This document shows, in pieces, positions 1 to 45,012 of a stretch of 45,012 nt of DNA. The position numbers and the translations under genes were made by a program. Below the pieces are notes generated by a model, which saw nothing but the letters and a program-made list of their open reading frames with translations, did not search any database and had not been told where the DNA came from. The DNA lies in IMG/VR virus record IMGVR_UViG_3300027906_000035, positions 1 to 45,012 of that record; one strand, written 5' to 3'. Position 1 is the stretch's first letter. Every line of letters begins with the position of its first letter. Source of the DNA: a virus.

Positions 1-576
1 ACCTCAGCCAACAGTGGTGGATCTGGTGGTGGTGGATGTGATGGTCAGACAGCTGCTGGGGCTAGCTCAAAAAATGAGGAGGCTTTCGGATCTTTGGGTA
101 ACAGCGGAGGCGCTGGCTATAGAAGTGGAAACAATGCTGGCGGCGGCGGTGGCGGCGGAGCTGGAGCAGCTGGAAGTAATGGCGGAACGAATGGCTATTC
201 TGGCAATTCTGGAGGCGATGGTGGAAATGGTTTTGCAAGCAGTATAACTGGATCATCCGTTACTTACGCTGGCGGCGGTGGCGGCGGCTACTATTATGGT
301 TATAGTGGAGCTCAAGGCTCTGGTGGAACTGGAGGCGGTGGCGGTGGTAATGTAAACGGAACAGTAAACACTGGCGGCGGTGGCGGTGGTGGAACTGGAT
401 CATCTGGCGGTGGCGGAAGTGGTGGCTCTGGTATTGTTGTAGTAAAATATCCAGACACTTTAAATATCACAGTAGGAGGTAATTTAACAAGTAGCACCGA
501 CACCTCATCTGTTTCTGGATTTAAAATTACTACTTTTACAGCTGGAGAAGATACAATAAGCTGGGCATCAGCATAA
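1..576 (+). CDS. Glycine-rich tail fibre/adhesin C-terminus (5' partial)
   Basis: The frame is open from the first base, so the gene begins outside the window; 191 codons are visible. The visible part is mostly runs of Gly with Ser, Asn and Thr, followed by GSGIVVVKYPDT and a C-terminal segment with KITTFTAGEDTISW. Known: this arrangement, a glycine-rich region followed by G-S-G-I-V-[IV]-[VR]-[KR]-Y and a KITTFT-like ending, is common at the C-terminus of tail-fibre and adhesin proteins of marine phages. Inference: a receptor-contacting appendage of the virion. The gene is far more GC-rich than its neighbours because GGN codons dominate. The next gene starts 15 bases after the stop in the same direction. 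Confidence 0.75.
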   Translation, partial: TSANSGGSGGGGCDGQTAAGASSKNEEAFGSLGNSGGAGYRSGNNAGGGGGGGAGAAGSNGGTNGYSGNSGGDGGNGFASSITGSSVTYAGGGGGGYYYGYSGAQGSGGTGGGGGGNVNGTVNTGGGGGGGTGSSGGGGSGGSGIVVVKYPDTLNITVGGNLTSSTDTSSVSGFKITTFTAGEDTISWASA

Positions 577-591
577 TAAAAAAATATAGAT

Positions 592-978
592 ATGGGAAAT
601 TATGCTTTTTTAAATATAAAAAATGAAGTTATCAGAGTCATTACTGGTGTAGATGAAGGATCTCAAGGTAGAAGTATTGAGGAAATAGAAAACTCTTATG
701 GCTCTTTTAGTAAATTGAAATGTAAAAAAACCTCATACAATACTCATGGAGGGGTGCATACTTTAGGCGGAACTCCCTACAGAAAGAACTATGCTGGTAT
801 AGGTTATACTTATGATGAAAATAGAGATGCTTTTATTCCTCCAAAACCAGAGGGTTTAGATAGCTGGATACTAAATGAAAATTCATGTGTTTGGGAGGCA
901 CCTATTCCTTATCCAAGTGATGGAAAAAATTATTTATGGAATGAAGAGAACCAGCAGTGGGATCTAGTCTCTGAATAG
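592..978 (+). CDS. Tail-associated accessory protein of the marine/cyanophage type
   Basis: 128 aa. The C-terminal half carries GGTPYRKNYAGIGYTYD, RDAFIPPKP, SWILNENSCVWEAP and a final NYLWNEENQQW. I recognise this order of motifs (RKNYAGIGYTYD, FIPPKP, W-[IVT]-LNE-x-[ST]-C-x-WE) from small proteins among tail genes of T4-like cyanophages and many marine metagenomic phages. The role is unknown but the protein is thought to be virion-associated. The start is preceded by AAATATAGATATG, which recurs upstream of the gene at 19919. Its position right after the glycine-rich adhesin supports a tail or fibre accessory job. Confidence 0.7.
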   Translation: MGNYAFLNIKNEVIRVITGVDEGSQGRSIEEIENSYGSFSKLKCKKTSYNTHGGVHTLGGTPYRKNYAGIGYTYDENRDAFIPPKPEGLDSWILNENSCVWEAPIPYPSDGKNYLWNEENQQWDLVSE

Positions 979-1012
979 AAAGACTTTAAGTCAAACATTA
1001 AATTTAATTTAA

Positions 1013-1234
1013 ATGAATAATTACATAAGAAAAATATCAGTTGGTTCTGACTATAAGAATGCTATGCATTACATAGTTGGACAGGAGGTTCTTGGAGGAT
1101 CTTACCTAATAGACAGTATTAATTTTGAAGAAAAAGGGTATTCTGTTTGGGTTAAAAAAAACGGAGAGGTTGTTAAATGGAAAGAAGTCACAAACACCCC
1201 TGTTATGGTTGAGTATAATCTAAACGCTATATGA
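1013..1234 (+). CDS. Hypothetical protein, 73 aa
   Basis: I do not recognise this protein. It is small, soluble and mixed alpha/beta, beginning MNNYIRKISVGSDY, with a VWVKKNGEVVKWKEV hairpin-like stretch and no Cys or membrane segment. The ATG follows an A/T-only leader (TTTAATTTAAATG), the usual Bacteroidota pattern. Its stop overlaps the start of the next gene by four bases (ATGA), which suggests translational coupling and that both are real. Confidence 0.6.
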   Translation: MNNYIRKISVGSDYKNAMHYIVGQEVLGGSYLIDSINFEEKGYSVWVKKNGEVVKWKEVTNTPVMVEYNLNAI

Positions 1235-1776
1235 TCCCTAGGAATAAGTATTTAATTACTCCCCACGGGAAAGAATACAAAAACACAAAAAATATTGACG
1301 GGCATTCTTTAATAGTTAACACATCTATAGAGAATGTAAAATATGTTAATAGAGTTGGACTTATTATATCAGCCCCTAAAGATTCTGAAATTCCTAACGG
1401 AAGCCTTGTTGTTGTTCATCATAACGTTTTCAGAACTTACCTGGACATGAAGGGAAGACAAAGGAAAAGTAATGAGTACTTTAGAGATGAAAAATATTTA
1501 GTTGGCTCAGAAAGAATATATATGTATAATGATGGAGAAGGTTGGAAGTGCACTGAAGGATATGTTTTTGTTTCTCCTTATGATTATATTCAAAATGATC
1601 GTATATATCAATCAAATGAAAAAGAAGAAGAGCATATGGGACTTATAAGGCACAGCTCTTTGTTTCCAAAAGGAACTCGCGTTGGATTTACTAAAAACTC
1701 TGAATATGAGTTTGAATTGGGTGGAGAAAAAATGTATAGGATGAAACTTAGTGATATTTGTGTTAAATTTACATAA
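1231..1776 (+). CDS. Possible GroES-like co-chaperonin or unknown protein
   Basis: 181 aa. The central part (RVGLIISAPKDSEIPNGSLVVVHHN, quoted in pieces: RVGLIISAP, IPNGSLVVVHHN) and the C-terminal part (GTRVGFTKNSEYEF, then GGEKMYRMKLSDICV) have the spacing of the GroES/Cpn10 beta-barrel: a strand entering G-x-x-V-x-F, an acidic stretch, then a [EG]-x-x-[YL]-x-[ML]-x-x-[SE]-D-I strand. Known: several phages encode divergent GroES substitutes (T4 gp31, CocO) to help fold their coat protein. Inference only; no mobile-loop motif is clear and the protein is longer than GroES (about 97 aa). It overlaps the previous gene by ATGA and is followed at once by a tiny basic gene. It could equally be an unrelated beta-rich structural protein. 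Confidence 0.5.
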   Translation: MIPRNKYLITPHGKEYKNTKNIDGHSLIVNTSIENVKYVNRVGLIISAPKDSEIPNGSLVVVHHNVFRTYLDMKGRQRKSNEYFRDEKYLVGSERIYMYNDGEGWKCTEGYVFVSPYDYIQNDRIYQSNEKEEEHMGLIRHSSLFPKGTRVGFTKNSEYEFELGGEKMYRMKLSDICVKFT

Positions 1777-1869
1777 ATGGGAAAGTCTCTAAACAGAAAA
1801 GGCAAGTACAGCCACTGTACAAGGGCTCAAAAAAAGGGAAAAAATAAACCAGCAAAAAAAAATAAGTAA
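1777..1869 (+). CDS. Lys-rich micro-protein, 30 aa
   Basis: A 30-codon frame that starts directly after the stop of the upstream gene (TAA-ATG) and whose own stop overlaps the next start (TAATG). The product is strongly basic: MGKSLNRKGKYSHC, then lysine-rich repeats to KPAKKNK. The perfect butt-joining on both sides is the main reason to think it is translated; otherwise an unexplained 93-base gap would sit in a gene string that has none. Function unknown; a nucleic-acid-binding or packaging accessory role is only a guess from charge. Confidence 0.5.
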   Translation: MGKSLNRKGKYSHCTRAQKKGKNKPAKKNK

Positions 1870-2120
1870 TGCCGGACGCATTTTTAAAGAACAACCTATC
1901 AATAGTGATATCGTTTGTTGTTGCTGTATTTACAGCGGGGGGAATATTTGCAGAGTTTACGGCATTAAAAGATGAAATATTTTTAGTCCACGACAGGTTA
2001 GACGAAAAGATTGTTTTTATAAATAAGCTTGAGGAAAGAATACTAACTATAGAAAAACAAGTTGAATACGAAAGAGGGTTGCTTGAAGCAATGTCAAAAT
2101 CTAATGTAAAAAATGAGTAA
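1869..2120 (+). CDS. Small inner-membrane protein with coiled coil (i-spanin- or holin-like)
   Basis: 83 aa. Residues about 9-28 (LSIVISFVVAVFTAGGIFA) form one transmembrane segment; residues about 32-75 are a charged heptad-like helix (KDEIFLVHDRLDEKI, KLEERILTIEKQVEYE). Known: one N-terminal membrane anchor plus a periplasmic coiled coil is the layout of Rz-type i-spanins, and single-pass holins can look similar. The context fits lysis: an Rz1-like lipoprotein gene begins 113 bases downstream. The start overlaps the preceding stop (TAATG) and the stop overlaps the next start (ATGAGTAA). No endolysin gene is visible in the window. Confidence 0.6.
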   Translation: MPDAFLKNNLSIVISFVVAVFTAGGIFAEFTALKDEIFLVHDRLDEKIVFINKLEERILTIEKQVEYERGLLEAMSKSNVKNE

Positions 2121-2361
2121 GAAAACAGAAGTTACTGTAAAGTCAAATGGCTTAAGAAATGAATTAAAAGAGATACGGAAAAGTATCGACAAACTAACTG
2201 AAGTATTGCTACTTCAACAAACAAACAAACAGAATGAAAACATTAAAAAAAACGCTACTGGCGAGTATTGGGGCGATTCTATTGACGGGATGTACTTCAC
2301 AACTTCAAGTACAGAAGAAAAGACAGGCCTTCAGGGCAAAAACATATCAAAAGATAATTGA
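2113..2361 (+). CDS. Small coiled-coil protein overlapping the lipoprotein gene
   Basis: 82 aa. The N-terminal half (RNELKEIRKSIDKLTEVLLLQQ) is a strong amphipathic helix; the C-terminal half is polar and Ser/Thr-rich. It overlaps the upstream gene by eight bases and the last 128 bases overlap, in another frame, the lipoprotein gene that starts at 2234. No membrane segment. The N-terminal half looks like a real protein; the C-terminal half may simply be what the lipoprotein gene imposes. Function unknown, plausibly part of the lysis set. Confidence 0.5.
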   Translation: MSKKTEVTVKSNGLRNELKEIRKSIDKLTEVLLLQQTNKQNENIKKNATGEYWGDSIDGMYFTTSSTEEKTGLQGKNISKDN

Positions 2362-2470
2362 CAGTGTTTCTATTGAAAATCCAAATCAAATAAAACTAGC
2401 CCAAATGTTGTGGCATAAAAGAATTAGAAGTGGAAACAAAAGTTATAGATACAATACAAAAAGTAATTAG
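2234..2470 (+). CDS. Rz1-like outer-membrane lipoprotein (o-spanin candidate)
   Basis: 78 aa with a textbook lipoprotein signal: basic MKTLKK, hydrophobic LLASIGAI, then lipobox L17-T18-G19-C20, leaving a mature part of 59 aa that is basic and helical. Known: o-spanins (Rz1) are short lipoproteins whose genes are often nested out of frame in the neighbouring gene; they bridge to an i-spanin to fuse the membranes at the last step of lysis of Gram-negative hosts. Here 128 bases overlap the gene at 2113 and 41 bases overlap the next gene. The likely partner is the membrane coiled-coil protein at 1869-2120. Inference from signal and architecture; no sequence family recognised. Confidence 0.6.
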   Translation: MKTLKKTLLASIGAILLTGCTSQLQVQKKRQAFRAKTYQKIIDSVSIENPNQIKLAQMLWHKRIRSGNKSYRYNTKSN

Positions 2471-2732
2471 TGCTGGAGAAAAAGCTGTTCAAGAGCTTGT
2501 AAAGGTTGCTGAAGAAGAAATTATTACTGGACACCCAGATGATGATCTGGCTGCTGACAGGCTTAAAAATGCAGCAGCAACAAAAAAGTTAGCAATATTT
2601 GATGCTTTTGAAATACTTCAAAGAATAGAGACTGAAAGAGAAAAATTAAATGGCACGAACGAATCTGAAAAAAGTTCAGGAAAAGATAAAGGATTCCAAA
2701 GCTTCGCAGAAACTAGAGGCAGGAAGTCTTAG
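2430..2732 (+). CDS. Putative terminase small subunit
   Basis: 100 aa, helical: VIDTIQKVISAGEKAVQELV, then an acidic HPDDDLAADRLKNAAATKKLAIFDAFEIL helix pair (quoted segments HPDDDLAADRLKNAA and KKLAIFDAFEILQRI). It lies directly upstream of the large terminase and overlaps it by 83 bases. Proteins with this IQKVIxAGEKAVQEL...DDDLAADKLKNAAATKK pattern sit before terminase genes in marine Bacteroidota phages, which makes small terminase the natural guess, but no helix-turn-helix is obvious. The start is GTG (GAAGTGGAA); no in-frame ATG lies nearby, and the start could be further in. The C-terminal 28 residues are read out of frame with the terminase and look non-conserved. Confidence 0.55.
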   Translation: METKVIDTIQKVISAGEKAVQELVKVAEEEIITGHPDDDLAADRLKNAAATKKLAIFDAFEILQRIETEREKLNGTNESEKSSGKDKGFQSFAETRGRKS

Positions 2733-4929
2733 TCTTTACAGGGTTGTGCAGGATGATATAAAACAGTCTGTACGGAAAAAGAAAAATAAATTAAAATCCT
2801 GGAAGTATGGTTATGACAAAGACTATGATATAATCATTATATCAAAAGACGGAACTTTAGGTGATATTGTAGAAATACAGAATTTAAAAATTGGACTACC
2901 TTTGCAGCCAAAATCTGTATACTCTAAAAGCAATGAAAAACAATATCAATACTGGGAGCCTTCAGAATATCCAAAAGAACTTAAAAAAATTAAAAGTATA
3001 TTTCAATGGAATGATTATCCTTCTGACTTTAAACAATCTTGGATATCATATATTGAAACGGAATTTGAAAGAAGAGAGAATGGATTTTGGTTTAAAAATA
3101 ATGGGCTGTCTACTTATATTACTGGGTCTCACTACATGTATCTCCAATGGACCAAGATTGATGTTGGGCACCCAGAGTTTAGGGAATCAAACAGACTATT
3201 CTACATATTCTGGGAAGCTTGCAAGGCAGACATTAGGTGTTTTGGAATGTGCTACCTCAAAAATAGACGGAGTGGATTTAGCTTTATGTCGTCATCAGAA
3301 ACTGTTAATCAAGCGACAATTACTTCCGACGCAAGATTTGGAATTTTATCAAAAACAGGTTCAGATGCTAAAAAAATGTTCACAGATAAAGTCGTTCCAA
3401 TATCTACAAACTATCCCTTTTTCTTCAAGCCTATACAAGACGGGATGGATCGGCCAAAAACAGAACTCGCCTATAGAGTGCCAGCATCAAAACTCACAAG
3501 GAAGTCTATTGAGCAAGCAAATACAGAAGAGCTTACAGGGCTTGACACCACTATCGACTGGAGAAACACAGGGGATAACTCTTACGATGGAGAAAAACTC
3601 AGACTTCTTGTCCATGATGAATCTGGAAAGTGGGAAAGACCTGATAATATCCTCAACAACTGGCGCGTCACTAAAACTACATTGCGATTAGGCAGGAAAG
3701 TTATTGGAAAATGTATGATGGGATCAACATCAAACGCATTAGATAAAGGGGGAGATAATTTTAAAAAACTTTACAGGGCCTCTGATGTTTTAGAAAGAAA
3801 TTCTAATGGTCAAACAAAGAGCGGAATATACAGTTTGTTTATTCCTATGGAGTGGAACATGGAGGGGTTTATAGACAAACATGGTCATCCTGTATTTAAC
3901 ACGCCAGAATCTGTCGTAGAAGGAATTGACGGAATGGATATAGATATAGGAGTTATTGACTACTGGAACAATGAGGTTGAGTCTTTAAAAAACGACTCAG
4001 ACGCTTTAAATGAATTTTATAGACAGTTTCCAAGAACAGAAAACCATGCTTTTAGGGATGAATCTAAGAACACGCTATATAATCTAAGCAAAATATATGA
4101 GCAAATAGACTATAACGATGGATTGGAAGCACAAAGAGTTTTACAAAGGGGTAATTTTTCTTGGGCTAACGGTAAAAAAGACACAGAGGTTGTTTGGTCT
4201 CCAAATCCAAAAGGAAAATTTTATGTTACATGGATCCCTCCTATTGAGTTAAGAAATAGATTAATAAACAAAAATGGAATAAAGTATCCAGGAAACGAAC
4301 ACATAGGGGCTTTTGGATGTGATAGTTATGACATATCTGGAACCGTAGGAGGTGGAGGGTCTAATGGCTCTCTTCATGGAATAACTAAAATAAACTTTGA
4401 AGCCCCATCTAATTTGTTTTTTTTAGAATACATAAGTAGACCTCAAACTGCTGAAATATTCTATGAAGATGTTCTGATGGCTTGTGTTTTTTATGGAATG
4501 CCAGTGCTTGCTGAGAATAATAAGCCAAGACTTCTTTATCATTTAAAAAACAGAGGATACAGGGGGTTTAGTTTATCAAGACCAGACAAACATAAAAACG
4601 ATTTATCTAAGGCAGAAAAAGAACTTGGAGGGATCCCATCCTCTTCGGCAGTAATATCAATTCATGCTGAGGCAATAGAATCTTATATTGAGGAGAATGT
4701 TGGTATGCTTGATTCGGGCTCTGGTAATATGTACTTTACAAGGACACTTTTAGATTGGGCAAACTACGATATAAACAACAGAACAAAGTTTGATGCTACA
4801 GTAAGCTCTGGATTTGCACTTATGGCAAATAACAAATATGTTAGCAAACCGAAGAAAAATGTTAAAGAAATAAATGTTACCTTTGCAAGGTACAATAATG
4901 GTGGAATAACAAGTACAATATTGAGATAA
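2650..4929 (+). CDS. terL: Terminase large subunit (DNA-packaging ATPase/nuclease)
   Basis: 759 aa. It cuts concatemeric DNA and pumps it into the procapsid. ATPase half: a deviant Walker A N205-R-R-S-G-F-S211 after a hydrophobic strand (RCFGMCYLK), and Walker B LRLLVHDE with D323 and catalytic E324. Nuclease half (RNase H fold): first metal-binding aspartate in IGAFGCDSYD (D558) and a late aspartate in RTKFDATVSSGFAL (D715). The RRSGFS form of Walker A, lacking the usual terminal GK[ST], is known from terminases of several podovirus lineages. The start follows AAATTAAATGG, an A/T leader typical of this genome; the upstream gene overlaps by 83 bases. The portal gene begins seven bases after the stop. 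Confidence 0.93.
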   Translation: MARTNLKKVQEKIKDSKASQKLEAGSLSLYRVVQDDIKQSVRKKKNKLKSWKYGYDKDYDIIIISKDGTLGDIVEIQNLKIGLPLQPKSVYSKSNEKQYQYWEPSEYPKELKKIKSIFQWNDYPSDFKQSWISYIETEFERRENGFWFKNNGLSTYITGSHYMYLQWTKIDVGHPEFRESNRLFYIFWEACKADIRCFGMCYLKNRRSGFSFMSSSETVNQATITSDARFGILSKTGSDAKKMFTDKVVPISTNYPFFFKPIQDGMDRPKTELAYRVPASKLTRKSIEQANTEELTGLDTTIDWRNTGDNSYDGEKLRLLVHDESGKWERPDNILNNWRVTKTTLRLGRKVIGKCMMGSTSNALDKGGDNFKKLYRASDVLERNSNGQTKSGIYSLFIPMEWNMEGFIDKHGHPVFNTPESVVEGIDGMDIDIGVIDYWNNEVESLKNDSDALNEFYRQFPRTENHAFRDESKNTLYNLSKIYEQIDYNDGLEAQRVLQRGNFSWANGKKDTEVVWSPNPKGKFYVTWIPPIELRNRLINKNGIKYPGNEHIGAFGCDSYDISGTVGGGGSNGSLHGITKINFEAPSNLFFLEYISRPQTAEIFYEDVLMACVFYGMPVLAENNKPRLLYHLKNRGYRGFSLSRPDKHKNDLSKAEKELGGIPSSSAVISIHAEAIESYIEENVGMLDSGSGNMYFTRTLLDWANYDINNRTKFDATVSSGFALMANNKYVSKPKKNVKEINVTFARYNNGGITSTILR

Positions 4930-4936
4930 AAAATAT

Positions 4937-7339
4937 ATGAACGGAGTCCAAACAAGGAATGTTATTGGCTTTCCAGATCAACTTGCTTCTGATTCAAAAA
5001 AAGGATCTAAAGAGTATGGGTTGGTCGTAGCTCGAGCAATAGAGTCCGAGTGGTTTAGAAAAGAAAGTGGTACTTCAAGGTTTTACAATAATAGAGACAC
5101 TTACCATAAGCTAAGGACTTATGCTATGGGAGAGCAGTCAGTTCAGAAGTACAAGGATGAGCTTGCTATAAATGGGGACATATCATATCTAAATTTAGAC
5201 TGGACACCAGTTCCGGTAATACCAAAGTTTGTAGATATAGTGGTTAATGGAATGCAGAATAGACTGTATGACGTTATGGTTGATGCTGTTGATTCAATAT
5301 CGTCTAATAAAAAAGCCATGTATAAGTTAAAGCTACAGGCTGAAATGAGGAATAAGAATGACTTAATAGAAATGCAGGAGATCACTGGAAAAGATATGTT
5401 TGATCAAGATCCAACAACGCTCCCTCAAAGTCCTGACGAACTAGAGTTGCAAATGCAACTAAACTACAAAGATGACATAGAAATTGCTCAAGAAAAGGCT
5501 ATTGAAAACGTCTTAAGAATGAATAATTATGAGCAAATAAGAAACAAGATTGATGAAGATCAGACTACATTAGGAATATCTTCTGTAAAGCATTCTTTTA
5601 ATACTCATGATGGAATAAAAGTTGAATATGTAGATCCAGCAAACTTAATATGGAGCCCTACTGAAGATCAAGATTTTGAAGATTGTTATTATTTTGGAGA
5701 AGTCAAAAACGTAAATATAACAGAATTAAAAAAGATAGATTCTTCTTTGAGTCAAGAGGACATAAAAGAAATATCAAAGATGTCTTCTAAGTGGGACGCT
5801 TATCAGGGAATACGAGGCGGATATAAGACAGACAATTTTGATCATAACACAGCAACATTGTTATATTTCTGTTATAAAACGGATAAGAATATCGTATATA
5901 AAAAGAAAAAAACAGCTCAAGGAGGAGAAAAGGTACTTAAAAAAGACGATCAATTCAACCCACCAAAAACAGAGAAGGCTAGATTTGAAAAACTTTCTAA
6001 AAGAATTGACGTATGGTACGAAGGTGTACTTGTTCTAGGAACAAATTACATTCTAAAATGGGACCTAATGAAGAACATGGTTCGCCCAAAGTCCTCAATG
6101 AGCAGATCGGTAGCACCTTATATTGTAAGTGCTCCAAAAATGTACAGGGGTCAAGTGGACTCTCTGGTAAAAAGAATGATCCCATTTGCGGATCAGATAC
6201 AGCTAATACATCTTAAGCTTCAGCAGGTTACAGCAAAAATGATTCCTGATGGAGTATATATGGATATTGATGGATTAAGCTCAATTAATTTGGGTAACGG
6301 TGCGATGTATACCCCACAAGAGGCTTTAAATTTATATTTTCAAACCGGATCTGTAATAGGAAGATCATTTACTGAAGAGGGAGAGTTTAACCATGGTAAG
6401 ATGCCAATTCAAGAGCTAACTTCTTCTGGTGCAAACGCAAAAATATCTTCTTTAATAAACATGTATAATTACAATTTAGGAATGATTAGATCTGCAACTG
6501 GCTTAAACGAGGCAAGAGATGGATCTACACCAGATTCAAACTCTTTGGTTGGTGTGCAAAAAATAGCAGCATTAAATTCTAATACAGCTACAAGACACAT
6601 TTTAAAATCAGGTATAAATATAACAAGAAGAGTTGCTGAAGGAGTAACCTACAGAATGTCTGATGTACTAGAATTTTCTGAGTTTAAAGAAGATTTTGCT
6701 AAGTCAATTGGAAGATATAGTATGGAAATACTAAAAGAAATAAAAGATCTTCACCTTCATGATTTTGGCGTTTACATAGAATTACATCCAGACGAAGAAG
6801 AAAGAGCTGTTTTAGAACAACATATAAATACATCTTTATCTCAAGGAAAAATAGACATAGATGATGCTATTGACATTAGAAATGTTCGAAACGTAAAAAT
6901 AGCCTCTCAACTACTTAAGGTTAGAAAAAAATCAAAGGAAAAGGAAGATCAAAAAAGACAACAAGATAATATTCAACAACAAGCAAAAGCAAATCAAGAT
7001 TCTGCAATGGCCGCTGAACAAGCAAAGCAGCAGAGAGAAATGGCTAAAAAGCAAGCCGACATGGAGCTTATGAAGATGGAGTCAGATTTAAAAATGTTGG
7101 AGATGGATAAAGAGTTTTCCTTGAAACTCAGGTTAATTCAAGAACAAAAGTCTTTGGATGCGAATATTCAAGGAATGCAGGTTGAAACACAATTAACTAA
7201 AGAAAAGTATAAAGAAGACAGAAAAGACAAGAGGACAGCGAAACAAGCATCTCAACAGTCAAAACTCATACAGCAAAGACAACAAGACTTAGACCCTATA
7301 GATTTTGACGGTCAAGACTCGTTAAGTGCTGGTTATTAG
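4937..7339 (+). CDS. Portal protein
   Basis: 800 aa. It should form the dodecameric ring at the capsid vertex through which DNA passes. The evidence is position directly after the large terminase, size within the podovirus range (about 500-800 aa), and the pattern of the family: an N-terminal YHKLRTYAMGEQSVQKYKDE region, a central VEYVDPANLIWSP segment, then long helices around residues 420-560 (IQLIHLKLQQV, MIRSATGLNEARDG). The last 150 residues are a Gln/Lys/Met-rich coiled coil (KQQREMAKKQADMELMKM), which resembles the barrel helix and tail extension of P22-type portals. The stretch SATGLNEARDGSTPDSNS is also seen in portals of other Bacteroidota podoviruses. Confidence is high from synteny and moderate from sequence alone. 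Confidence 0.85.
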   Translation: MNGVQTRNVIGFPDQLASDSKKGSKEYGLVVARAIESEWFRKESGTSRFYNNRDTYHKLRTYAMGEQSVQKYKDELAINGDISYLNLDWTPVPVIPKFVDIVVNGMQNRLYDVMVDAVDSISSNKKAMYKLKLQAEMRNKNDLIEMQEITGKDMFDQDPTTLPQSPDELELQMQLNYKDDIEIAQEKAIENVLRMNNYEQIRNKIDEDQTTLGISSVKHSFNTHDGIKVEYVDPANLIWSPTEDQDFEDCYYFGEVKNVNITELKKIDSSLSQEDIKEISKMSSKWDAYQGIRGGYKTDNFDHNTATLLYFCYKTDKNIVYKKKKTAQGGEKVLKKDDQFNPPKTEKARFEKLSKRIDVWYEGVLVLGTNYILKWDLMKNMVRPKSSMSRSVAPYIVSAPKMYRGQVDSLVKRMIPFADQIQLIHLKLQQVTAKMIPDGVYMDIDGLSSINLGNGAMYTPQEALNLYFQTGSVIGRSFTEEGEFNHGKMPIQELTSSGANAKISSLINMYNYNLGMIRSATGLNEARDGSTPDSNSLVGVQKIAALNSNTATRHILKSGINITRRVAEGVTYRMSDVLEFSEFKEDFAKSIGRYSMEILKEIKDLHLHDFGVYIELHPDEEERAVLEQHINTSLSQGKIDIDDAIDIRNVRNVKIASQLLKVRKKSKEKEDQKRQQDNIQQQAKANQDSAMAAEQAKQQREMAKKQADMELMKMESDLKMLEMDKEFSLKLRLIQEQKSLDANIQGMQVETQLTKEKYKEDRKDKRTAKQASQQSKLIQQRQQDLDPIDFDGQDSLSAGY

Positions 7340-7357
7340 GCTTTTAATAAGGCTTAA

Positions 7358-7373
7358 TATATTTGTAATTTTG
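7358..7373 (+). promoter_or_regulatory. Candidate Bacteroidota promoter -7 elements before scaffold/coat genes
   Basis: Two consecutive matches to TAnnTTTG occur in the 56-base gap between portal and scaffold: TATATTTG at 7358-7365 and TAATTTTG at 7366-7373. The scaffold ATG is 22 bases further on, after AAATTTAAATATA. Known: the primary sigma factor of Bacteroidota uses TAnnTTTG instead of TATAAT. A dedicated promoter here would boost scaffold and major coat protein, which are needed in large amounts. No clear -33 TTG is visible. Confidence 0.45.
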
Positions 7374-7395
7374 TAATAAATTAAATTTAAATATA

Positions 7396-8568
7396 ATGGA
7401 TAAAATGGAGGTTTATGCCTTAGATGATGATGGTAATAGAATAGAGCCACAGCAAGAGGTAGAGCAAAAAGAACAAGAAGTTGAACAAGAGGTTGTACAG
7501 CAAGAAGTTGCAGAAGAGGTAAAAGAAATAAAACAAGAAAATGAAGTACAACAAGAAGAAGAAAGTAGTAAAGGTCAAGAGCAAGAGCAAGTCGAAGAGC
7601 AAGACCAGGAAAAGTTACTAACTGAAGAACCAGAAAAAGACGATAACTGGTTTTTAAGTAGATTAAAAGATAGGTATGAGGTGGAATTAAATTCTATTGA
7701 TGACCTTAAAAACGTTCTTTCAAATACTGATAAAGAAAAAGAAAATCTTCCCGAAGATGTGGAGAAATATATGGAGTTTCGTAAAGAAACTGGAAGGTCT
7801 TTTAGTGACTTTGCTGAACTTCAGAAAGATTGGGCTACTGTAGGAGACGGAGATATATTACGTCAATACTATGAGCAAACAAAACCACATTTAGACAGGG
7901 AGGATATTGAGCATATTTTAAATGAACAATTTTCTTATGATCAAGAGATAGATGATGATAAGGATATTAGGGCAAAAAAAATTGCTCACAAAGAAGCATT
8001 GTATGAGGCTAGAAATCACTTTGAAAAGTTAAAGGAAAAATATAAAGCTCCGCTAGGGTCTAGTGAAGCTGATATTCCTGAGGCATACAAAGAAGCTTTT
8101 AGCTTTTATAATGAATATAAAACTCAAAATGAAAAAGATTCTATCGCTCGAAAAGAGCAGGCTTCTTATTTCACTGAAAAAACTAATTCTTTATTTTCAA
8201 ATGAATTCAAAGGTTTTGAATTTAATCTTGGAGATGAAAAAAAGGTTTTTAAACCAAGTGATTTAGATAAAGTGAAGTCTAATCAGAGCAATGTTCAGAA
8301 TTTTATTTCTCAACATGTTGATGAGAAAGGATTCTTAAAAGATCCTGCCACTTATCACCGTTCTTTGTACACGGCTATGAATCCTGATGCTATAGCAAAA
8401 CATTTTTATGAGCAAGGGAAATCAGATGCTACTGGAGATATTATCAAGGAAACTAAAAATATCGACATGGGAGTTCGTGAAAACACGGTAACGGATACAG
8501 GAGGAACTAAGTTTAGAATAGTAGAGTCAGAGGACAAGTTTGAGTTTAAAATTAAAAAACGAAACTAA
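7396..8568 (+). CDS. Capsid scaffolding protein (putative)
   Basis: 390 aa, highly acidic and helical. Residues about 15-80 are almost pure Glu/Gln/Val/Lys (EQKEQEVEQEVVQQEVAEE); the middle has long charged helices (EALYEARNHFEKLKEKYK); the C-terminus is basic (FKIKKRN). Known: scaffolding proteins between portal and coat genes are acidic, helical, poorly conserved, and end in a short basic helix that binds coat protein. The position fits exactly. The ATG at 7396 is preceded by an A/T leader; a second ATG three codons later is possible. No protease motif is seen, so scaffold exit rather than cleavage is likely. Confidence 0.75.
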   Translation: MDKMEVYALDDDGNRIEPQQEVEQKEQEVEQEVVQQEVAEEVKEIKQENEVQQEEESSKGQEQEQVEEQDQEKLLTEEPEKDDNWFLSRLKDRYEVELNSIDDLKNVLSNTDKEKENLPEDVEKYMEFRKETGRSFSDFAELQKDWATVGDGDILRQYYEQTKPHLDREDIEHILNEQFSYDQEIDDDKDIRAKKIAHKEALYEARNHFEKLKEKYKAPLGSSEADIPEAYKEAFSFYNEYKTQNEKDSIARKEQASYFTEKTNSLFSNEFKGFEFNLGDEKKVFKPSDLDKVKSNQSNVQNFISQHVDEKGFLKDPATYHRSLYTAMNPDAIAKHFYEQGKSDATGDIIKETKNIDMGVRENTVTDTGGTKFRIVESEDKFEFKIKKRN

Positions 8569-8590
8569 AAACTTTTAAAATTATTAAAAC

Positions 8591-9928
8591 ATGTCTGTAA
8601 CTATGACTGGAGTCGGTGGTGCATTAACCCCCGCTCCTTCGAAAGCAACGCTTTCAAGTAATTATTTAGGGTCAAGTATTGAGTTTACATCTCAATATCT
8701 TCCCGATGTTTATGAAAAAGAATTTGAAAAATACGGAAATCGTTCTGTATCTTCTTTTTTAAGAATGGTAGGCGCTGAAATGCCTTTTGCTTCTGACGTT
8801 ATTCAATGGTCAGAGCAAGGTAGATTGCACCTAGCAGTAACTGGCGCTTCAAGATCAGCTGATGTTATTACTTCAAATGGACACCCATTTAGAGTAAATC
8901 AAACAGTAGTGATTTCTGATGGAACTGACCAGGAAAAAGCGATTATAACGGCGGTAACTGCAAACACATTTACAGTTGCCTCTTATGAAAATGCTAACCT
9001 TGCAGCAGCTATTGCTACAAGTGGCCTTAAGGTTTTTGCTTATGGTTCTGAATTTGCGAAAGGAACTTCTGGTATGGCGGGAAGCTTAGAAGCTGCTAAA
9101 GACATTCAAACTAATAACCCAATTATTATCAAAGATAAGTATGAGGTTAATGGTTCTGACTTAGCTCAGATTGGATGGATTGAAGTAACTACTGAGAATG
9201 GAGCAACCGGATACCTTTGGTATTTAAAATCAGAGCACGAAACTCGTTTAAGATTTGAAGATTACCTAGAGTTATCTTTAATTGAAGGCAAGCCTGCCGC
9301 ATCATCTTCTGGTGCTGAGACTGCTGGATTTAAAGGAACAAAAGGTTTATTCCACGAAATCGAAAACAGAGGTAATATTGCTACTGGATCTGTTGCCGCA
9401 AGAACTGATATTGAAGAACTAATTAAGGTTCTAGATAAAGAGGGAGCTATTCAAGAAAACGTAATGTTTGTGAATAGAACAAAATCTTTTGAAATTGATA
9501 CAGTTTTAGCTGCACAAAACAACTCAGGTGCATCAACTGCATCTTACGGTTTGTTTGACAATGATGAGTCAATGGCTTTAAATCTTGGATTTACAGGATT
9601 TAACTTAGGATACGATTTTTACAAATCTGACTGGAAATACTTAAACGATGCTACTACTGGGTCTTTGACTTCTGCTGTAGACGGAGTTATTGTGCCTGCT
9701 GGTACAACTACTATTTACGATCAGATTTTAGGAAAGAACGCAACTCGTCCTTTCTTACATGTAAAATATCGTAAGTCAGAAGCTGAAGATAGAAAGTACA
9801 AGTCTTGGGTAGTTGGATCTGCCGGAGGTGCTGGAATGTCTAGTGATCTAGATGCAATGCAAGTACACTTCTTATCTGAGCGTGCACTATGTGTACACGG
9901 AGCTAACAACTTCATCATAATGAAGTAA
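8591..9928 (+). CDS. Major capsid (coat) protein
   Basis: 445 aa. Assigned by position after portal and scaffold, by size, and by composition: balanced, soluble, with many short beta segments and Gly/Ala/Ser-rich loops. Motifs include SSNYLGSSIEFTSQYLPDVYE near the N-terminus (quoted parts SIEFTSQYLPDVYE), RSVSSFLRMVGAEMPFASD around residues 50-70, and a C-terminal VHFLSERALCVHGANNFIIMK-like ending (ERALCVHGANN). I recognise the FTSQYLPDVYEKE and E-x-P-F-x-SD-x-I-x-W-x-EQGRLH pattern from coat proteins of related Bacteroidota podoviruses. Codon use is more GC-rich at wobble positions (GCT, CGT, TAC, AAC) than in neighbours, fitting high expression. A strong terminator follows. Confidence 0.85.
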   Translation: MSVTMTGVGGALTPAPSKATLSSNYLGSSIEFTSQYLPDVYEKEFEKYGNRSVSSFLRMVGAEMPFASDVIQWSEQGRLHLAVTGASRSADVITSNGHPFRVNQTVVISDGTDQEKAIITAVTANTFTVASYENANLAAAIATSGLKVFAYGSEFAKGTSGMAGSLEAAKDIQTNNPIIIKDKYEVNGSDLAQIGWIEVTTENGATGYLWYLKSEHETRLRFEDYLELSLIEGKPAASSSGAETAGFKGTKGLFHEIENRGNIATGSVAARTDIEELIKVLDKEGAIQENVMFVNRTKSFEIDTVLAAQNNSGASTASYGLFDNDESMALNLGFTGFNLGYDFYKSDWKYLNDATTGSLTSAVDGVIVPAGTTTIYDQILGKNATRPFLHVKYRKSEAEDRKYKSWVVGSAGGAGMSSDLDAMQVHFLSERALCVHGANNFIIMK

Positions 9929-9935
9929 TTTAACT

Positions 9936-9982
9936 GGGTAGGCTGGGGGCTTGTTAGGCCCCCATAACCTATCATTTTTATT
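9936..9982 (+). terminator. Rho-independent terminator after the coat gene
   Basis: The core stem TGGGGGC (9944-9950) pairs perfectly with GCCCCCA (9958-9964) around a seven-base loop. Outer bases GGTAGG/CCTATC extend the stem with one mismatch and a small internal loop, and ATTTTTATTTT follows. It lies 8 bases after the coat stop. A strong terminator here would separate high-level coat transcription from the connector genes. Confidence 0.8.
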
Positions 9983-10002
9983 TTAATTTAATACTTAATA
10001 CA

Positions 10003-10755
10003 ATGCCTAGAAAAAAAACAACTCCCTCTTGGGAGATAAAAGACAGAATTTATATTCTAAAAGGAGGAATGACTCCTGTGAACTACATACTTCGTTCACG
10101 CCACCATTTAAACAAGCCTCTTCAATATTTTGATGGATCAATGAGCAGATCGCTAAGGTATGCTTCTAATCAAGTTTCTCTTTTTGAAGACGAGCAGACG
10201 GGAGATGTTACACTGCCTGCTGTAATTTTTAAAGATGGAAAACTGGTTGTTGCAAAAGAAAACGTATTGCTTCAACAATTTTTATCCATATATCATCCCG
10301 ATCTCGGGAAGGTTTACTCAGAATTTGATGCTAATAAAGAGGCTGAAGCTGATGTTAAAACAGTAGAAGAAGAGCTGGACGCAATGAATATAGCTAAAGA
10401 TTTGCCTATAGAGGATTTAGAGGCTATTGCAAGGGTCGTTCTTCAGGGCAGAGTCTCTGATATGGCTTCAAATGAAATAAGAAGAGATATGCTCATCTAT
10501 GCTAGACAAAATCCTAATGAGTTTATTCAGCTTACTAAAGATGAAAACATAAACCTAAGAAACGTTGCTGTAAGGGCTGTTGAAATGGGGATACTTTTTA
10601 TCAAAGATGACCAAAGAACTGTTTGTTGGAATGATTCAAAGAAAGAAAAAATCATTACAGTTCCTTATGGAGAAAATGTGTATAGCGCATTAGCAGTTTA
10701 CTTTAAAACAGATGAAGGGCTAGATACTCTTCAAGCCATCAATAACAAGCTATAG
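10003..10755 (+). CDS. Conserved phage protein downstream of coat gene, unknown role
   Basis: 250 aa. N-terminus MPRKKTTPSWEIKDRIYILK, then RSRHHLNKPLQYFDGS, NQVSLFEDEQTG and an IFKDGKLVV strand; the second half is helical (EDLEAIARVVLQGR, IRRDMLIYARQNP). I recognise the family: a protein starting MPRKK...W-x-[IV]-K-[DN]-R-x-Y and containing RSRH..KPL..[FY]D regularly follows the coat gene in Bacteroidota podoviruses. Its function is not known to me; a head accessory or assembly role is inferred from position. It ends 30 bases before a terminator. Confidence 0.65.
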   Translation: MPRKKTTPSWEIKDRIYILKGGMTPVNYILRSRHHLNKPLQYFDGSMSRSLRYASNQVSLFEDEQTGDVTLPAVIFKDGKLVVAKENVLLQQFLSIYHPDLGKVYSEFDANKEAEADVKTVEEELDAMNIAKDLPIEDLEAIARVVLQGRVSDMASNEIRRDMLIYARQNPNEFIQLTKDENINLRNVAVRAVEMGILFIKDDQRTVCWNDSKKEKIITVPYGENVYSALAVYFKTDEGLDTLQAINNKL

Positions 10756-10784
10756 TAAATCCACCTTAACTATGCTTGAAATTA

Positions 10785-10815
10785 AGGGGTCGAAAATATC
10801 GACCTCTTTTTTTTT
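10785..10815 (+). terminator. Rho-independent terminator
   Basis: AGGGGTCGA (10785-10793) pairs with TCGACCTCT (10799-10807) around AAATA, with one G-T pair, and is followed directly by nine T's. A textbook intrinsic terminator for the transcript of the gene ending at 10755, placed immediately upstream of a new promoter element. Confidence 0.85.
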
Positions 10816-10817
10816 CG

Positions 10818-10825
10818 TACATTTG
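10818..10825 (+). promoter_or_regulatory. Promoter -7 element TACATTTG (leaderless start)
   Basis: TACATTTG matches TAnnTTTG exactly and lies only four bases upstream of the ATG at 10830, just after an intrinsic terminator. With the usual distance from this element to the start site, the transcript would begin at or within a base or two of the ATG, so the mRNA would be leaderless. The same geometry is found at 20874-20881. Confidence 0.6.
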
Positions 10826-10829
10826 TAGC

Positions 10830-11516
10830 ATGATAAATCATGTTAGAAATACTGTTTTAACTGTACTAAATAAGGAAAATAGAGGCTTTATAACGCCTCA
10901 ACAGTTTAATTCTTACGCAAAGCATGCGCAACAGTTAATCTTTAATCAGAAGATCTCTGAGTACTCAAGAATGGTGGCCGCTAGGAACTCTAGAATGGTG
11001 GCTACTGACTTTATGGATAGGGTTGATATTTTAAAGTCTAATCTTGAAGTTTTTACAGAAGAAACAACTGTCAATAAAACATTAACGAGGTATATAAAAC
11101 CTAGCGATTTTCAACACTTAGTTTCTTTAAGGTATTCAAACAAAGAAGTTGAGCAGGTTTCTAGAGATAAAGAAAGATATTTAGTTGACTCTAATTTAAC
11201 AGCGCCTACGGACACTTATCCTGTTTTTGTGGATAGAGGAAGTAACATTATACTTTACCCTCAAACACTTGCAGGGGCTGTTGATTTTATTTACATAAGA
11301 AATCCAAAGGATCCAAAATGGACCTATAATACAATAGGAGAAAATCCTGTTTTTAATATAAATGCATCTGATTATCAGGACTTCGAATTAGATCAAGATG
11401 AGTCTGTAAATTTAATAGTTGAGGTTTTGAAACTAACTGGTGTTACTATAAGGGAGGCAGAGGTTACTCAGGCGGCAACTACTATTGACCAGGTGAATAC
11501 AAGTAAAGAAGCATAA
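10830..11516 (+). CDS. Virion connector/neck protein (putative)
   Basis: 228 aa starting MINHVRNTVLTVLNK. The start was set at the ATG after the promoter, because upstream codons in this frame run through the terminator. The N-terminal helical part (ENRGFITPQQFNSYAKHAQQL) and the following FTEETTVNK...RYIKPSDFQHLVSLRY region are familiar from a protein that regularly follows coat genes in Bacteroidota podoviruses and crAss-like relatives, thought to be a head-tail adaptor. The C-terminal half is beta-rich (FVDRGSNIILYPQ, VDFIYIRNPKDPKW). It is followed two bases later by a second connector-like gene. The role is inferred from position. Confidence 0.65.
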   Translation: MINHVRNTVLTVLNKENRGFITPQQFNSYAKHAQQLIFNQKISEYSRMVAARNSRMVATDFMDRVDILKSNLEVFTEETTVNKTLTRYIKPSDFQHLVSLRYSNKEVEQVSRDKERYLVDSNLTAPTDTYPVFVDRGSNIILYPQTLAGAVDFIYIRNPKDPKWTYNTIGENPVFNINASDYQDFELDQDESVNLIVEVLKLTGVTIREAEVTQAATTIDQVNTSKEA

Positions 11517-11517
11517 T

Positions 11518-12375
11518 ATGGCATTAACTGATCAACAATACTATTCATCAGCATCAAACCATGGAGACGCACAGTTTATTAGTCTTAAGGAAATTGTAAA
11601 TAATTTTTATTTATTTTACATTGGAGATGAAAAAGTAATAAATAACGTCAAAAGATTTGATGTAATATTCCATGCCAAAAGAGCCGTACAAGAGTTAAAT
11701 TATGACGCATTAAAAAATGTTAAGGCACTAGAGTTAGAGCTTCCAGATAATTTAAAATTAACAGTTCCTAAAGACTTTGTAAAGCTTGTTAGATTGTCTT
11801 GGGTAGATGAAAGAGGCAGGCTACATCCTTTGATGGTTAATAATGACACAACAATAGCAAAGTCATATCTACAAGACAATAACTATAATATTCTTTTTGA
11901 TAGCAACGGAGCCGCTTTAGAAGGAACTTCTTTTATAGACACCAAGCTTTCGGAGATTCAAAACACAACACAAGACGCTTCCTCATCATTAAGTGATGAG
12001 TTTTTTGGCGGAAGGTTTGGTCTTGACACTTCTATATCAAATGTAAATGGAAGTTATAATCTAGATAAATCAACCGGAGTAATAAGGTTTAGCTCAGAGG
12101 TGAAAGGAAAGCATGTTGTTGTTGAATATATAACAGATGGATTAGAATATTTAACGGAAGAAGAGATACAAATAAATAAATTAGCAGAAGACTATATATA
12201 CAAACAGATAGCGTACGAGATTATAAAACATAAGTTTAATGTTCAAGAATATATAGTTAGAAGAATTAAAAACGAAGCTTTTGCTTCTATGAAAAACATG
12301 AAGATCCGTTTAATGGACATACATCCTTTTGATCTGATTCAGACCCTAAAAGGAAGAAATAAATGGATTAAGTAA
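11518..12375 (+). CDS. Head-tail connector/stopper-like structural protein
   Basis: 285 aa. It begins with YYSSASNHGDAQFISLKEIVNNF and contains HAKRAVQELNYDALK, LELPDNLKLTVPKDFVKLVRLSW, and a C-terminal helical part (AEDYIYKQIAYEIIKHKFN). The RAVQELNYDALK-like helix followed by a P-x-D-[FY]-V-x-[LY]-x-[KR] strand is a pattern I know from neck proteins of podoviruses. It shares its last base with the first base of the giant tail gene (TAATG). Inference: ring component between portal and tail. Confidence 0.65.
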   Translation: MALTDQQYYSSASNHGDAQFISLKEIVNNFYLFYIGDEKVINNVKRFDVIFHAKRAVQELNYDALKNVKALELELPDNLKLTVPKDFVKLVRLSWVDERGRLHPLMVNNDTTIAKSYLQDNNYNILFDSNGAALEGTSFIDTKLSEIQNTTQDASSSLSDEFFGGRFGLDTSISNVNGSYNLDKSTGVIRFSSEVKGKHVVVEYITDGLEYLTEEEIQINKLAEDYIYKQIAYEIIKHKFNVQEYIVRRIKNEAFASMKNMKIRLMDIHPFDLIQTLKGRNKWIK

Positions 12376-15300
12376 TGAAGTTTAAAAATATCTTCAGCTC
12401 CGGAAAAATGAACAAAGACCTGGACGAAAGGCTTGTTCAGAAAGGAGAGTATCGTGATGCTTTAAATGTAAAGGTTTCAAACTCTAGTGGCTCAGATGTT
12501 GGATCAGTAGAGAATGAAATCTCTAATGCCGTGCTATCTAGTTTGAGCATGGGAAATAATCCTGTTTGTATTGGATCTGTAGCTGACGATGTTAATAATA
12601 AAATATATTGGTTTGTAAGATCTGACTTAGGAAGTTATGTTTGTGAATATGATTCTGACAACAATGCGTCTTCATTTGTTTTAATAGATACAAGAACTGG
12701 GCACAATAATGTTTTAAATTTTACAAAAACTAATTTTATTGAGTCAAATATTCTTATAGACATTGACAATAATAAAAGATTTTTGTTTTTTACAGATGGA
12801 TTGAATCCTCCTAGGCGGGTTGAAATTGATTCTGCCAAGCTTATAGACGGAAACGATTTTGATAAATATGACATAGATGTTATACAAAAACCACCATTAT
12901 ACCCGCCAGTCTTAACTCTTCAAAGCGCAACAAATGAAGAAAATACTATTGAAGAAAGATTTCTTTATTTTTCCTATAGATATAAGTATAAGCATGGAGA
13001 GTATAGTGCGTTGTCTCCTTTTTCGGAAGTAGCTTTTTTTCCTAAATCTTTTTCTTTAGATTTTTCTACCGGACTAAATAAGTCTATGGTAAATGCAAAC
13101 GGATCAGTAAGCATACAGTTTGATACAGGGTCAAAAAACGTTACAGACGTAGAGATTGTTTTTAAAGAAAGTAACTCTAGTGTTGTGTACGTTGTGGAAT
13201 CTATTAACAAGGAAGATGAATCTTATGCAAATAATGCTACGCAAAACTTTTTGTTTAAAAACTCAAAAATATACAAAGCCCTTGCAGAAAAAGAGTTGTT
13301 TAGGGTATATGATAATGTGCCCTTAAAGGCAAAAACTCAACAACTTATAGGCAACAGGATTGTTTATGGAAATTATGTAGAAAATTTTAACCTTATTGAT
13401 TCTAATGGAAATAAGGTAAAACCAGACATTAATCTACAAGCTACAACAGCAACAATAACTACGCCTCCTGTTTCAAGTGTAAAAAGTAACAAAGATTATG
13501 AAGCTGGAATTGTTTATTTAGACGATTATGGTAGAGCCACAACTGTTATTACATCTCCCCAATCTAGCACAAATATTCCGTTAAGCAATCAAAAGCTACA
13601 AAATAAATTGCAGGTAACAATAAATCACCTGCCTCCTGCTTTTGCAAAAAAATACAGAATATATATAAAGCAAAGCAAAGGAAACTATGAAAGTATATCT
13701 CCTGCGATATTTTATGAGGAACAAGAAACAGGTTATGTTTATGTTCAGCTAAATGGCAACGATAAGAACAAAATAAAAGAAGGGGAATTTCTTGTAGTAA
13801 AAGCCGACTCTAGGGGTGTTAAAACAGGTCTTGTGGAGACTCAAGTTTTAGAGATGAAAGAACAGGGCGTTAACTTTTTAGAAGATGACACTTACCCAGG
13901 AACCGGAGATCCTCCAATTGCACAGCAGCCAGGGTTTTACGCTAAATTTAAACCAAGTGGATATAGTCTTTCTATAGATGATTTTGTTAGAACAGAACAT
14001 ACTGACTATGATGATTCTAGTAATAAAAGAGACAACCCTTTAAATATTCAATTTAACTCCTCAGTAGTTGAAGGCCCTTTTTATTATGGAACAAATGGAG
14101 CTGTAACCGACGTTACGCTTGCTGGAACATACACTATATCTGAAGAGTTTGCTAGAATTAGAATTGAAATTGATGGAATAAATGTAGATGTTAATGGAAA
14201 TGGTTCTTTAATAGTTGATACATTCCAATGGTCAGTCGACACTCTTGATAATAATAGCACAAACACTTTAAGCGCAACAAATTTACCCATAACCCCAGGA
14301 ACCCCAATAGCTCTTACTGGATCTGGATTGACAATTGATTTTGCTGCTGCAACAGGGCACACGATAGGTGACAGATGGATGTTTAACGCTAGGCCTTCAA
14401 CAATAAATGCTCTTTACACCAATACAAGCGAGAGAGAACAAAGAGCTTATTCTCAATTTAGAAGTTTTCCTCAATCCGAAGAAGAAATACCTTTAGGAAC
14501 AATAATAAATTTTACATACGATGAGTACAATAGGGGGACCCAGTATATAACGCATGAATTTGTAGTTAATCAAACATTCAAAAACCTAGAAGAATGGTAT
14601 CATGAAAGCGGAGCCAAAGCAATATTAAATCCTGATATTCCTGAAAACAGAATATTTTTCTTAAGAGGGACGTATGGATCTAGTCAGTCTCTTATAGACA
14701 ACTCTTTGACTAGTGATCTTTTAATGGTTATAAAATCTAAGTTTCAACAAAATACATCTACAAATAAAAGAGCTAAAGTAGATAACATATTTGTTTTATT
14801 TACAAGACAGACAACTGACATAATAAATTTAGAAACAAAACCAGAAACAATAAACTCTGAGATATTTTATGAGCTTCCGGCAACATACAATATAAATAGT
14901 CAAGGGTATCACGAGGCCCCCGCTGGAGGCACAACTCAAACAGATTCAACTCAAGCTACTTTCGAGCTTCCGTTTTTCAATTGTTTTTCATGGGGAAATT
15001 GTGTTGAGTCATATAAAATAAAAGACGATTTTAATGCTAAGTTTTTTGAGCCAGAAAATAAGCCATCATCAAACTTGAAGGATTATAAGCAAAATAACAG
15101 AACAACTTCACTGACTTACAGTAATGTTTATGATCAAACAACAAAATACAATGGATTAAATGAGTTTAATCTGTCTACCGCAAACTACAAAGATATGGAT
15201 GACTTTTATGGAAGCATCAATAAGATTGTAGGGAGAGAATCTGACCTAGTTGTATTTCAAGAAAATAGAGTTTCTAAACTGTTGTTTAACAAGAGTGTTT

Positions 15301-18300
15301 TATTTAACGCCGATGGAGGCGGAAATGTTGCTTCTAGCACAAACATCTTAGGACAAGATATTCCTTATCTTGGTGAATATGGAGTTACATCTAATCCTTT
15401 TGCTGTAGTAATATGGGGCGGAAGAATATATTTTGTAGATGAAAGAAGAAGGGTTATTTGTAGACTATCTCAAGATGGCATAACACAAATATCAGACTAT
15501 GGAATGCTTGATTGGTTCGGAGATGCTTTGAGAGTGACTCCTGATGTTATAGGGGGGTATGATCCAACTGATCGCTCTTATTCATTATCACTTCGTGGAG
15601 CTCAAGAAGAATGGAGAGAGGACGAAGTAGAGTGTGAAATTTTATATGATAGCACAGATACGGATAGCGACGGTACTGTTGACTCTATAGATACAGATGA
15701 CGATGGTGACGGGGTGCTTGATACCGTAGACGCATTCCCATTAGATTCAACAGAGAGCGTAGATACCGATGGAGATGGTATTGGAGATAACGCTGACACT
15801 GACGACGATGGGGATGGAGTTGATGACGCTCAAGATGCATTCCCCCTAGACGCTACTGAAACAACCGACACAGACTCAGATGGAATAGGAGACAATACTG
15901 ATACCGACGATGACGGCGATGGTGTTTTAGATGTTAATGAAGGTGACATGGATGGAGATGGAGTTGATGACAACAACGATACTGATACTGACGGAGATGG
16001 TACACCTAACTCAACAGACACTGACGATGATAACGATGGGGTGCTAGATGGAAGCGATGCTTTACCAACAAATCCTAATGAGTCTGTTGACACTGATGGA
16101 GATGGCATAGGAAATAATCAGGATACTGACGACGATGGCGATGGGGTTTTAGATACACAAGATGCATTCCCATTAGATTCTACAGAAAGTGTTGATACTG
16201 ACGGTGACGGGATCGGCAACAATACCGACACGGATGACGATGGTGACGGAGTTCTCGATTCTTCTGACGCATTCCCATTAGATTCTACAGAAACGGTAGA
16301 TTCTGATTCAGATGGCCTTGGAGATAATGCAGACCCAGACGATGATAATGATGGAATAGCAGATATAAATGAAGTCGATAGCGATGGAGAGCCCCCTGTA
16401 GATGATATAGATACTGACGATGATAATGATGGAGTTTTAGATGTAAATGATGCTTTCCCATTAGATCCTACCGAGACAACCGACACAGATTCTGATGGGA
16501 CCGGTGACAACGCTGATACAGATGATGATAACGATGGAGTGTTAGATACAGCTGATGCATTTCCTTTAGACTCTACAGAGACTGTTGACACAGATAGTGA
16601 TGGAACTGGTGATAACGCTGATACCGATGACGATAACGACGGTGTTTTAGATGTAAATGACGCATTCCCGTTAGATGCCAACGAAACAACGGATACAGAT
16701 GGAGATGGGGTAGGAAATAACGCTGATTTAGATGATGACAATGACGGTGTTTTAGATTTACAGGACGCTTTTCCTTTAGATTCAACTGAAACTATAGATA
16801 CAGATTCTGATGGCATAGGAAATAATGCAGACACAGATGATGACGGAGATGGAGTTGCTGATTCAAGCGATGCATTCCCGTTAGACTCAACTGAAAGCGT
16901 TGATACAGATAGCGATGGAACTGGTGACAATGCGGACACGGACGATGATAATGATGGAACACCTGATACGTCAGATGCATTTCCACTAGATGCGTCAGAG
17001 ACAACTGATACAGATGGTGACGGAACAGGCGATAATGCAGATACAGATGATGACAATGATGGCACTCCAGACTCTTCTGATGCGTTTCCGCTAGACGCAA
17101 CTGAAACTACAGACACTGACAGTGATGGTGTTGGGGACAATGCTGATACTGATGATGACAATGATGGGGTACTTGATAGCGCAGACGCTTTTCCTTTAGA
17201 CGCAACCGAAACTACAGATACAGATTCTGATGGTATCGGAGATAATGCTGATTTAGATGATGATGGAGATGGGATAAGTGATGCTTATGAAACACAGCTA
17301 GGAACAAATCCTTTAGACAGCACAGATACTCCAACAGATACAGATTCTGATGGCATACCAAACGCCATAGATACAGATGATGACAATGACGGGACTCCAG
17401 ATACCAGCGATGCTTTCCCTCTTGATTCTACAGAAACAACAGATACCGATGGAGATGGTACGGGAGATAACGCTGATACAGATGATGATAATGACGGAGT
17501 TCCAGATGCAGATGAAATAGCTGCAGGAACAGATCCTTTGGATAGTACTAGCACGCCTCCGGACACAGACGGAGATGGAACTCTAGACTATTTAGATACA
17601 GATGATGATAACGATGGGGTCTTAGATGTGAATGACGCTTTCCCACTAGATGCCTCTGAAAGCGTAGATACCGATGGAGATGGTATTGGTAATAATGCCG
17701 ACACGGATGATGATAACGATGGGCTAACTGATGCTCAAGAAGCAACAGCTGGTACAAATCCATTGCTTGCTGATACAGACAGCGACTTTATAGTTGACTC
17801 TGTTGACCCTGATCCTTTAGATTCGTCTAATCCAACAGTGAGTGATACTTCAGGTGGAGGAAGAAGCTCTTCTTGCACTACGCCAGAAACGCATCATTAC
17901 TTTCCAAATTCTGGGAGCCTCTACGGAACAGGCAGCCAAGCCCATGACTACAGACTTAATGGAGACCTTTTTAATCAGAATATTAGTCAGACAGATTCAG
18001 ATTTATCAATAATCCCCCAAGCGTCTTCGGCAATTACATTATCAAATAACACAACCTTGTCATCTGTTAATTTAACAGACGCCCCTAAATTTAACGATGG
18101 CGTTAACGGAAACTCTACTGGAGTGACATACAATGACAGGTATATTACAAAAGCAGCGGCTGTAGCTGCAGGTTACACAATAGGAATAATGAGAAACTCT
18201 GATGAGTCTGTAAAGCCTTTGACTGGTCAAAGTGTAAATGATATACCTAATGATGCAATACTAATAGCACACACTACTGATCTTGGAACAAATCCAAATA

Positions 18301-19895
18301 CTGGTTTTCCAGCACCAAACAACGTAAACAGTGCGGTTGCAATATGCGTGCCTATAGGATTTACAGAAATTACAGTTTTAAGATCAGTAAATACTAATTT
18401 ACGAGACACAAGTTCAAACAATAATCAATTACATCCAGCTTTATTAACAACATTGTCGACTCATTGCGGTGACCTATGGTTTGAGGTTGTCGGAACCTTA
18501 TCATCTAATCAAACTGCATCACCAGCCGGTCAACAGTCTTTAACTTTTCCACAAGTAACCGCCTATACTAGCAACAGCCAAAAATTTGGATCAACAGCCG
18601 TTCCAATGTTTGGCTCTAATGGATATAGTTTTACAAGCGGAAATGATTCGTTTAAGGTTGAGGGCATTACATCTATATCAGGTGGGTTTACTAGTTTTAA
18701 CAGTAGACTTGGACCACTGTTTAGACAATTTAACTTTAATCAAGAAACAATTAAAATCCACACATATTATAATACACTTCCCCCTGTCACTGTAAATATT
18801 AAAAACAGAGATTTTGGACAAACATACAGCAATACAGCTCAAATAGTTGCTTCAGCACCATCGGGAGATATAGGGTCTGGAATTACTATTGACTCAAATG
18901 GAAATATTTTAGTGACCTCAATGGGTAGTACAACTTACGCTTCTTCTGTTTCTCACCCTGACGATTCTTCTATTGTCATAGGAACAGGAAGTAATTTTAA
19001 AGCTCAATTTATTAAACTTGATACATTAGGAGATTTAGAATGGGAACTTCAAAGAACAGGGTCTGGGAATAATAATAATTATCCAGCTACTACCGGTAAA
19101 ACAGAATCTAGTCCTGGATCTAACAGTACTACAGGATCTGCACTGCCTTTCAGTCAATGGGGTGATACTACATTTATAGCAAATGGAACTTCTACTTTAA
19201 ATAACAATTCTGGGTTAGAGCTTATAGGTGGTTCTTTCTTTGATAAATTTGCTAATATGACCGGAACTGTAGATGCTACAATTACAATAATAAAAACTGT
19301 CATAGATTTTGTACCAAAATATGGATTGTTAATTACAACAAGCAGCACCCCACCTACTATTTCTAGTGCGGTTACGTCAATATTTTACAAAAGAGTCTAT
19401 TTTAACAACACGCTAGAACCATTTGTTGGTAAAACTTTAACTATTGACACTACAATATCAGCCTCTGGTTCTTTTACAGGAGATCCTCAATACACAAGGT
19501 ACGATTCTTATAATAATCAAAATACGTTTGTGTTTTTAGGATTTACTTCAAGCAATTACACTGGTTCTGGATGTTTAAATACAGGGGATTCGTACACCAT
19601 AAGTGCAACAGACGGTACGACTTCTTTTTCTGGCACTTGGCAGATAGTTAGTAATTTAACAGGACAGGGACATGCAATGACTCAAAGGCCTACTAACATT
19701 TGGAGCTGTGGATCTGGTGGAAGTTCTAATGCCCTAGCTTTTAATAGCACTAGCCAGCAGTATTGGCACATATCAAGAGTTGATGCAAATGGAGTTGATC
19801 ATAGTGCAGCGATGAATGTATTATCAAAAACGATTGGGGGTAGTACAACTAATCCAAATTATTCAGGCAATCAACCAACAATAACGTTTGGTTAG
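12375..19895 (+). CDS. Giant tail protein: propeller-type hub with thrombospondin type-3 repeat rod
   Basis: 2506 aa. Residues 1 to about 1090 resemble the tail-needle/stabilisation proteins of podoviruses: a conserved start (KMNKDLDERLVQKGEYRDA-like, with LDERLVQKGEYRDALNV), repeated beta segments with NKIYWFV, KRFLFFTDGLNPPRRVEI, GNRIVYGNY, LVVFQENRVSKLL and GGRIYFVDERRRVI, ending YDPTDRSYSLSLR. Residues 1095 to about 1815 are calcium-binding thrombospondin type-3 repeats with 14 exact copies of DAFPLD, each followed by DTDxDGxGDNADxDDDxDGxxD. The last 690 residues are Ser/Thr/Asn-rich, beta-type and unrecognised. Known: TSP3 repeats form rigid Ca-loaded rods in adhesins of Bacteroidota. 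Inference: a fibre-like extension of the tail hub. The normal continuation of the hub family appears to lie in the next gene. Confidence 0.8.
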   Translation: MKFKNIFSSGKMNKDLDERLVQKGEYRDALNVKVSNSSGSDVGSVENEISNAVLSSLSMGNNPVCIGSVADDVNNKIYWFVRSDLGSYVCEYDSDNNASSFVLIDTRTGHNNVLNFTKTNFIESNILIDIDNNKRFLFFTDGLNPPRRVEIDSAKLIDGNDFDKYDIDVIQKPPLYPPVLTLQSATNEENTIEERFLYFSYRYKYKHGEYSALSPFSEVAFFPKSFSLDFSTGLNKSMVNANGSVSIQFDTGSKNVTDVEIVFKESNSSVVYVVESINKEDESYANNATQNFLFKNSKIYKALAEKELFRVYDNVPLKAKTQQLIGNRIVYGNYVENFNLIDSNGNKVKPDINLQATTATITTPPVSSVKSNKDYEAGIVYLDDYGRATTVITSPQSSTNIPLSNQKLQNKLQVTINHLPPAFAKKYRIYIKQSKGNYESISPAIFYEEQETGYVYVQLNGNDKNKIKEGEFLVVKADSRGVKTGLVETQVLEMKEQGVNFLEDDTYPGTGDPPIAQQPGFYAKFKPSGYSLSIDDFVRTEHTDYDDSSNKRDNPLNIQFNSSVVEGPFYYGTNGAVTDVTLAGTYTISEEFARIRIEIDGINVDVNGNGSLIVDTFQWSVDTLDNNSTNTLSATNLPITPGTPIALTGSGLTIDFAAATGHTIGDRWMFNARPSTINALYTNTSEREQRAYSQFRSFPQSEEEIPLGTIINFTYDEYNRGTQYITHEFVVNQTFKNLEEWYHESGAKAILNPDIPENRIFFLRGTYGSSQSLIDNSLTSDLLMVIKSKFQQNTSTNKRAKVDNIFVLFTRQTTDIINLETKPETINSEIFYELPATYNINSQGYHEAPAGGTTQTDSTQATFELPFFNCFSWGNCVESYKIKDDFNAKFFEPENKPSSNLKDYKQNNRTTSLTYSNVYDQTTKYNGLNEFNLSTANYKDMDDFYGSINKIVGRESDLVVFQENRVSKLLFNKSVLFNADGGGNVASSTNILGQDIPYLGEYGVTSNPFAVVIWGGRIYFVDERRRVICRLSQDGITQISDYGMLDWFGDALRVTPDVIGGYDPTDRSYSLSLRGAQEEWREDEVECEILYDSTDTDSDGTVDSIDTDDDGDGVLDTVDAFPLDSTESVDTDGDGIGDNADTDDDGDGVDDAQDAFPLDATETTDTDSDGIGDNTDTDDDGDGVLDVNEGDMDGDGVDDNNDTDTDGDGTPNSTDTDDDNDGVLDGSDALPTNPNESVDTDGDGIGNNQDTDDDGDGVLDTQDAFPLDSTESVDTDGDGIGNNTDTDDDGDGVLDSSDAFPLDSTETVDSDSDGLGDNADPDDDNDGIADINEVDSDGEPPVDDIDTDDDNDGVLDVNDAFPLDPTETTDTDSDGTGDNADTDDDNDGVLDTADAFPLDSTETVDTDSDGTGDNADTDDDNDGVLDVNDAFPLDANETTDTDGDGVGNNADLDDDNDGVLDLQDAFPLDSTETIDTDSDGIGNNADTDDDGDGVADSSDAFPLDSTESVDTDSDGTGDNADTDDDNDGTPDTSDAFPLDASETTDTDGDGTGDNADTDDDNDGTPDSSDAFPLDATETTDTDSDGVGDNADTDDDNDGVLDSADAFPLDATETTDTDSDGIGDNADLDDDGDGISDAYETQLGTNPLDSTDTPTDTDSDGIPNAIDTDDDNDGTPDTSDAFPLDSTETTDTDGDGTGDNADTDDDNDGVPDADEIAAGTDPLDSTSTPPDTDGDGTLDYLDTDDDNDGVLDVNDAFPLDASESVDTDGDGIGNNADTDDDNDGLTDAQEATAGTNPLLADTDSDFIVDSVDPDPLDSSNPTVSDTSGGGRSSSCTTPETHHYFPNSGSLYGTGSQAHDYRLNGDLFNQNISQTDSDLSIIPQASSAITLSNNTTLSSVNLTDAPKFNDGVNGNSTGVTYNDRYITKAAAVAAGYTIGIMRNSDESVKPLTGQSVNDIPNDAILIAHTTDLGTNPNTGFPAPNNVNSAVAICVPIGFTEITVLRSVNTNLRDTSSNNNQLHPALLTTLSTHCGDLWFEVVGTLSSNQTASPAGQQSLTFPQVTAYTSNSQKFGSTAVPMFGSNGYSFTSGNDSFKVEGITSISGGFTSFNSRLGPLFRQFNFNQETIKIHTYYNTLPPVTVNIKNRDFGQTYSNTAQIVASAPSGDIGSGITIDSNGNILVTSMGSTTYASSVSHPDDSSIVIGTGSNFKAQFIKLDTLGDLEWELQRTGSGNNNNYPATTGKTESSPGSNSTTGSALPFSQWGDTTFIANGTSTLNNNSGLELIGGSFFDKFANMTGTVDATITIIKTVIDFVPKYGLLITTSSTPPTISSAVTSIFYKRVYFNNTLEPFVGKTLTIDTTISASGSFTGDPQYTRYDSYNNQNTFVFLGFTSSNYTGSGCLNTGDSYTISATDGTTSFSGTWQIVSNLTGQGHAMTQRPTNIWSCGSGGSSNALAFNSTSQQYWHISRVDANGVDHSAAMNVLSKTIGGSTTNPNYSGNQPTITFG
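15657..17820 (+). repeat. In-gene tandem repeat array encoding thrombospondin type-3 units
   Basis: About 2.16 kb of imperfect tandem repeats with a basic period of roughly 108 bases (36 codons), built from DTDxDGxGDNADTDDDxDGVLDxxDAFPLDxTE. Fourteen copies hold DAFPLD exactly; one variant has DALPTN; a few units are shortened or replaced by E-x-x-x-GT[ND]PLDS linkers near the 3' end. Copies differ at many synonymous sites, so the array is old or selected at protein level rather than freshly duplicated. The repeats create long false open frames on the opposite strand. Confidence 0.9.
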
Positions 19896-19918
19896 ATGTA
19901 AGGCAAAAAGATATAGAT

Positions 19919-20866
19919 ATGAAGTATAGATCAGGATATAAAAAAGTTAAAACTTTAAGAAAATATGTTAATGGACGGCCTACTAATATAACCAAAGCTA
20001 ACGTATCTTCAGACACCGATTATATTGAAAAATACCTGTCTGACGAATGCCCTGTTAATACGCTTCCATCTGGAATAACTGTTACACCAACAACACCATC
20101 TACTCAGGCATACAGAAACCCAACAGTTACTGGGGCAAACAACTATACAGTAAGCTTTAGTGAGTATGTAAATGGATGGACATCTTTTCACTCATGGATA
20201 CCAGAGTCTATGGTCAATATGAATGGAGATTTTTTTACATTTAAAAGCGGTCAGCTTTACAAGCACCACGCAAATAATGCCAATAGGAATAATTTTTATG
20301 GAGTAACGTACCCTTCGGAGTTAGAGTTTGTATCTAATGACGCATCAGGAGATGTTAAAATGTTCAAAACCATAGAGATTGAAGGAGACACTAAAGATTG
20401 GGACGTAACAGTTGTAACAAACTTAGATCAAGGGCATATAGACAAAAGTTCTTTTGAAAAGAAAGAAGGGTTTCATTATTCTTACATAAGAAGAGATGCT
20501 ACGGATTTAGTCAATACCGAGTTATTATCTGTTCAGGGAGTTGGGATGCTTATTAGCACTACAACAAATGTTTACAATTTTACCTCAGTTCCTTCTGAAA
20601 TATCTGTAGGAGACTCTCTTTATAAAGCTACATCTGGTAGCTATCAATTAATTGGAACTATATCAGGAATGACAGGAACGTCTATAACAACAAGTGCGTC
20701 AGCAGTCACTCCTTCTGTAAACGATTTTATATTTGGAGCTAAGTCTCCTGTAGCGGAATCGTATGGTTTAAAAGGTTATTTTGCAAATATTAAGATATCA
20801 AATACAAGTAATTCTAAGGTTGAAGTTTTTGCTGTAAATTCAGAGGTTTCGAAAAGCTTCCCTTAA
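19919..20866 (+). CDS. Tail hub-associated domain protein (detached C-terminal module)
   Basis: 315 aa. The central part reads YTVSFSEYVNGWTSFHSWIPE, then FFTFKSGQLYKHH, NNFYGVTYPSELEFVSND and MFKTIEIEGD. I know this series (SFSE-x-V-x-GW-x-SF, FF-[TS]-[FV]-K-x-x-x-LY-x-H, N-x-FYG, K-x-F-x-[TS]-[IL]-x-[YI]-EG) as the C-terminal part of propeller-type tail proteins in Bacteroidota podoviruses. There it usually follows directly after a YDP-x-x-x-x-Y-x-L-S-[LI] strand, which here occurs near residue 1075 of the preceding gene. The remainder contains TSVPSEISVGDSLYK-type beta segments. The start has the same AGATATAGATATG leader as the gene at 592. Confidence 0.65.
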   Translation: MKYRSGYKKVKTLRKYVNGRPTNITKANVSSDTDYIEKYLSDECPVNTLPSGITVTPTTPSTQAYRNPTVTGANNYTVSFSEYVNGWTSFHSWIPESMVNMNGDFFTFKSGQLYKHHANNANRNNFYGVTYPSELEFVSNDASGDVKMFKTIEIEGDTKDWDVTVVTNLDQGHIDKSSFEKKEGFHYSYIRRDATDLVNTELLSVQGVGMLISTTTNVYNFTSVPSEISVGDSLYKATSGSYQLIGTISGMTGTSITTSASAVTPSVNDFIFGAKSPVAESYGLKGYFANIKISNTSNSKVEVFAVNSEVSKSFP

Positions 20867-20873
20867 TATTTAG

Positions 20874-20881
20874 TATATTTG
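20874..20881 (+). promoter_or_regulatory. Promoter -7 element TATATTTG (leaderless start)
   Basis: TATATTTG is an exact TAnnTTTG match five bases upstream of the ATG at 20887, in the 20-base gap after the tail gene. The predicted start site is at or beside the ATG, so the mRNA would be leaderless, as at 10818-10825. It would drive the acetyltransferase and the ejection protein genes. Confidence 0.55.
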
Positions 20882-20886
20882 CATTA

Positions 20887-21288
20887 ATGAAATTTAATTT
20901 AAGAACAGTCTCTGGAGAGGACTATGATAATGTTCTTTTAAAATGGTGGAAAAACTGGGGATGGGAAGCACCACCCAAGGATTTTTTACCAGAAACCGGA
21001 CTAATTGTGTCAAAAGGTAATATTGATATTTGTGCAGGGTTTCTATACCTTACAAATTCTAAGGTTGGACTGACAGAGTTTGTGGTTTCAAACAAAGAAT
21101 ATAGAGACTCAGACAGAGGAGAAGCTTTAGACTTTCTTTTAGATTGTATTCTAGAGCTAGCAGATGAAAATGGATGTAAATACGCTCATGTTATTTTAAA
21201 GAACAAGAGCCTATTAAGAAGATATAAAAGGGCTGGATATATAGAGTCCGATAAAAACGTTTTAGAATTAGTTAAAGCATGGCAATAG
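20887..21288 (+). CDS. GNAT-family N-acetyltransferase
   Basis: 133 aa. The fold of the GNAT family is visible: an N-terminal SGEDYDNVLLKWWKNWGWEAP helix region, a beta hairpin (GLIVSKGNIDICAGFLYLTN), a strand with EFVVSNKEYRDSDRGEALDFLL (acetyl-CoA site and helix 3 position), and the C-terminal signature KNKSLLRRYKRAGYIE. Known: proteins of this exact type, with WW[KN]-x-WGW-x-x-P-x-x-FLP near the start, occur among virion genes of podoviruses; the substrate is unknown. Position between tail and ejection genes, behind its own promoter element, suggests packaging in the virion or late expression. It overlaps the next gene by ten bases. Confidence 0.75.
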   Translation: MKFNLRTVSGEDYDNVLLKWWKNWGWEAPPKDFLPETGLIVSKGNIDICAGFLYLTNSKVGLTEFVVSNKEYRDSDRGEALDFLLDCILELADENGCKYAHVILKNKSLLRRYKRAGYIESDKNVLELVKAWQ

Positions 21289-21926
21289 CAACTGGAACAG
21301 CGATAGCGTTAGGAGTGTCAGCAGCAGCAGGGGCTGCTACCGCAATATCCGGAGCGGCTAGAGCTAAAAGAGCAAAAAAGGCGCTACAAAACTTTAAGCG
21401 TCAAGAATTATCACAAACAGAAGGATTAAGAGTGTCTACATTAGGGGCTGAGTTACAAACAGAAGCAGCCTTGCAAAGGCAGGCTACAAGCGTTGATGCT
21501 CTACAGGCTGGAGGTGTAAGAGGATTAGTCGGAGGTCTCGGAAGAGTTGAGGCGGCCCAGGGACAACAACAAAGACAAATATCAGCAGACCTGGATAGAC
21601 AGCAAATGCAAATAGAAAGGATGCAGTTTCAAGAGGCTCAATCTTTAAGACAGATGCAGGAATCAAGGGAAAATTTTCAGGTAGGAGCTTTAATGTCAGA
21701 GCAACAAGCTGGACAGCAAGCTGTAACTGCTGGATTAACACAAATAGGAAGTGCTGCAATGTCTGGATTAACATCAATGGATTCAATGCAGGCAAAGGAG
21801 CCCACGGTTAGACCAAAAAATTTGACGACTGCTGTACAATATGCGACCCCTCCACCACCGCCAGCATTTTCTAACAAAGGATTTTCCCTTGCGGACATGT
21901 CACAACTTAAAGCAAGAAAAATATAA
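21279..21926 (+). CDS. Internal virion (ejection) protein, small
   Basis: 215 aa. N-terminal residues 1-25 are an Ala/Gly-rich hydrophobic helix (ATGTAIALGVSAAAGAATAI), followed by basic RAKRAKKAL and a long Gln-rich helix (EAAQGQQQRQISADLDRQQM), with a proline tract (PPPPP) near the C-terminus. Known: T7 gp14-type ejection proteins have this layout, a glycine/alanine-rich membrane-active start and Gln-rich helices, and are the first of three internal proteins released to form a channel across the envelope. It is the first of three such genes here, with a one-base overlap to the second. Confidence 0.65.
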   Translation: MAIATGTAIALGVSAAAGAATAISGAARAKRAKKALQNFKRQELSQTEGLRVSTLGAELQTEAALQRQATSVDALQAGGVRGLVGGLGRVEAAQGQQQRQISADLDRQQMQIERMQFQEAQSLRQMQESRENFQVGALMSEQQAGQQAVTAGLTQIGSAAMSGLTSMDSMQAKEPTVRPKNLTTAVQYATPPPPPAFSNKGFSLADMSQLKARKI

Positions 21927-23584
21927 TGGCAGCAAGAGATTATGTAGCGGGGTTTCAGGTAGCAGGCGGAGGAAAAGCTAATGTTGTTGATCTTTCAGCA
22001 GCAGCAGCAGGTGTCGCCGCATATGGGTTGGAACAAGCTGAAGAAACCAGAAAAAGACAAAAAGAGTTTGATGAGAATAGAGCGGCATTCAAGAAAGAAA
22101 TGGCTGATACTTACGATCAATATGTTCGTGAAAATAACTTTGATGACACAGGTATTTTAGACTATGACGCAGCAACAGAAAAACTTAGGAATTCAATAAA
22201 ACAATCTCATTTAGAGACAGAGTATCTTTATGACCAAGGCACAATAGACGAGGCTGAAGTTAGAAGAAGAAACAACGAAATTAAAGGTCAGGTTGGTGAG
22301 GTTAAGAACCTTTCAGCAGACATAGTGGCTTACCAGGAAAAAGTTCAGAAATTAGAGGAAGAAGGAAAGGGAAGCGAGGTCAATGGCTTAAGAACAGATA
22401 TTCTTGAGGCATTTTCTGAAAACTTTAATGTTGTTTCTACCGCAAAAGGATTACAGTATCAAACTGTTGTAGATGGAGAGGTTAAGGGAATAAATGCTGG
22501 TGAGTTCAAAAGAATACTAAATGCTGAACAAGGCGTAGATATAGAGAAAGACCTAGACGATCTTGTAAAACTTGGAGGCCTTGAAGAAAAAATAGAAGGC
22601 TTTGGGCGTAATGCAAAAAAAGTAACTGAATACCTTAGAGGAAAAGAGGGTAACGCTTTGTTGAAAACAAGAATAGATCAATGGAGTGCTTCAGAAAAGT
22701 ATGATTACATGTTGAAAGCTGGTTTAGCAACAGATGACCCTGCGATTGCAAAAGAGGGGGGAATAAAGCTAATAGATGGCGCTTCAATATTTAAAAAAGA
22801 AGTTAGTGAAGATGAAGATCAAGCAATCGCTGACCACATGGAAAAAGAGTTAACTAATAGGCTTTTATTTAAAGGAAAGAAAGAGCTTTATGACGACAAA
22901 TATACTTTACAGCAAATTAAAGATAGAAATGCGTCTAATAGGGCTAATAGAGCAAAGAAGTCATTAACAAAATCAGCAGATATTATTCAAACAGACGAAG
23001 GCTCTGGGGATAAGCAAAGAGTAAGGGAGGTTTATTCAGTAGACGGAAAGGGCATTCCGGTTGATTATTTAGTACAAACTCCAGGAAATAATATTAGTAG
23101 AGCAATGATGGATAGTATTGAGGGTATTCCAGGGGGAACACCTGTGCCGTTTGATGCCATAAAGAATACTAAATTTATAATGGAGAGAGGAGATATAGAC
23201 ACGGGGCTTATCGAAATAACTCTTGGTTATGACTATGATATTCCAAAAGAAGATGACAACTCTTTAGTTGAGGCAATAGGAAGGATGAGTGATGTTAAAA
23301 GAAGACAGAGTATAAGAAAATATGGTAAAGAAGCGGGGCTAGGGGATAGCGAAATACAAGCAATAGCTGATGACCCGCAAAAAGCAGTTAGCTTTTTAGC
23401 CGAAAGAGCTCCTAAAAAAGGATCTGCTACATTTAAATATGTGCCACAAAACTTGACTGAGTATAATAGAATTTTAACAAACACAGGTAGAAACCCAATA
23501 TCTGATGCAGACTGGTCAAAACATGTTTCTGCTGTTAAGAGTAAGCAAAATTGGGCCAATAAGAAATTCTCAAGAAACCAATAG
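21926..23584 (+). CDS. Internal virion (ejection) protein, middle
   Basis: 552 aa, mostly charged long helices (RNNEIKGQVGEVKNLSADIV, AYQEKVQKLEEEGKGSEV) with no signal peptide. No enzymatic motif is visible. It is assigned from its place between a gp14-like protein and a 1790-aa polyvalent protein, which mirrors the gp14-gp15-gp16 order of T7-like phages, and from its helical character. Its TAA stop lies just before the next ATG (TAGTATG). The function in genome delivery is inference; sequence similarity to gp15 itself is not recognisable. Confidence 0.6.
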   Translation: MAARDYVAGFQVAGGGKANVVDLSAAAAGVAAYGLEQAEETRKRQKEFDENRAAFKKEMADTYDQYVRENNFDDTGILDYDAATEKLRNSIKQSHLETEYLYDQGTIDEAEVRRRNNEIKGQVGEVKNLSADIVAYQEKVQKLEEEGKGSEVNGLRTDILEAFSENFNVVSTAKGLQYQTVVDGEVKGINAGEFKRILNAEQGVDIEKDLDDLVKLGGLEEKIEGFGRNAKKVTEYLRGKEGNALLKTRIDQWSASEKYDYMLKAGLATDDPAIAKEGGIKLIDGASIFKKEVSEDEDQAIADHMEKELTNRLLFKGKKELYDDKYTLQQIKDRNASNRANRAKKSLTKSADIIQTDEGSGDKQRVREVYSVDGKGIPVDYLVQTPGNNISRAMMDSIEGIPGGTPVPFDAIKNTKFIMERGDIDTGLIEITLGYDYDIPKEDDNSLVEAIGRMSDVKRRQSIRKYGKEAGLGDSEIQAIADDPQKAVSFLAERAPKKGSATFKYVPQNLTEYNRILTNTGRNPISDADWSKHVSAVKSKQNWANKKFSRNQ

Positions 23585-23585
23585 T

Positions 23586-26500
23586 ATGACTGATCCAAAT
23601 CAAAACGGCGCTACCGTAGATATAAATCAAGAGGCACTAACATTGGCATATGATGATGCTTTTGATGGAGGATTTGTAGGCACTCAGGCTGAGTTTTTTC
23701 AACTTTTATGTGAAGATGAGCAAGCTCAGGGTTGGTCTTTTGAATCCGCTCAATTAGGAGGTTTTGAAGGTTCTTTTGATGATTTTAAAGAGTTGTTGTC
23801 GTTGCCTGATATAATTGAAAAGGTTGATAGTGAGACACCAAAAGAGGATGATGAAGTAAAAAAAAAAGATACGTTTGGACCACTTTCGGAAGAAGATACG
23901 AGATCTTTATCTCTCGAGTCTGAGTTTTCTTCGGCAGACCCCAACTTTAGTATAGAAAAGTCTATTGGTTATATAGAGGAGTACAAAAAAGATAAGTATA
24001 AAAAAGCAATTGAATATTTTAAAGATGCTCGTCCAGACTTAGACTTTCCAACAAAAGAAGAATACTATGGAGTTGGTAAAGCTCCAATGCTAACTGAAAC
24101 TTCAGAATACAAGGATGCAACTGACATTTCTGCTGACGAAAAAAGAGTTAGAGAAGAGCAAGCGAAAATAGCACAAGAATATAGAGAAGGCAAAAGAGAG
24201 TTAACTCCTCAACAATCCTTAGTAAATACATTACACAACTCCCTAGGGCAGCTAGCAACTGTTGATGATACTTTTAGATACATGTATGGTGTTGTAACCA
24301 ATGACATGAAACAAATTGGATTGGCAGAAGCTGAAATGGAAAGAATAGACTCCATGGCTCAACCAACAATGGAATTTACCGACGGCGCTAGCCTCACGGA
24401 GGATCCAGCAAAGTTTGCTGCTGCTGTTGTTGATGGTTTTTCTGGATTTGCAACTTCAGCCTTAATATATAGCCTAACAGGTGGTCCTTATACCATGGGA
24501 ATTGGTTTAGCAAGTGATATGATAGCAAGGTCTATTAGGGATTTCAATAAAACAAAAGCCGAGGCAAACAAAACAACTGTAGAAGAATTGCATAAAACCG
24601 GAGAGTTTGAGGTTTTAATACCTGGATCTATAGGAGTTCTTGCTTATAAATTAGAAAAAGTAGGTATAAAGGGTGTTGGAGAAGCGATTAATACACTAGC
24701 AAAAAAGGGTCTCAGTAAACTTGCTAAATTATTAACGTTTGGAACTTCTCAATTTACAGAAGGAGCTACTGAATTTGGTCAAAACATTTTAGAAGACATA
24801 AATAATTTTTTAGCTAGCATAGATAATGAGGAAAGTAAAAAGATATACAAGGGAAGGCCAGATTTATTAGCTGAAGAAATAGGAAAAGAGTTTGTTAAAT
24901 CGGCTGCATCTAGAGAGTCCAAGGAAGCTTTTTATAAGGGGCTTGCTGGAGGTGCGGGCGGAACTACTTTAGGTTCGGCTTATAATAAAGTTATGTCTGT
25001 TACTAAATCCAAAAAAGAAACAGATAAACAAGACGACCTAACAGAAAGAATATTAGACTTAGAAGCTATAGAAAGAAACCCATCGCTTAATGAGTCAGAA
25101 AAGGAAGGTATTAAAACATCTAAAGATGCAGCACTCGAAGAGTTAAAAAGAATTCAAATAGAGGCTGAAAAAATGGCTGAAAACTACAGCCAAGAGCAAA
25201 TTGATGAGTTTGTACAACTCAGAGAGGAACAAGTATCCTTAAACAATCAGCTCTGGACAACAGAAAACTCTAAGAACCTGAATAGAGAACAGAAGGATAA
25301 AGTTATACAAAACCTCCAGGATAAGTTTAAAAAAAATGTATCCAGGGTAAAGGAGATTCAGAAGGAAGCAATAGAAGGGGCTAAAACAAAAAAAGAAGAA
25401 GCTCCTAGTCAACCAGCCCAAGAAGAAGTGTTGGTTCAAGAGGAGGCTGATTCTAAAGGTAGAGTTTTCAAAAGGTACGCCATTACAACAGAAAAAGATG
25501 GCATAAAAACAACAACATATACATTCAATAGAAGCGACAAAGATGCTTCTCAAAGAAACAAATCTAATGTTAAGCCCGAGGTTGCGTTTGGTGAGAGATT
25601 TGAAGTAGATCCTGAGTCTGAGTACAATGATCTTATATTTGAAGATGAACTAAAGGTGGTTGGTGTTGAAAATATTGTAGAAAATACTAACCCTAGGTCG
25701 GATCAAGTTCAGTATCAAGCAGATGTCGTAGTTGAAGATAAAGATGGTAGCAGAACAACCCTTAAAGGAATAAGGTTAAGGGAGAAAACCCCTCAGCCAA
25801 TAACTAAGGCAGAATCAGGATTAATTCTTACTGAAGAAGACGGATCTACATTTGTAGAGCCAGAAGGATCTTCTAGATATGCTATTGGTGAAACTCAAAG
25901 AACCGTAGCAGTTATTGATTCGTCTGGGAAACTTTTAGGGGCATTTGATGCTAAGACTGGTAAGAAAAGAAAAACCACTGAATCATCAGAGGCTGAATTA
26001 ATAAATCAGTTTGACTACGATAAAGGAGAGTCTGCCTTTGAAGGTTTAGAGGGGGAAGTAAAGGATCCAAATCAACTTATTGCAGACAGAAGTCAGAATC
26101 CAAAAGAAGTTGCAAAAGCATATATTGAAGAGAAAAGTAAAAAACCTGAAGAAAAATCTTCGGTAACAGAAGCAAATTTAAAAGAACTTTTTAAGGAACT
26201 AACGGGACTCAAAGGAACTGACTCACAAATAAAAAAAGTAGCTGAACAGGATTCAGAACAACTTATGGAGCCTAGAGAGCCTGCTGAAGTTCAGGAAGAA
26301 AGAGAGGGCATGGAGCTTCAGAGGGAGATCATGGAAAAAGAAGGGGTAGAAACAGAGCAAGGTGCTAAAAACCTAATAGAGTCTCTAAAAAAATGGGCAA
26401 AACTAGGGCTAAATAAATTTTCTAACTTAAGAAGCAAGATTGGTCTTGATCCTAAAAGAGGAAATGTTCTTATAACAAGACTTCAAGAGGCTTACAAAGG

Positions 26501-28958
26501 GGGAATGAAATCAGAAACTTATGCAGCATTATCTAGATTTCAAAACATAGAGACCTTAATAAAAAAACTAAGCAAAAACAACCAAGACAAAGCAAGGGTT
26601 GTGAGTGATAAAATACTTAGAGGGGAAAAAGTAACTCAAGAAGAGTTTTCCTCTTTTGAAGAGATATCTAAACTTTCTTCTGACTTTAGAATGGCTATAG
26701 ACAAACTTAGTCAAGAATTAATAGATTTAGGAATTCTTCCTCCAGATTCAGAGCAAAACATATCTGATAATATAGGAGAATATTTAAATAGAGCCTACTT
26801 AGCTTTTACAGATCCAAATTACAAGCCAGACGATATTACTAGACAGAAAGCAAAAAGATTTTTACAAAAAAATCCTAAGGTAATAATTAAACAAGCTAAA
26901 CAAAGAGCTAAAGAAAAAGGAATTAGTCTTAATAAAGCTATTGCAGAACAGGCTGATGTTTATTTAGATAGCTTGCTTGAAAAAGACGATTCTGGATCGC
27001 CTATGTCCAGAGAGTTTAAGCTCAATAAGTCAATATTAAAACAAAAGAAAGGAGTTCCTAAACCTTTAAGGGAATTTTTAGGAGAGATTAAGGATGGTAG
27101 GCAGGCGGCTTATATAAGTCACCTTAAATTAGCGAGCCTTGTTAATACAGCAAGATATCAAAAAGGTATTTTAGATAGCGGACTTGGTAAATTTATATAT
27201 GAAAAAAACGATCCAAATAGACCGCCTGATTCTGTTGAAATAAAAGGCAGCGCTTATGATATTTTGTCTGGATATTATGCATCTCCTGATGTTGTTGATG
27301 CCATTATACCAAAACAGAAATCTTCAGTTGAAGGGGCTTTAAAAGTTTTAACTGACCTTAATGGACTGGTAAAAGGATGGAAAACAGTTTATAACCCTAC
27401 ATCGTACCTTAGAAACTACATATCTACCATGGTAATGTTGGCTACAAGAGGTGATCTTTCTATGAAACACTTTATTGATTCTCATAAAGCTTACTTAAAT
27501 ACCTTGAAGGGTAAAAAAGTGTTTGAAGAAAAAATGTTTGAGTATAAAAAAATGGGAATTGTTGGCCAAAACATTGATATTGGTGTCATTAAAAGCGCAA
27601 TGAGAGACAACGACACAGATATGGAGACTGGTCTTTATAAAAGAATGACAAAAAAAGACGACTCCCAAGAATCAATACTGAGAAGAAGTATAAAATCTAT
27701 ATATAAACTTGGAAAATTAGGCAAAGGCATACAATTTACTGCTGAAAGGATGCAAACAATATTTCAGGCAGGAGATGATATAGGGAGAATGATGGCTTAT
27801 GAGAAAAGAAAAGAAGCTCACGCAGATATGATGTTTGATAAAACGGTCGAGCAACTTGATGATAGTGAATTACAACAAGTAATGGAAGCCGCTGCTGAAG
27901 AAATAAAGGATCAATATAACAATTATGATAGGGTTCCTCCTTTAATAAAAAAGCTCAGTAGAAACATTTTAGTGGGTTCTTTTGTTCAGTTTCCTGCTGA
28001 GATGATGAGAAACACAGCAAACACAATAGGGAGTACGGTCACGAGGATGAAGGATAAAAATCCTAAAGTAAGAAAAGACGCTAGGACTAGACTTGCCACA
28101 TTTTTAGGGGCACAATCAGCCCTAGCTATAGGAACCACATTTTTAGGAGATAGTATCATGGATATGTTTAACATGGACGATGAAGAAGAAGATGAGGTTC
28201 AGAGAGCAAAAGATTTGAGAAACGTAGTAGCGCCCTGGTCTAAAAACCACAAAATTATTGTAAGGAAAATGGGCGACAACAAGCTGAGTTATGTAGATGT
28301 AAGCGCAAACAATCCTTATAATATGATCTCAAGGCTTATTCAGAAAGTTGGTATAGACGGAATAGGTAATAATGCAGATACTTATGAGGTAATGTTTGAT
28401 TTTTTTGGACCATTTTTGGATCAAGAAATTTTAATCTCGTCAATTCAAGAAAGCGTTAATGGACAAACCGAGTCAGGTAAACCTTTATTTTTTGATACAG
28501 ATGGCCCAGGAGAAAAGCTTACTAAAGGAACCGCACATATTCTTAAAGAAATAATGCCTGGATATATGAGGTTTATACAAAGAGTTACAGATGAAGATAA
28601 AAGTACCGTAAATGAACTAATATCATTAACCGGATTTAGAACTACAGAGGTAGATCTTGATACATCTTTATATTTTAAAATGAGAGCAGCGTATAGCGAT
28701 ATGCAAGATCTACAAGCCAGCTATAGAATGAATCTTTCAAAAGGAAAAGACACTTATGACGATAGTGCTATAAAATATGGGGAAGCAATAACCAAAGCAA
28801 ATGAGATTCTTCAGTCCCACATAAGGTTAGGTTTAGATCCTAAGTTGGCTCATCAGCAAATGAAAAAGATGATGGGTAAAAATCAAAAGTTTAGTAATAA
28901 CGAGATTAAGGCTATAATCTATGGAGTTGAAATAGCTTTTAAAGAGGCTAAAAAATAA
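23586..28958 (+). CDS. Large polyvalent internal virion/ejection protein
   Basis: 1790 aa from the ATG at 23586; an ATG 81 bases earlier is in frame but would overlap the previous gene, so the downstream start is preferred. The N-terminal part is acidic (DAFDGGFVGTQAEFFQLL); residues around 280-320 hold two hydrophobic segments (VVDGFSGFATSALIYSLTGG); the middle is a long charged coil; the second half is helical with GLVKGWKTVYNPTSYLRNYIS and ERMQTIFQAGDDIGRMMAYE. Known: the W-K-x-x-YNP-x-[ST]-x-[LV]-x-N pattern marks large polyvalent proteins that phages and conjugative elements inject into the recipient cell. No lytic transglycosylase motif is seen, so it may lack the peptidoglycan-cutting activity of T7 gp16. 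Confidence 0.7.
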   Translation: MTDPNQNGATVDINQEALTLAYDDAFDGGFVGTQAEFFQLLCEDEQAQGWSFESAQLGGFEGSFDDFKELLSLPDIIEKVDSETPKEDDEVKKKDTFGPLSEEDTRSLSLESEFSSADPNFSIEKSIGYIEEYKKDKYKKAIEYFKDARPDLDFPTKEEYYGVGKAPMLTETSEYKDATDISADEKRVREEQAKIAQEYREGKRELTPQQSLVNTLHNSLGQLATVDDTFRYMYGVVTNDMKQIGLAEAEMERIDSMAQPTMEFTDGASLTEDPAKFAAAVVDGFSGFATSALIYSLTGGPYTMGIGLASDMIARSIRDFNKTKAEANKTTVEELHKTGEFEVLIPGSIGVLAYKLEKVGIKGVGEAINTLAKKGLSKLAKLLTFGTSQFTEGATEFGQNILEDINNFLASIDNEESKKIYKGRPDLLAEEIGKEFVKSAASRESKEAFYKGLAGGAGGTTLGSAYNKVMSVTKSKKETDKQDDLTERILDLEAIERNPSLNESEKEGIKTSKDAALEELKRIQIEAEKMAENYSQEQIDEFVQLREEQVSLNNQLWTTENSKNLNREQKDKVIQNLQDKFKKNVSRVKEIQKEAIEGAKTKKEEAPSQPAQEEVLVQEEADSKGRVFKRYAITTEKDGIKTTTYTFNRSDKDASQRNKSNVKPEVAFGERFEVDPESEYNDLIFEDELKVVGVENIVENTNPRSDQVQYQADVVVEDKDGSRTTLKGIRLREKTPQPITKAESGLILTEEDGSTFVEPEGSSRYAIGETQRTVAVIDSSGKLLGAFDAKTGKKRKTTESSEAELINQFDYDKGESAFEGLEGEVKDPNQLIADRSQNPKEVAKAYIEEKSKKPEEKSSVTEANLKELFKELTGLKGTDSQIKKVAEQDSEQLMEPREPAEVQEEREGMELQREIMEKEGVETEQGAKNLIESLKKWAKLGLNKFSNLRSKIGLDPKRGNVLITRLQEAYKGGMKSETYAALSRFQNIETLIKKLSKNNQDKARVVSDKILRGEKVTQEEFSSFEEISKLSSDFRMAIDKLSQELIDLGILPPDSEQNISDNIGEYLNRAYLAFTDPNYKPDDITRQKAKRFLQKNPKVIIKQAKQRAKEKGISLNKAIAEQADVYLDSLLEKDDSGSPMSREFKLNKSILKQKKGVPKPLREFLGEIKDGRQAAYISHLKLASLVNTARYQKGILDSGLGKFIYEKNDPNRPPDSVEIKGSAYDILSGYYASPDVVDAIIPKQKSSVEGALKVLTDLNGLVKGWKTVYNPTSYLRNYISTMVMLATRGDLSMKHFIDSHKAYLNTLKGKKVFEEKMFEYKKMGIVGQNIDIGVIKSAMRDNDTDMETGLYKRMTKKDDSQESILRRSIKSIYKLGKLGKGIQFTAERMQTIFQAGDDIGRMMAYEKRKEAHADMMFDKTVEQLDDSELQQVMEAAAEEIKDQYNNYDRVPPLIKKLSRNILVGSFVQFPAEMMRNTANTIGSTVTRMKDKNPKVRKDARTRLATFLGAQSALAIGTTFLGDSIMDMFNMDDEEEDEVQRAKDLRNVVAPWSKNHKIIVRKMGDNKLSYVDVSANNPYNMISRLIQKVGIDGIGNNADTYEVMFDFFGPFLDQEILISSIQESVNGQTESGKPLFFDTDGPGEKLTKGTAHILKEIMPGYMRFIQRVTDEDKSTVNELISLTGFRTTEVDLDTSLYFKMRAAYSDMQDLQASYRMNLSKGKDTYDDSAIKYGEAITKANEILQSHIRLGLDPKLAHQQMKKMMGKNQKFSNNEIKAIIYGVEIAFKEAKK

Positions 28959-28986
28959 AAAGGGACCAAAGTAAATTGATCCCTTT
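28959..28986 (-). terminator. Hairpin terminator between the converging arms
   Basis: AAAGGGACCAA (28959-28969) faces TTGATCCCTTT (28976-28986) across a six-base loop. Read leftward the only imperfect pair is a G-U, and the hairpin is followed by a T-rich tail (complement of AAAAATAAA), so it is a good intrinsic terminator for the leftward early operon. Read rightward it has a C-A mismatch and no T tract. A second weaker inverted repeat, GCTTAG/CTAAGC at 29000-29025, lies between it and the first leftward stop. Confidence 0.7.
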
Positions 28987-29035
28987 CACCCCAAAAAGAG
29001 CTTAGACGTACCCCTACACCTAAGCACACACAAAC

Positions 29036-29485
29036 TTACAATATCTTTTTTAATAAATCAACAACAACCTCACAATCTTTTTGATTCCTAGGCATGAAAA
29101 GTACTGGGTCTTGGCCTGTATCCACCAAGTGTTTCTTAAATAATTTCCACCTAATAGGAAATGCTTCGTTTGGATTTCCCTTACACTCTATTATAAACCT
29201 CCTTGGCTTCTTGACATCTATAAAGTCTGGAGTGTATCTAATAGGCAAGATGTTTTTGTTTCCTTTGTCTTGTAAAATTTTTTTACCTTTAGTTTTTTCG
29301 TAACTTGATGCAGGAAAATTAAAACCCTTAACAACCTCATATGTCTCCCCTTCGTATAAAACTTTTATTTTTTCTCTTTCTAGGGCTTTGTACATATACA
29401 GCTCTAACTTGGAAGCGAATTTGTATTGTTTATATGTTACTTTGGTACTCCTGGTGATTTGTTTTCTTTTAGAAAATTTCCTCAT
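29036..29485 (-). CDS. PD-(D/E)XK nuclease (phage endonuclease, DUF1064-like)
   Basis: 149 aa, basic. The core of the PD-(D/E)XK fold is complete: E28 in FASKLELYMYKAL, then RYTPDFID with P86-D87, then RFIIECKG with E100 and K102. After that comes RWKLFKKHL, a helix often seen in the T7 endonuclease I/DUF1064 group. Known: such small nucleases resolve branched DNA or cut at phage replication intermediates. It is the last gene of the leftward arm and overlaps the gene upstream of it by 17 bases. The exact substrate is inference. Confidence 0.75.
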   Translation of the reverse strand: MRKFSKRKQITRSTKVTYKQYKFASKLELYMYKALEREKIKVLYEGETYEVVKGFNFPASSYEKTKGKKILQDKGNKNILPIRYTPDFIDVKKPRRFIIECKGNPNEAFPIRWKLFKKHLVDTGQDPVLFMPRNQKDCEVVVDLLKKIL

Positions 29486-29927
29486 TATCTTCTCTTATAG
29501 TTAAGATGTCATCAACTCCTAATATTGTATCAAAATAAAACATAGCGTCTTTTTCTGATTTAGCTATGCAGTGTTTTACCTCCTCATTTTTTATCAAGGT
29601 GTTTGTTGTTTGAGCTATATACCTATTGTAGTCTCCTATATTATTTTTCCAGAGAATCTCAGTTAGATCCTCATAAAAACCATCGTATTCAGCAATAGCA
29701 AACACAGCTTGTAGATCTGTGCACATAAGTTCGTTTGCTTGCCACTGAACCTCTTCAGAAGTGTATGTTGTTACATTCATATCCATGTCCCTACTAACGT
29801 TAACATAGTAGTAATAATCTTCATTTTTGTATTTCAAAAGCAGGCTCATCATAAATAAGCTTGCTGAAAGATATTCGTCAGGATTTAGGCTCCTGTTGAA
29901 GACTACTCTCTCCGCGTCTGATCTCAT
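29469..29927 (-). CDS. Hypothetical protein, 152 aa
   Basis: Not recognised. Acidic, soluble and Tyr/Asp-rich, with NPDEYLSASLFMMSLLLKY, ENEDYYYYVNV-like aromatic stretches and a C-terminal FYFDTILGVDDILTIRED. It overlaps the downstream nuclease gene by 17 bases and the upstream gene by 50 bases. If the ATG 75 bases further in is used instead, the upstream overlap disappears. The tight packing supports its reality. No function is proposed. Confidence 0.6.
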   Translation of the reverse strand: MRSDAERVVFNRSLNPDEYLSASLFMMSLLLKYKNEDYYYYVNVSRDMDMNVTTYTSEEVQWQANELMCTDLQAVFAIAEYDGFYEDLTEILWKNNIGDYNRYIAQTTNTLIKNEEVKHCIAKSEKDAMFYFDTILGVDDILTIREDNEEIF

Positions 29928-30171
29928 CTTTGCTTCTTTCTATATAAAGAATGGCATCCATAAGCTCCTGTTTTAGGTGCTCCATCCACTCAGTCAAAGA
30001 TAATTCATTTTCATTTAATGTAGTTCCATATTTTTTTATTCCCAGAGAGCTCCTTTTATCGAATTGATTTTTTATACTTTCAACCACCGAATCTTTTTTT
30101 AGTAAATCTTGCTGTGTGGTCAGTTGATCAAACTCATGCATCTCGTGGTATTTCTTTATACTATCACTCAT
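29878..30171 (-). CDS. Small conserved helical phage protein (MazG-like pattern)
   Basis: 97 aa. The core is IKNQFDKRSSLGIKKYGTTL, then EWMEHLKQELMDAILYIER. I know this pattern ([FM]-x-x-R-x-x-x-G-x-x-KYG-x-[TP]-L ... [EW]-[WL]-x-HL-x-EELMDA-x-x-Y) from many small phage proteins linked to nucleotide metabolism. The E-[LM]-x-D-A-x-x-Y helix resembles part of the metal-binding helix of all-alpha NTP pyrophosphatases (MazG type), but the second acidic pair is not evident. Activity is therefore uncertain. It overlaps a 33-aa membrane gene upstream by eight bases (ATGAGTGA). Confidence 0.55.
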   Translation of the reverse strand: MSDSIKKYHEMHEFDQLTTQQDLLKKDSVVESIKNQFDKRSSLGIKKYGTTLNENELSLTEWMEHLKQELMDAILYIERSKDEIRRGESSLQQEPKS

Positions 30172-30265
30172 TTTTCAAGATTTTATTAAATATCTTAACT
30201 AATCCGATTTCTATTACCCTACACAAAGCGTAAAATAAAAATCCTTGTATCATCGCTGTTCCCAT
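30164..30265 (-). CDS. Micro membrane protein, 33 aa
   Basis: A 33-codon frame, MGTAMIQGFLFYALCRVIEI then GLVKIFNKILKNE. Residues about 5-25 are hydrophobic and could span or lie on the membrane; the end is basic. It begins one base after the upstream stop region and its stop overlaps the next ATG in ATGAGTGA, so it fits the operon without a gap. These joints are the main evidence that it is a real gene. Function unknown. Confidence 0.55.
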   Translation of the reverse strand: MGTAMIQGFLFYALCRVIEIGLVKIFNKILKNE

Positions 30266-30266
30266 A

Positions 30267-30488
30267 TTATTTTATTAAAGAGTCACTCTCTTGTTGGTGT
30301 TTAGCCTGATCTTCTAGATCTTTTTTGAGCCTCTCTATAGCTTCTTCATACCCAGGCATTCGCTTTAATGTCTCTAGCGTTCCACTCGTTAGGTCTTTAA
30401 TTGTTTGGATTTGACCCAGCAAAGCCCTCACTATTCCCCTCAGCTCTCTAACCTCTTTTGACATCTGTATTAAGGTTTGTTCTTTCAT
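30267..30488 (-). CDS. Small coiled-coil protein, 73 aa
   Basis: Almost entirely helical: MSKEVRELRGIVRALLGQIQ, IKDLTSGTLETLKRMPGYEEA, IERLKKDLEDQAKHQ. No membrane segment or Cys. Such short coiled-coil proteins beside small membrane proteins occur in the early arm of Bacteroidota phages; the role is unknown. It lies three bases after a multi-pass membrane gene and directly before the 33-aa membrane gene, so the three may act together at the membrane. Confidence 0.55.
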   Translation of the reverse strand: MKEQTLIQMSKEVRELRGIVRALLGQIQTIKDLTSGTLETLKRMPGYEEAIERLKKDLEDQAKHQQESDSLIK

Positions 30489-30491
30489 TTT

Positions 30492-30764
30492 TTATTGTGT
30501 ATTTAGTATATATATAATATAGCCAATAATTAAATTTACGTTTATAATAACTAGGTTCCACTGTTTAGCTATCCAGACTTGAGGAACTAACAAGATCCCG
30601 CCGATCACATAAGTTATAGCGCCAATGTCACCATGCTTAAGAAGGTACGGGGAAAGCATTATAAAAGCAGAACCCATATATGCAATCCTCCCAGAAAGTC
30701 TTTCGGCAGGGCTTAGTTTTCTTTCTTTAACCAATCGCCTTAAAAACTTAATATGCCAACTCAT
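30492..30764 (-). CDS. Small multi-pass membrane protein
   Basis: 90 aa with a basic N-terminus (KFLRRLVKERKLSPAERLSG) and three hydrophobic stretches: IAYMGSAFIMLSPYLL, AITYVIGGILLVPQVWI and LVIINVNLIIGYIIYIL. The QVWIAKQWNLVIIN loop is polar. The size and segment number suit an inner-membrane protein; a superinfection-exclusion or holin-like role is possible but the sequence does not show it. Eight bases separate it from the phosphoesterase gene upstream. Confidence 0.6.
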   Translation of the reverse strand: MSWHIKFLRRLVKERKLSPAERLSGRIAYMGSAFIMLSPYLLKHGDIGAITYVIGGILLVPQVWIAKQWNLVIINVNLIIGYIIYILNTQ

Positions 30765-30772
30765 TGAATATG

Positions 30773-31927
30773 TTAAAATAAATGAGTGAACCTTGCTACC
30801 TGCCCGTGTTCTTTTGAATGTATAAAAGCCTCAACAGCTTTTGGAGAATGTTGATATCCATTTCTGTGGTGCCATGAGTCTGTTCCTGAAGGAGACCTTA
30901 AGGCCTCTACCGTAACCCCTATATAGTCTTTAGATATTTTGTGGTGAAGATGATGAATATAAACATAACGGTGCTTTGTTAAGCTCCACATATCTTTAGA
31001 TTCCTGAGCCATCAACAAAGGAAGGTCTTGCTGTTTGGCCCCATCCCCATGAGTGGTGCCTATCAAAGAGTTCCCGTACTGGTAGTATTTCCTGTGAGAA
31101 ATATCAGTGTCGAAGGTTATTTGACTACAATTTCTGTACCAAGATTTGATAGCATCTGCTAAAAAGAATCCGTTTTGATAGTCATGATTTGATGGATTAT
31201 ACATTACATGAACATCAGCTATTTTTACCAACTCATCTAAAACGTCTATATAGAGCTTCTTAGCCACTAAAAAGTTGTTGTACCACATTCCATCTGTATC
31301 TTGTGGAGTTCCGGCCGTAGTCGTCCTCTTAGGGGTGTCTATGTGGAGGATATCATTACCTGCAACAAAGACTATTTTGTCTATGTTAAAAGATTTAGAT
31401 TTTTCAATGATTCCAGCCACCCCATCTTTAACCCTTTGGACTGCAATTTGATTGTTGTATTCTTCTCCTGTTTCAAAACTTGAGGCTAGCTTCCCAATGT
31501 GTATATCAGCAGGATCAACAACAAGTAAGCAAGCATCAGAATAGCTTGGTCGCTCAATTTTTTCATAATTAAATGTGTGTTTTTTAATATCATGCACATG
31601 ATCTCTCAACATCTCCTCAAAGGTTGGTCCTTCATTTTTGCTTGGCTTAAATTGTATGGACCAATGTTTATCTTTATTCCAGGCCAAACCTACACTCCCA
31701 ACGTTGATACCTCTTTCATCACATGCACTAGCTAATGCTGGGTGTTCTTCTGTTCTTTTCTTTTTATGAAAAGCCCTTCTTATGGTTTCAGAAGTTTGAT
31801 GCTCAGTTCTTGAATCGTCTTTTATGTTGTATTTTTCATGTAAAACCTGAGCTATTTTAGCAAAAGAGTAACCATTTGTTTCTCTCAAAGTGACTCCTTC
31901 CCCGACTAATTTATTTAATTCAATCAT
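30773..31927 (-). CDS. Calcineurin-like metallophosphoesterase
   Basis: 384 aa. The metallophosphoesterase motifs appear in order: D141-x-H143 in DPADIHIGK, G190-N191-D192 (usual GD-x-x-x, here AGNDILH), N247-H248-D249, H293-G-D295 and H325-H-L-H-H329. Residues 1-60 form a helix-turn-helix-like region (GYSFAKIAQVLHEKY, SETIRRAFHKKKR) that may contact DNA. Known: phage members of this family are often annotated as SbcD-like nucleases or phosphodiesterases; substrates are rarely proven. The presence of a DNA-binding-like N-terminus and its position among replication genes favour a nuclease. The start overlaps the stop of a 58-aa gene (ATGATTGA). Confidence 0.8.
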   Translation of the reverse strand: MIELNKLVGEGVTLRETNGYSFAKIAQVLHEKYNIKDDSRTEHQTSETIRRAFHKKKRTEEHPALASACDERGINVGSVGLAWNKDKHWSIQFKPSKNEGPTFEEMLRDHVHDIKKHTFNYEKIERPSYSDACLLVVDPADIHIGKLASSFETGEEYNNQIAVQRVKDGVAGIIEKSKSFNIDKIVFVAGNDILHIDTPKRTTTAGTPQDTDGMWYNNFLVAKKLYIDVLDELVKIADVHVMYNPSNHDYQNGFFLADAIKSWYRNCSQITFDTDISHRKYYQYGNSLIGTTHGDGAKQQDLPLLMAQESKDMWSLTKHRYVYIHHLHHKISKDYIGVTVEALRSPSGTDSWHHRNGYQHSPKAVEAFIHSKEHGQVARFTHLF

Positions 31928-32096
31928 TAGATTTGGTTTGATTATGTATCCTTTCTATTATTTTTTTTAAATTAAAAAAGGTTTCTTCAATTTTAGATTC
32001 GGCATCGGGCAAAAGCAGGTAAAATTCGAGATCATTACACAGTTTAATTAGTTTTCTTACTACATGGTTTACATACTTTCGCCTTGTCCCCTTCAT
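31920..32096 (-). CDS. Hypothetical helical protein, 58 aa
   Basis: A 58-codon frame starting MKGTRRKYVNHVVRKLIKLC, then NDLEFYLLLPDAESKIEETF and FNLKKIIERIHN. Helical with a basic start. It overlaps the upstream gene by four bases (ATGA) and the phosphoesterase start by eight bases (ATGATTGA). That double coupling fills what would otherwise be a 165-base gap and makes it a convincing gene. Not recognised; no function proposed. Confidence 0.65.
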   Translation of the reverse strand: MKGTRRKYVNHVVRKLIKLCNDLEFYLLLPDAESKIEETFFNLKKIIERIHNQTKSND

Positions 32097-32389
32097 ATAT
32101 CTTTATCTTGATGAATCAAACATTGATCACCAAAAGCGTTGTCTAATTTTTTTATAGACCTATATATAATTCTAGACTTTTTTTTAGTTTCCTGCTTTTC
32201 AGACTTTAAGGAATCAGACCCTAGATTAACATACATGAAAGCGTCCAATTGAAGGAGGTTGTCGATTTTTTCTTTATCCTTCATAGTCTTATAAGAAAGC
32301 AATTTATCACAAAACCCCTGAACGTCTAGCTCAAATATACTATACTTAGCTCCTCTTAGCCTTTGGTAACGTTTTTGAAAATCATTCAT
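32093..32389 (-). CDS. Hypothetical protein, 98 aa
   Basis: Begins MNDFQKRYQRLRGAKYSIFE and is followed by FCDKLLSYKTMKDKEKIDNL and a basic stretch (KQETKKKSRIIYRSIKKL). The frame is open 45 bases further upstream but only to a TTG; the ATG at 32389 follows an A/T leader (TATAATTTTAAC) and is preferred. Soluble, mixed charge, no recognisable family. Its stop overlaps the next gene start by ATGA. Confidence 0.55.
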   Translation of the reverse strand: MNDFQKRYQRLRGAKYSIFELDVQGFCDKLLSYKTMKDKEKIDNLLQLDAFMYVNLGSDSLKSEKQETKKKSRIIYRSIKKLDNAFGDQCLIHQDKDI

Positions 32390-32440
32390 AGGATTCTTTT
32401 TGTTAAAATTATAACTTTTTTTTACAAATACCAAAAGTTA

Positions 32441-32704
32441 TCAAGAGGTACGCTTTTTGTGGCTATTATATTGATGCCTATAAAGCCTCCACATTGCTTT
32501 AGAACACGAGTGTTTATCATAAGATTCAGGAGATTCAATTGTTTTTATTTTACCATTATCCACATACTCAAATATAACCTTGAACTCATCACCAAAAACT
32601 TTAGGGTAGCACCTGATTCTGTTTTTCAAACACCAAGACATAGATTCATAGTCCTCTTTAGTGGGAAAATATTCTTTTGTTTTTATTTTTTTTGGTCTGC
32701 CCAT
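32441..32704 (-). CDS. Hypothetical protein, 87 aa
   Basis: Begins MGRPKKIKTKEYFPTKEDYE, an AT-hook-like GRPKK start, then SMSWCLKNRIRCYPKVFGDE, a beta pair (FKVIFEYVDNGKIKTIESP) and a basic end with HSCSKAMWRLYRHQ. Three Cys and several His are present but without a standard zinc spacing. It lies eight bases downstream of the PAPS-reductase-family gene. A perfect DnaA box (TTATCCACA, 32556-32564) falls in the coding region, probably by chance. Function unknown; DNA contact is only suggested by the basic start. Confidence 0.55.
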   Translation of the reverse strand: MGRPKKIKTKEYFPTKEDYESMSWCLKNRIRCYPKVFGDEFKVIFEYVDNGKIKTIESPESYDKHSCSKAMWRLYRHQYNSHKKRTS

Positions 32705-32712
32705 ATTTTTAA

Positions 32713-33561
32713 TTATAAACCGCAGTGCCCAGAATCACACTCATTAAAATCGTCTTCAAAAAGCTCTCCCTGTAAATTCCATTTCTGAATATCTTCATAC
32801 TTAATTTTATCTATTCCGTTTCGCCAACAGTCGTTTAAATGTTTAATTCCTTCTTTAGATTTAAACCACTCCATTTTATTTGGGTGCCATTCAAATCTTT
32901 TTCTTGCTAATATTAAATTTTGATGAAAGCATCCAACACAATTATTTATCCTTGCAAACCTAACGTTTTTATTTTTCCAGTACTTTTCAATATTATCTTT
33001 AAAAATGCCGTCTTTTATGAGAGGATACGATGGTTTTTGCCACTCTATAATACCCCATTTATTTCTAGTTTTTCTCTTGCCAACAATAGCTTTCATTTCT
33101 AACAATCCATTTTTATTTAGTTTATCGTTCATATTGGCAGCTCTTCTTGTTTCATTGGCTCTAAACCCTATCCTCATTTCTACTGGCGTATTTATTTTTT
33201 TTCTCCACCACTCAAATATTGGTTCTAATTTTAACTGTGTGGTACAATATCTTCTTGTTACGTTCGGTAAACTGCCCGCACTGTCTAAAACCTTATCAAA
33301 TGTTTTTCCCGTAACCCAAGATATTTTTCTACCTATATGTTGTTCTAAGTCAAGCATTGTATAAATAATTATATCATCTTCTGCGGTGGCAATAAATGGT
33401 GCTTGTATTCTGTCCTCTACTTCTTGTATTATCTTTTTATCAGGAAATCTAGATTCTTCGTGTTCTATCCTCACTAAAGCAAATACATCATAGTCTGCCG
33501 GATAGTTTGCGGCTATATACGATGAGGTTTTTCCTCCAGATAAACTATTAATTTTTTTCAT
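32713..33561 (-). CDS. PAPS reductase/DndC-family PP-loop ATPase
   Basis: 282 aa. The ATP-binding PP-loop is plain: NSLSGGKTSS (S8-G9-G10-K11-T12-S13). Further family features are RRYCTTQLKLEP with C106, R-I-G-F-R-A-N-E (the LGIRADE-like strand of PAPS reductase relatives), and N-N-C-V-G-C-F-H with C208 and C211. The C-terminus adds C275 and C280 in CDSGHC. Known: this superfamily activates substrates with ATP for sulfur transfer; DndC uses four cysteines for an iron-sulfur cluster in DNA phosphorothioation. Phage copies are common but their substrate is mostly unknown. No DndA, D or E partner is in the window. It shares one base with the primase-helicase gene (TAATG), so it is co-expressed with replication. 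Confidence 0.75.
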   Translation of the reverse strand: MKKINSLSGGKTSSYIAANYPADYDVFALVRIEHEESRFPDKKIIQEVEDRIQAPFIATAEDDIIIYTMLDLEQHIGRKISWVTGKTFDKVLDSAGSLPNVTRRYCTTQLKLEPIFEWWRKKINTPVEMRIGFRANETRRAANMNDKLNKNGLLEMKAIVGKRKTRNKWGIIEWQKPSYPLIKDGIFKDNIEKYWKNKNVRFARINNCVGCFHQNLILARKRFEWHPNKMEWFKSKEGIKHLNDCWRNGIDKIKYEDIQKWNLQGELFEDDFNECDSGHCGL

Positions 33562-35354
33562 TAAAAAGGTAATTTATCAATATCAAAAGCTTGATGCGGT
33601 GTCATGTTTTTTTCAGGCTCCTGTTCCTCTCTATCAAAAACAAATGATGGAGGATTGTGCCCGGTGTAATATCTTCCTGATGGTATGTGATAATTAAACA
33701 ATTCTCTTTGTTGCATCTCTCCTTGAAACTTCATTTTTACTTTATGTGTGCAAAATTCAACCTGATTCTTTTCTATAAATTCATCACCCTCCTGTACCTG
33801 ATCAAAAAATCTATAAATAGAAAACCCATCATGAGCCTGGTTTCTAAAGTCAGCCGACCCTGAGATGTCATAAAGGGTTGGTTTTTCATACACTTGTGCT
33901 TCATTCTTCTTCATTTTTGTCGGATGTGCTATCAAAAATATAATAACATTGTTCATTTGTGCAAACATTGTTAATTGAGTTAAAACTCTTTTAATCCTTG
34001 ATAATTCTGCATCTTTGTTACTATCGAAATCCAATTTGTTAAATGCATCAATCACAAATATGTCTACCCCATAAATAAACATTTGTTCTTTAAACTTTTC
34101 CATCAACCAATTCCATGTAGGAAACTTGCCATCTTCTGAGCAGGTGGTATAAAGTCTTTCTTGTGCCCAATCCTTATACCTCTGTATTTCTGCTTTAGAT
34201 ATTCTTGGTAGACCAGCATTATCAATAAAAAAGTTCTTGCCAAAAAACTTTTCTATGAATGTTGTTTGATGAAGAGCCATTGGGTGGTGTTCGGGAGAAA
34301 AAAAGCTTGCCTTCATGTTATAATCTTTCATGATATTCATGACGTACCACTCAACAAAGTTTGACTTACCATGAGATGGTATCCCGGTAGCCACAACTAA
34401 GTGGCCTCTCATTACAGAGAATATGTTTTTAAGATTTCCAAAGCAGGGGTGTTTAGGATATATTGTAGAAGGCAGTCCATTTTCATGAAGATCCATAATA
34501 TCATCTATCATGTCATCAACAGTAAATGTTCCACTAGCGGGGTATTTTTTTGATGCGTTTATAGAGGATCTTAAAACATCTTCACCCTCAATCAGATCTC
34601 CGTTTGCATCTTTGTTTTTAAAAAGGACCCTCTCACACCGATACCTTCCTAATCTTTGAGCAATCTTTTCAGATACATACTCACCCTTATCATCATTGTC
34701 TGTACATATAAAAAATTTATCTACATCTTGTAGGTATTTTTCACAGTTAATCCAAAAGTCATCATTGTCATTGGCTCCGTTTGGTATGCTAATTGTGTTT
34801 TCATAACCACACTGATGCATAGCTAAAACATCGAACTCACCCTCAACTATATAAACTTCTTTCTGACCAACTGCTGCGTTCACATTATAAAAGATAGGCT
34901 TTGTTTGTGCTGTCTGAGTAAAGTGTTTTCCTCCTGATCTATATTTTTTATTAACTAGAGTGTCGCCTTCAAAGTAATTGAAAACAATATTATTCATCTT
35001 TTCTCCAGCTTGGGGCTGAAAGTATACCTCCTCTGAAACCTTTAGATGCTTTAGGGTCCCCTGTCTAATTCCCCTGGACTCACACCATTTTACGATTCCA
35101 TCAGATAAGTCTGTATAGTTTCTCCATGTCTGCTCAGGAAGTTTATAATCTCTTACAATGCTTTCATTAAGATTTTCTCTTATAGAAATAACATCACAGT
35201 GATGACACTTAGCAACTCCCTTGGATATATTTACACTTAAACTCCTGTCTCTTTTATTTTTTCTTTCAGGCCCACATGAAGGACAAACAACTTTATGTTG
35301 ACCTGAGGTTTTACCTTTCAAGTCAATCGAGGACCACTCTATTGTTTGTATCAT
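33561..35354 (-). CDS. Bifunctional DNA primase-helicase (Twinkle/T7 gp4 type)
   Basis: 597 aa. Zinc-binding primase domain: C24-P-S-C27 and C50-H-H-C53. TOPRIM: VYIVEGEFDVLAMH with E171 and D175, then FFICTDNDDKGE with D219, D221 and D222. RecA-like helicase core from about residue 300: Walker A V-A-T-G-I-P-S-H-G-K330-S331 and Walker B DIFVIDAFN with D436; SPEHHP gives the loop after strand 2; QFCTHKVKMKFQG-type C-terminal strands end the fold. It would prime and unwind DNA at the fork. No DNA polymerase gene is in the window, so one lies outside or the host enzyme is used. The start overlaps the winged-helix gene by ATGA. The length matches the family. Confidence 0.92.
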   Translation of the reverse strand: MIQTIEWSSIDLKGKTSGQHKVVCPSCGPERKNKRDRSLSVNISKGVAKCHHCDVISIRENLNESIVRDYKLPEQTWRNYTDLSDGIVKWCESRGIRQGTLKHLKVSEEVYFQPQAGEKMNNIVFNYFEGDTLVNKKYRSGGKHFTQTAQTKPIFYNVNAAVGQKEVYIVEGEFDVLAMHQCGYENTISIPNGANDNDDFWINCEKYLQDVDKFFICTDNDDKGEYVSEKIAQRLGRYRCERVLFKNKDANGDLIEGEDVLRSSINASKKYPASGTFTVDDMIDDIMDLHENGLPSTIYPKHPCFGNLKNIFSVMRGHLVVATGIPSHGKSNFVEWYVMNIMKDYNMKASFFSPEHHPMALHQTTFIEKFFGKNFFIDNAGLPRISKAEIQRYKDWAQERLYTTCSEDGKFPTWNWLMEKFKEQMFIYGVDIFVIDAFNKLDFDSNKDAELSRIKRVLTQLTMFAQMNNVIIFLIAHPTKMKKNEAQVYEKPTLYDISGSADFRNQAHDGFSIYRFFDQVQEGDEFIEKNQVEFCTHKVKMKFQGEMQQRELFNYHIPSGRYYTGHNPPSFVFDREEQEPEKNMTPHQAFDIDKLPF

Positions 35355-36019
35355 AGTGCTGGTTTTTTATATTGATATATTTGCTTTCCATTCATTCCTT
35401 TTCCTGTAGACTTCTTGTACCACCTTATAAAATACTGCTTGTATTCTTTTTCTGAAATGTGAGTGTATCCATTAACAGAAGCGTGGTTGGTAAAGTTTTC
35501 TATGAAATCTTTAAACTTAACGTCATTAAGAAGAAAATTCCTTTTAACTGCCTCAACCCATTTAACATTTGAAAGACAAATTTCTTGAACCCTATCTATT
35601 TCTATTAAATTATTATCATTATTATCATTATTATCATTATTGTTTGGTGTTAGAAGGGTGTTAGAAGGGTGTTGATAGGGTGTTGATATGGTGTTATTCT
35701 TTGCATCCCTACCCTGGTAATCATTATATTTTACAAGGGTTACAAGCAACCATCTGCGTGTTGGATTTGTGACAACTTCTTTGGTGTCTTTGAGTTTTTT
35801 TATTGCGGTTCTCACCTCTTGCCTTGATAACTTTAAATCATGCGCAATACTATCGTAAGATGTAGCTAAAGATCCCCTAGGAATTATCTTCCCCTCGAAC
35901 TTGTTGTCTTTGTGGTTGGCCTTCAGCAAACAATGAACGAAGACTCGAAAAACGTTCGGGTTTTTGTACCATTGCCAGGTCAGTATTTTTCTGTTTAATT
36001 GTATAAATGAACTTTTCAT
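35351..36019 (-). CDS. Winged-helix replication initiator/helicase-loader-like protein
   Basis: 222 aa. N-terminal domain: FIQLNRKILTWQWYKNPNVF, VFVHCLLKANHKDNKFEGK, IPRGSLATSYDSIAHDLKLS and RQEVRTAIKKLK. This is the well-known start of phage replisome-organiser/DnaD-like proteins (R-x-x-x-x-W-x-W-[YF]-x-[DN], a winged helix that binds origin DNA). A low-complexity Asn/Asp linker encoded by a 9-base repeat follows, then a C-terminal domain (KRNFLLNDVKFKDFIENFTN, EYKQYFIRWYKK) resembling helicase-loader tails. The first 143 bases overlap, in another frame, the end of the DnaA-like gene upstream. It ends in ATGA overlap with the primase-helicase, its likely partner. Confidence 0.8.
   Translation of the reverse strand: MKSSFIQLNRKILTWQWYKNPNVFRVFVHCLLKANHKDNKFEGKIIPRGSLATSYDSIAHDLKLSRQEVRTAIKKLKDTKEVVTNPTRRWLLVTLVKYNDYQGRDAKNNTISTPYQHPSNTLLTPNNNDNNDNNDNNLIEIDRVQEICLSNVKWVEAVKRNFLLNDVKFKDFIENFTNHASVNGYTHISEKEYKQYFIRWYKKSTGKGMNGKQIYQYKKPAL
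35609..35642 (-). repeat. 9-base microsatellite encoding an Asn/Asp linker
   Basis: Three full copies and a partial of ATTATTATC (plus-strand sense) lie inside the winged-helix gene and encode an NNNDNNDNNDNN-type linker. The unit is a multiple of three, so copy-number change would alter linker length without breaking the frame. Confidence 0.8.
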
Positions 36020-36482
36020 CTGTTATAAATCTTTCTCTTAATAGGGTTGGTAGTTTATCTATGATTTCCATGAGATAGTTGGCATTGTAAACCAGCTCTG
36101 CATTCATGGCTTTTAATTCATCAAAATCATTAGGAAGTGTTTCAACTAAGTGAAATCCTAACTCTTCTTTTGCGTGTTCTCTATAAGATATCTCTTCAAT
36201 CTTCAAAAAAGAGTCAATAAGGGTTTTGTCTTTATGAAAATTTAAAAGATTATCCATTGTCTTGACTGCGTGAAGAACCGTTGCATGATCTCTATTAAAC
36301 ATTTTACCAACCTTATCAGAGGATATGTAGGTAAATTTTCTCATACAATACATTGTAAGCTGTCTAATTTCAACGTAAGGCCTTTTCCTTGTGTGTTTAT
36401 TTTCAAGCGGATTATAACCCGTCACACTCTTGACCGCATCTATTATTATGTAAGGGTCTATTTTTTGTTTTTTTAGTTTCAT
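35877..36482 (-). CDS. Stand-alone DnaA domain IV-like origin-binding protein
   Basis: 201 aa. Residues about 8-80 match the C-terminal DNA-binding domain of DnaA: YIIIDAVKSVTGYNP, then RKRPYVEIRQLTMYCMRKF, SSDKVGKMFN and the signature R64-D-H-A-T-V-L-H-A72 (DnaA consensus RDHTTV-x-HA), which reads DnaA boxes. The AAA+ ATPase part of DnaA is absent. The rest is helical (ELVYNANYLMEIIDKLP) and unrecognised. Known: phage and plasmid genomes sometimes carry domain IV alone as initiator or as a decoy for host DnaA. The last 143 bases overlap the winged-helix gene and yield a Gln/Arg-rich tail that looks non-conserved. A near-consensus DnaA box with iterons lies at 44739-44799. Confidence 0.8.
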   Translation of the reverse strand: MKLKKQKIDPYIIIDAVKSVTGYNPLENKHTRKRPYVEIRQLTMYCMRKFTYISSDKVGKMFNRDHATVLHAVKTMDNLLNFHKDKTLIDSFLKIEEISYREHAKEELGFHLVETLPNDFDELKAMNAELVYNANYLMEIIDKLPTLLRERFITDEKFIYTIKQKNTDLAMVQKPERFSSLRSLFAEGQPQRQQVRGEDNS

Positions 36483-36538
36483 TTTAATTAAATTATATAA
36501 GGGAGCCGGAGCCCCCTTATGAATAGTGATGATAGTGA

Positions 36539-36793
36539 TTAGAATGGTAAATCACTTGTTTGTGCTTGACTTTCCTGCTTTGGAGCAGTTTTATTGCCAT
36601 CCTTGTTGTAGGGCTCACCAAACTTTAGCGAAAGATATGTCGTTCCGCTTTTTGTTTGGCTAATCCATCCGGCAGCATCAAACTCTTTGCCGCCCACAGT
36701 AGCACTTCCTTTGTAGTCAGGCTGAGTATCTTTTTCTTTATACTCATTTTTGAAAAGACTCCCTGTAAAGTCTTTGTGTTTAAAATCACTCAT
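36539..36793 (-). CDS. Small SSB-like protein with acidic-aromatic tail
   Basis: 84 aa. The body FTGSLFKNEYKEKDTQPDYK, GSATVGGKEFDAAGWISQTK and GTTYLSLKFGEPYN has the alternating strands of a compact OB-type fold or of DUF736-like proteins. The final residues are TSDLPF, which mimics the DD[IL]PF tail of bacterial SSB used to recruit partner proteins. Context supports single-strand DNA binding: it lies four bases from the exonuclease and two genes from the ERF annealing protein. No direct SSB family match is visible, so the role is inferred. Confidence 0.6.
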   Translation of the reverse strand: MSDFKHKDFTGSLFKNEYKEKDTQPDYKGSATVGGKEFDAAGWISQTKSGTTYLSLKFGEPYNKDGNKTAPKQESQAQTSDLPF

Positions 36794-36797
36794 AATA

Positions 36798-37514
36798 TTA
36801 AATTATAGTTCTAGGTATTCGACCGCCTATATTTACAGACAAGTCGGTTAAATAATCCCTGCATATCTCTATGCGCTCATACAATCGCTGAACATCCCCA
36901 TCGTTGTACTCGATGTGAAACTCCTTTACTCTAAGCTCCTCTGGGATGTCAGCGTACTGAAGTCTTTCGTAGACCTCACTCTCTAATTCATCAGGGACCT
37001 CTATCATTCCCAAGTTCCATGATAATCTTCTAACCTCATCCTGTATTAACAAGGGAGGAGTATCCACTAAACAGTAAGCTACAGTTGCTTCTTTTCTTTC
37101 TGCAAGAGCCATATAGCCTTGAAGTTGCCAATAATAATGTTTGTTAGGCAAGTCTTCTTCGTGCATTGGAAAGGTGGTGAAATCCCAAGAGGACTTAATA
37201 TCTATAAGGGTTTTGTCTACAATATCAGGTGTTCCACATATAAAATTGTTCTCATAAAACTTTTCATTTTTTTGAAAATGAATAGACTTGACCCTTCCGT
37301 ATATTTCTATAGACTCATCCTCAACCTGTTTGCCTTTGTCTAGATACTTAGATTGGATGTCAGTAGTTTTACCAAAGACAACCTCCTTATGAATTTCCTG
37401 CAGATATTTTTTAGTTGTGGCTGAAAGTAAATCCTTTTTATTTCTTGGACTCACCATTAGTTTTCCTAAAGAGGAACATCTAAACAAATAGTCTTCAAAG
37501 TTTAAAAATTTCAT
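36798..37514 (-). CDS. YqaJ/lambda-exonuclease-type recombination nuclease
   Basis: 238 aa. PD-(D/E)XK motifs in order: CSSLGKLM at the start (R-x-S-S/G helix typical of YqaJ), E65/E67 in DKGKQVEDESIEIY, G94-T-P-D97, D105-I-K107 and the following YYWQLQGYMAL with Q130/Q132 and Y134, the RecB/YqaJ motif IV. The enzyme should resect double-stranded ends 5' to 3' to give single strands for the ERF annealing protein encoded ten bases upstream. Together with the SSB-like gene this is a complete phage single-strand annealing recombination module. The length fits the family. Confidence 0.85.
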   Translation of the reverse strand: MKFLNFEDYLFRCSSLGKLMVSPRNKKDLLSATTKKYLQEIHKEVVFGKTTDIQSKYLDKGKQVEDESIEIYGRVKSIHFQKNEKFYENNFICGTPDIVDKTLIDIKSSWDFTTFPMHEEDLPNKHYYWQLQGYMALAERKEATVAYCLVDTPPLLIQDEVRRLSWNLGMIEVPDELESEVYERLQYADIPEELRVKEFHIEYNDGDVQRLYERIEICRDYLTDLSVNIGGRIPRTII

Positions 37515-37524
37515 AGTTTTTTAT

Positions 37525-37986
37525 TTAGAGTCCAAAATCAGAATTATCATTTGTTTGAGATTGTACCTTGTGATACTTGCCCGACTGCTGAAGAGATCCG
37601 TTTCTTTTTGTTGTTTTGTTTGCATCGTCATCTTCTGCCTCTAAAAGCAGTAGAGACTGAAGGCCATACCTCCTGTAGTAGGTAATTTCAGACCCTTTCT
37701 CTTGTGGCTGTTGTCTTATAATCTTCAAGCCCCTCATGTCTTCAGTATTTTTGAAGTTAGGGAAGATTTCTCCGGTGTCGTTGTCCATAACAACAGTAAC
37801 AACATGGTCATCAACGATTGGTTGAAGAACAGTCAACCCTATCTCCTTGCATAAGGGCTTTACTTGCGCAAGGAGCTGGTTGATGTCAGCATAGTTGCTG
37901 TTATAAAATGGATTTTTCTTACTCTTTCTTAGTTTTTCAAGTGAAGCTATAAGTGTAGCTACCTTCTGTGCTAATTTTGGTGTCAT
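37525..37986 (-). CDS. erf: ERF-family single-strand DNA annealing protein
   Basis: 153 aa. Clear ERF features: NPFYNSNYADINQLLAQVKP (residues 25-44), CKEIGLTVLQP, TYYRRYGLQSLLLLEAEDDD (103-121) and AN. It promotes annealing of complementary single strands in homologous recombination, which in phages helps genome circularisation, concatemer formation and repair. The C-terminal 30 residues are polar and end in NDNSDFGL, an acidic tail like that of SSB-binding proteins. It overlaps the upstream hypothetical gene by 50 bases and precedes the exonuclease. Confidence 0.88.
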   Translation of the reverse strand: MTPKLAQKVATLIASLEKLRKSKKNPFYNSNYADINQLLAQVKPLCKEIGLTVLQPIVDDHVVTVVMDNDTGEIFPNFKNTEDMRGLKIIRQQPQEKGSEITYYRRYGLQSLLLLEAEDDDANKTTKRNGSLQQSGKYHKVQSQTNDNSDFGL

Positions 37987-38374
37987 AGGATTCTTTAATT
38001 TGATTAAGTGTTATTAGATTTAATTTTTCATACATCGCTACTGTGTCAAGTAGGTCTGTTACATGCTTTCTATCCGTTAAACCATCGCTTTGTTTTGATT
38101 TTTTTAAAGCGTTAGTATATTTACACGCATTAGCAAGCATTTTCAACCCATTTTCATAGGCGTACCACACCGCATAGGTGGGCATAATATTATAAATGTC
38201 AGATCTAGTACCAAACATCTCTAGTCTCTTGCCTATTAACTCTAGCTTAAGTCCTGGAGCGAAAATAGCTTTACTTCCATCCATAAATTCGTGTACTAAA
38301 AAGTCTAAAGAAGCCTGGCTCCATATTGACTCTAACATATACTTTCTTTTCTCTAAATTTAAAATATCTTCCAT
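37937..38374 (-). CDS. Hypothetical protein in recombination module, 145 aa
   Basis: Not recognised. Helical, with ESIWSQASLDFLVHEFMDGS, LKLELIGKRLEMFGTRSDIY and TYAVWYAYENGLKMLANACK. The 50-base overlap with the ERF gene and the four-base spacing upstream show it belongs to the same operon. It has no catalytic motif that I can see. A partner or modulator of recombination is a guess from position only. Confidence 0.55.
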   Translation of the reverse strand: MEDILNLEKRKYMLESIWSQASLDFLVHEFMDGSKAIFAPGLKLELIGKRLEMFGTRSDIYNIMPTYAVWYAYENGLKMLANACKYTNALKKSKQSDGLTDRKHVTDLLDTVAMYEKLNLITLNQIKESYDTKISTEGSYTYSFT

Positions 38375-38378
38375 TTAG

Positions 38379-38594
38379 TTATATTTGTTTTAAGTATTCT
38401 CTTCTTTTAAGAAGAAGGATTCCTCTGTTTTCAATCTTTGTTTGCATTTCTTCTCTCGTTATCTTGTGAAGTGCCCTGCTTAGGGCTAGCTGAGGTATCG
38501 AGCTGTGAAGTTCCATCATTTGGTCCACCACGAAATTTTTGTGTTTTCTCAGCTTTCGAGATTCTTTGATCATTGTGCTTATTTTTTGTAACAT
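38379..38594 (-). CDS. Hypothetical basic helical protein, 71 aa
   Basis: ISTMIKESRKLRKHKNFVVD, QMMELHSSIPQLALSRALHK and REEMQTKIENRGILLLKRRE give a helical, basic and protein-like sequence. It overlaps the upstream gene by 164 bases in another frame. Compared with the low-complexity end of that gene, this frame looks the more natural of the two in the overlap. Four bases separate its stop from the next ATG. Function unknown. Confidence 0.5.
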   Translation of the reverse strand: MLQKISTMIKESRKLRKHKNFVVDQMMELHSSIPQLALSRALHKITREEMQTKIENRGILLLKRREYLKQI

Positions 38595-38718
38595 TGTTTT
38601 TTCTTTTAGTTTCTAAATATTCCTCCTCCATCCAATGAAGGGCAACTCTATTTGATTCTTGGTACACATTTGCCCAGCTATCAAACAGTTCTTCTACTAA
38701 TGATTTTGATTTTGGCAT
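38431..38718 (-). CDS. Hypothetical protein, 95 aa, with low-complexity tail
   Basis: Starts at the ATG at 38718 (MPKSKSLVEELFDSWANVYQ), behind an AAATATAATAAC leader; the open frame extends 48 bases upstream only to a TTG. The first 40 residues are helical and acidic (ALHWMEEEYLETKRK); the remainder is polar and disordered (DGTSQLDTSASPKQGTSQDN) and lies in the long overlap with the 71-aa gene. It may really end earlier in function, or the two genes share sequence. Function unknown. Confidence 0.45.
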   Translation of the reverse strand: MPKSKSLVEELFDSWANVYQESNRVALHWMEEEYLETKRKNNVTKNKHNDQRISKAEKTQKFRGGPNDGTSQLDTSASPKQGTSQDNERRNANKD

Positions 38719-38888
38719 GTTATTATATTTAAGTTTTTTAGTAGTTCTTTGGTCTTGCTCCACCAAAGGTGATATTTATATTTAATATTAAGTTTTTTTT
38801 GGTTGAGCGTTGTGTATCGGATAACACCATCATGCCCCTTGTGGGACATGACGATGATACCGGTTGGAAGTCTTTTAAACTTCTGCAT
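38697..38888 (-). CDS. Hypothetical protein, 63 aa
   Basis: MQKFKRLPTGIIVMSHKGHD then GVIRYTTLNQKKLNIKYKYH and LWWSKTKELLKNLNI. Basic, with a beta-hairpin-like start. It overlaps its upstream neighbour by 14 bases and the next gene start by 22 bases. The composition is reasonable for a small soluble protein but no family is recognised, and the last residues probably reflect the leader of the next gene. Confidence 0.4.
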   Translation of the reverse strand: MQKFKRLPTGIIVMSHKGHDGVIRYTTLNQKKLNIKYKYHLWWSKTKELLKNLNIITCQNQNH

Positions 38889-39246
38889 TCAAGGCTTTTA
38901 ACTCTTCCCTTAATGCATCTGCATATGCACCCTTGAGTGCAATGATAAAACCAGTGTTAAATGCGTTTAAAGGCATCTCTACGCGTAAATTTCCCCAATA
39001 ATACACAACTTTTCCGTTAAGTACTGAAATGTTTTTAGGTACTATTTGAACGGTTTCCTTTTCTTCATCTATAACACTTGGTTTGGAAGGATTCAAATGT
39101 CTTTTAATTGTTTGTTCAGTAAGATGCTTGCCAAACTTTTGAAAAAACATTTTCTTGATTGTTTCAACATCAGTTTCCTTAATGTTGCCGAGGAATTCTT
39201 TGCCCTGAAAGGACATTCTACCTCTGTGGTGTTTAATTTTAGTCAT
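38875..39246 (-). CDS. Hypothetical protein, 123 aa, possible regulator
   Basis: The ATG at 39246 is used; the open frame continues 54 bases upstream but only to a TTG within inverted repeats. Sequence: MTKIKHHRGRMSFQGKEFLG, ETIKKMFFQKFGKHLTEQTI, KRHLNPSKPS, then a beta part (VVYYWGNLRVEMPLNAFNTG) and a helix ending ADALREELKALNAEV. The FGKHLTEQTIKRHL segment could be a helix-turn-helix. It is the first gene after a 70-base gap containing two mutually exclusive stem structures, so it may be regulated separately. Function unknown. Confidence 0.5.
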   Translation of the reverse strand: MTKIKHHRGRMSFQGKEFLGNIKETDVETIKKMFFQKFGKHLTEQTIKRHLNPSKPSVIDEEKETVQIVPKNISVLNGKVVYYWGNLRVEMPLNAFNTGFIIALKGAYADALREELKALNAEV

Positions 39247-39267
39247 AATAAATAGAGTTTTAATTTC

Positions 39268-39300
39268 CGCTAATTTAAGTTGGTTTAGCGAATTAACCAA
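39268..39300 (-). promoter_or_regulatory. Two competing inverted repeats in a gene leader
   Basis: CGCTAA (39268-39273) pairs with TTAGCG (39285-39290), and TTGGTT (39280-39285) pairs with AACCAA (39295-39300). The two stems share sequence and cannot form together. They lie in the 70-base leader of the gene starting at 39246, one of the few real gaps in the leftward operon. This could be an operator or an RNA switch; the stems are short, so chance is not excluded. Confidence 0.3.
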
Positions 39301-39316
39301 ATATTGTTAACAACTT

Positions 39317-39817
39317 TTACCATGAAGAAGAATAATAATATTCATCTTCCGGAGTTTTCTTCAAAGAATTTTCGATAGCTTCCTTCGTTTCTCTTAGTGT
39401 TTCAAAGTAATACTCATCATAATCCTGTGATCCAAAAAAGAATCCCTCAGAAGCAGGCAACTTCTTCTCTGCTAGCTTTTGAATCTTCTCAAGCTGTTCC
39501 GATGTCATTTTGTGGGGCATAAAAAAATTGTATTCTTTAGTGATGCTATCAATTGTTTCACACAAAGATTTAAGTTGGCCTCTGTCAATGTAATACTCTC
39601 CGCAGTCATCGTTTCCATCTTGTACGTTCTCTACAAACCATCTGTGAATCCAGTTTGCTTTTCTCCAATAATGAACATCAAAGGTAATAGTATTTATTTT
39701 ATTGAGGTCGATTGGCTCTCCTCCAACAAATGCTATGCCTGAAAAAAACTTTTCTTTTGGGTTGTGGTCCCAATTCTTAACGTATTTTTTACGTTGTAAG
39801 TACATATCTAATCCCAT
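39317..39817 (-). CDS. Conserved phage/bacterial protein of unknown function (MGLDMYL family)
   Basis: 166 aa. The start MGLDMYLQRKKYVKNW, then HYWRKANWIHRWFVENVQDG, DDCGEYYIDRGQLKSL, and near the end GFFFGSQDYDEYYFETLRET. I recognise this widespread uncharacterised family (MGLDMYL, W-R-K-A-N-x-IH-x-W-F, G-x-DDC, GFFFGS-x-x-YDE-x-Y) found in phages and bacteria; some database entries mislabel it as phosphoglycerate kinase. The role is unknown. It is the best-conserved-looking protein in this stretch of small genes. Confidence 0.75.
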   Translation of the reverse strand: MGLDMYLQRKKYVKNWDHNPKEKFFSGIAFVGGEPIDLNKINTITFDVHYWRKANWIHRWFVENVQDGNDDCGEYYIDRGQLKSLCETIDSITKEYNFFMPHKMTSEQLEKIQKLAEKKLPASEGFFFGSQDYDEYYFETLRETKEAIENSLKKTPEDEYYYSSSW

Positions 39818-39819
39818 AT

Positions 39820-40038
39820 CTATAATATTGTATTGTTATCTATTTCTAAAAGAATTTTGTAGTCATTAGCTACTTTCCTTAAAAGTATTTCAACATAATA
39901 CCTTTCATCTGTTTTCATATCTTCAAGCATGTCCATTACATGAAAATACTCGATAGCATCCAACACTTCTTTTTTAGTTACGGAGTGTCGTGTAGGTTTT
40001 TTTGGTTGGGGTTTGTTTAATTGTATTACTTTACTCAT
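39820..40038 (-). CDS. Hypothetical protein, 72 aa
   Basis: MSKVIQLNKPQPKKPTRHSV followed by one helical region (KKEVLDAIEYFHVMDMLEDM, YYVEILLRKVANDYKILLE). The proline/lysine-rich start suggests a flexible basic tail on a helical domain. It overlaps the upstream gene by eight bases and is two bases from the next. No family recognised. Confidence 0.5.
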   Translation of the reverse strand: MSKVIQLNKPQPKKPTRHSVTKKEVLDAIEYFHVMDMLEDMKTDERYYVEILLRKVANDYKILLEIDNNTIL

Positions 40039-40270
40039 GATTTAAATAGTTTAAAATTTGTTCATATACTTTTGGAAAATCTCGTGATAATACATTTACG
40101 ATCTCCTTGTCTGTGTGATCAAAAGACTGTTCGATGTCTACTAAATGCCTAAACAATAGGTCAAGCCCTCTGTCAACTCCTTTTTTTTCGGATCTATCGT
40201 GGCTGTCTTCCACCCACTCATCATCTGACTTGATATCAGTTATGATGTTTTTAATTTTAATAAGGTCCAT
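40031..40270 (-). CDS. Hypothetical acidic protein, 79 aa
   Basis: Helical and acidic: IKNIITDIKSDDEWVEDSHD, GVDRGLDLLFRHLVDIEQSF, EIVNVLSRDFPKVYEQILNY. Its acidity contrasts with the basic neighbour it overlaps by eight bases, so the two could form a pair, but that is speculation. No known family. Confidence 0.5.
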   Translation of the reverse strand: MDLIKIKNIITDIKSDDEWVEDSHDRSEKKGVDRGLDLLFRHLVDIEQSFDHTDKEIVNVLSRDFPKVYEQILNYLNHE

Positions 40271-40291
40271 TTAATTAAATTTTAATTGTTA

Positions 40292-40885
40292 TTAATATCT
40301 TTCCCGGATGCATTCCCAAATGATGGCCTGATATTCATAGCCTTTGAATCCCACCTTTCTCGCCTCATCTAATAATATACTAGACAATTCATCGTACCTG
40401 CTGGGGGTTAGCCCAGACACTACGGTCTTACCAAACATAGCCCTTAACATCCAAACATCTATTGTAACATATTCTTCATTTAATGTCGCAATATTTTGGA
40501 TGAAAGCATGAGTCTTCCTGCTTGATTTGTTTATTGTTAATTTACCCTGTGCAATTGCAAAGGCCTTGTATTTGTTTGTGTTGAATGTACATACCCTTAC
40601 ATCTTCCGGAGGGGTCTTTTCATGGACTGCCTCAAGTACTCGGCCTGTGTCAAACACATTTCTTTCCCATTTGTTTCGTGGAGATAGTGCAGATAAAACA
40701 CCTGCTACTGTGTAGGTATCAAACTGTCCGTTCCATCTTTCGGATTTTGATTTTACTATTTCGTGAACCTCAGCATACCAGGCCTTGCCACTATAAATGT
40801 GTTTCTCTGTTGCCAAGTCAAAATAATTTCTGAGGTTTTTTCTTACCTTGTTTTTCATGTAAGGGGTAATCTTCTTTAATTTCAT
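40292..40885 (-). CDS. HhH-GPD/DNA glycosylase-like conserved phage protein
   Basis: 197 aa. Core motifs: TVAGVLSALSPRNKWERNVF (residues about 58-77), FNTNKYKAFAIAQG, KTHAFIQNIATL, VTIDVWMLRAMFG and a C-terminal GFKGYEYQAIIWE. I know this series from actinophage and other phage proteins of unknown function. The all-helical layout, with A-x-LSP-x-x-x-W-x-x-N, a GK-x-x-x-F helix-turn and a [VI]-D-x-W/H-x-x-R-x strand-helix, resembles the helix-hairpin-helix glycosylase fold, in which the aspartate (here in T-I-D-V-W) is catalytic. Fold assignment is inference. A role in processing or tolerating modified bases would fit the early arm. Confidence 0.6.
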   Translation of the reverse strand: MKLKKITPYMKNKVRKNLRNYFDLATEKHIYSGKAWYAEVHEIVKSKSERWNGQFDTYTVAGVLSALSPRNKWERNVFDTGRVLEAVHEKTPPEDVRVCTFNTNKYKAFAIAQGKLTINKSSRKTHAFIQNIATLNEEYVTIDVWMLRAMFGKTVVSGLTPSRYDELSSILLDEARKVGFKGYEYQAIIWECIRERY

Positions 40886-40896
40886 TTGATTTTATT

Positions 40897-41157
40897 TTAA
40901 GTTATGTAAAAGGGTTGTTCTATTATCTCAAAGTCTACCTTGTTGTGCAGTTCTTTAGCAATACGCAAGGCATCTTCAAATATATTTACGCCATAGATGT
41001 TCCGCCTTGATTTAGCATCTATGATCGTTAGCTCGTTTATTTTTATGTCTATAAGACACCTAACAATAAACGTTCTGTCATTCCTTACCATTGTAAAGGA
41101 TAACCTGTAATCTGTTGGGGTAATTTTTGCATCTCTAAATGTAGTTTTTAGTTCCAT
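40897..41157 (-). CDS. Hypothetical protein, 86 aa
   Basis: Beta-rich start (LKTTFRDAKITPTDYRLSFT, RTFIVRCLIDIKINELTIID) and a helix (IFEDALRIAKELHNKVDFEI). Soluble. It overlaps the upstream gene by ten bases. Not recognised. Confidence 0.55.
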   Translation of the reverse strand: MELKTTFRDAKITPTDYRLSFTMVRNDRTFIVRCLIDIKINELTIIDAKSRRNIYGVNIFEDALRIAKELHNKVDFEIIEQPFYIT

Positions 41158-41477
41158 TGGTCGTTATTTTCGTTAAAATCATGTTCTAATTCAAGTTCCC
41201 ATAGGTTGTTGTCATCATTATAAAAGTCATAAGCATTGTCTAATGATCCATTGGTTCCTATTCTAATTTCCTCTCTTGATGGTATGTGTTGGCCATAGGG
41301 GTTGGTAAATGACTGATTGGGTAGGAAGTACATACCACATTCTAAGCCTCTCACAGCCTCTCTGCCGACCGATCCCTCCATTGACCATACATAACCATTA
41401 TCAATCCATTCTTGCATCATCTTGATGTGTGGGAAGTCTTGTTGTCGTTCTCTAATAAATTTTTCTTTTACTTTCAT
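41148..41477 (-). CDS. Hypothetical protein, 109 aa
   Basis: MKVKEKFIRERQQDFPHIKM, EWIDNGYVWSMEGSVGREAV, GLECGMYFLPNQSFTNPYGQ and an acidic end (NNLWELELEHDFNENNDQWN). The mid part (WSMEGSVGR-x-A, CGMYFLP) looks like a compact conserved domain, but I cannot name it. Preceded by the AAAATAAAATG leader shared by neighbouring genes. Confidence 0.55.
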   Translation of the reverse strand: MKVKEKFIRERQQDFPHIKMMQEWIDNGYVWSMEGSVGREAVRGLECGMYFLPNQSFTNPYGQHIPSREEIRIGTNGSLDNAYDFYNDDNNLWELELEHDFNENNDQWN

Positions 41478-41489
41478 TTTATTTCAGTT

Positions 41490-41849
41490 TTAAATTTCTG
41501 CTTCAAAACAACAGTAGTCAAGATCAGGATTATCATCAAAGAAGTCCTTAACTTGCTTTCCTAAACAATAGTCAGCATACTCTGATAAATCTTCATTTGT
41601 AACATTGTATTGTTTCTGAATCTCATTATTGTAACCATTGTTTTCTTCAAACATTTTGTTTACCCTTTCAATTGAACCCTTATCAATTGAATCTAGTTCC
41701 TTGACTATATCATCATACTTATCTCTACTGATTTCATAATCAATATAGCTTGGTTCCACTTCTTCTGCACCAAATCTTGTGTGTGCATCGCTTGATTGTA
41801 CTGCGAACATAAACTTTCCGTCTACATCGCCATTATAATATCTTCCCAT
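41490..41849 (-). CDS. Conserved phage protein, MGRYYNGD family
   Basis: 119 aa. The start MGRYYNGDVDGKFMFAVQSS followed by D-A-x-x-RFG and E-P-x-Y-[IV]-[DN]-Y is a pattern I recognise from uncharacterised phage proteins (MGRYY-[NT]-GD-I-x-GKF-[WM]-F-[AG]-VQSS). The second half is acidic and helical and ends with DDNPDLDYCCFEAEI. The role is unknown. It has the AATAAAATAAAATG leader common to this block. Confidence 0.65.
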   Translation of the reverse strand: MGRYYNGDVDGKFMFAVQSSDAHTRFGAEEVEPSYIDYEISRDKYDDIVKELDSIDKGSIERVNKMFEENNGYNNEIQKQYNVTNEDLSEYADYCLGKQVKDFFDDNPDLDYCCFEAEI

Positions 41850-41865
41850 TTTATTTTATTTTAAA

Positions 41866-42033
41866 TTAATTTTCATAGTGTTCTTTATACAAGTTTGCTC
41901 GATAACTTATTTCAGCATTTGATATATGAATAGTTGTATCATTGTTTACTTCCACATATAAATCTTCATCTGTAATGTATGCTGAAATGTCATTCATTTC
42001 AAACCATTTTAAAGCTAATTCTATTTCTTTCAT
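41866..42033 (-). CDS. Hypothetical protein, 55 aa
   Basis: A 55-codon frame: MKEIELALKWFEMNDISAYI, TDEDLYVEVNNDTTIHISNA, EISYRANLYKEHYEN. A helix followed by two or three strands, acidic. The ATG lies in AAAATGAAAG, the same A/T leader as its neighbours, one base after the upstream stop, and 16 bases separate its stop from the next ATG. It fills an otherwise empty 185-base gap. No family recognised. Confidence 0.65.
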   Translation of the reverse strand: MKEIELALKWFEMNDISAYITDEDLYVEVNNDTTIHISNAEISYRANLYKEHYEN

Positions 42034-42034
42034 T

Positions 42035-42277
42035 TTATTTAAAGTTTATAAATTGTTGGTGTATGTACTCTTCAGGATCAGGACAATGTAAATGTACTTC
42101 TGATTTTACTTTACCATCCTCGATGACTTCTGTCATTAGACTTACATCATACCCTGTCGGATCCATGATCGCTATCTCTTTGTTCTTGTTGTCATTGGTA
42201 TACTCCCATACCATATAGCTATCCCCGTTGTAGGAGATAGCTTTTTCAATGACTTTCGTGTTAACTATTGTTTTCAT
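42035..42277 (-). CDS. Hypothetical protein, 80 aa
   Basis: Beta-rich: KAISYNGDSYMVWEYTNDNK, NKEIAIMDPTGYDVSLMTEV, then HLHCPDPEEYIHQQFINF. Soluble and acidic, one Cys. The order hairpin-hairpin-helix is like that of other proteins in the block. No family recognised. Confidence 0.55.
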   Translation of the reverse strand: MKTIVNTKVIEKAISYNGDSYMVWEYTNDNKNKEIAIMDPTGYDVSLMTEVIEDGKVKSEVHLHCPDPEEYIHQQFINFK

Positions 42278-42295
42278 TTTATTTTATTTATGTTG

Positions 42296-42631
42296 TTATT
42301 CAAAAGTAAGATTGCCAGCATCATCATATACTTGGTCAAGGTATTCATCTTTATCACCATGTTTAAATGGCACAGATGCAATTAAATATACAAATCTATT
42401 AACCCAATGAAATCCTTGAGTTATATACATACCCTCATCTCCTTCGACCATAGTCCAAATAAGATTAGGGTTTTGTTTCTTAACATATTCTAAATCCTCT
42501 CCATAGGTTTCAAAATACATTGGACTGCCTATCACATTGCCCTCCGTTTCTCCTTCCTGATATTCAGGATTCTCGATATGATTATATATCGGTTTATACT
42601 TGTCGTAAAATTTGTCGCTATTTTCTTTCAT
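42296..42631 (-). CDS. Hypothetical protein, 111 aa
   Basis: Acidic, with NHIENPEYQEGETEGNVIGS, YFETYGEDLEYVKKQNPNLI and WTMVEGDEGMYITQGFHWVN RFVYLI (two adjacent segments). The stretch IWTMVEGDEGMYITQGFHWVNR resembles a conserved strand-helix seen in small phage proteins of unknown role. No signal or membrane anchor. Five bases separate it from the upstream gene. Confidence 0.55.
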   Translation of the reverse strand: MKENSDKFYDKYKPIYNHIENPEYQEGETEGNVIGSPMYFETYGEDLEYVKKQNPNLIWTMVEGDEGMYITQGFHWVNRFVYLIASVPFKHGDKDEYLDQVYDDAGNLTFE

Positions 42632-42636
42632 TTTAT

Positions 42637-42903
42637 TTATATGTTATCTAGGGCATAGTCTACTACCTCATCATAATCATATCCCCATTGATCAAGAATC
42701 TCGTAAAGGTTTTTATAATAAAACCTTACTCCCTCTCTCTTTGCTGAATCGTGTAACCAAATTGGATTCTCGCCATCTTCAGCAAATCGCAGTAGGATTG
42801 ACTTATAAACATTTAGTTGGGCATCACCCTCTAATTTTACTTCTATCTCTCTGGTTTCGCAGTCAGATATTACTTTAAAGTTGTTTTTTGTTAGTGTTGT
42901 CAT
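42637..42903 (-). CDS. Hypothetical protein, 88 aa
   Basis: Begins MTTLTKNNFKVISDCETREI, continues with LLRFAEDGENPIWLHDSAKR and ends with EILDQWGYDYDEVVDYALDN. Acidic, strand-then-helix. Its ATG lies 20 bases downstream (leftward) of a long hairpin, so its translation or transcription may be set by that structure. Function unknown. Confidence 0.55.
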   Translation of the reverse strand: MTTLTKNNFKVISDCETREIEVKLEGDAQLNVYKSILLRFAEDGENPIWLHDSAKREGVRFYYKNLYEILDQWGYDYDEVVDYALDNI

Positions 42904-42922
42904 AATTTTAAGATTAGATTAG

Positions 42923-42975
42923 GTTTGGTTTAGAGGAGTGAAAGGGAACAGCTCACCCCTCAGTTCAAACCAAAC
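42923..42975 (-). ncRNA. Long two-part hairpin in the leader of the 42637-42903 gene
   Basis: Outer stem: GTTTGGTTT (42923-42931) pairs perfectly with AAACCAAAC (42967-42975). Inner stem: GAGGAGTGA (42933-42941) faces TCACCCCTC (42953-42961); the single non-Watson-Crick pair is G-U when read leftward and A-C when read rightward, which favours a leftward RNA. An 11-base loop closes it. There is no T tract on either side, so it is more likely a leader structure or processing site than a simple terminator. Confidence 0.55.
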
Positions 42976-42985
42976 AAATTAATAA

Positions 42986-43084
42986 ATGAAAAAAAGTATT
43001 TGTTCCCTATGTGGTACGCAGGAGGAGGAACATGACCCTCACTTCATCTCGAGATTCTATTTACCCGTCGGTAATCCTGCGTAG
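42986..43084 (+). CDS. C2H2-type micro-protein ORF, 32 aa (opposite strand)
   Basis: ATG after AATTAATAA, then MKKSICSLCGTQEEEHDPHF and ISRFYLPVGNPA. C6-x2-C9-x6-H16-x2-H19 is a full set of zinc ligands with unusual close spacing. It is the only rightward candidate gene in the right arm and shares its bases with a cloverleaf-like inverted-repeat structure. Either the protein or the RNA may be the real product. No family recognised; moderate doubt. Confidence 0.35.
   Translation: MKKSICSLCGTQEEEHDPHFISRFYLPVGNPA
43015..43083 (-). ncRNA. Cloverleaf-like structured element, 69 bases
   Basis: TACGCAGG (43015-43022) and CCTGCGTA (43076-43083) form a perfect 8-bp closing stem. Inside are three small hairpins: GAGG/CCTC (43025-43040), the perfect palindrome ATCTCGAGAT (43046-43055), and TTACC/GGTAA with a four-base loop (43061-43074). 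The outline is tRNA-like in size, but there is no T-loop sequence, D-loop GG or CCA, so it is not a tRNA. It sits in a 188-base gap in an operon whose other gaps are mostly under 25 bases. The coding strand is uncertain. Confidence 0.4.
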
Positions 43085-43091
43085 ATTGTAA

Positions 43092-43337
43092 TTATTCTTT
43101 GCATATTTCGTTTACTTCGTCACATGTAGAGCATCCAAAACCATCCCAATCTCTTTCTGTTAAGTCTTGAATTCTCTCTATTTTCATCTCGATTTCTTCA
43201 TCATCTTCAAACATATCCATAAGCATAGATACAGTTGTCATTACCAGCTTGAACTCTCCAACATCTCGGATGTCGAGTTTCTCAATTATCTTAAGGGCTA
43301 ATTGTTCTTTGTTGTTTGTGATAGGTATTGTTTGCAT
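43092..43337 (-). CDS. Hypothetical acidic protein, 81 aa
   Basis: Helical: NKEQLALKIIEKLDIRDVGE, FKLVMTTVSMLMDMFEDDEE, IERIQDLTERDWDGFGCSTC. The C-terminal end holds C-x2-C plus one more Cys (CSTCDEVNEIC). Acidic overall. Eight bases separate its ATG from the upstream gene. Not recognised. Confidence 0.55.
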   Translation of the reverse strand: MQTIPITNNKEQLALKIIEKLDIRDVGEFKLVMTTVSMLMDMFEDDEEIEMKIERIQDLTERDWDGFGCSTCDEVNEICKE

Positions 43338-43344
43338 GATTTGT

Positions 43345-43626
43345 TTATTTTATTGATATAAATTCTTCGTTTGTTTCACTTGTCCATGAGTCAGAGGTTA
43401 GGACATCAAAATCTCCTAATTGACCCTTCGATATTATATTAATACCTCTTTTTGTTAGGTAGTCAATCGCTATCTCTTGAACATTATTGAAAGCATACCC
43501 ATAAGGGATTGTTACTCTATCAGTTTTTTGATATCTGCTTTCTGTTATACTCACTCTCGTTCCTTTGTGTTTGGTTGGTGGTAAATATTTGACTTTAAAG
43601 ATTCTTTGGTTCGGTACTGTTTTCAT
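43345..43626 (-). CDS. Hypothetical protein, 93 aa
   Basis: The ATG at 43626 follows TTTAATATTTTAATT, the usual leader; an in-frame ATG 30 bases upstream lies inside a hairpin and is less likely. Sequence: MKTVPNQRIFKVKYLPPTKH, KGTRVSITESRYQKTDRVTI, AIDYLTKRGINIISKGQLGD, ending TSETNEEFISIK. The strand-rich FKVKYLPPT-x-x-KG-x-R[VI] start followed by an [AI]-x-x-[YF]-L-x-x-[RH]-G helix is common in short phage and bacterial proteins of unknown role. It is the first gene after the 430-base structured island. Confidence 0.6.
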   Translation of the reverse strand: MKTVPNQRIFKVKYLPPTKHKGTRVSITESRYQKTDRVTIPYGYAFNNVQEIAIDYLTKRGINIISKGQLGDFDVLTSDSWTSETNEEFISIK

Positions 43627-43900
43627 AATTAAAATATTAAAGATTAGATACCCCATGAGATATTCTCTGCGCTCATGAGGTTATTGTTGTTTTAAAATGT
43701 TGCTTTTGTATCTCTATTCTGTCCACTGACCACTGGACTCGCTAAGGTGTTACAACCAAATAGCTTCGGCTTTACAAGGTGCGGAGATTCGCTACCTATT
43801 AAAATGTGCATACTACCGCCTTACACATAAGCGGATTACTCTTGTCAATTATCGAGTGATTCAAAATGTCAATGAACGACTGCGATACACTTTGCTGGGG

Positions 43901-43956
43901 TGGGTCGTTTGACCTCTTCCCGTTGGCATTGTTGGTGCTGGGTCGTTTGACCTCTT
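43901..43956. repeat. Two exact 18-base direct repeats, each a small hairpin
   Basis: TGGGTCGTTTGACCTCTT occurs at 43901-43918 and again at 43939-43956, 38 bases apart. Each copy contains GGTC-GTTT-GACC, a four-base stem with a four-base loop, or an imperfect palindrome for a dimeric binding protein. Direct repeats of a palindrome are typical of operators, iterons, or repeated RNA hairpins. Confidence 0.7.
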
Positions 43957-43980
43957 GCACACTGTACCCGTTAGGCGTTT

Positions 43981-44002
43981 AAAGTCCTCCTAATGGACTT
44001 TT
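43981..44002 (+). terminator. Perfect 7-bp hairpin with short T run
   Basis: AAAGTCC (43981-43987) pairs with GGACTTT (43995-44001) around a seven-base loop, followed by TTTGTT when read rightward. It could end a rightward RNA made from the island; read leftward the tail is AAACGCC and it would not terminate well. The stem is weak, so moderate confidence only. Confidence 0.4.
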
Positions 44003-44005
44003 GTT

Positions 44006-44044
44006 GGGTGGGGGGAATCGAACCCCCATAAACACCATGCACCC
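44006..44044 (-). other. tRNA T-arm-like module (tRNA 3' fragment or att-like site)
   Basis: Read leftward, GGGGG-TTCGATT-CCCCC (44027-44011) is a perfect tRNA T-arm: five pairs, seven-base loop with the invariant TTCGA. It is enclosed by a second stem, GGGTG (44044-44040) with CACCC (44010-44006), like a shortened acceptor. No D or anticodon arm can be found in the adjoining bases, where a coding gene ends at 44057. Options are a tRNA or tmRNA 3' remnant, an attachment site copied from a host tRNA, or a tRNA mimic. No integrase is present in the window. Confidence 0.5.
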
Positions 44045-44056
44045 GATTGAAAGCTT

Positions 44057-44452
44057 TTAAGCTGCTTTTTTGGTTGACTTTTTAACCCTTTTGGGGGTTG
44101 TTTCAACGTTCCACTCGATGCCCTTTATGTCTTTAGCTTTACGCCCAACAACATTAAGAACATGCCAAAACGACCACTTCGTGCGGGGCGTTCCATCCTT
44201 GTTGACCTTCTCCTTGTCTTTGGTTAGACTTAAAATGCTCTTGGCATTCATTAAGCGATTAAGTGAAATTTTGACCTCGTGCCTTTTCTCGGTTTCCTCA
44301 ACGTATGCCCTCAAGGTTTCTAATCCTTCATTGTTTGCATACCTAATGACACCGGACAGACTAAAAACGGACTCTTTAAAATTGTCGTTCGCTTTACTCT
44401 TAGCGGTTAAAAGGCTTGATTTCTTGCGTGGTTGTGTAGTAACTTTTTTCAT
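44057..44452 (-). CDS. Basic hypothetical protein, first gene of the leftward arm
   Basis: 131 aa, strongly basic at both ends (MKKVTTQPRKKSSLLTAKSK and KRVKKSTKKAA). Middle: NFKESVFSLSGVIRYANNEG, LETLRAYVEETEKRHEVKIS, and TPRTKWSFWHVLNVVGRKAK. The Lys-rich ends and the small helical core suggest a DNA-binding or nucleoid-associated protein, but I do not recognise a family. Codon use is more GC-rich (TTG, CTC, ACC, GCC) than in the neighbours. As the promoter-proximal gene of the early arm it may be the first phage protein made after entry. It ends just before the T-arm-like module. Confidence 0.6.
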   Translation of the reverse strand: MKKVTTQPRKKSSLLTAKSKANDNFKESVFSLSGVIRYANNEGLETLRAYVEETEKRHEVKISLNRLMNAKSILSLTKDKEKVNKDGTPRTKWSFWHVLNVVGRKAKDIKGIEWNVETTPKRVKKSTKKAA

Positions 44453-45012
44453 AATATTAAATTTTAAGTTTTTGAATTTGATACAATGATAAAGAGAGGA
44501 TTTTTAACGATTGCAAAAAATGTAGAAATGTAAATTTTTTTATGTTTTTTGTTTTATTTCTTTATTTATTTGGATTTGTCAATTTTATTTATTATAGGCA
44601 TTTATCAAGGTTGGGACTATTTGAAAAGCTGGTTTAATTGGCTGGTAATGTTGGGCAGTTGTAATTTTTCCAGCTGGACTCATTTAGGGGGTGTTTGTTT
44701 TGGTGTTTGTAATCTTAAAACGTTGGTTGGTTGCTGTCTCTGGATAACTTCCACAGCTTACCCGATTAAACGCACCAAAAGTGTGCAAAAGTCAAAAGTT
44801 TTTCGCCTACTGTGGTTTTTTCGTTGGGGGGTGGGGTTTGTAGTTGGGTTTTCTGTAGGATGTCGGGTGTTGTATTATATATATAGCCCAAATACTACAC
44901 ATTTCTAACGGTGGCATAAAAAGTGGACATTAACTATCTACTATTATAGGTATACAGTTATTTGTCACCTTTTCCCGCCACATCTTTTTGTAGTTACATT
45001 TATTATCTATAT
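44453..45012. other. 560-base intergenic region without a convincing gene
   Basis: The rightward strand is T/G-rich and poor in C, with long homopolymer-like T stretches between 44520 and 44600. A 119-codon rightward frame (44549-44908) is open but its Trp/Cys/Phe/Gly-heavy product and T/G bias look like a by-product of composition. Leftward, a possible promoter for the 44057-44452 gene is TATCATTG (one mismatch to TAnnTTTG, 44495-44502 region) with TTG about 22 bases upstream. The likely origin signals are listed separately. The last 110 bases show nothing I can name. Confidence 0.5.
44738..44800. other. Candidate replication origin: DnaA-box-like site plus CAAAAGT iterons
   Basis: TCTGGATAA (44739-44747) is the reverse complement of TTATCCAGA, one base from the DnaA box TTATCCACA, and is part of the inverted repeat TGGA-TAACT-TCCA with CACAG next to it. 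Thirty bases on, CAAAAGT occurs three times (44776-44782, 44786-44792, 44793-44799). The phage encodes a DnaA domain IV protein and a winged-helix initiator. A box plus short direct repeats in a non-coding, strand-biased region at the head of the replication arm is what an origin looks like, but chance matches are possible in so short a sequence. Confidence 0.4.

Follow-up and report, generated by a model that had tools for sequence, protein, structure and literature searches.

Two large structured RNAs of phages, GOLLD and ROOL, occur near tRNA islands and have no known function; GOLLD has a conserved 3′ part and a less conserved 5′ part, and ROOL has no known protein partner (PMC12286853). 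Here we analyse an IMG/VR virus record that was taken whole (45,012 bases, hereafter “the window”) together with the related viruses L003, L006 and L034 and cultured Cellulophaga phages. The putative RNA described below resembles GOLLD in being a large phage RNA with a conserved 3′ part and a variable 5′ part, and it resembles ROOL in being large and structured; as with both, tRNA genes lie nearby (here, in Callevirus genomes). However, at about 400 to 600 nt it is shorter than GOLLD, which often exceeds 800 nt, and it matches neither model. When the GOLLD model (RF02032) was run against six records, including the window, L034, phi38:1 and Calle_1, nothing scored above the cut-off of 150, and the best score was a 4.8-bit chance match elsewhere in the L034 genome. 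Lax Rfam scans (E up to 5-10) of the window, L003, L034 and phi38:1 gave sub-threshold matches only, with ROOL absent. The Rfam scan proposed by the first-pass annotation was likewise negative; Rfam 15 at gathering threshold found only two tRNAs, both in L016, among the window and related loci. By these searches the RNA belongs to a further family, one with no Rfam match, outside all catalogued RNA families tested.

Other described systems share individual features with the locus. In phage lambda, N acts on nut/boxB, in which boxB carries a GNRA-like pentaloop, and in HK022 the put RNA alone modifies RNA polymerase. The window RNA shares with these a place at the head of an operon, a conserved GNRAA-pentaloop hairpin and an adjacent small basic protein, but it is far larger and multi-domain, and no homology to N was found. 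Elements of the mascRNA type also combine an acceptor-like helix and a T-arm, with no anticodon arm, inside a longer transcript, although the helix here spans only 5-6 bp and no CCA is present. The tmRNA and permuted tmRNA models (RF00023, RF04321) include a T-arm hairpin of the same type, but only 17 T-arm positions match (13.9 bits against a cut-off of 47).

Several identities were rejected. For the window ARAGORN reports 0 tmRNA or tRNA genes, and the tmRNA model matches in its T-arm alone; a permuted tmRNA is contradicted by acceptor strands in the normal order, and a tRNA by the lack of any ARAGORN or Rfam tRNA match. A group I intron and RNase P RNA have no Rfam support. An attP site, meaning a phage attachment site that copies the 3′ terminus of a tRNA or tmRNA gene of the host, was dismissed because the outer helix around the T-arm covaries between relatives, as a copied tRNA end would not. 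Moreover, the proteins searched (part of the set) include no integrase, and the T-arm with its flank has no exact match in viral contigs. Antisense pairing to 16S through GGGGTATCTAAT, which we take to resemble the complement of the 790 loop, was discarded since the segment is not conserved (GAGAGCTAAC in L034, AGTACCTAAG in phi38:1).

The gap and its predicted RNA

In its terminase and a head structural protein the window is similar to Flavobacterium elemo phages, Cellulophaga phages and MW202828, and on these likenesses we assign it to a tailed phage of Bacteroidota. Its genes run rightward until about 29 kb and leftward thereafter. Near the head of the leftward operon lies a gap of 418 bp (43639-44056). 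This bears out the first-pass description of a gap in a packed operon, where other gaps are mostly under 25 bp (no more than 21 bp among the remaining listed leftward genes from 37.9 kb on, bar one of 188 bp at 42904-43091). Positions 43861-44040, a stretch of 180 bases, were said to be about half G+C in an AT-rich genome, and the values are indeed 50.6% for the stretch and 35.9% for the whole window; only 2 of 792 sliding windows of 180 nt within 29000-45012 have a G+C fraction of at least 0.50. This G+C-rich island is thus real, but the predicted RNA reaches beyond it. The inverted repeats reported for the gap are present and include an 18-base hairpin module in two copies. A C(UUCG)G tetraloop and a terminator-like hairpin also exist as described, but in those forms they lie on the plus strand only, not on the strand of the RNA, and the UUCG hairpin is not kept in L034. 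The features, all on the minus strand, are as follows.

44057-44452, minus: 131-aa ORF flanking the gap, ending at 44057; candidate partner protein, directly upstream of the RNA (pI 10.2, K+R 24%)
43642..44044 (approximate limits), minus: predicted structured non-coding RNA of about 400 nt, from the acceptor-like helix through the 3′ hairpin and CUAA; structured homologues with covariation in L003, L006, L034, phi38:1 and Calle_1
44040..44044, minus: acceptor-like helix, 5′ strand GGGUG, pairing with CACCC at 44006-44010
44011..44027, minus: T-arm-like hairpin GGGGG-UUCGAUU-CCCCC with a T-loop; GGGGG-UGCAAUU-CCCCC at the same place in L003, L006 and L034
44006..44010, minus: acceptor-like helix, 3′ strand CACCC, followed in the sequence by AACA, with no CCA
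43981..44001, minus: hairpin AAAGUCC-AUUAGGA-GGACUUU, seen in the sequence; its plus-strand reading is the terminator-like hairpin
43901-43918 and 43939-43956, minus: two copies of the 18-base hairpin module AAGAGGTCAAACGACCCA (AAGA-GGUC-AAAC-GACC-CA); expected number 0.00
43816..43834, minus: hairpin CCGC/GCGG; CCCC/GGGG at the equivalent place in L034, a compensatory swap
43777..43797, minus: helix AGGU-A-GCG/CGC-ACCU with a bulged A; AGAU-A-GCC/GGC-AUCU in L034, two compensatory changes
43721..43738, minus: hairpin GUCCA/UGGAC; pairing kept with other letters in relatives
43650..43681, minus: conserved 3′ hairpin with a 10-bp stem and the 12-nt loop CGCAGAGAAUAU, then AUCUAA; supported by model matches and covariation
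43345-43638, minus: 97-aa ORF flanking the gap, starting at 43638

The minus strand of the whole gap folds at -118.5 kcal/mol (z -3.4, with 0 of 100 shuffles as good), and the plus strand reaches z -2.9. Local folding windows of 120 nt depart only slightly from shuffles (z about 0 to -2); folding energy alone is therefore no proof, and comparison with relatives is needed. Read on the strand codirectional with the operon, the listed helices comprise 181 Watson-Crick pairs, 9 G-U pairs and 0 A-C mismatches, a contrast that favours the minus strand supportively rather than as independent proof, because the helices were chosen for pairing on that strand. Only the minus strand carries T-loops like the one listed above. 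A plus-strand RNA is disfavoured both by the G-U and A-C counts and by the loss of the UUCG hairpin in L034. Taking sequence and comparison together, the gap almost certainly holds the gene of a structured, conserved RNA that is read from the minus strand, codirectional with the operon.

The 188-nt intergenic stretch at 42904-43091 is itself about 97-98% identical to L003/L006, within a surrounding alignment of about 88%. It contains two long hairpins on the minus strand (z -2.9 and -2.7) and, on the plus strand at 42986-43084, a 32-codon ORF, MKKSICSLCGTQEEEHDPHFISRFYLPVGNPA, that is CxxC/HNH-like, and may be a second candidate RNA or a tiny gene. Elsewhere, among the phage structural genes, a 2506-aa ORF (12375-19895) includes a long repeat block of D-x-D-x-D-G units, thrombospondin type 3-like and calcium-binding in kind.

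Conservation of the RNA among related phages

A DUF7178 gene 3 kb away led to the close relatives L002-L007 (91% protein identity). Three related virus types (L003/L002, L006/L005 and L034) have homologues of the RNA in the equivalent position, as do cultured Callevirus phages. The block between window positions 44510 and 43694 cannot be aligned with L003/L006, which at the equivalent place have a different basic ORF of 124 aa and then about 570 nt of non-coding sequence; this begins with a T-loop hairpin, and its final ~66 nt are 82% identical to the window. L034, found by way of the L003 ORF (ORF identity 65-68%), forms a bridge: it has an ORF and a 5′ RNA domain like those of L003, together with a 3′ domain of the window type that aligns over about 150-230 nt. 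In L034 and L003/L006, hairpins of differing sequence come after the T-arm, as does the one at 43981..44001 in the window.

Model R1, which was built from the window and L034 only, without phi38:1, matches L003/L006 at the syntenic place (E 1.8e-5) and, among named phages, Calle_1 (E 1.9e-7) and Cellulophaga phage phi38:1 (NC_021796.1, 32938-33063, minus strand, E 1.6e-7). Model R2, built with phi38:1, recovers the 3′ hairpin in that phage at E 3e-13. Phages phi40:1, Calle_2 and Calle_3 carry the same region as phi38:1 and Calle_1. In Callevirus the match depends largely on the 3′ hairpin. Four virus types of this family conserve the RNA in place, strand and pairing, and for the 3′ part Callevirus does so too. 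Searches of MW202828, two elemo phages, Gundel_1, Panino, phi14:2 and the DUF7178 contigs of greater distance gave no convincing homologue, and a single pattern run against bacterial genomes was without a match. A match in L037 was set aside as a chance hit in a coding region, and weak R1 and R2 matches (18 bits) in phi18:3 and phi46:3 were traced to coding genes where checked.

Paired changes are seen in the 3′ hairpin, which in the window reads CCUCAUGAG-CGCAGAGAAUAU-CUCAUGGGG, in L003 CCUCACGAG-UGUAGAAAAUAU-CUCGUGGGG, in L034 CUCUUGGAUA-CGUAGCGAAUAU-UAUUCAAGAG, in phi38:1 CUACACAGA-CGUAGAGAAUAU-UCUGUGUAG and in Calle_1 CUGCACAGA-CGUGGAGAACAU-UCUGUGCAG. Across these five sequences, each of the 10 stem pairs has changes in both of its partners, a result that 0 of 500 shuffles match. 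For the hairpin overall, both-side changes occur at 11 of 13 pairs and 98.5% of cells are paired (0 of 500 shuffles; covariation score 0.97, compared with 0.37 when shuffled). The 12-nt loop has the consensus YGYRGNRAAYAU and contains one covarying pair (A-U to G-C) that closes a GNRAA pentaloop. A descriptor of the hairpin retrieves only these five distinct sequences from the 1.66 Mb of DNA searched. The aligned 3′ domains of the window and L034 have 27 proposed pairs. Apart from one gap cell, all are standard in both sequences; both-side changes number 12, and the share of paired cells is 100%. None of 500 shuffles equals this, and slid versions pair at 33-52%. These counts were taken from A11 and A17, because the inner helices of A14, a model-fitted alignment, are partly gaps or forced in L003, L006, phi38:1 and Calle_1. 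The first-pass proposal of a phage-encoded structured RNA thus holds up, in that relatives keep the RNA and pair changes preserve its stems; the regulatory, host-targeting, defence and counter-defence roles suggested there are candidates.

Beyond the 3′ hairpin, the equivalents of the hairpin at 43721..43738 are GAAA/UUUC in L034, GUCGCC/GGCGAC in L003/L006 and CAAA/UUUG in phi38:1. The 18-base module, which lies within the G+C-rich part, occurs only in the RNA of the window. Total size is about 400 nt in the window and about 600 in L034 and phi38:1. Judged by these alignments, the RNA has a modular middle, with variable 5′ and middle domains and a 3′ hairpin that is kept.

The 5′ element and the neighbouring basic protein

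An outer helix of 5-6 bp, with a linker of 9-17 nt, surrounds the T-loop hairpin (GGGGGTTCGATTCCCCC in the window, GGGGGTGCAATTCCCCC in L003/L006). Its letters differ among the four viruses and still pair: GGGUG/CACCC in the window, AAGUAG/CUACUU in L003, GGUAGA/UCUACU in L006 and UCGAAU/AUUCGA in L034. In the clade of the window, this element resembles a tRNA acceptor stem and T-arm that lack an anticodon arm. The acceptor-like helix is weaker evidence than the 3′ hairpin, because its register is not identical in L003 and L006; a descriptor for the acceptor and T-arm gave no other match among the loci searched. Hairpins of the form GGGGG-UGCAAUU-CCCCC also precede unrelated phage genes or sit in permuted tmRNAs. 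Because the T-loop hairpin is so common in viral DNA, it is the outer helix that is meaningful, and the T-arm alone is not diagnostic of tRNA mimicry. In Callevirus, a search for the acceptor-like helix yielded only a T-loop-like hairpin, GGUAAC-UUAGAAU-GUUACC.

The exact 17-mer GGGGGTGCAATTCCCCC turns up in 76 different viral contexts, frequently a short way ahead of an ATG (one group has ATGGCAACAGCAAAA). These contexts include L044, L046, L050, L051, L058, L059, L063, L066, L071, L080, L081, L089 and L099. Two more GGGGTGCAAT motifs follow the T-arm in L034 (3480-3530) and resemble degenerate T-loop hairpins in tandem.

Next to the RNA, each of these phages encodes a small and strongly basic protein (pI 9.8-10.5, K+R 22-24%), which lies upstream of it in the window, L003, L006 and L034 and downstream in phi38:1 and Calle_1. 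The 131-aa protein of the window has no Pfam or PHROG match, and no significant similarity links it to its counterparts in L003-type or Callevirus phages, or these two to each other. AlphaFold models of the window and L003-type proteins (pLDDT 43) were too poor for use. Each of the three has a short aromatic-S-x-aromatic stretch and then a basic tail, an observation that serves as a lead only.

In Callevirus, the order is a promoter-like TACATTTG on the 5′ side of the RNA, the RNA, the basic protein and then the operon; TACATTTG resembles the promoter consensus (-7) of Bacteroidota. Five annotated tRNA genes of Calle_1 lie some 2 kb upstream on the opposite strand, and a tRNA-Glu lies downstream. 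Upstream of the RNA in phi38:1 (L162, about 3000-3350), a promoter-like stretch with TACATTTGTAG is duplicated together with the next ~50 nt; each copy is followed by a boxA-like GTTCTTT, and a similar AAGTTCTTTG occurs in L003.

Candidate functions of the RNA

Our leading reading, which we hold tentatively, is that the RNA is the RNA part of a phage ribonucleoprotein, processed from the operon transcript, acting in trans and broadly of the GOLLD or ROOL kind. It is favoured because of the size, the modular build, the tRNA-like 5′ element and the GOLLD/ROOL-like architecture. An RNA of about 400 nt would be made leftward within the operon transcript, and its 5′ acceptor/T-arm element may be seen as a tRNA-like end by RNase P and/or RNase Z, whose cleavage there would free the RNA from the upstream message. 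The adjacent small basic protein could then bind the conserved 3′ hairpin together with the 5′ and middle domains, which vary, and the complex so formed would work in trans at an early stage of infection. Against the trans reading we count the missing CCA, the lack of significant similarity among the adjacent basic proteins and that of a strong intrinsic terminator after the 3′ hairpin; given this last point, processing would be required to yield a separate RNA.

The chief alternative is a leader that acts in cis on the leftward operon, through which RNA polymerase would be modified to read through terminators, with or without the basic protein. This is possible but rather doubtful. The RNA lies at or near the operon head in both phage groups, the 3′ hairpin and the next gene have no strong terminator between them, and the GNRAA pentaloop with its covarying closing pair is reminiscent of boxB. 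Yet 400-600 nt and many domains far exceed what nut or put needs, the 5′ half is swapped wholesale among close relatives, the RNA of the window has no clear boxA, and no search ties the basic proteins to N. We consider it improbable that the sequence works instead as an untranslated region, either stabilising or processing the operon mRNA or governing how the next gene is translated. In the window, about 12 nt do separate the end of the 3′ hairpin from the AUG of the 97-aa gene, and T-loop hairpins recur just ahead of phage genes, but the hairpin is kept while the next gene differs among the window, L003, L034 and phi38:1, and the distance to the next start codon ranges from about 12 to about 90 nt.

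Somewhat more improbable still is an RNA decoy or inhibitor that uses tRNA mimicry against a host RNA enzyme or defence, such as RNase P, tRNA-targeting nucleases or the ribosome. The T-arm and acceptor-like helix in the clade of the window would fit such a role, as would the turnover of the 5′ domain among close relatives, which is expected in arms races; the acceptor-like element, however, was not found in Callevirus. That the spacer merely holds leftover or chance hairpins and no functional RNA is very unlikely: the modest local folding z-scores would agree with it, but it is already contradicted by the conserved paired structure, with covariation over several virus types and a two-sequence model that recovers a cultured phage.

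A bolder reading, which we regard as possible but rather doubtful, is a new phage RNA family with a dedicated ribonucleoprotein that includes a co-encoded basic protein. Its tRNA-like 5′ module would serve for excision or for engaging host RNA machinery, and its 5′ modules would be exchanged together with the protein gene.

Because the RNA occurs in cultured phages, namely phi38:1 and phi40:1 of Cellulophaga baltica and Calle_1-3 of Cellulophaga sp., its expression, ends, partners and need are directly testable. GOLLD and ROOL are large structured phage RNAs whose function is not known, and the RNA of the window adds another family. It would also illustrate how an RNA evolves by modules, with a 5′ module exchanged along with the adjacent protein gene and the 3′ hairpin retained.
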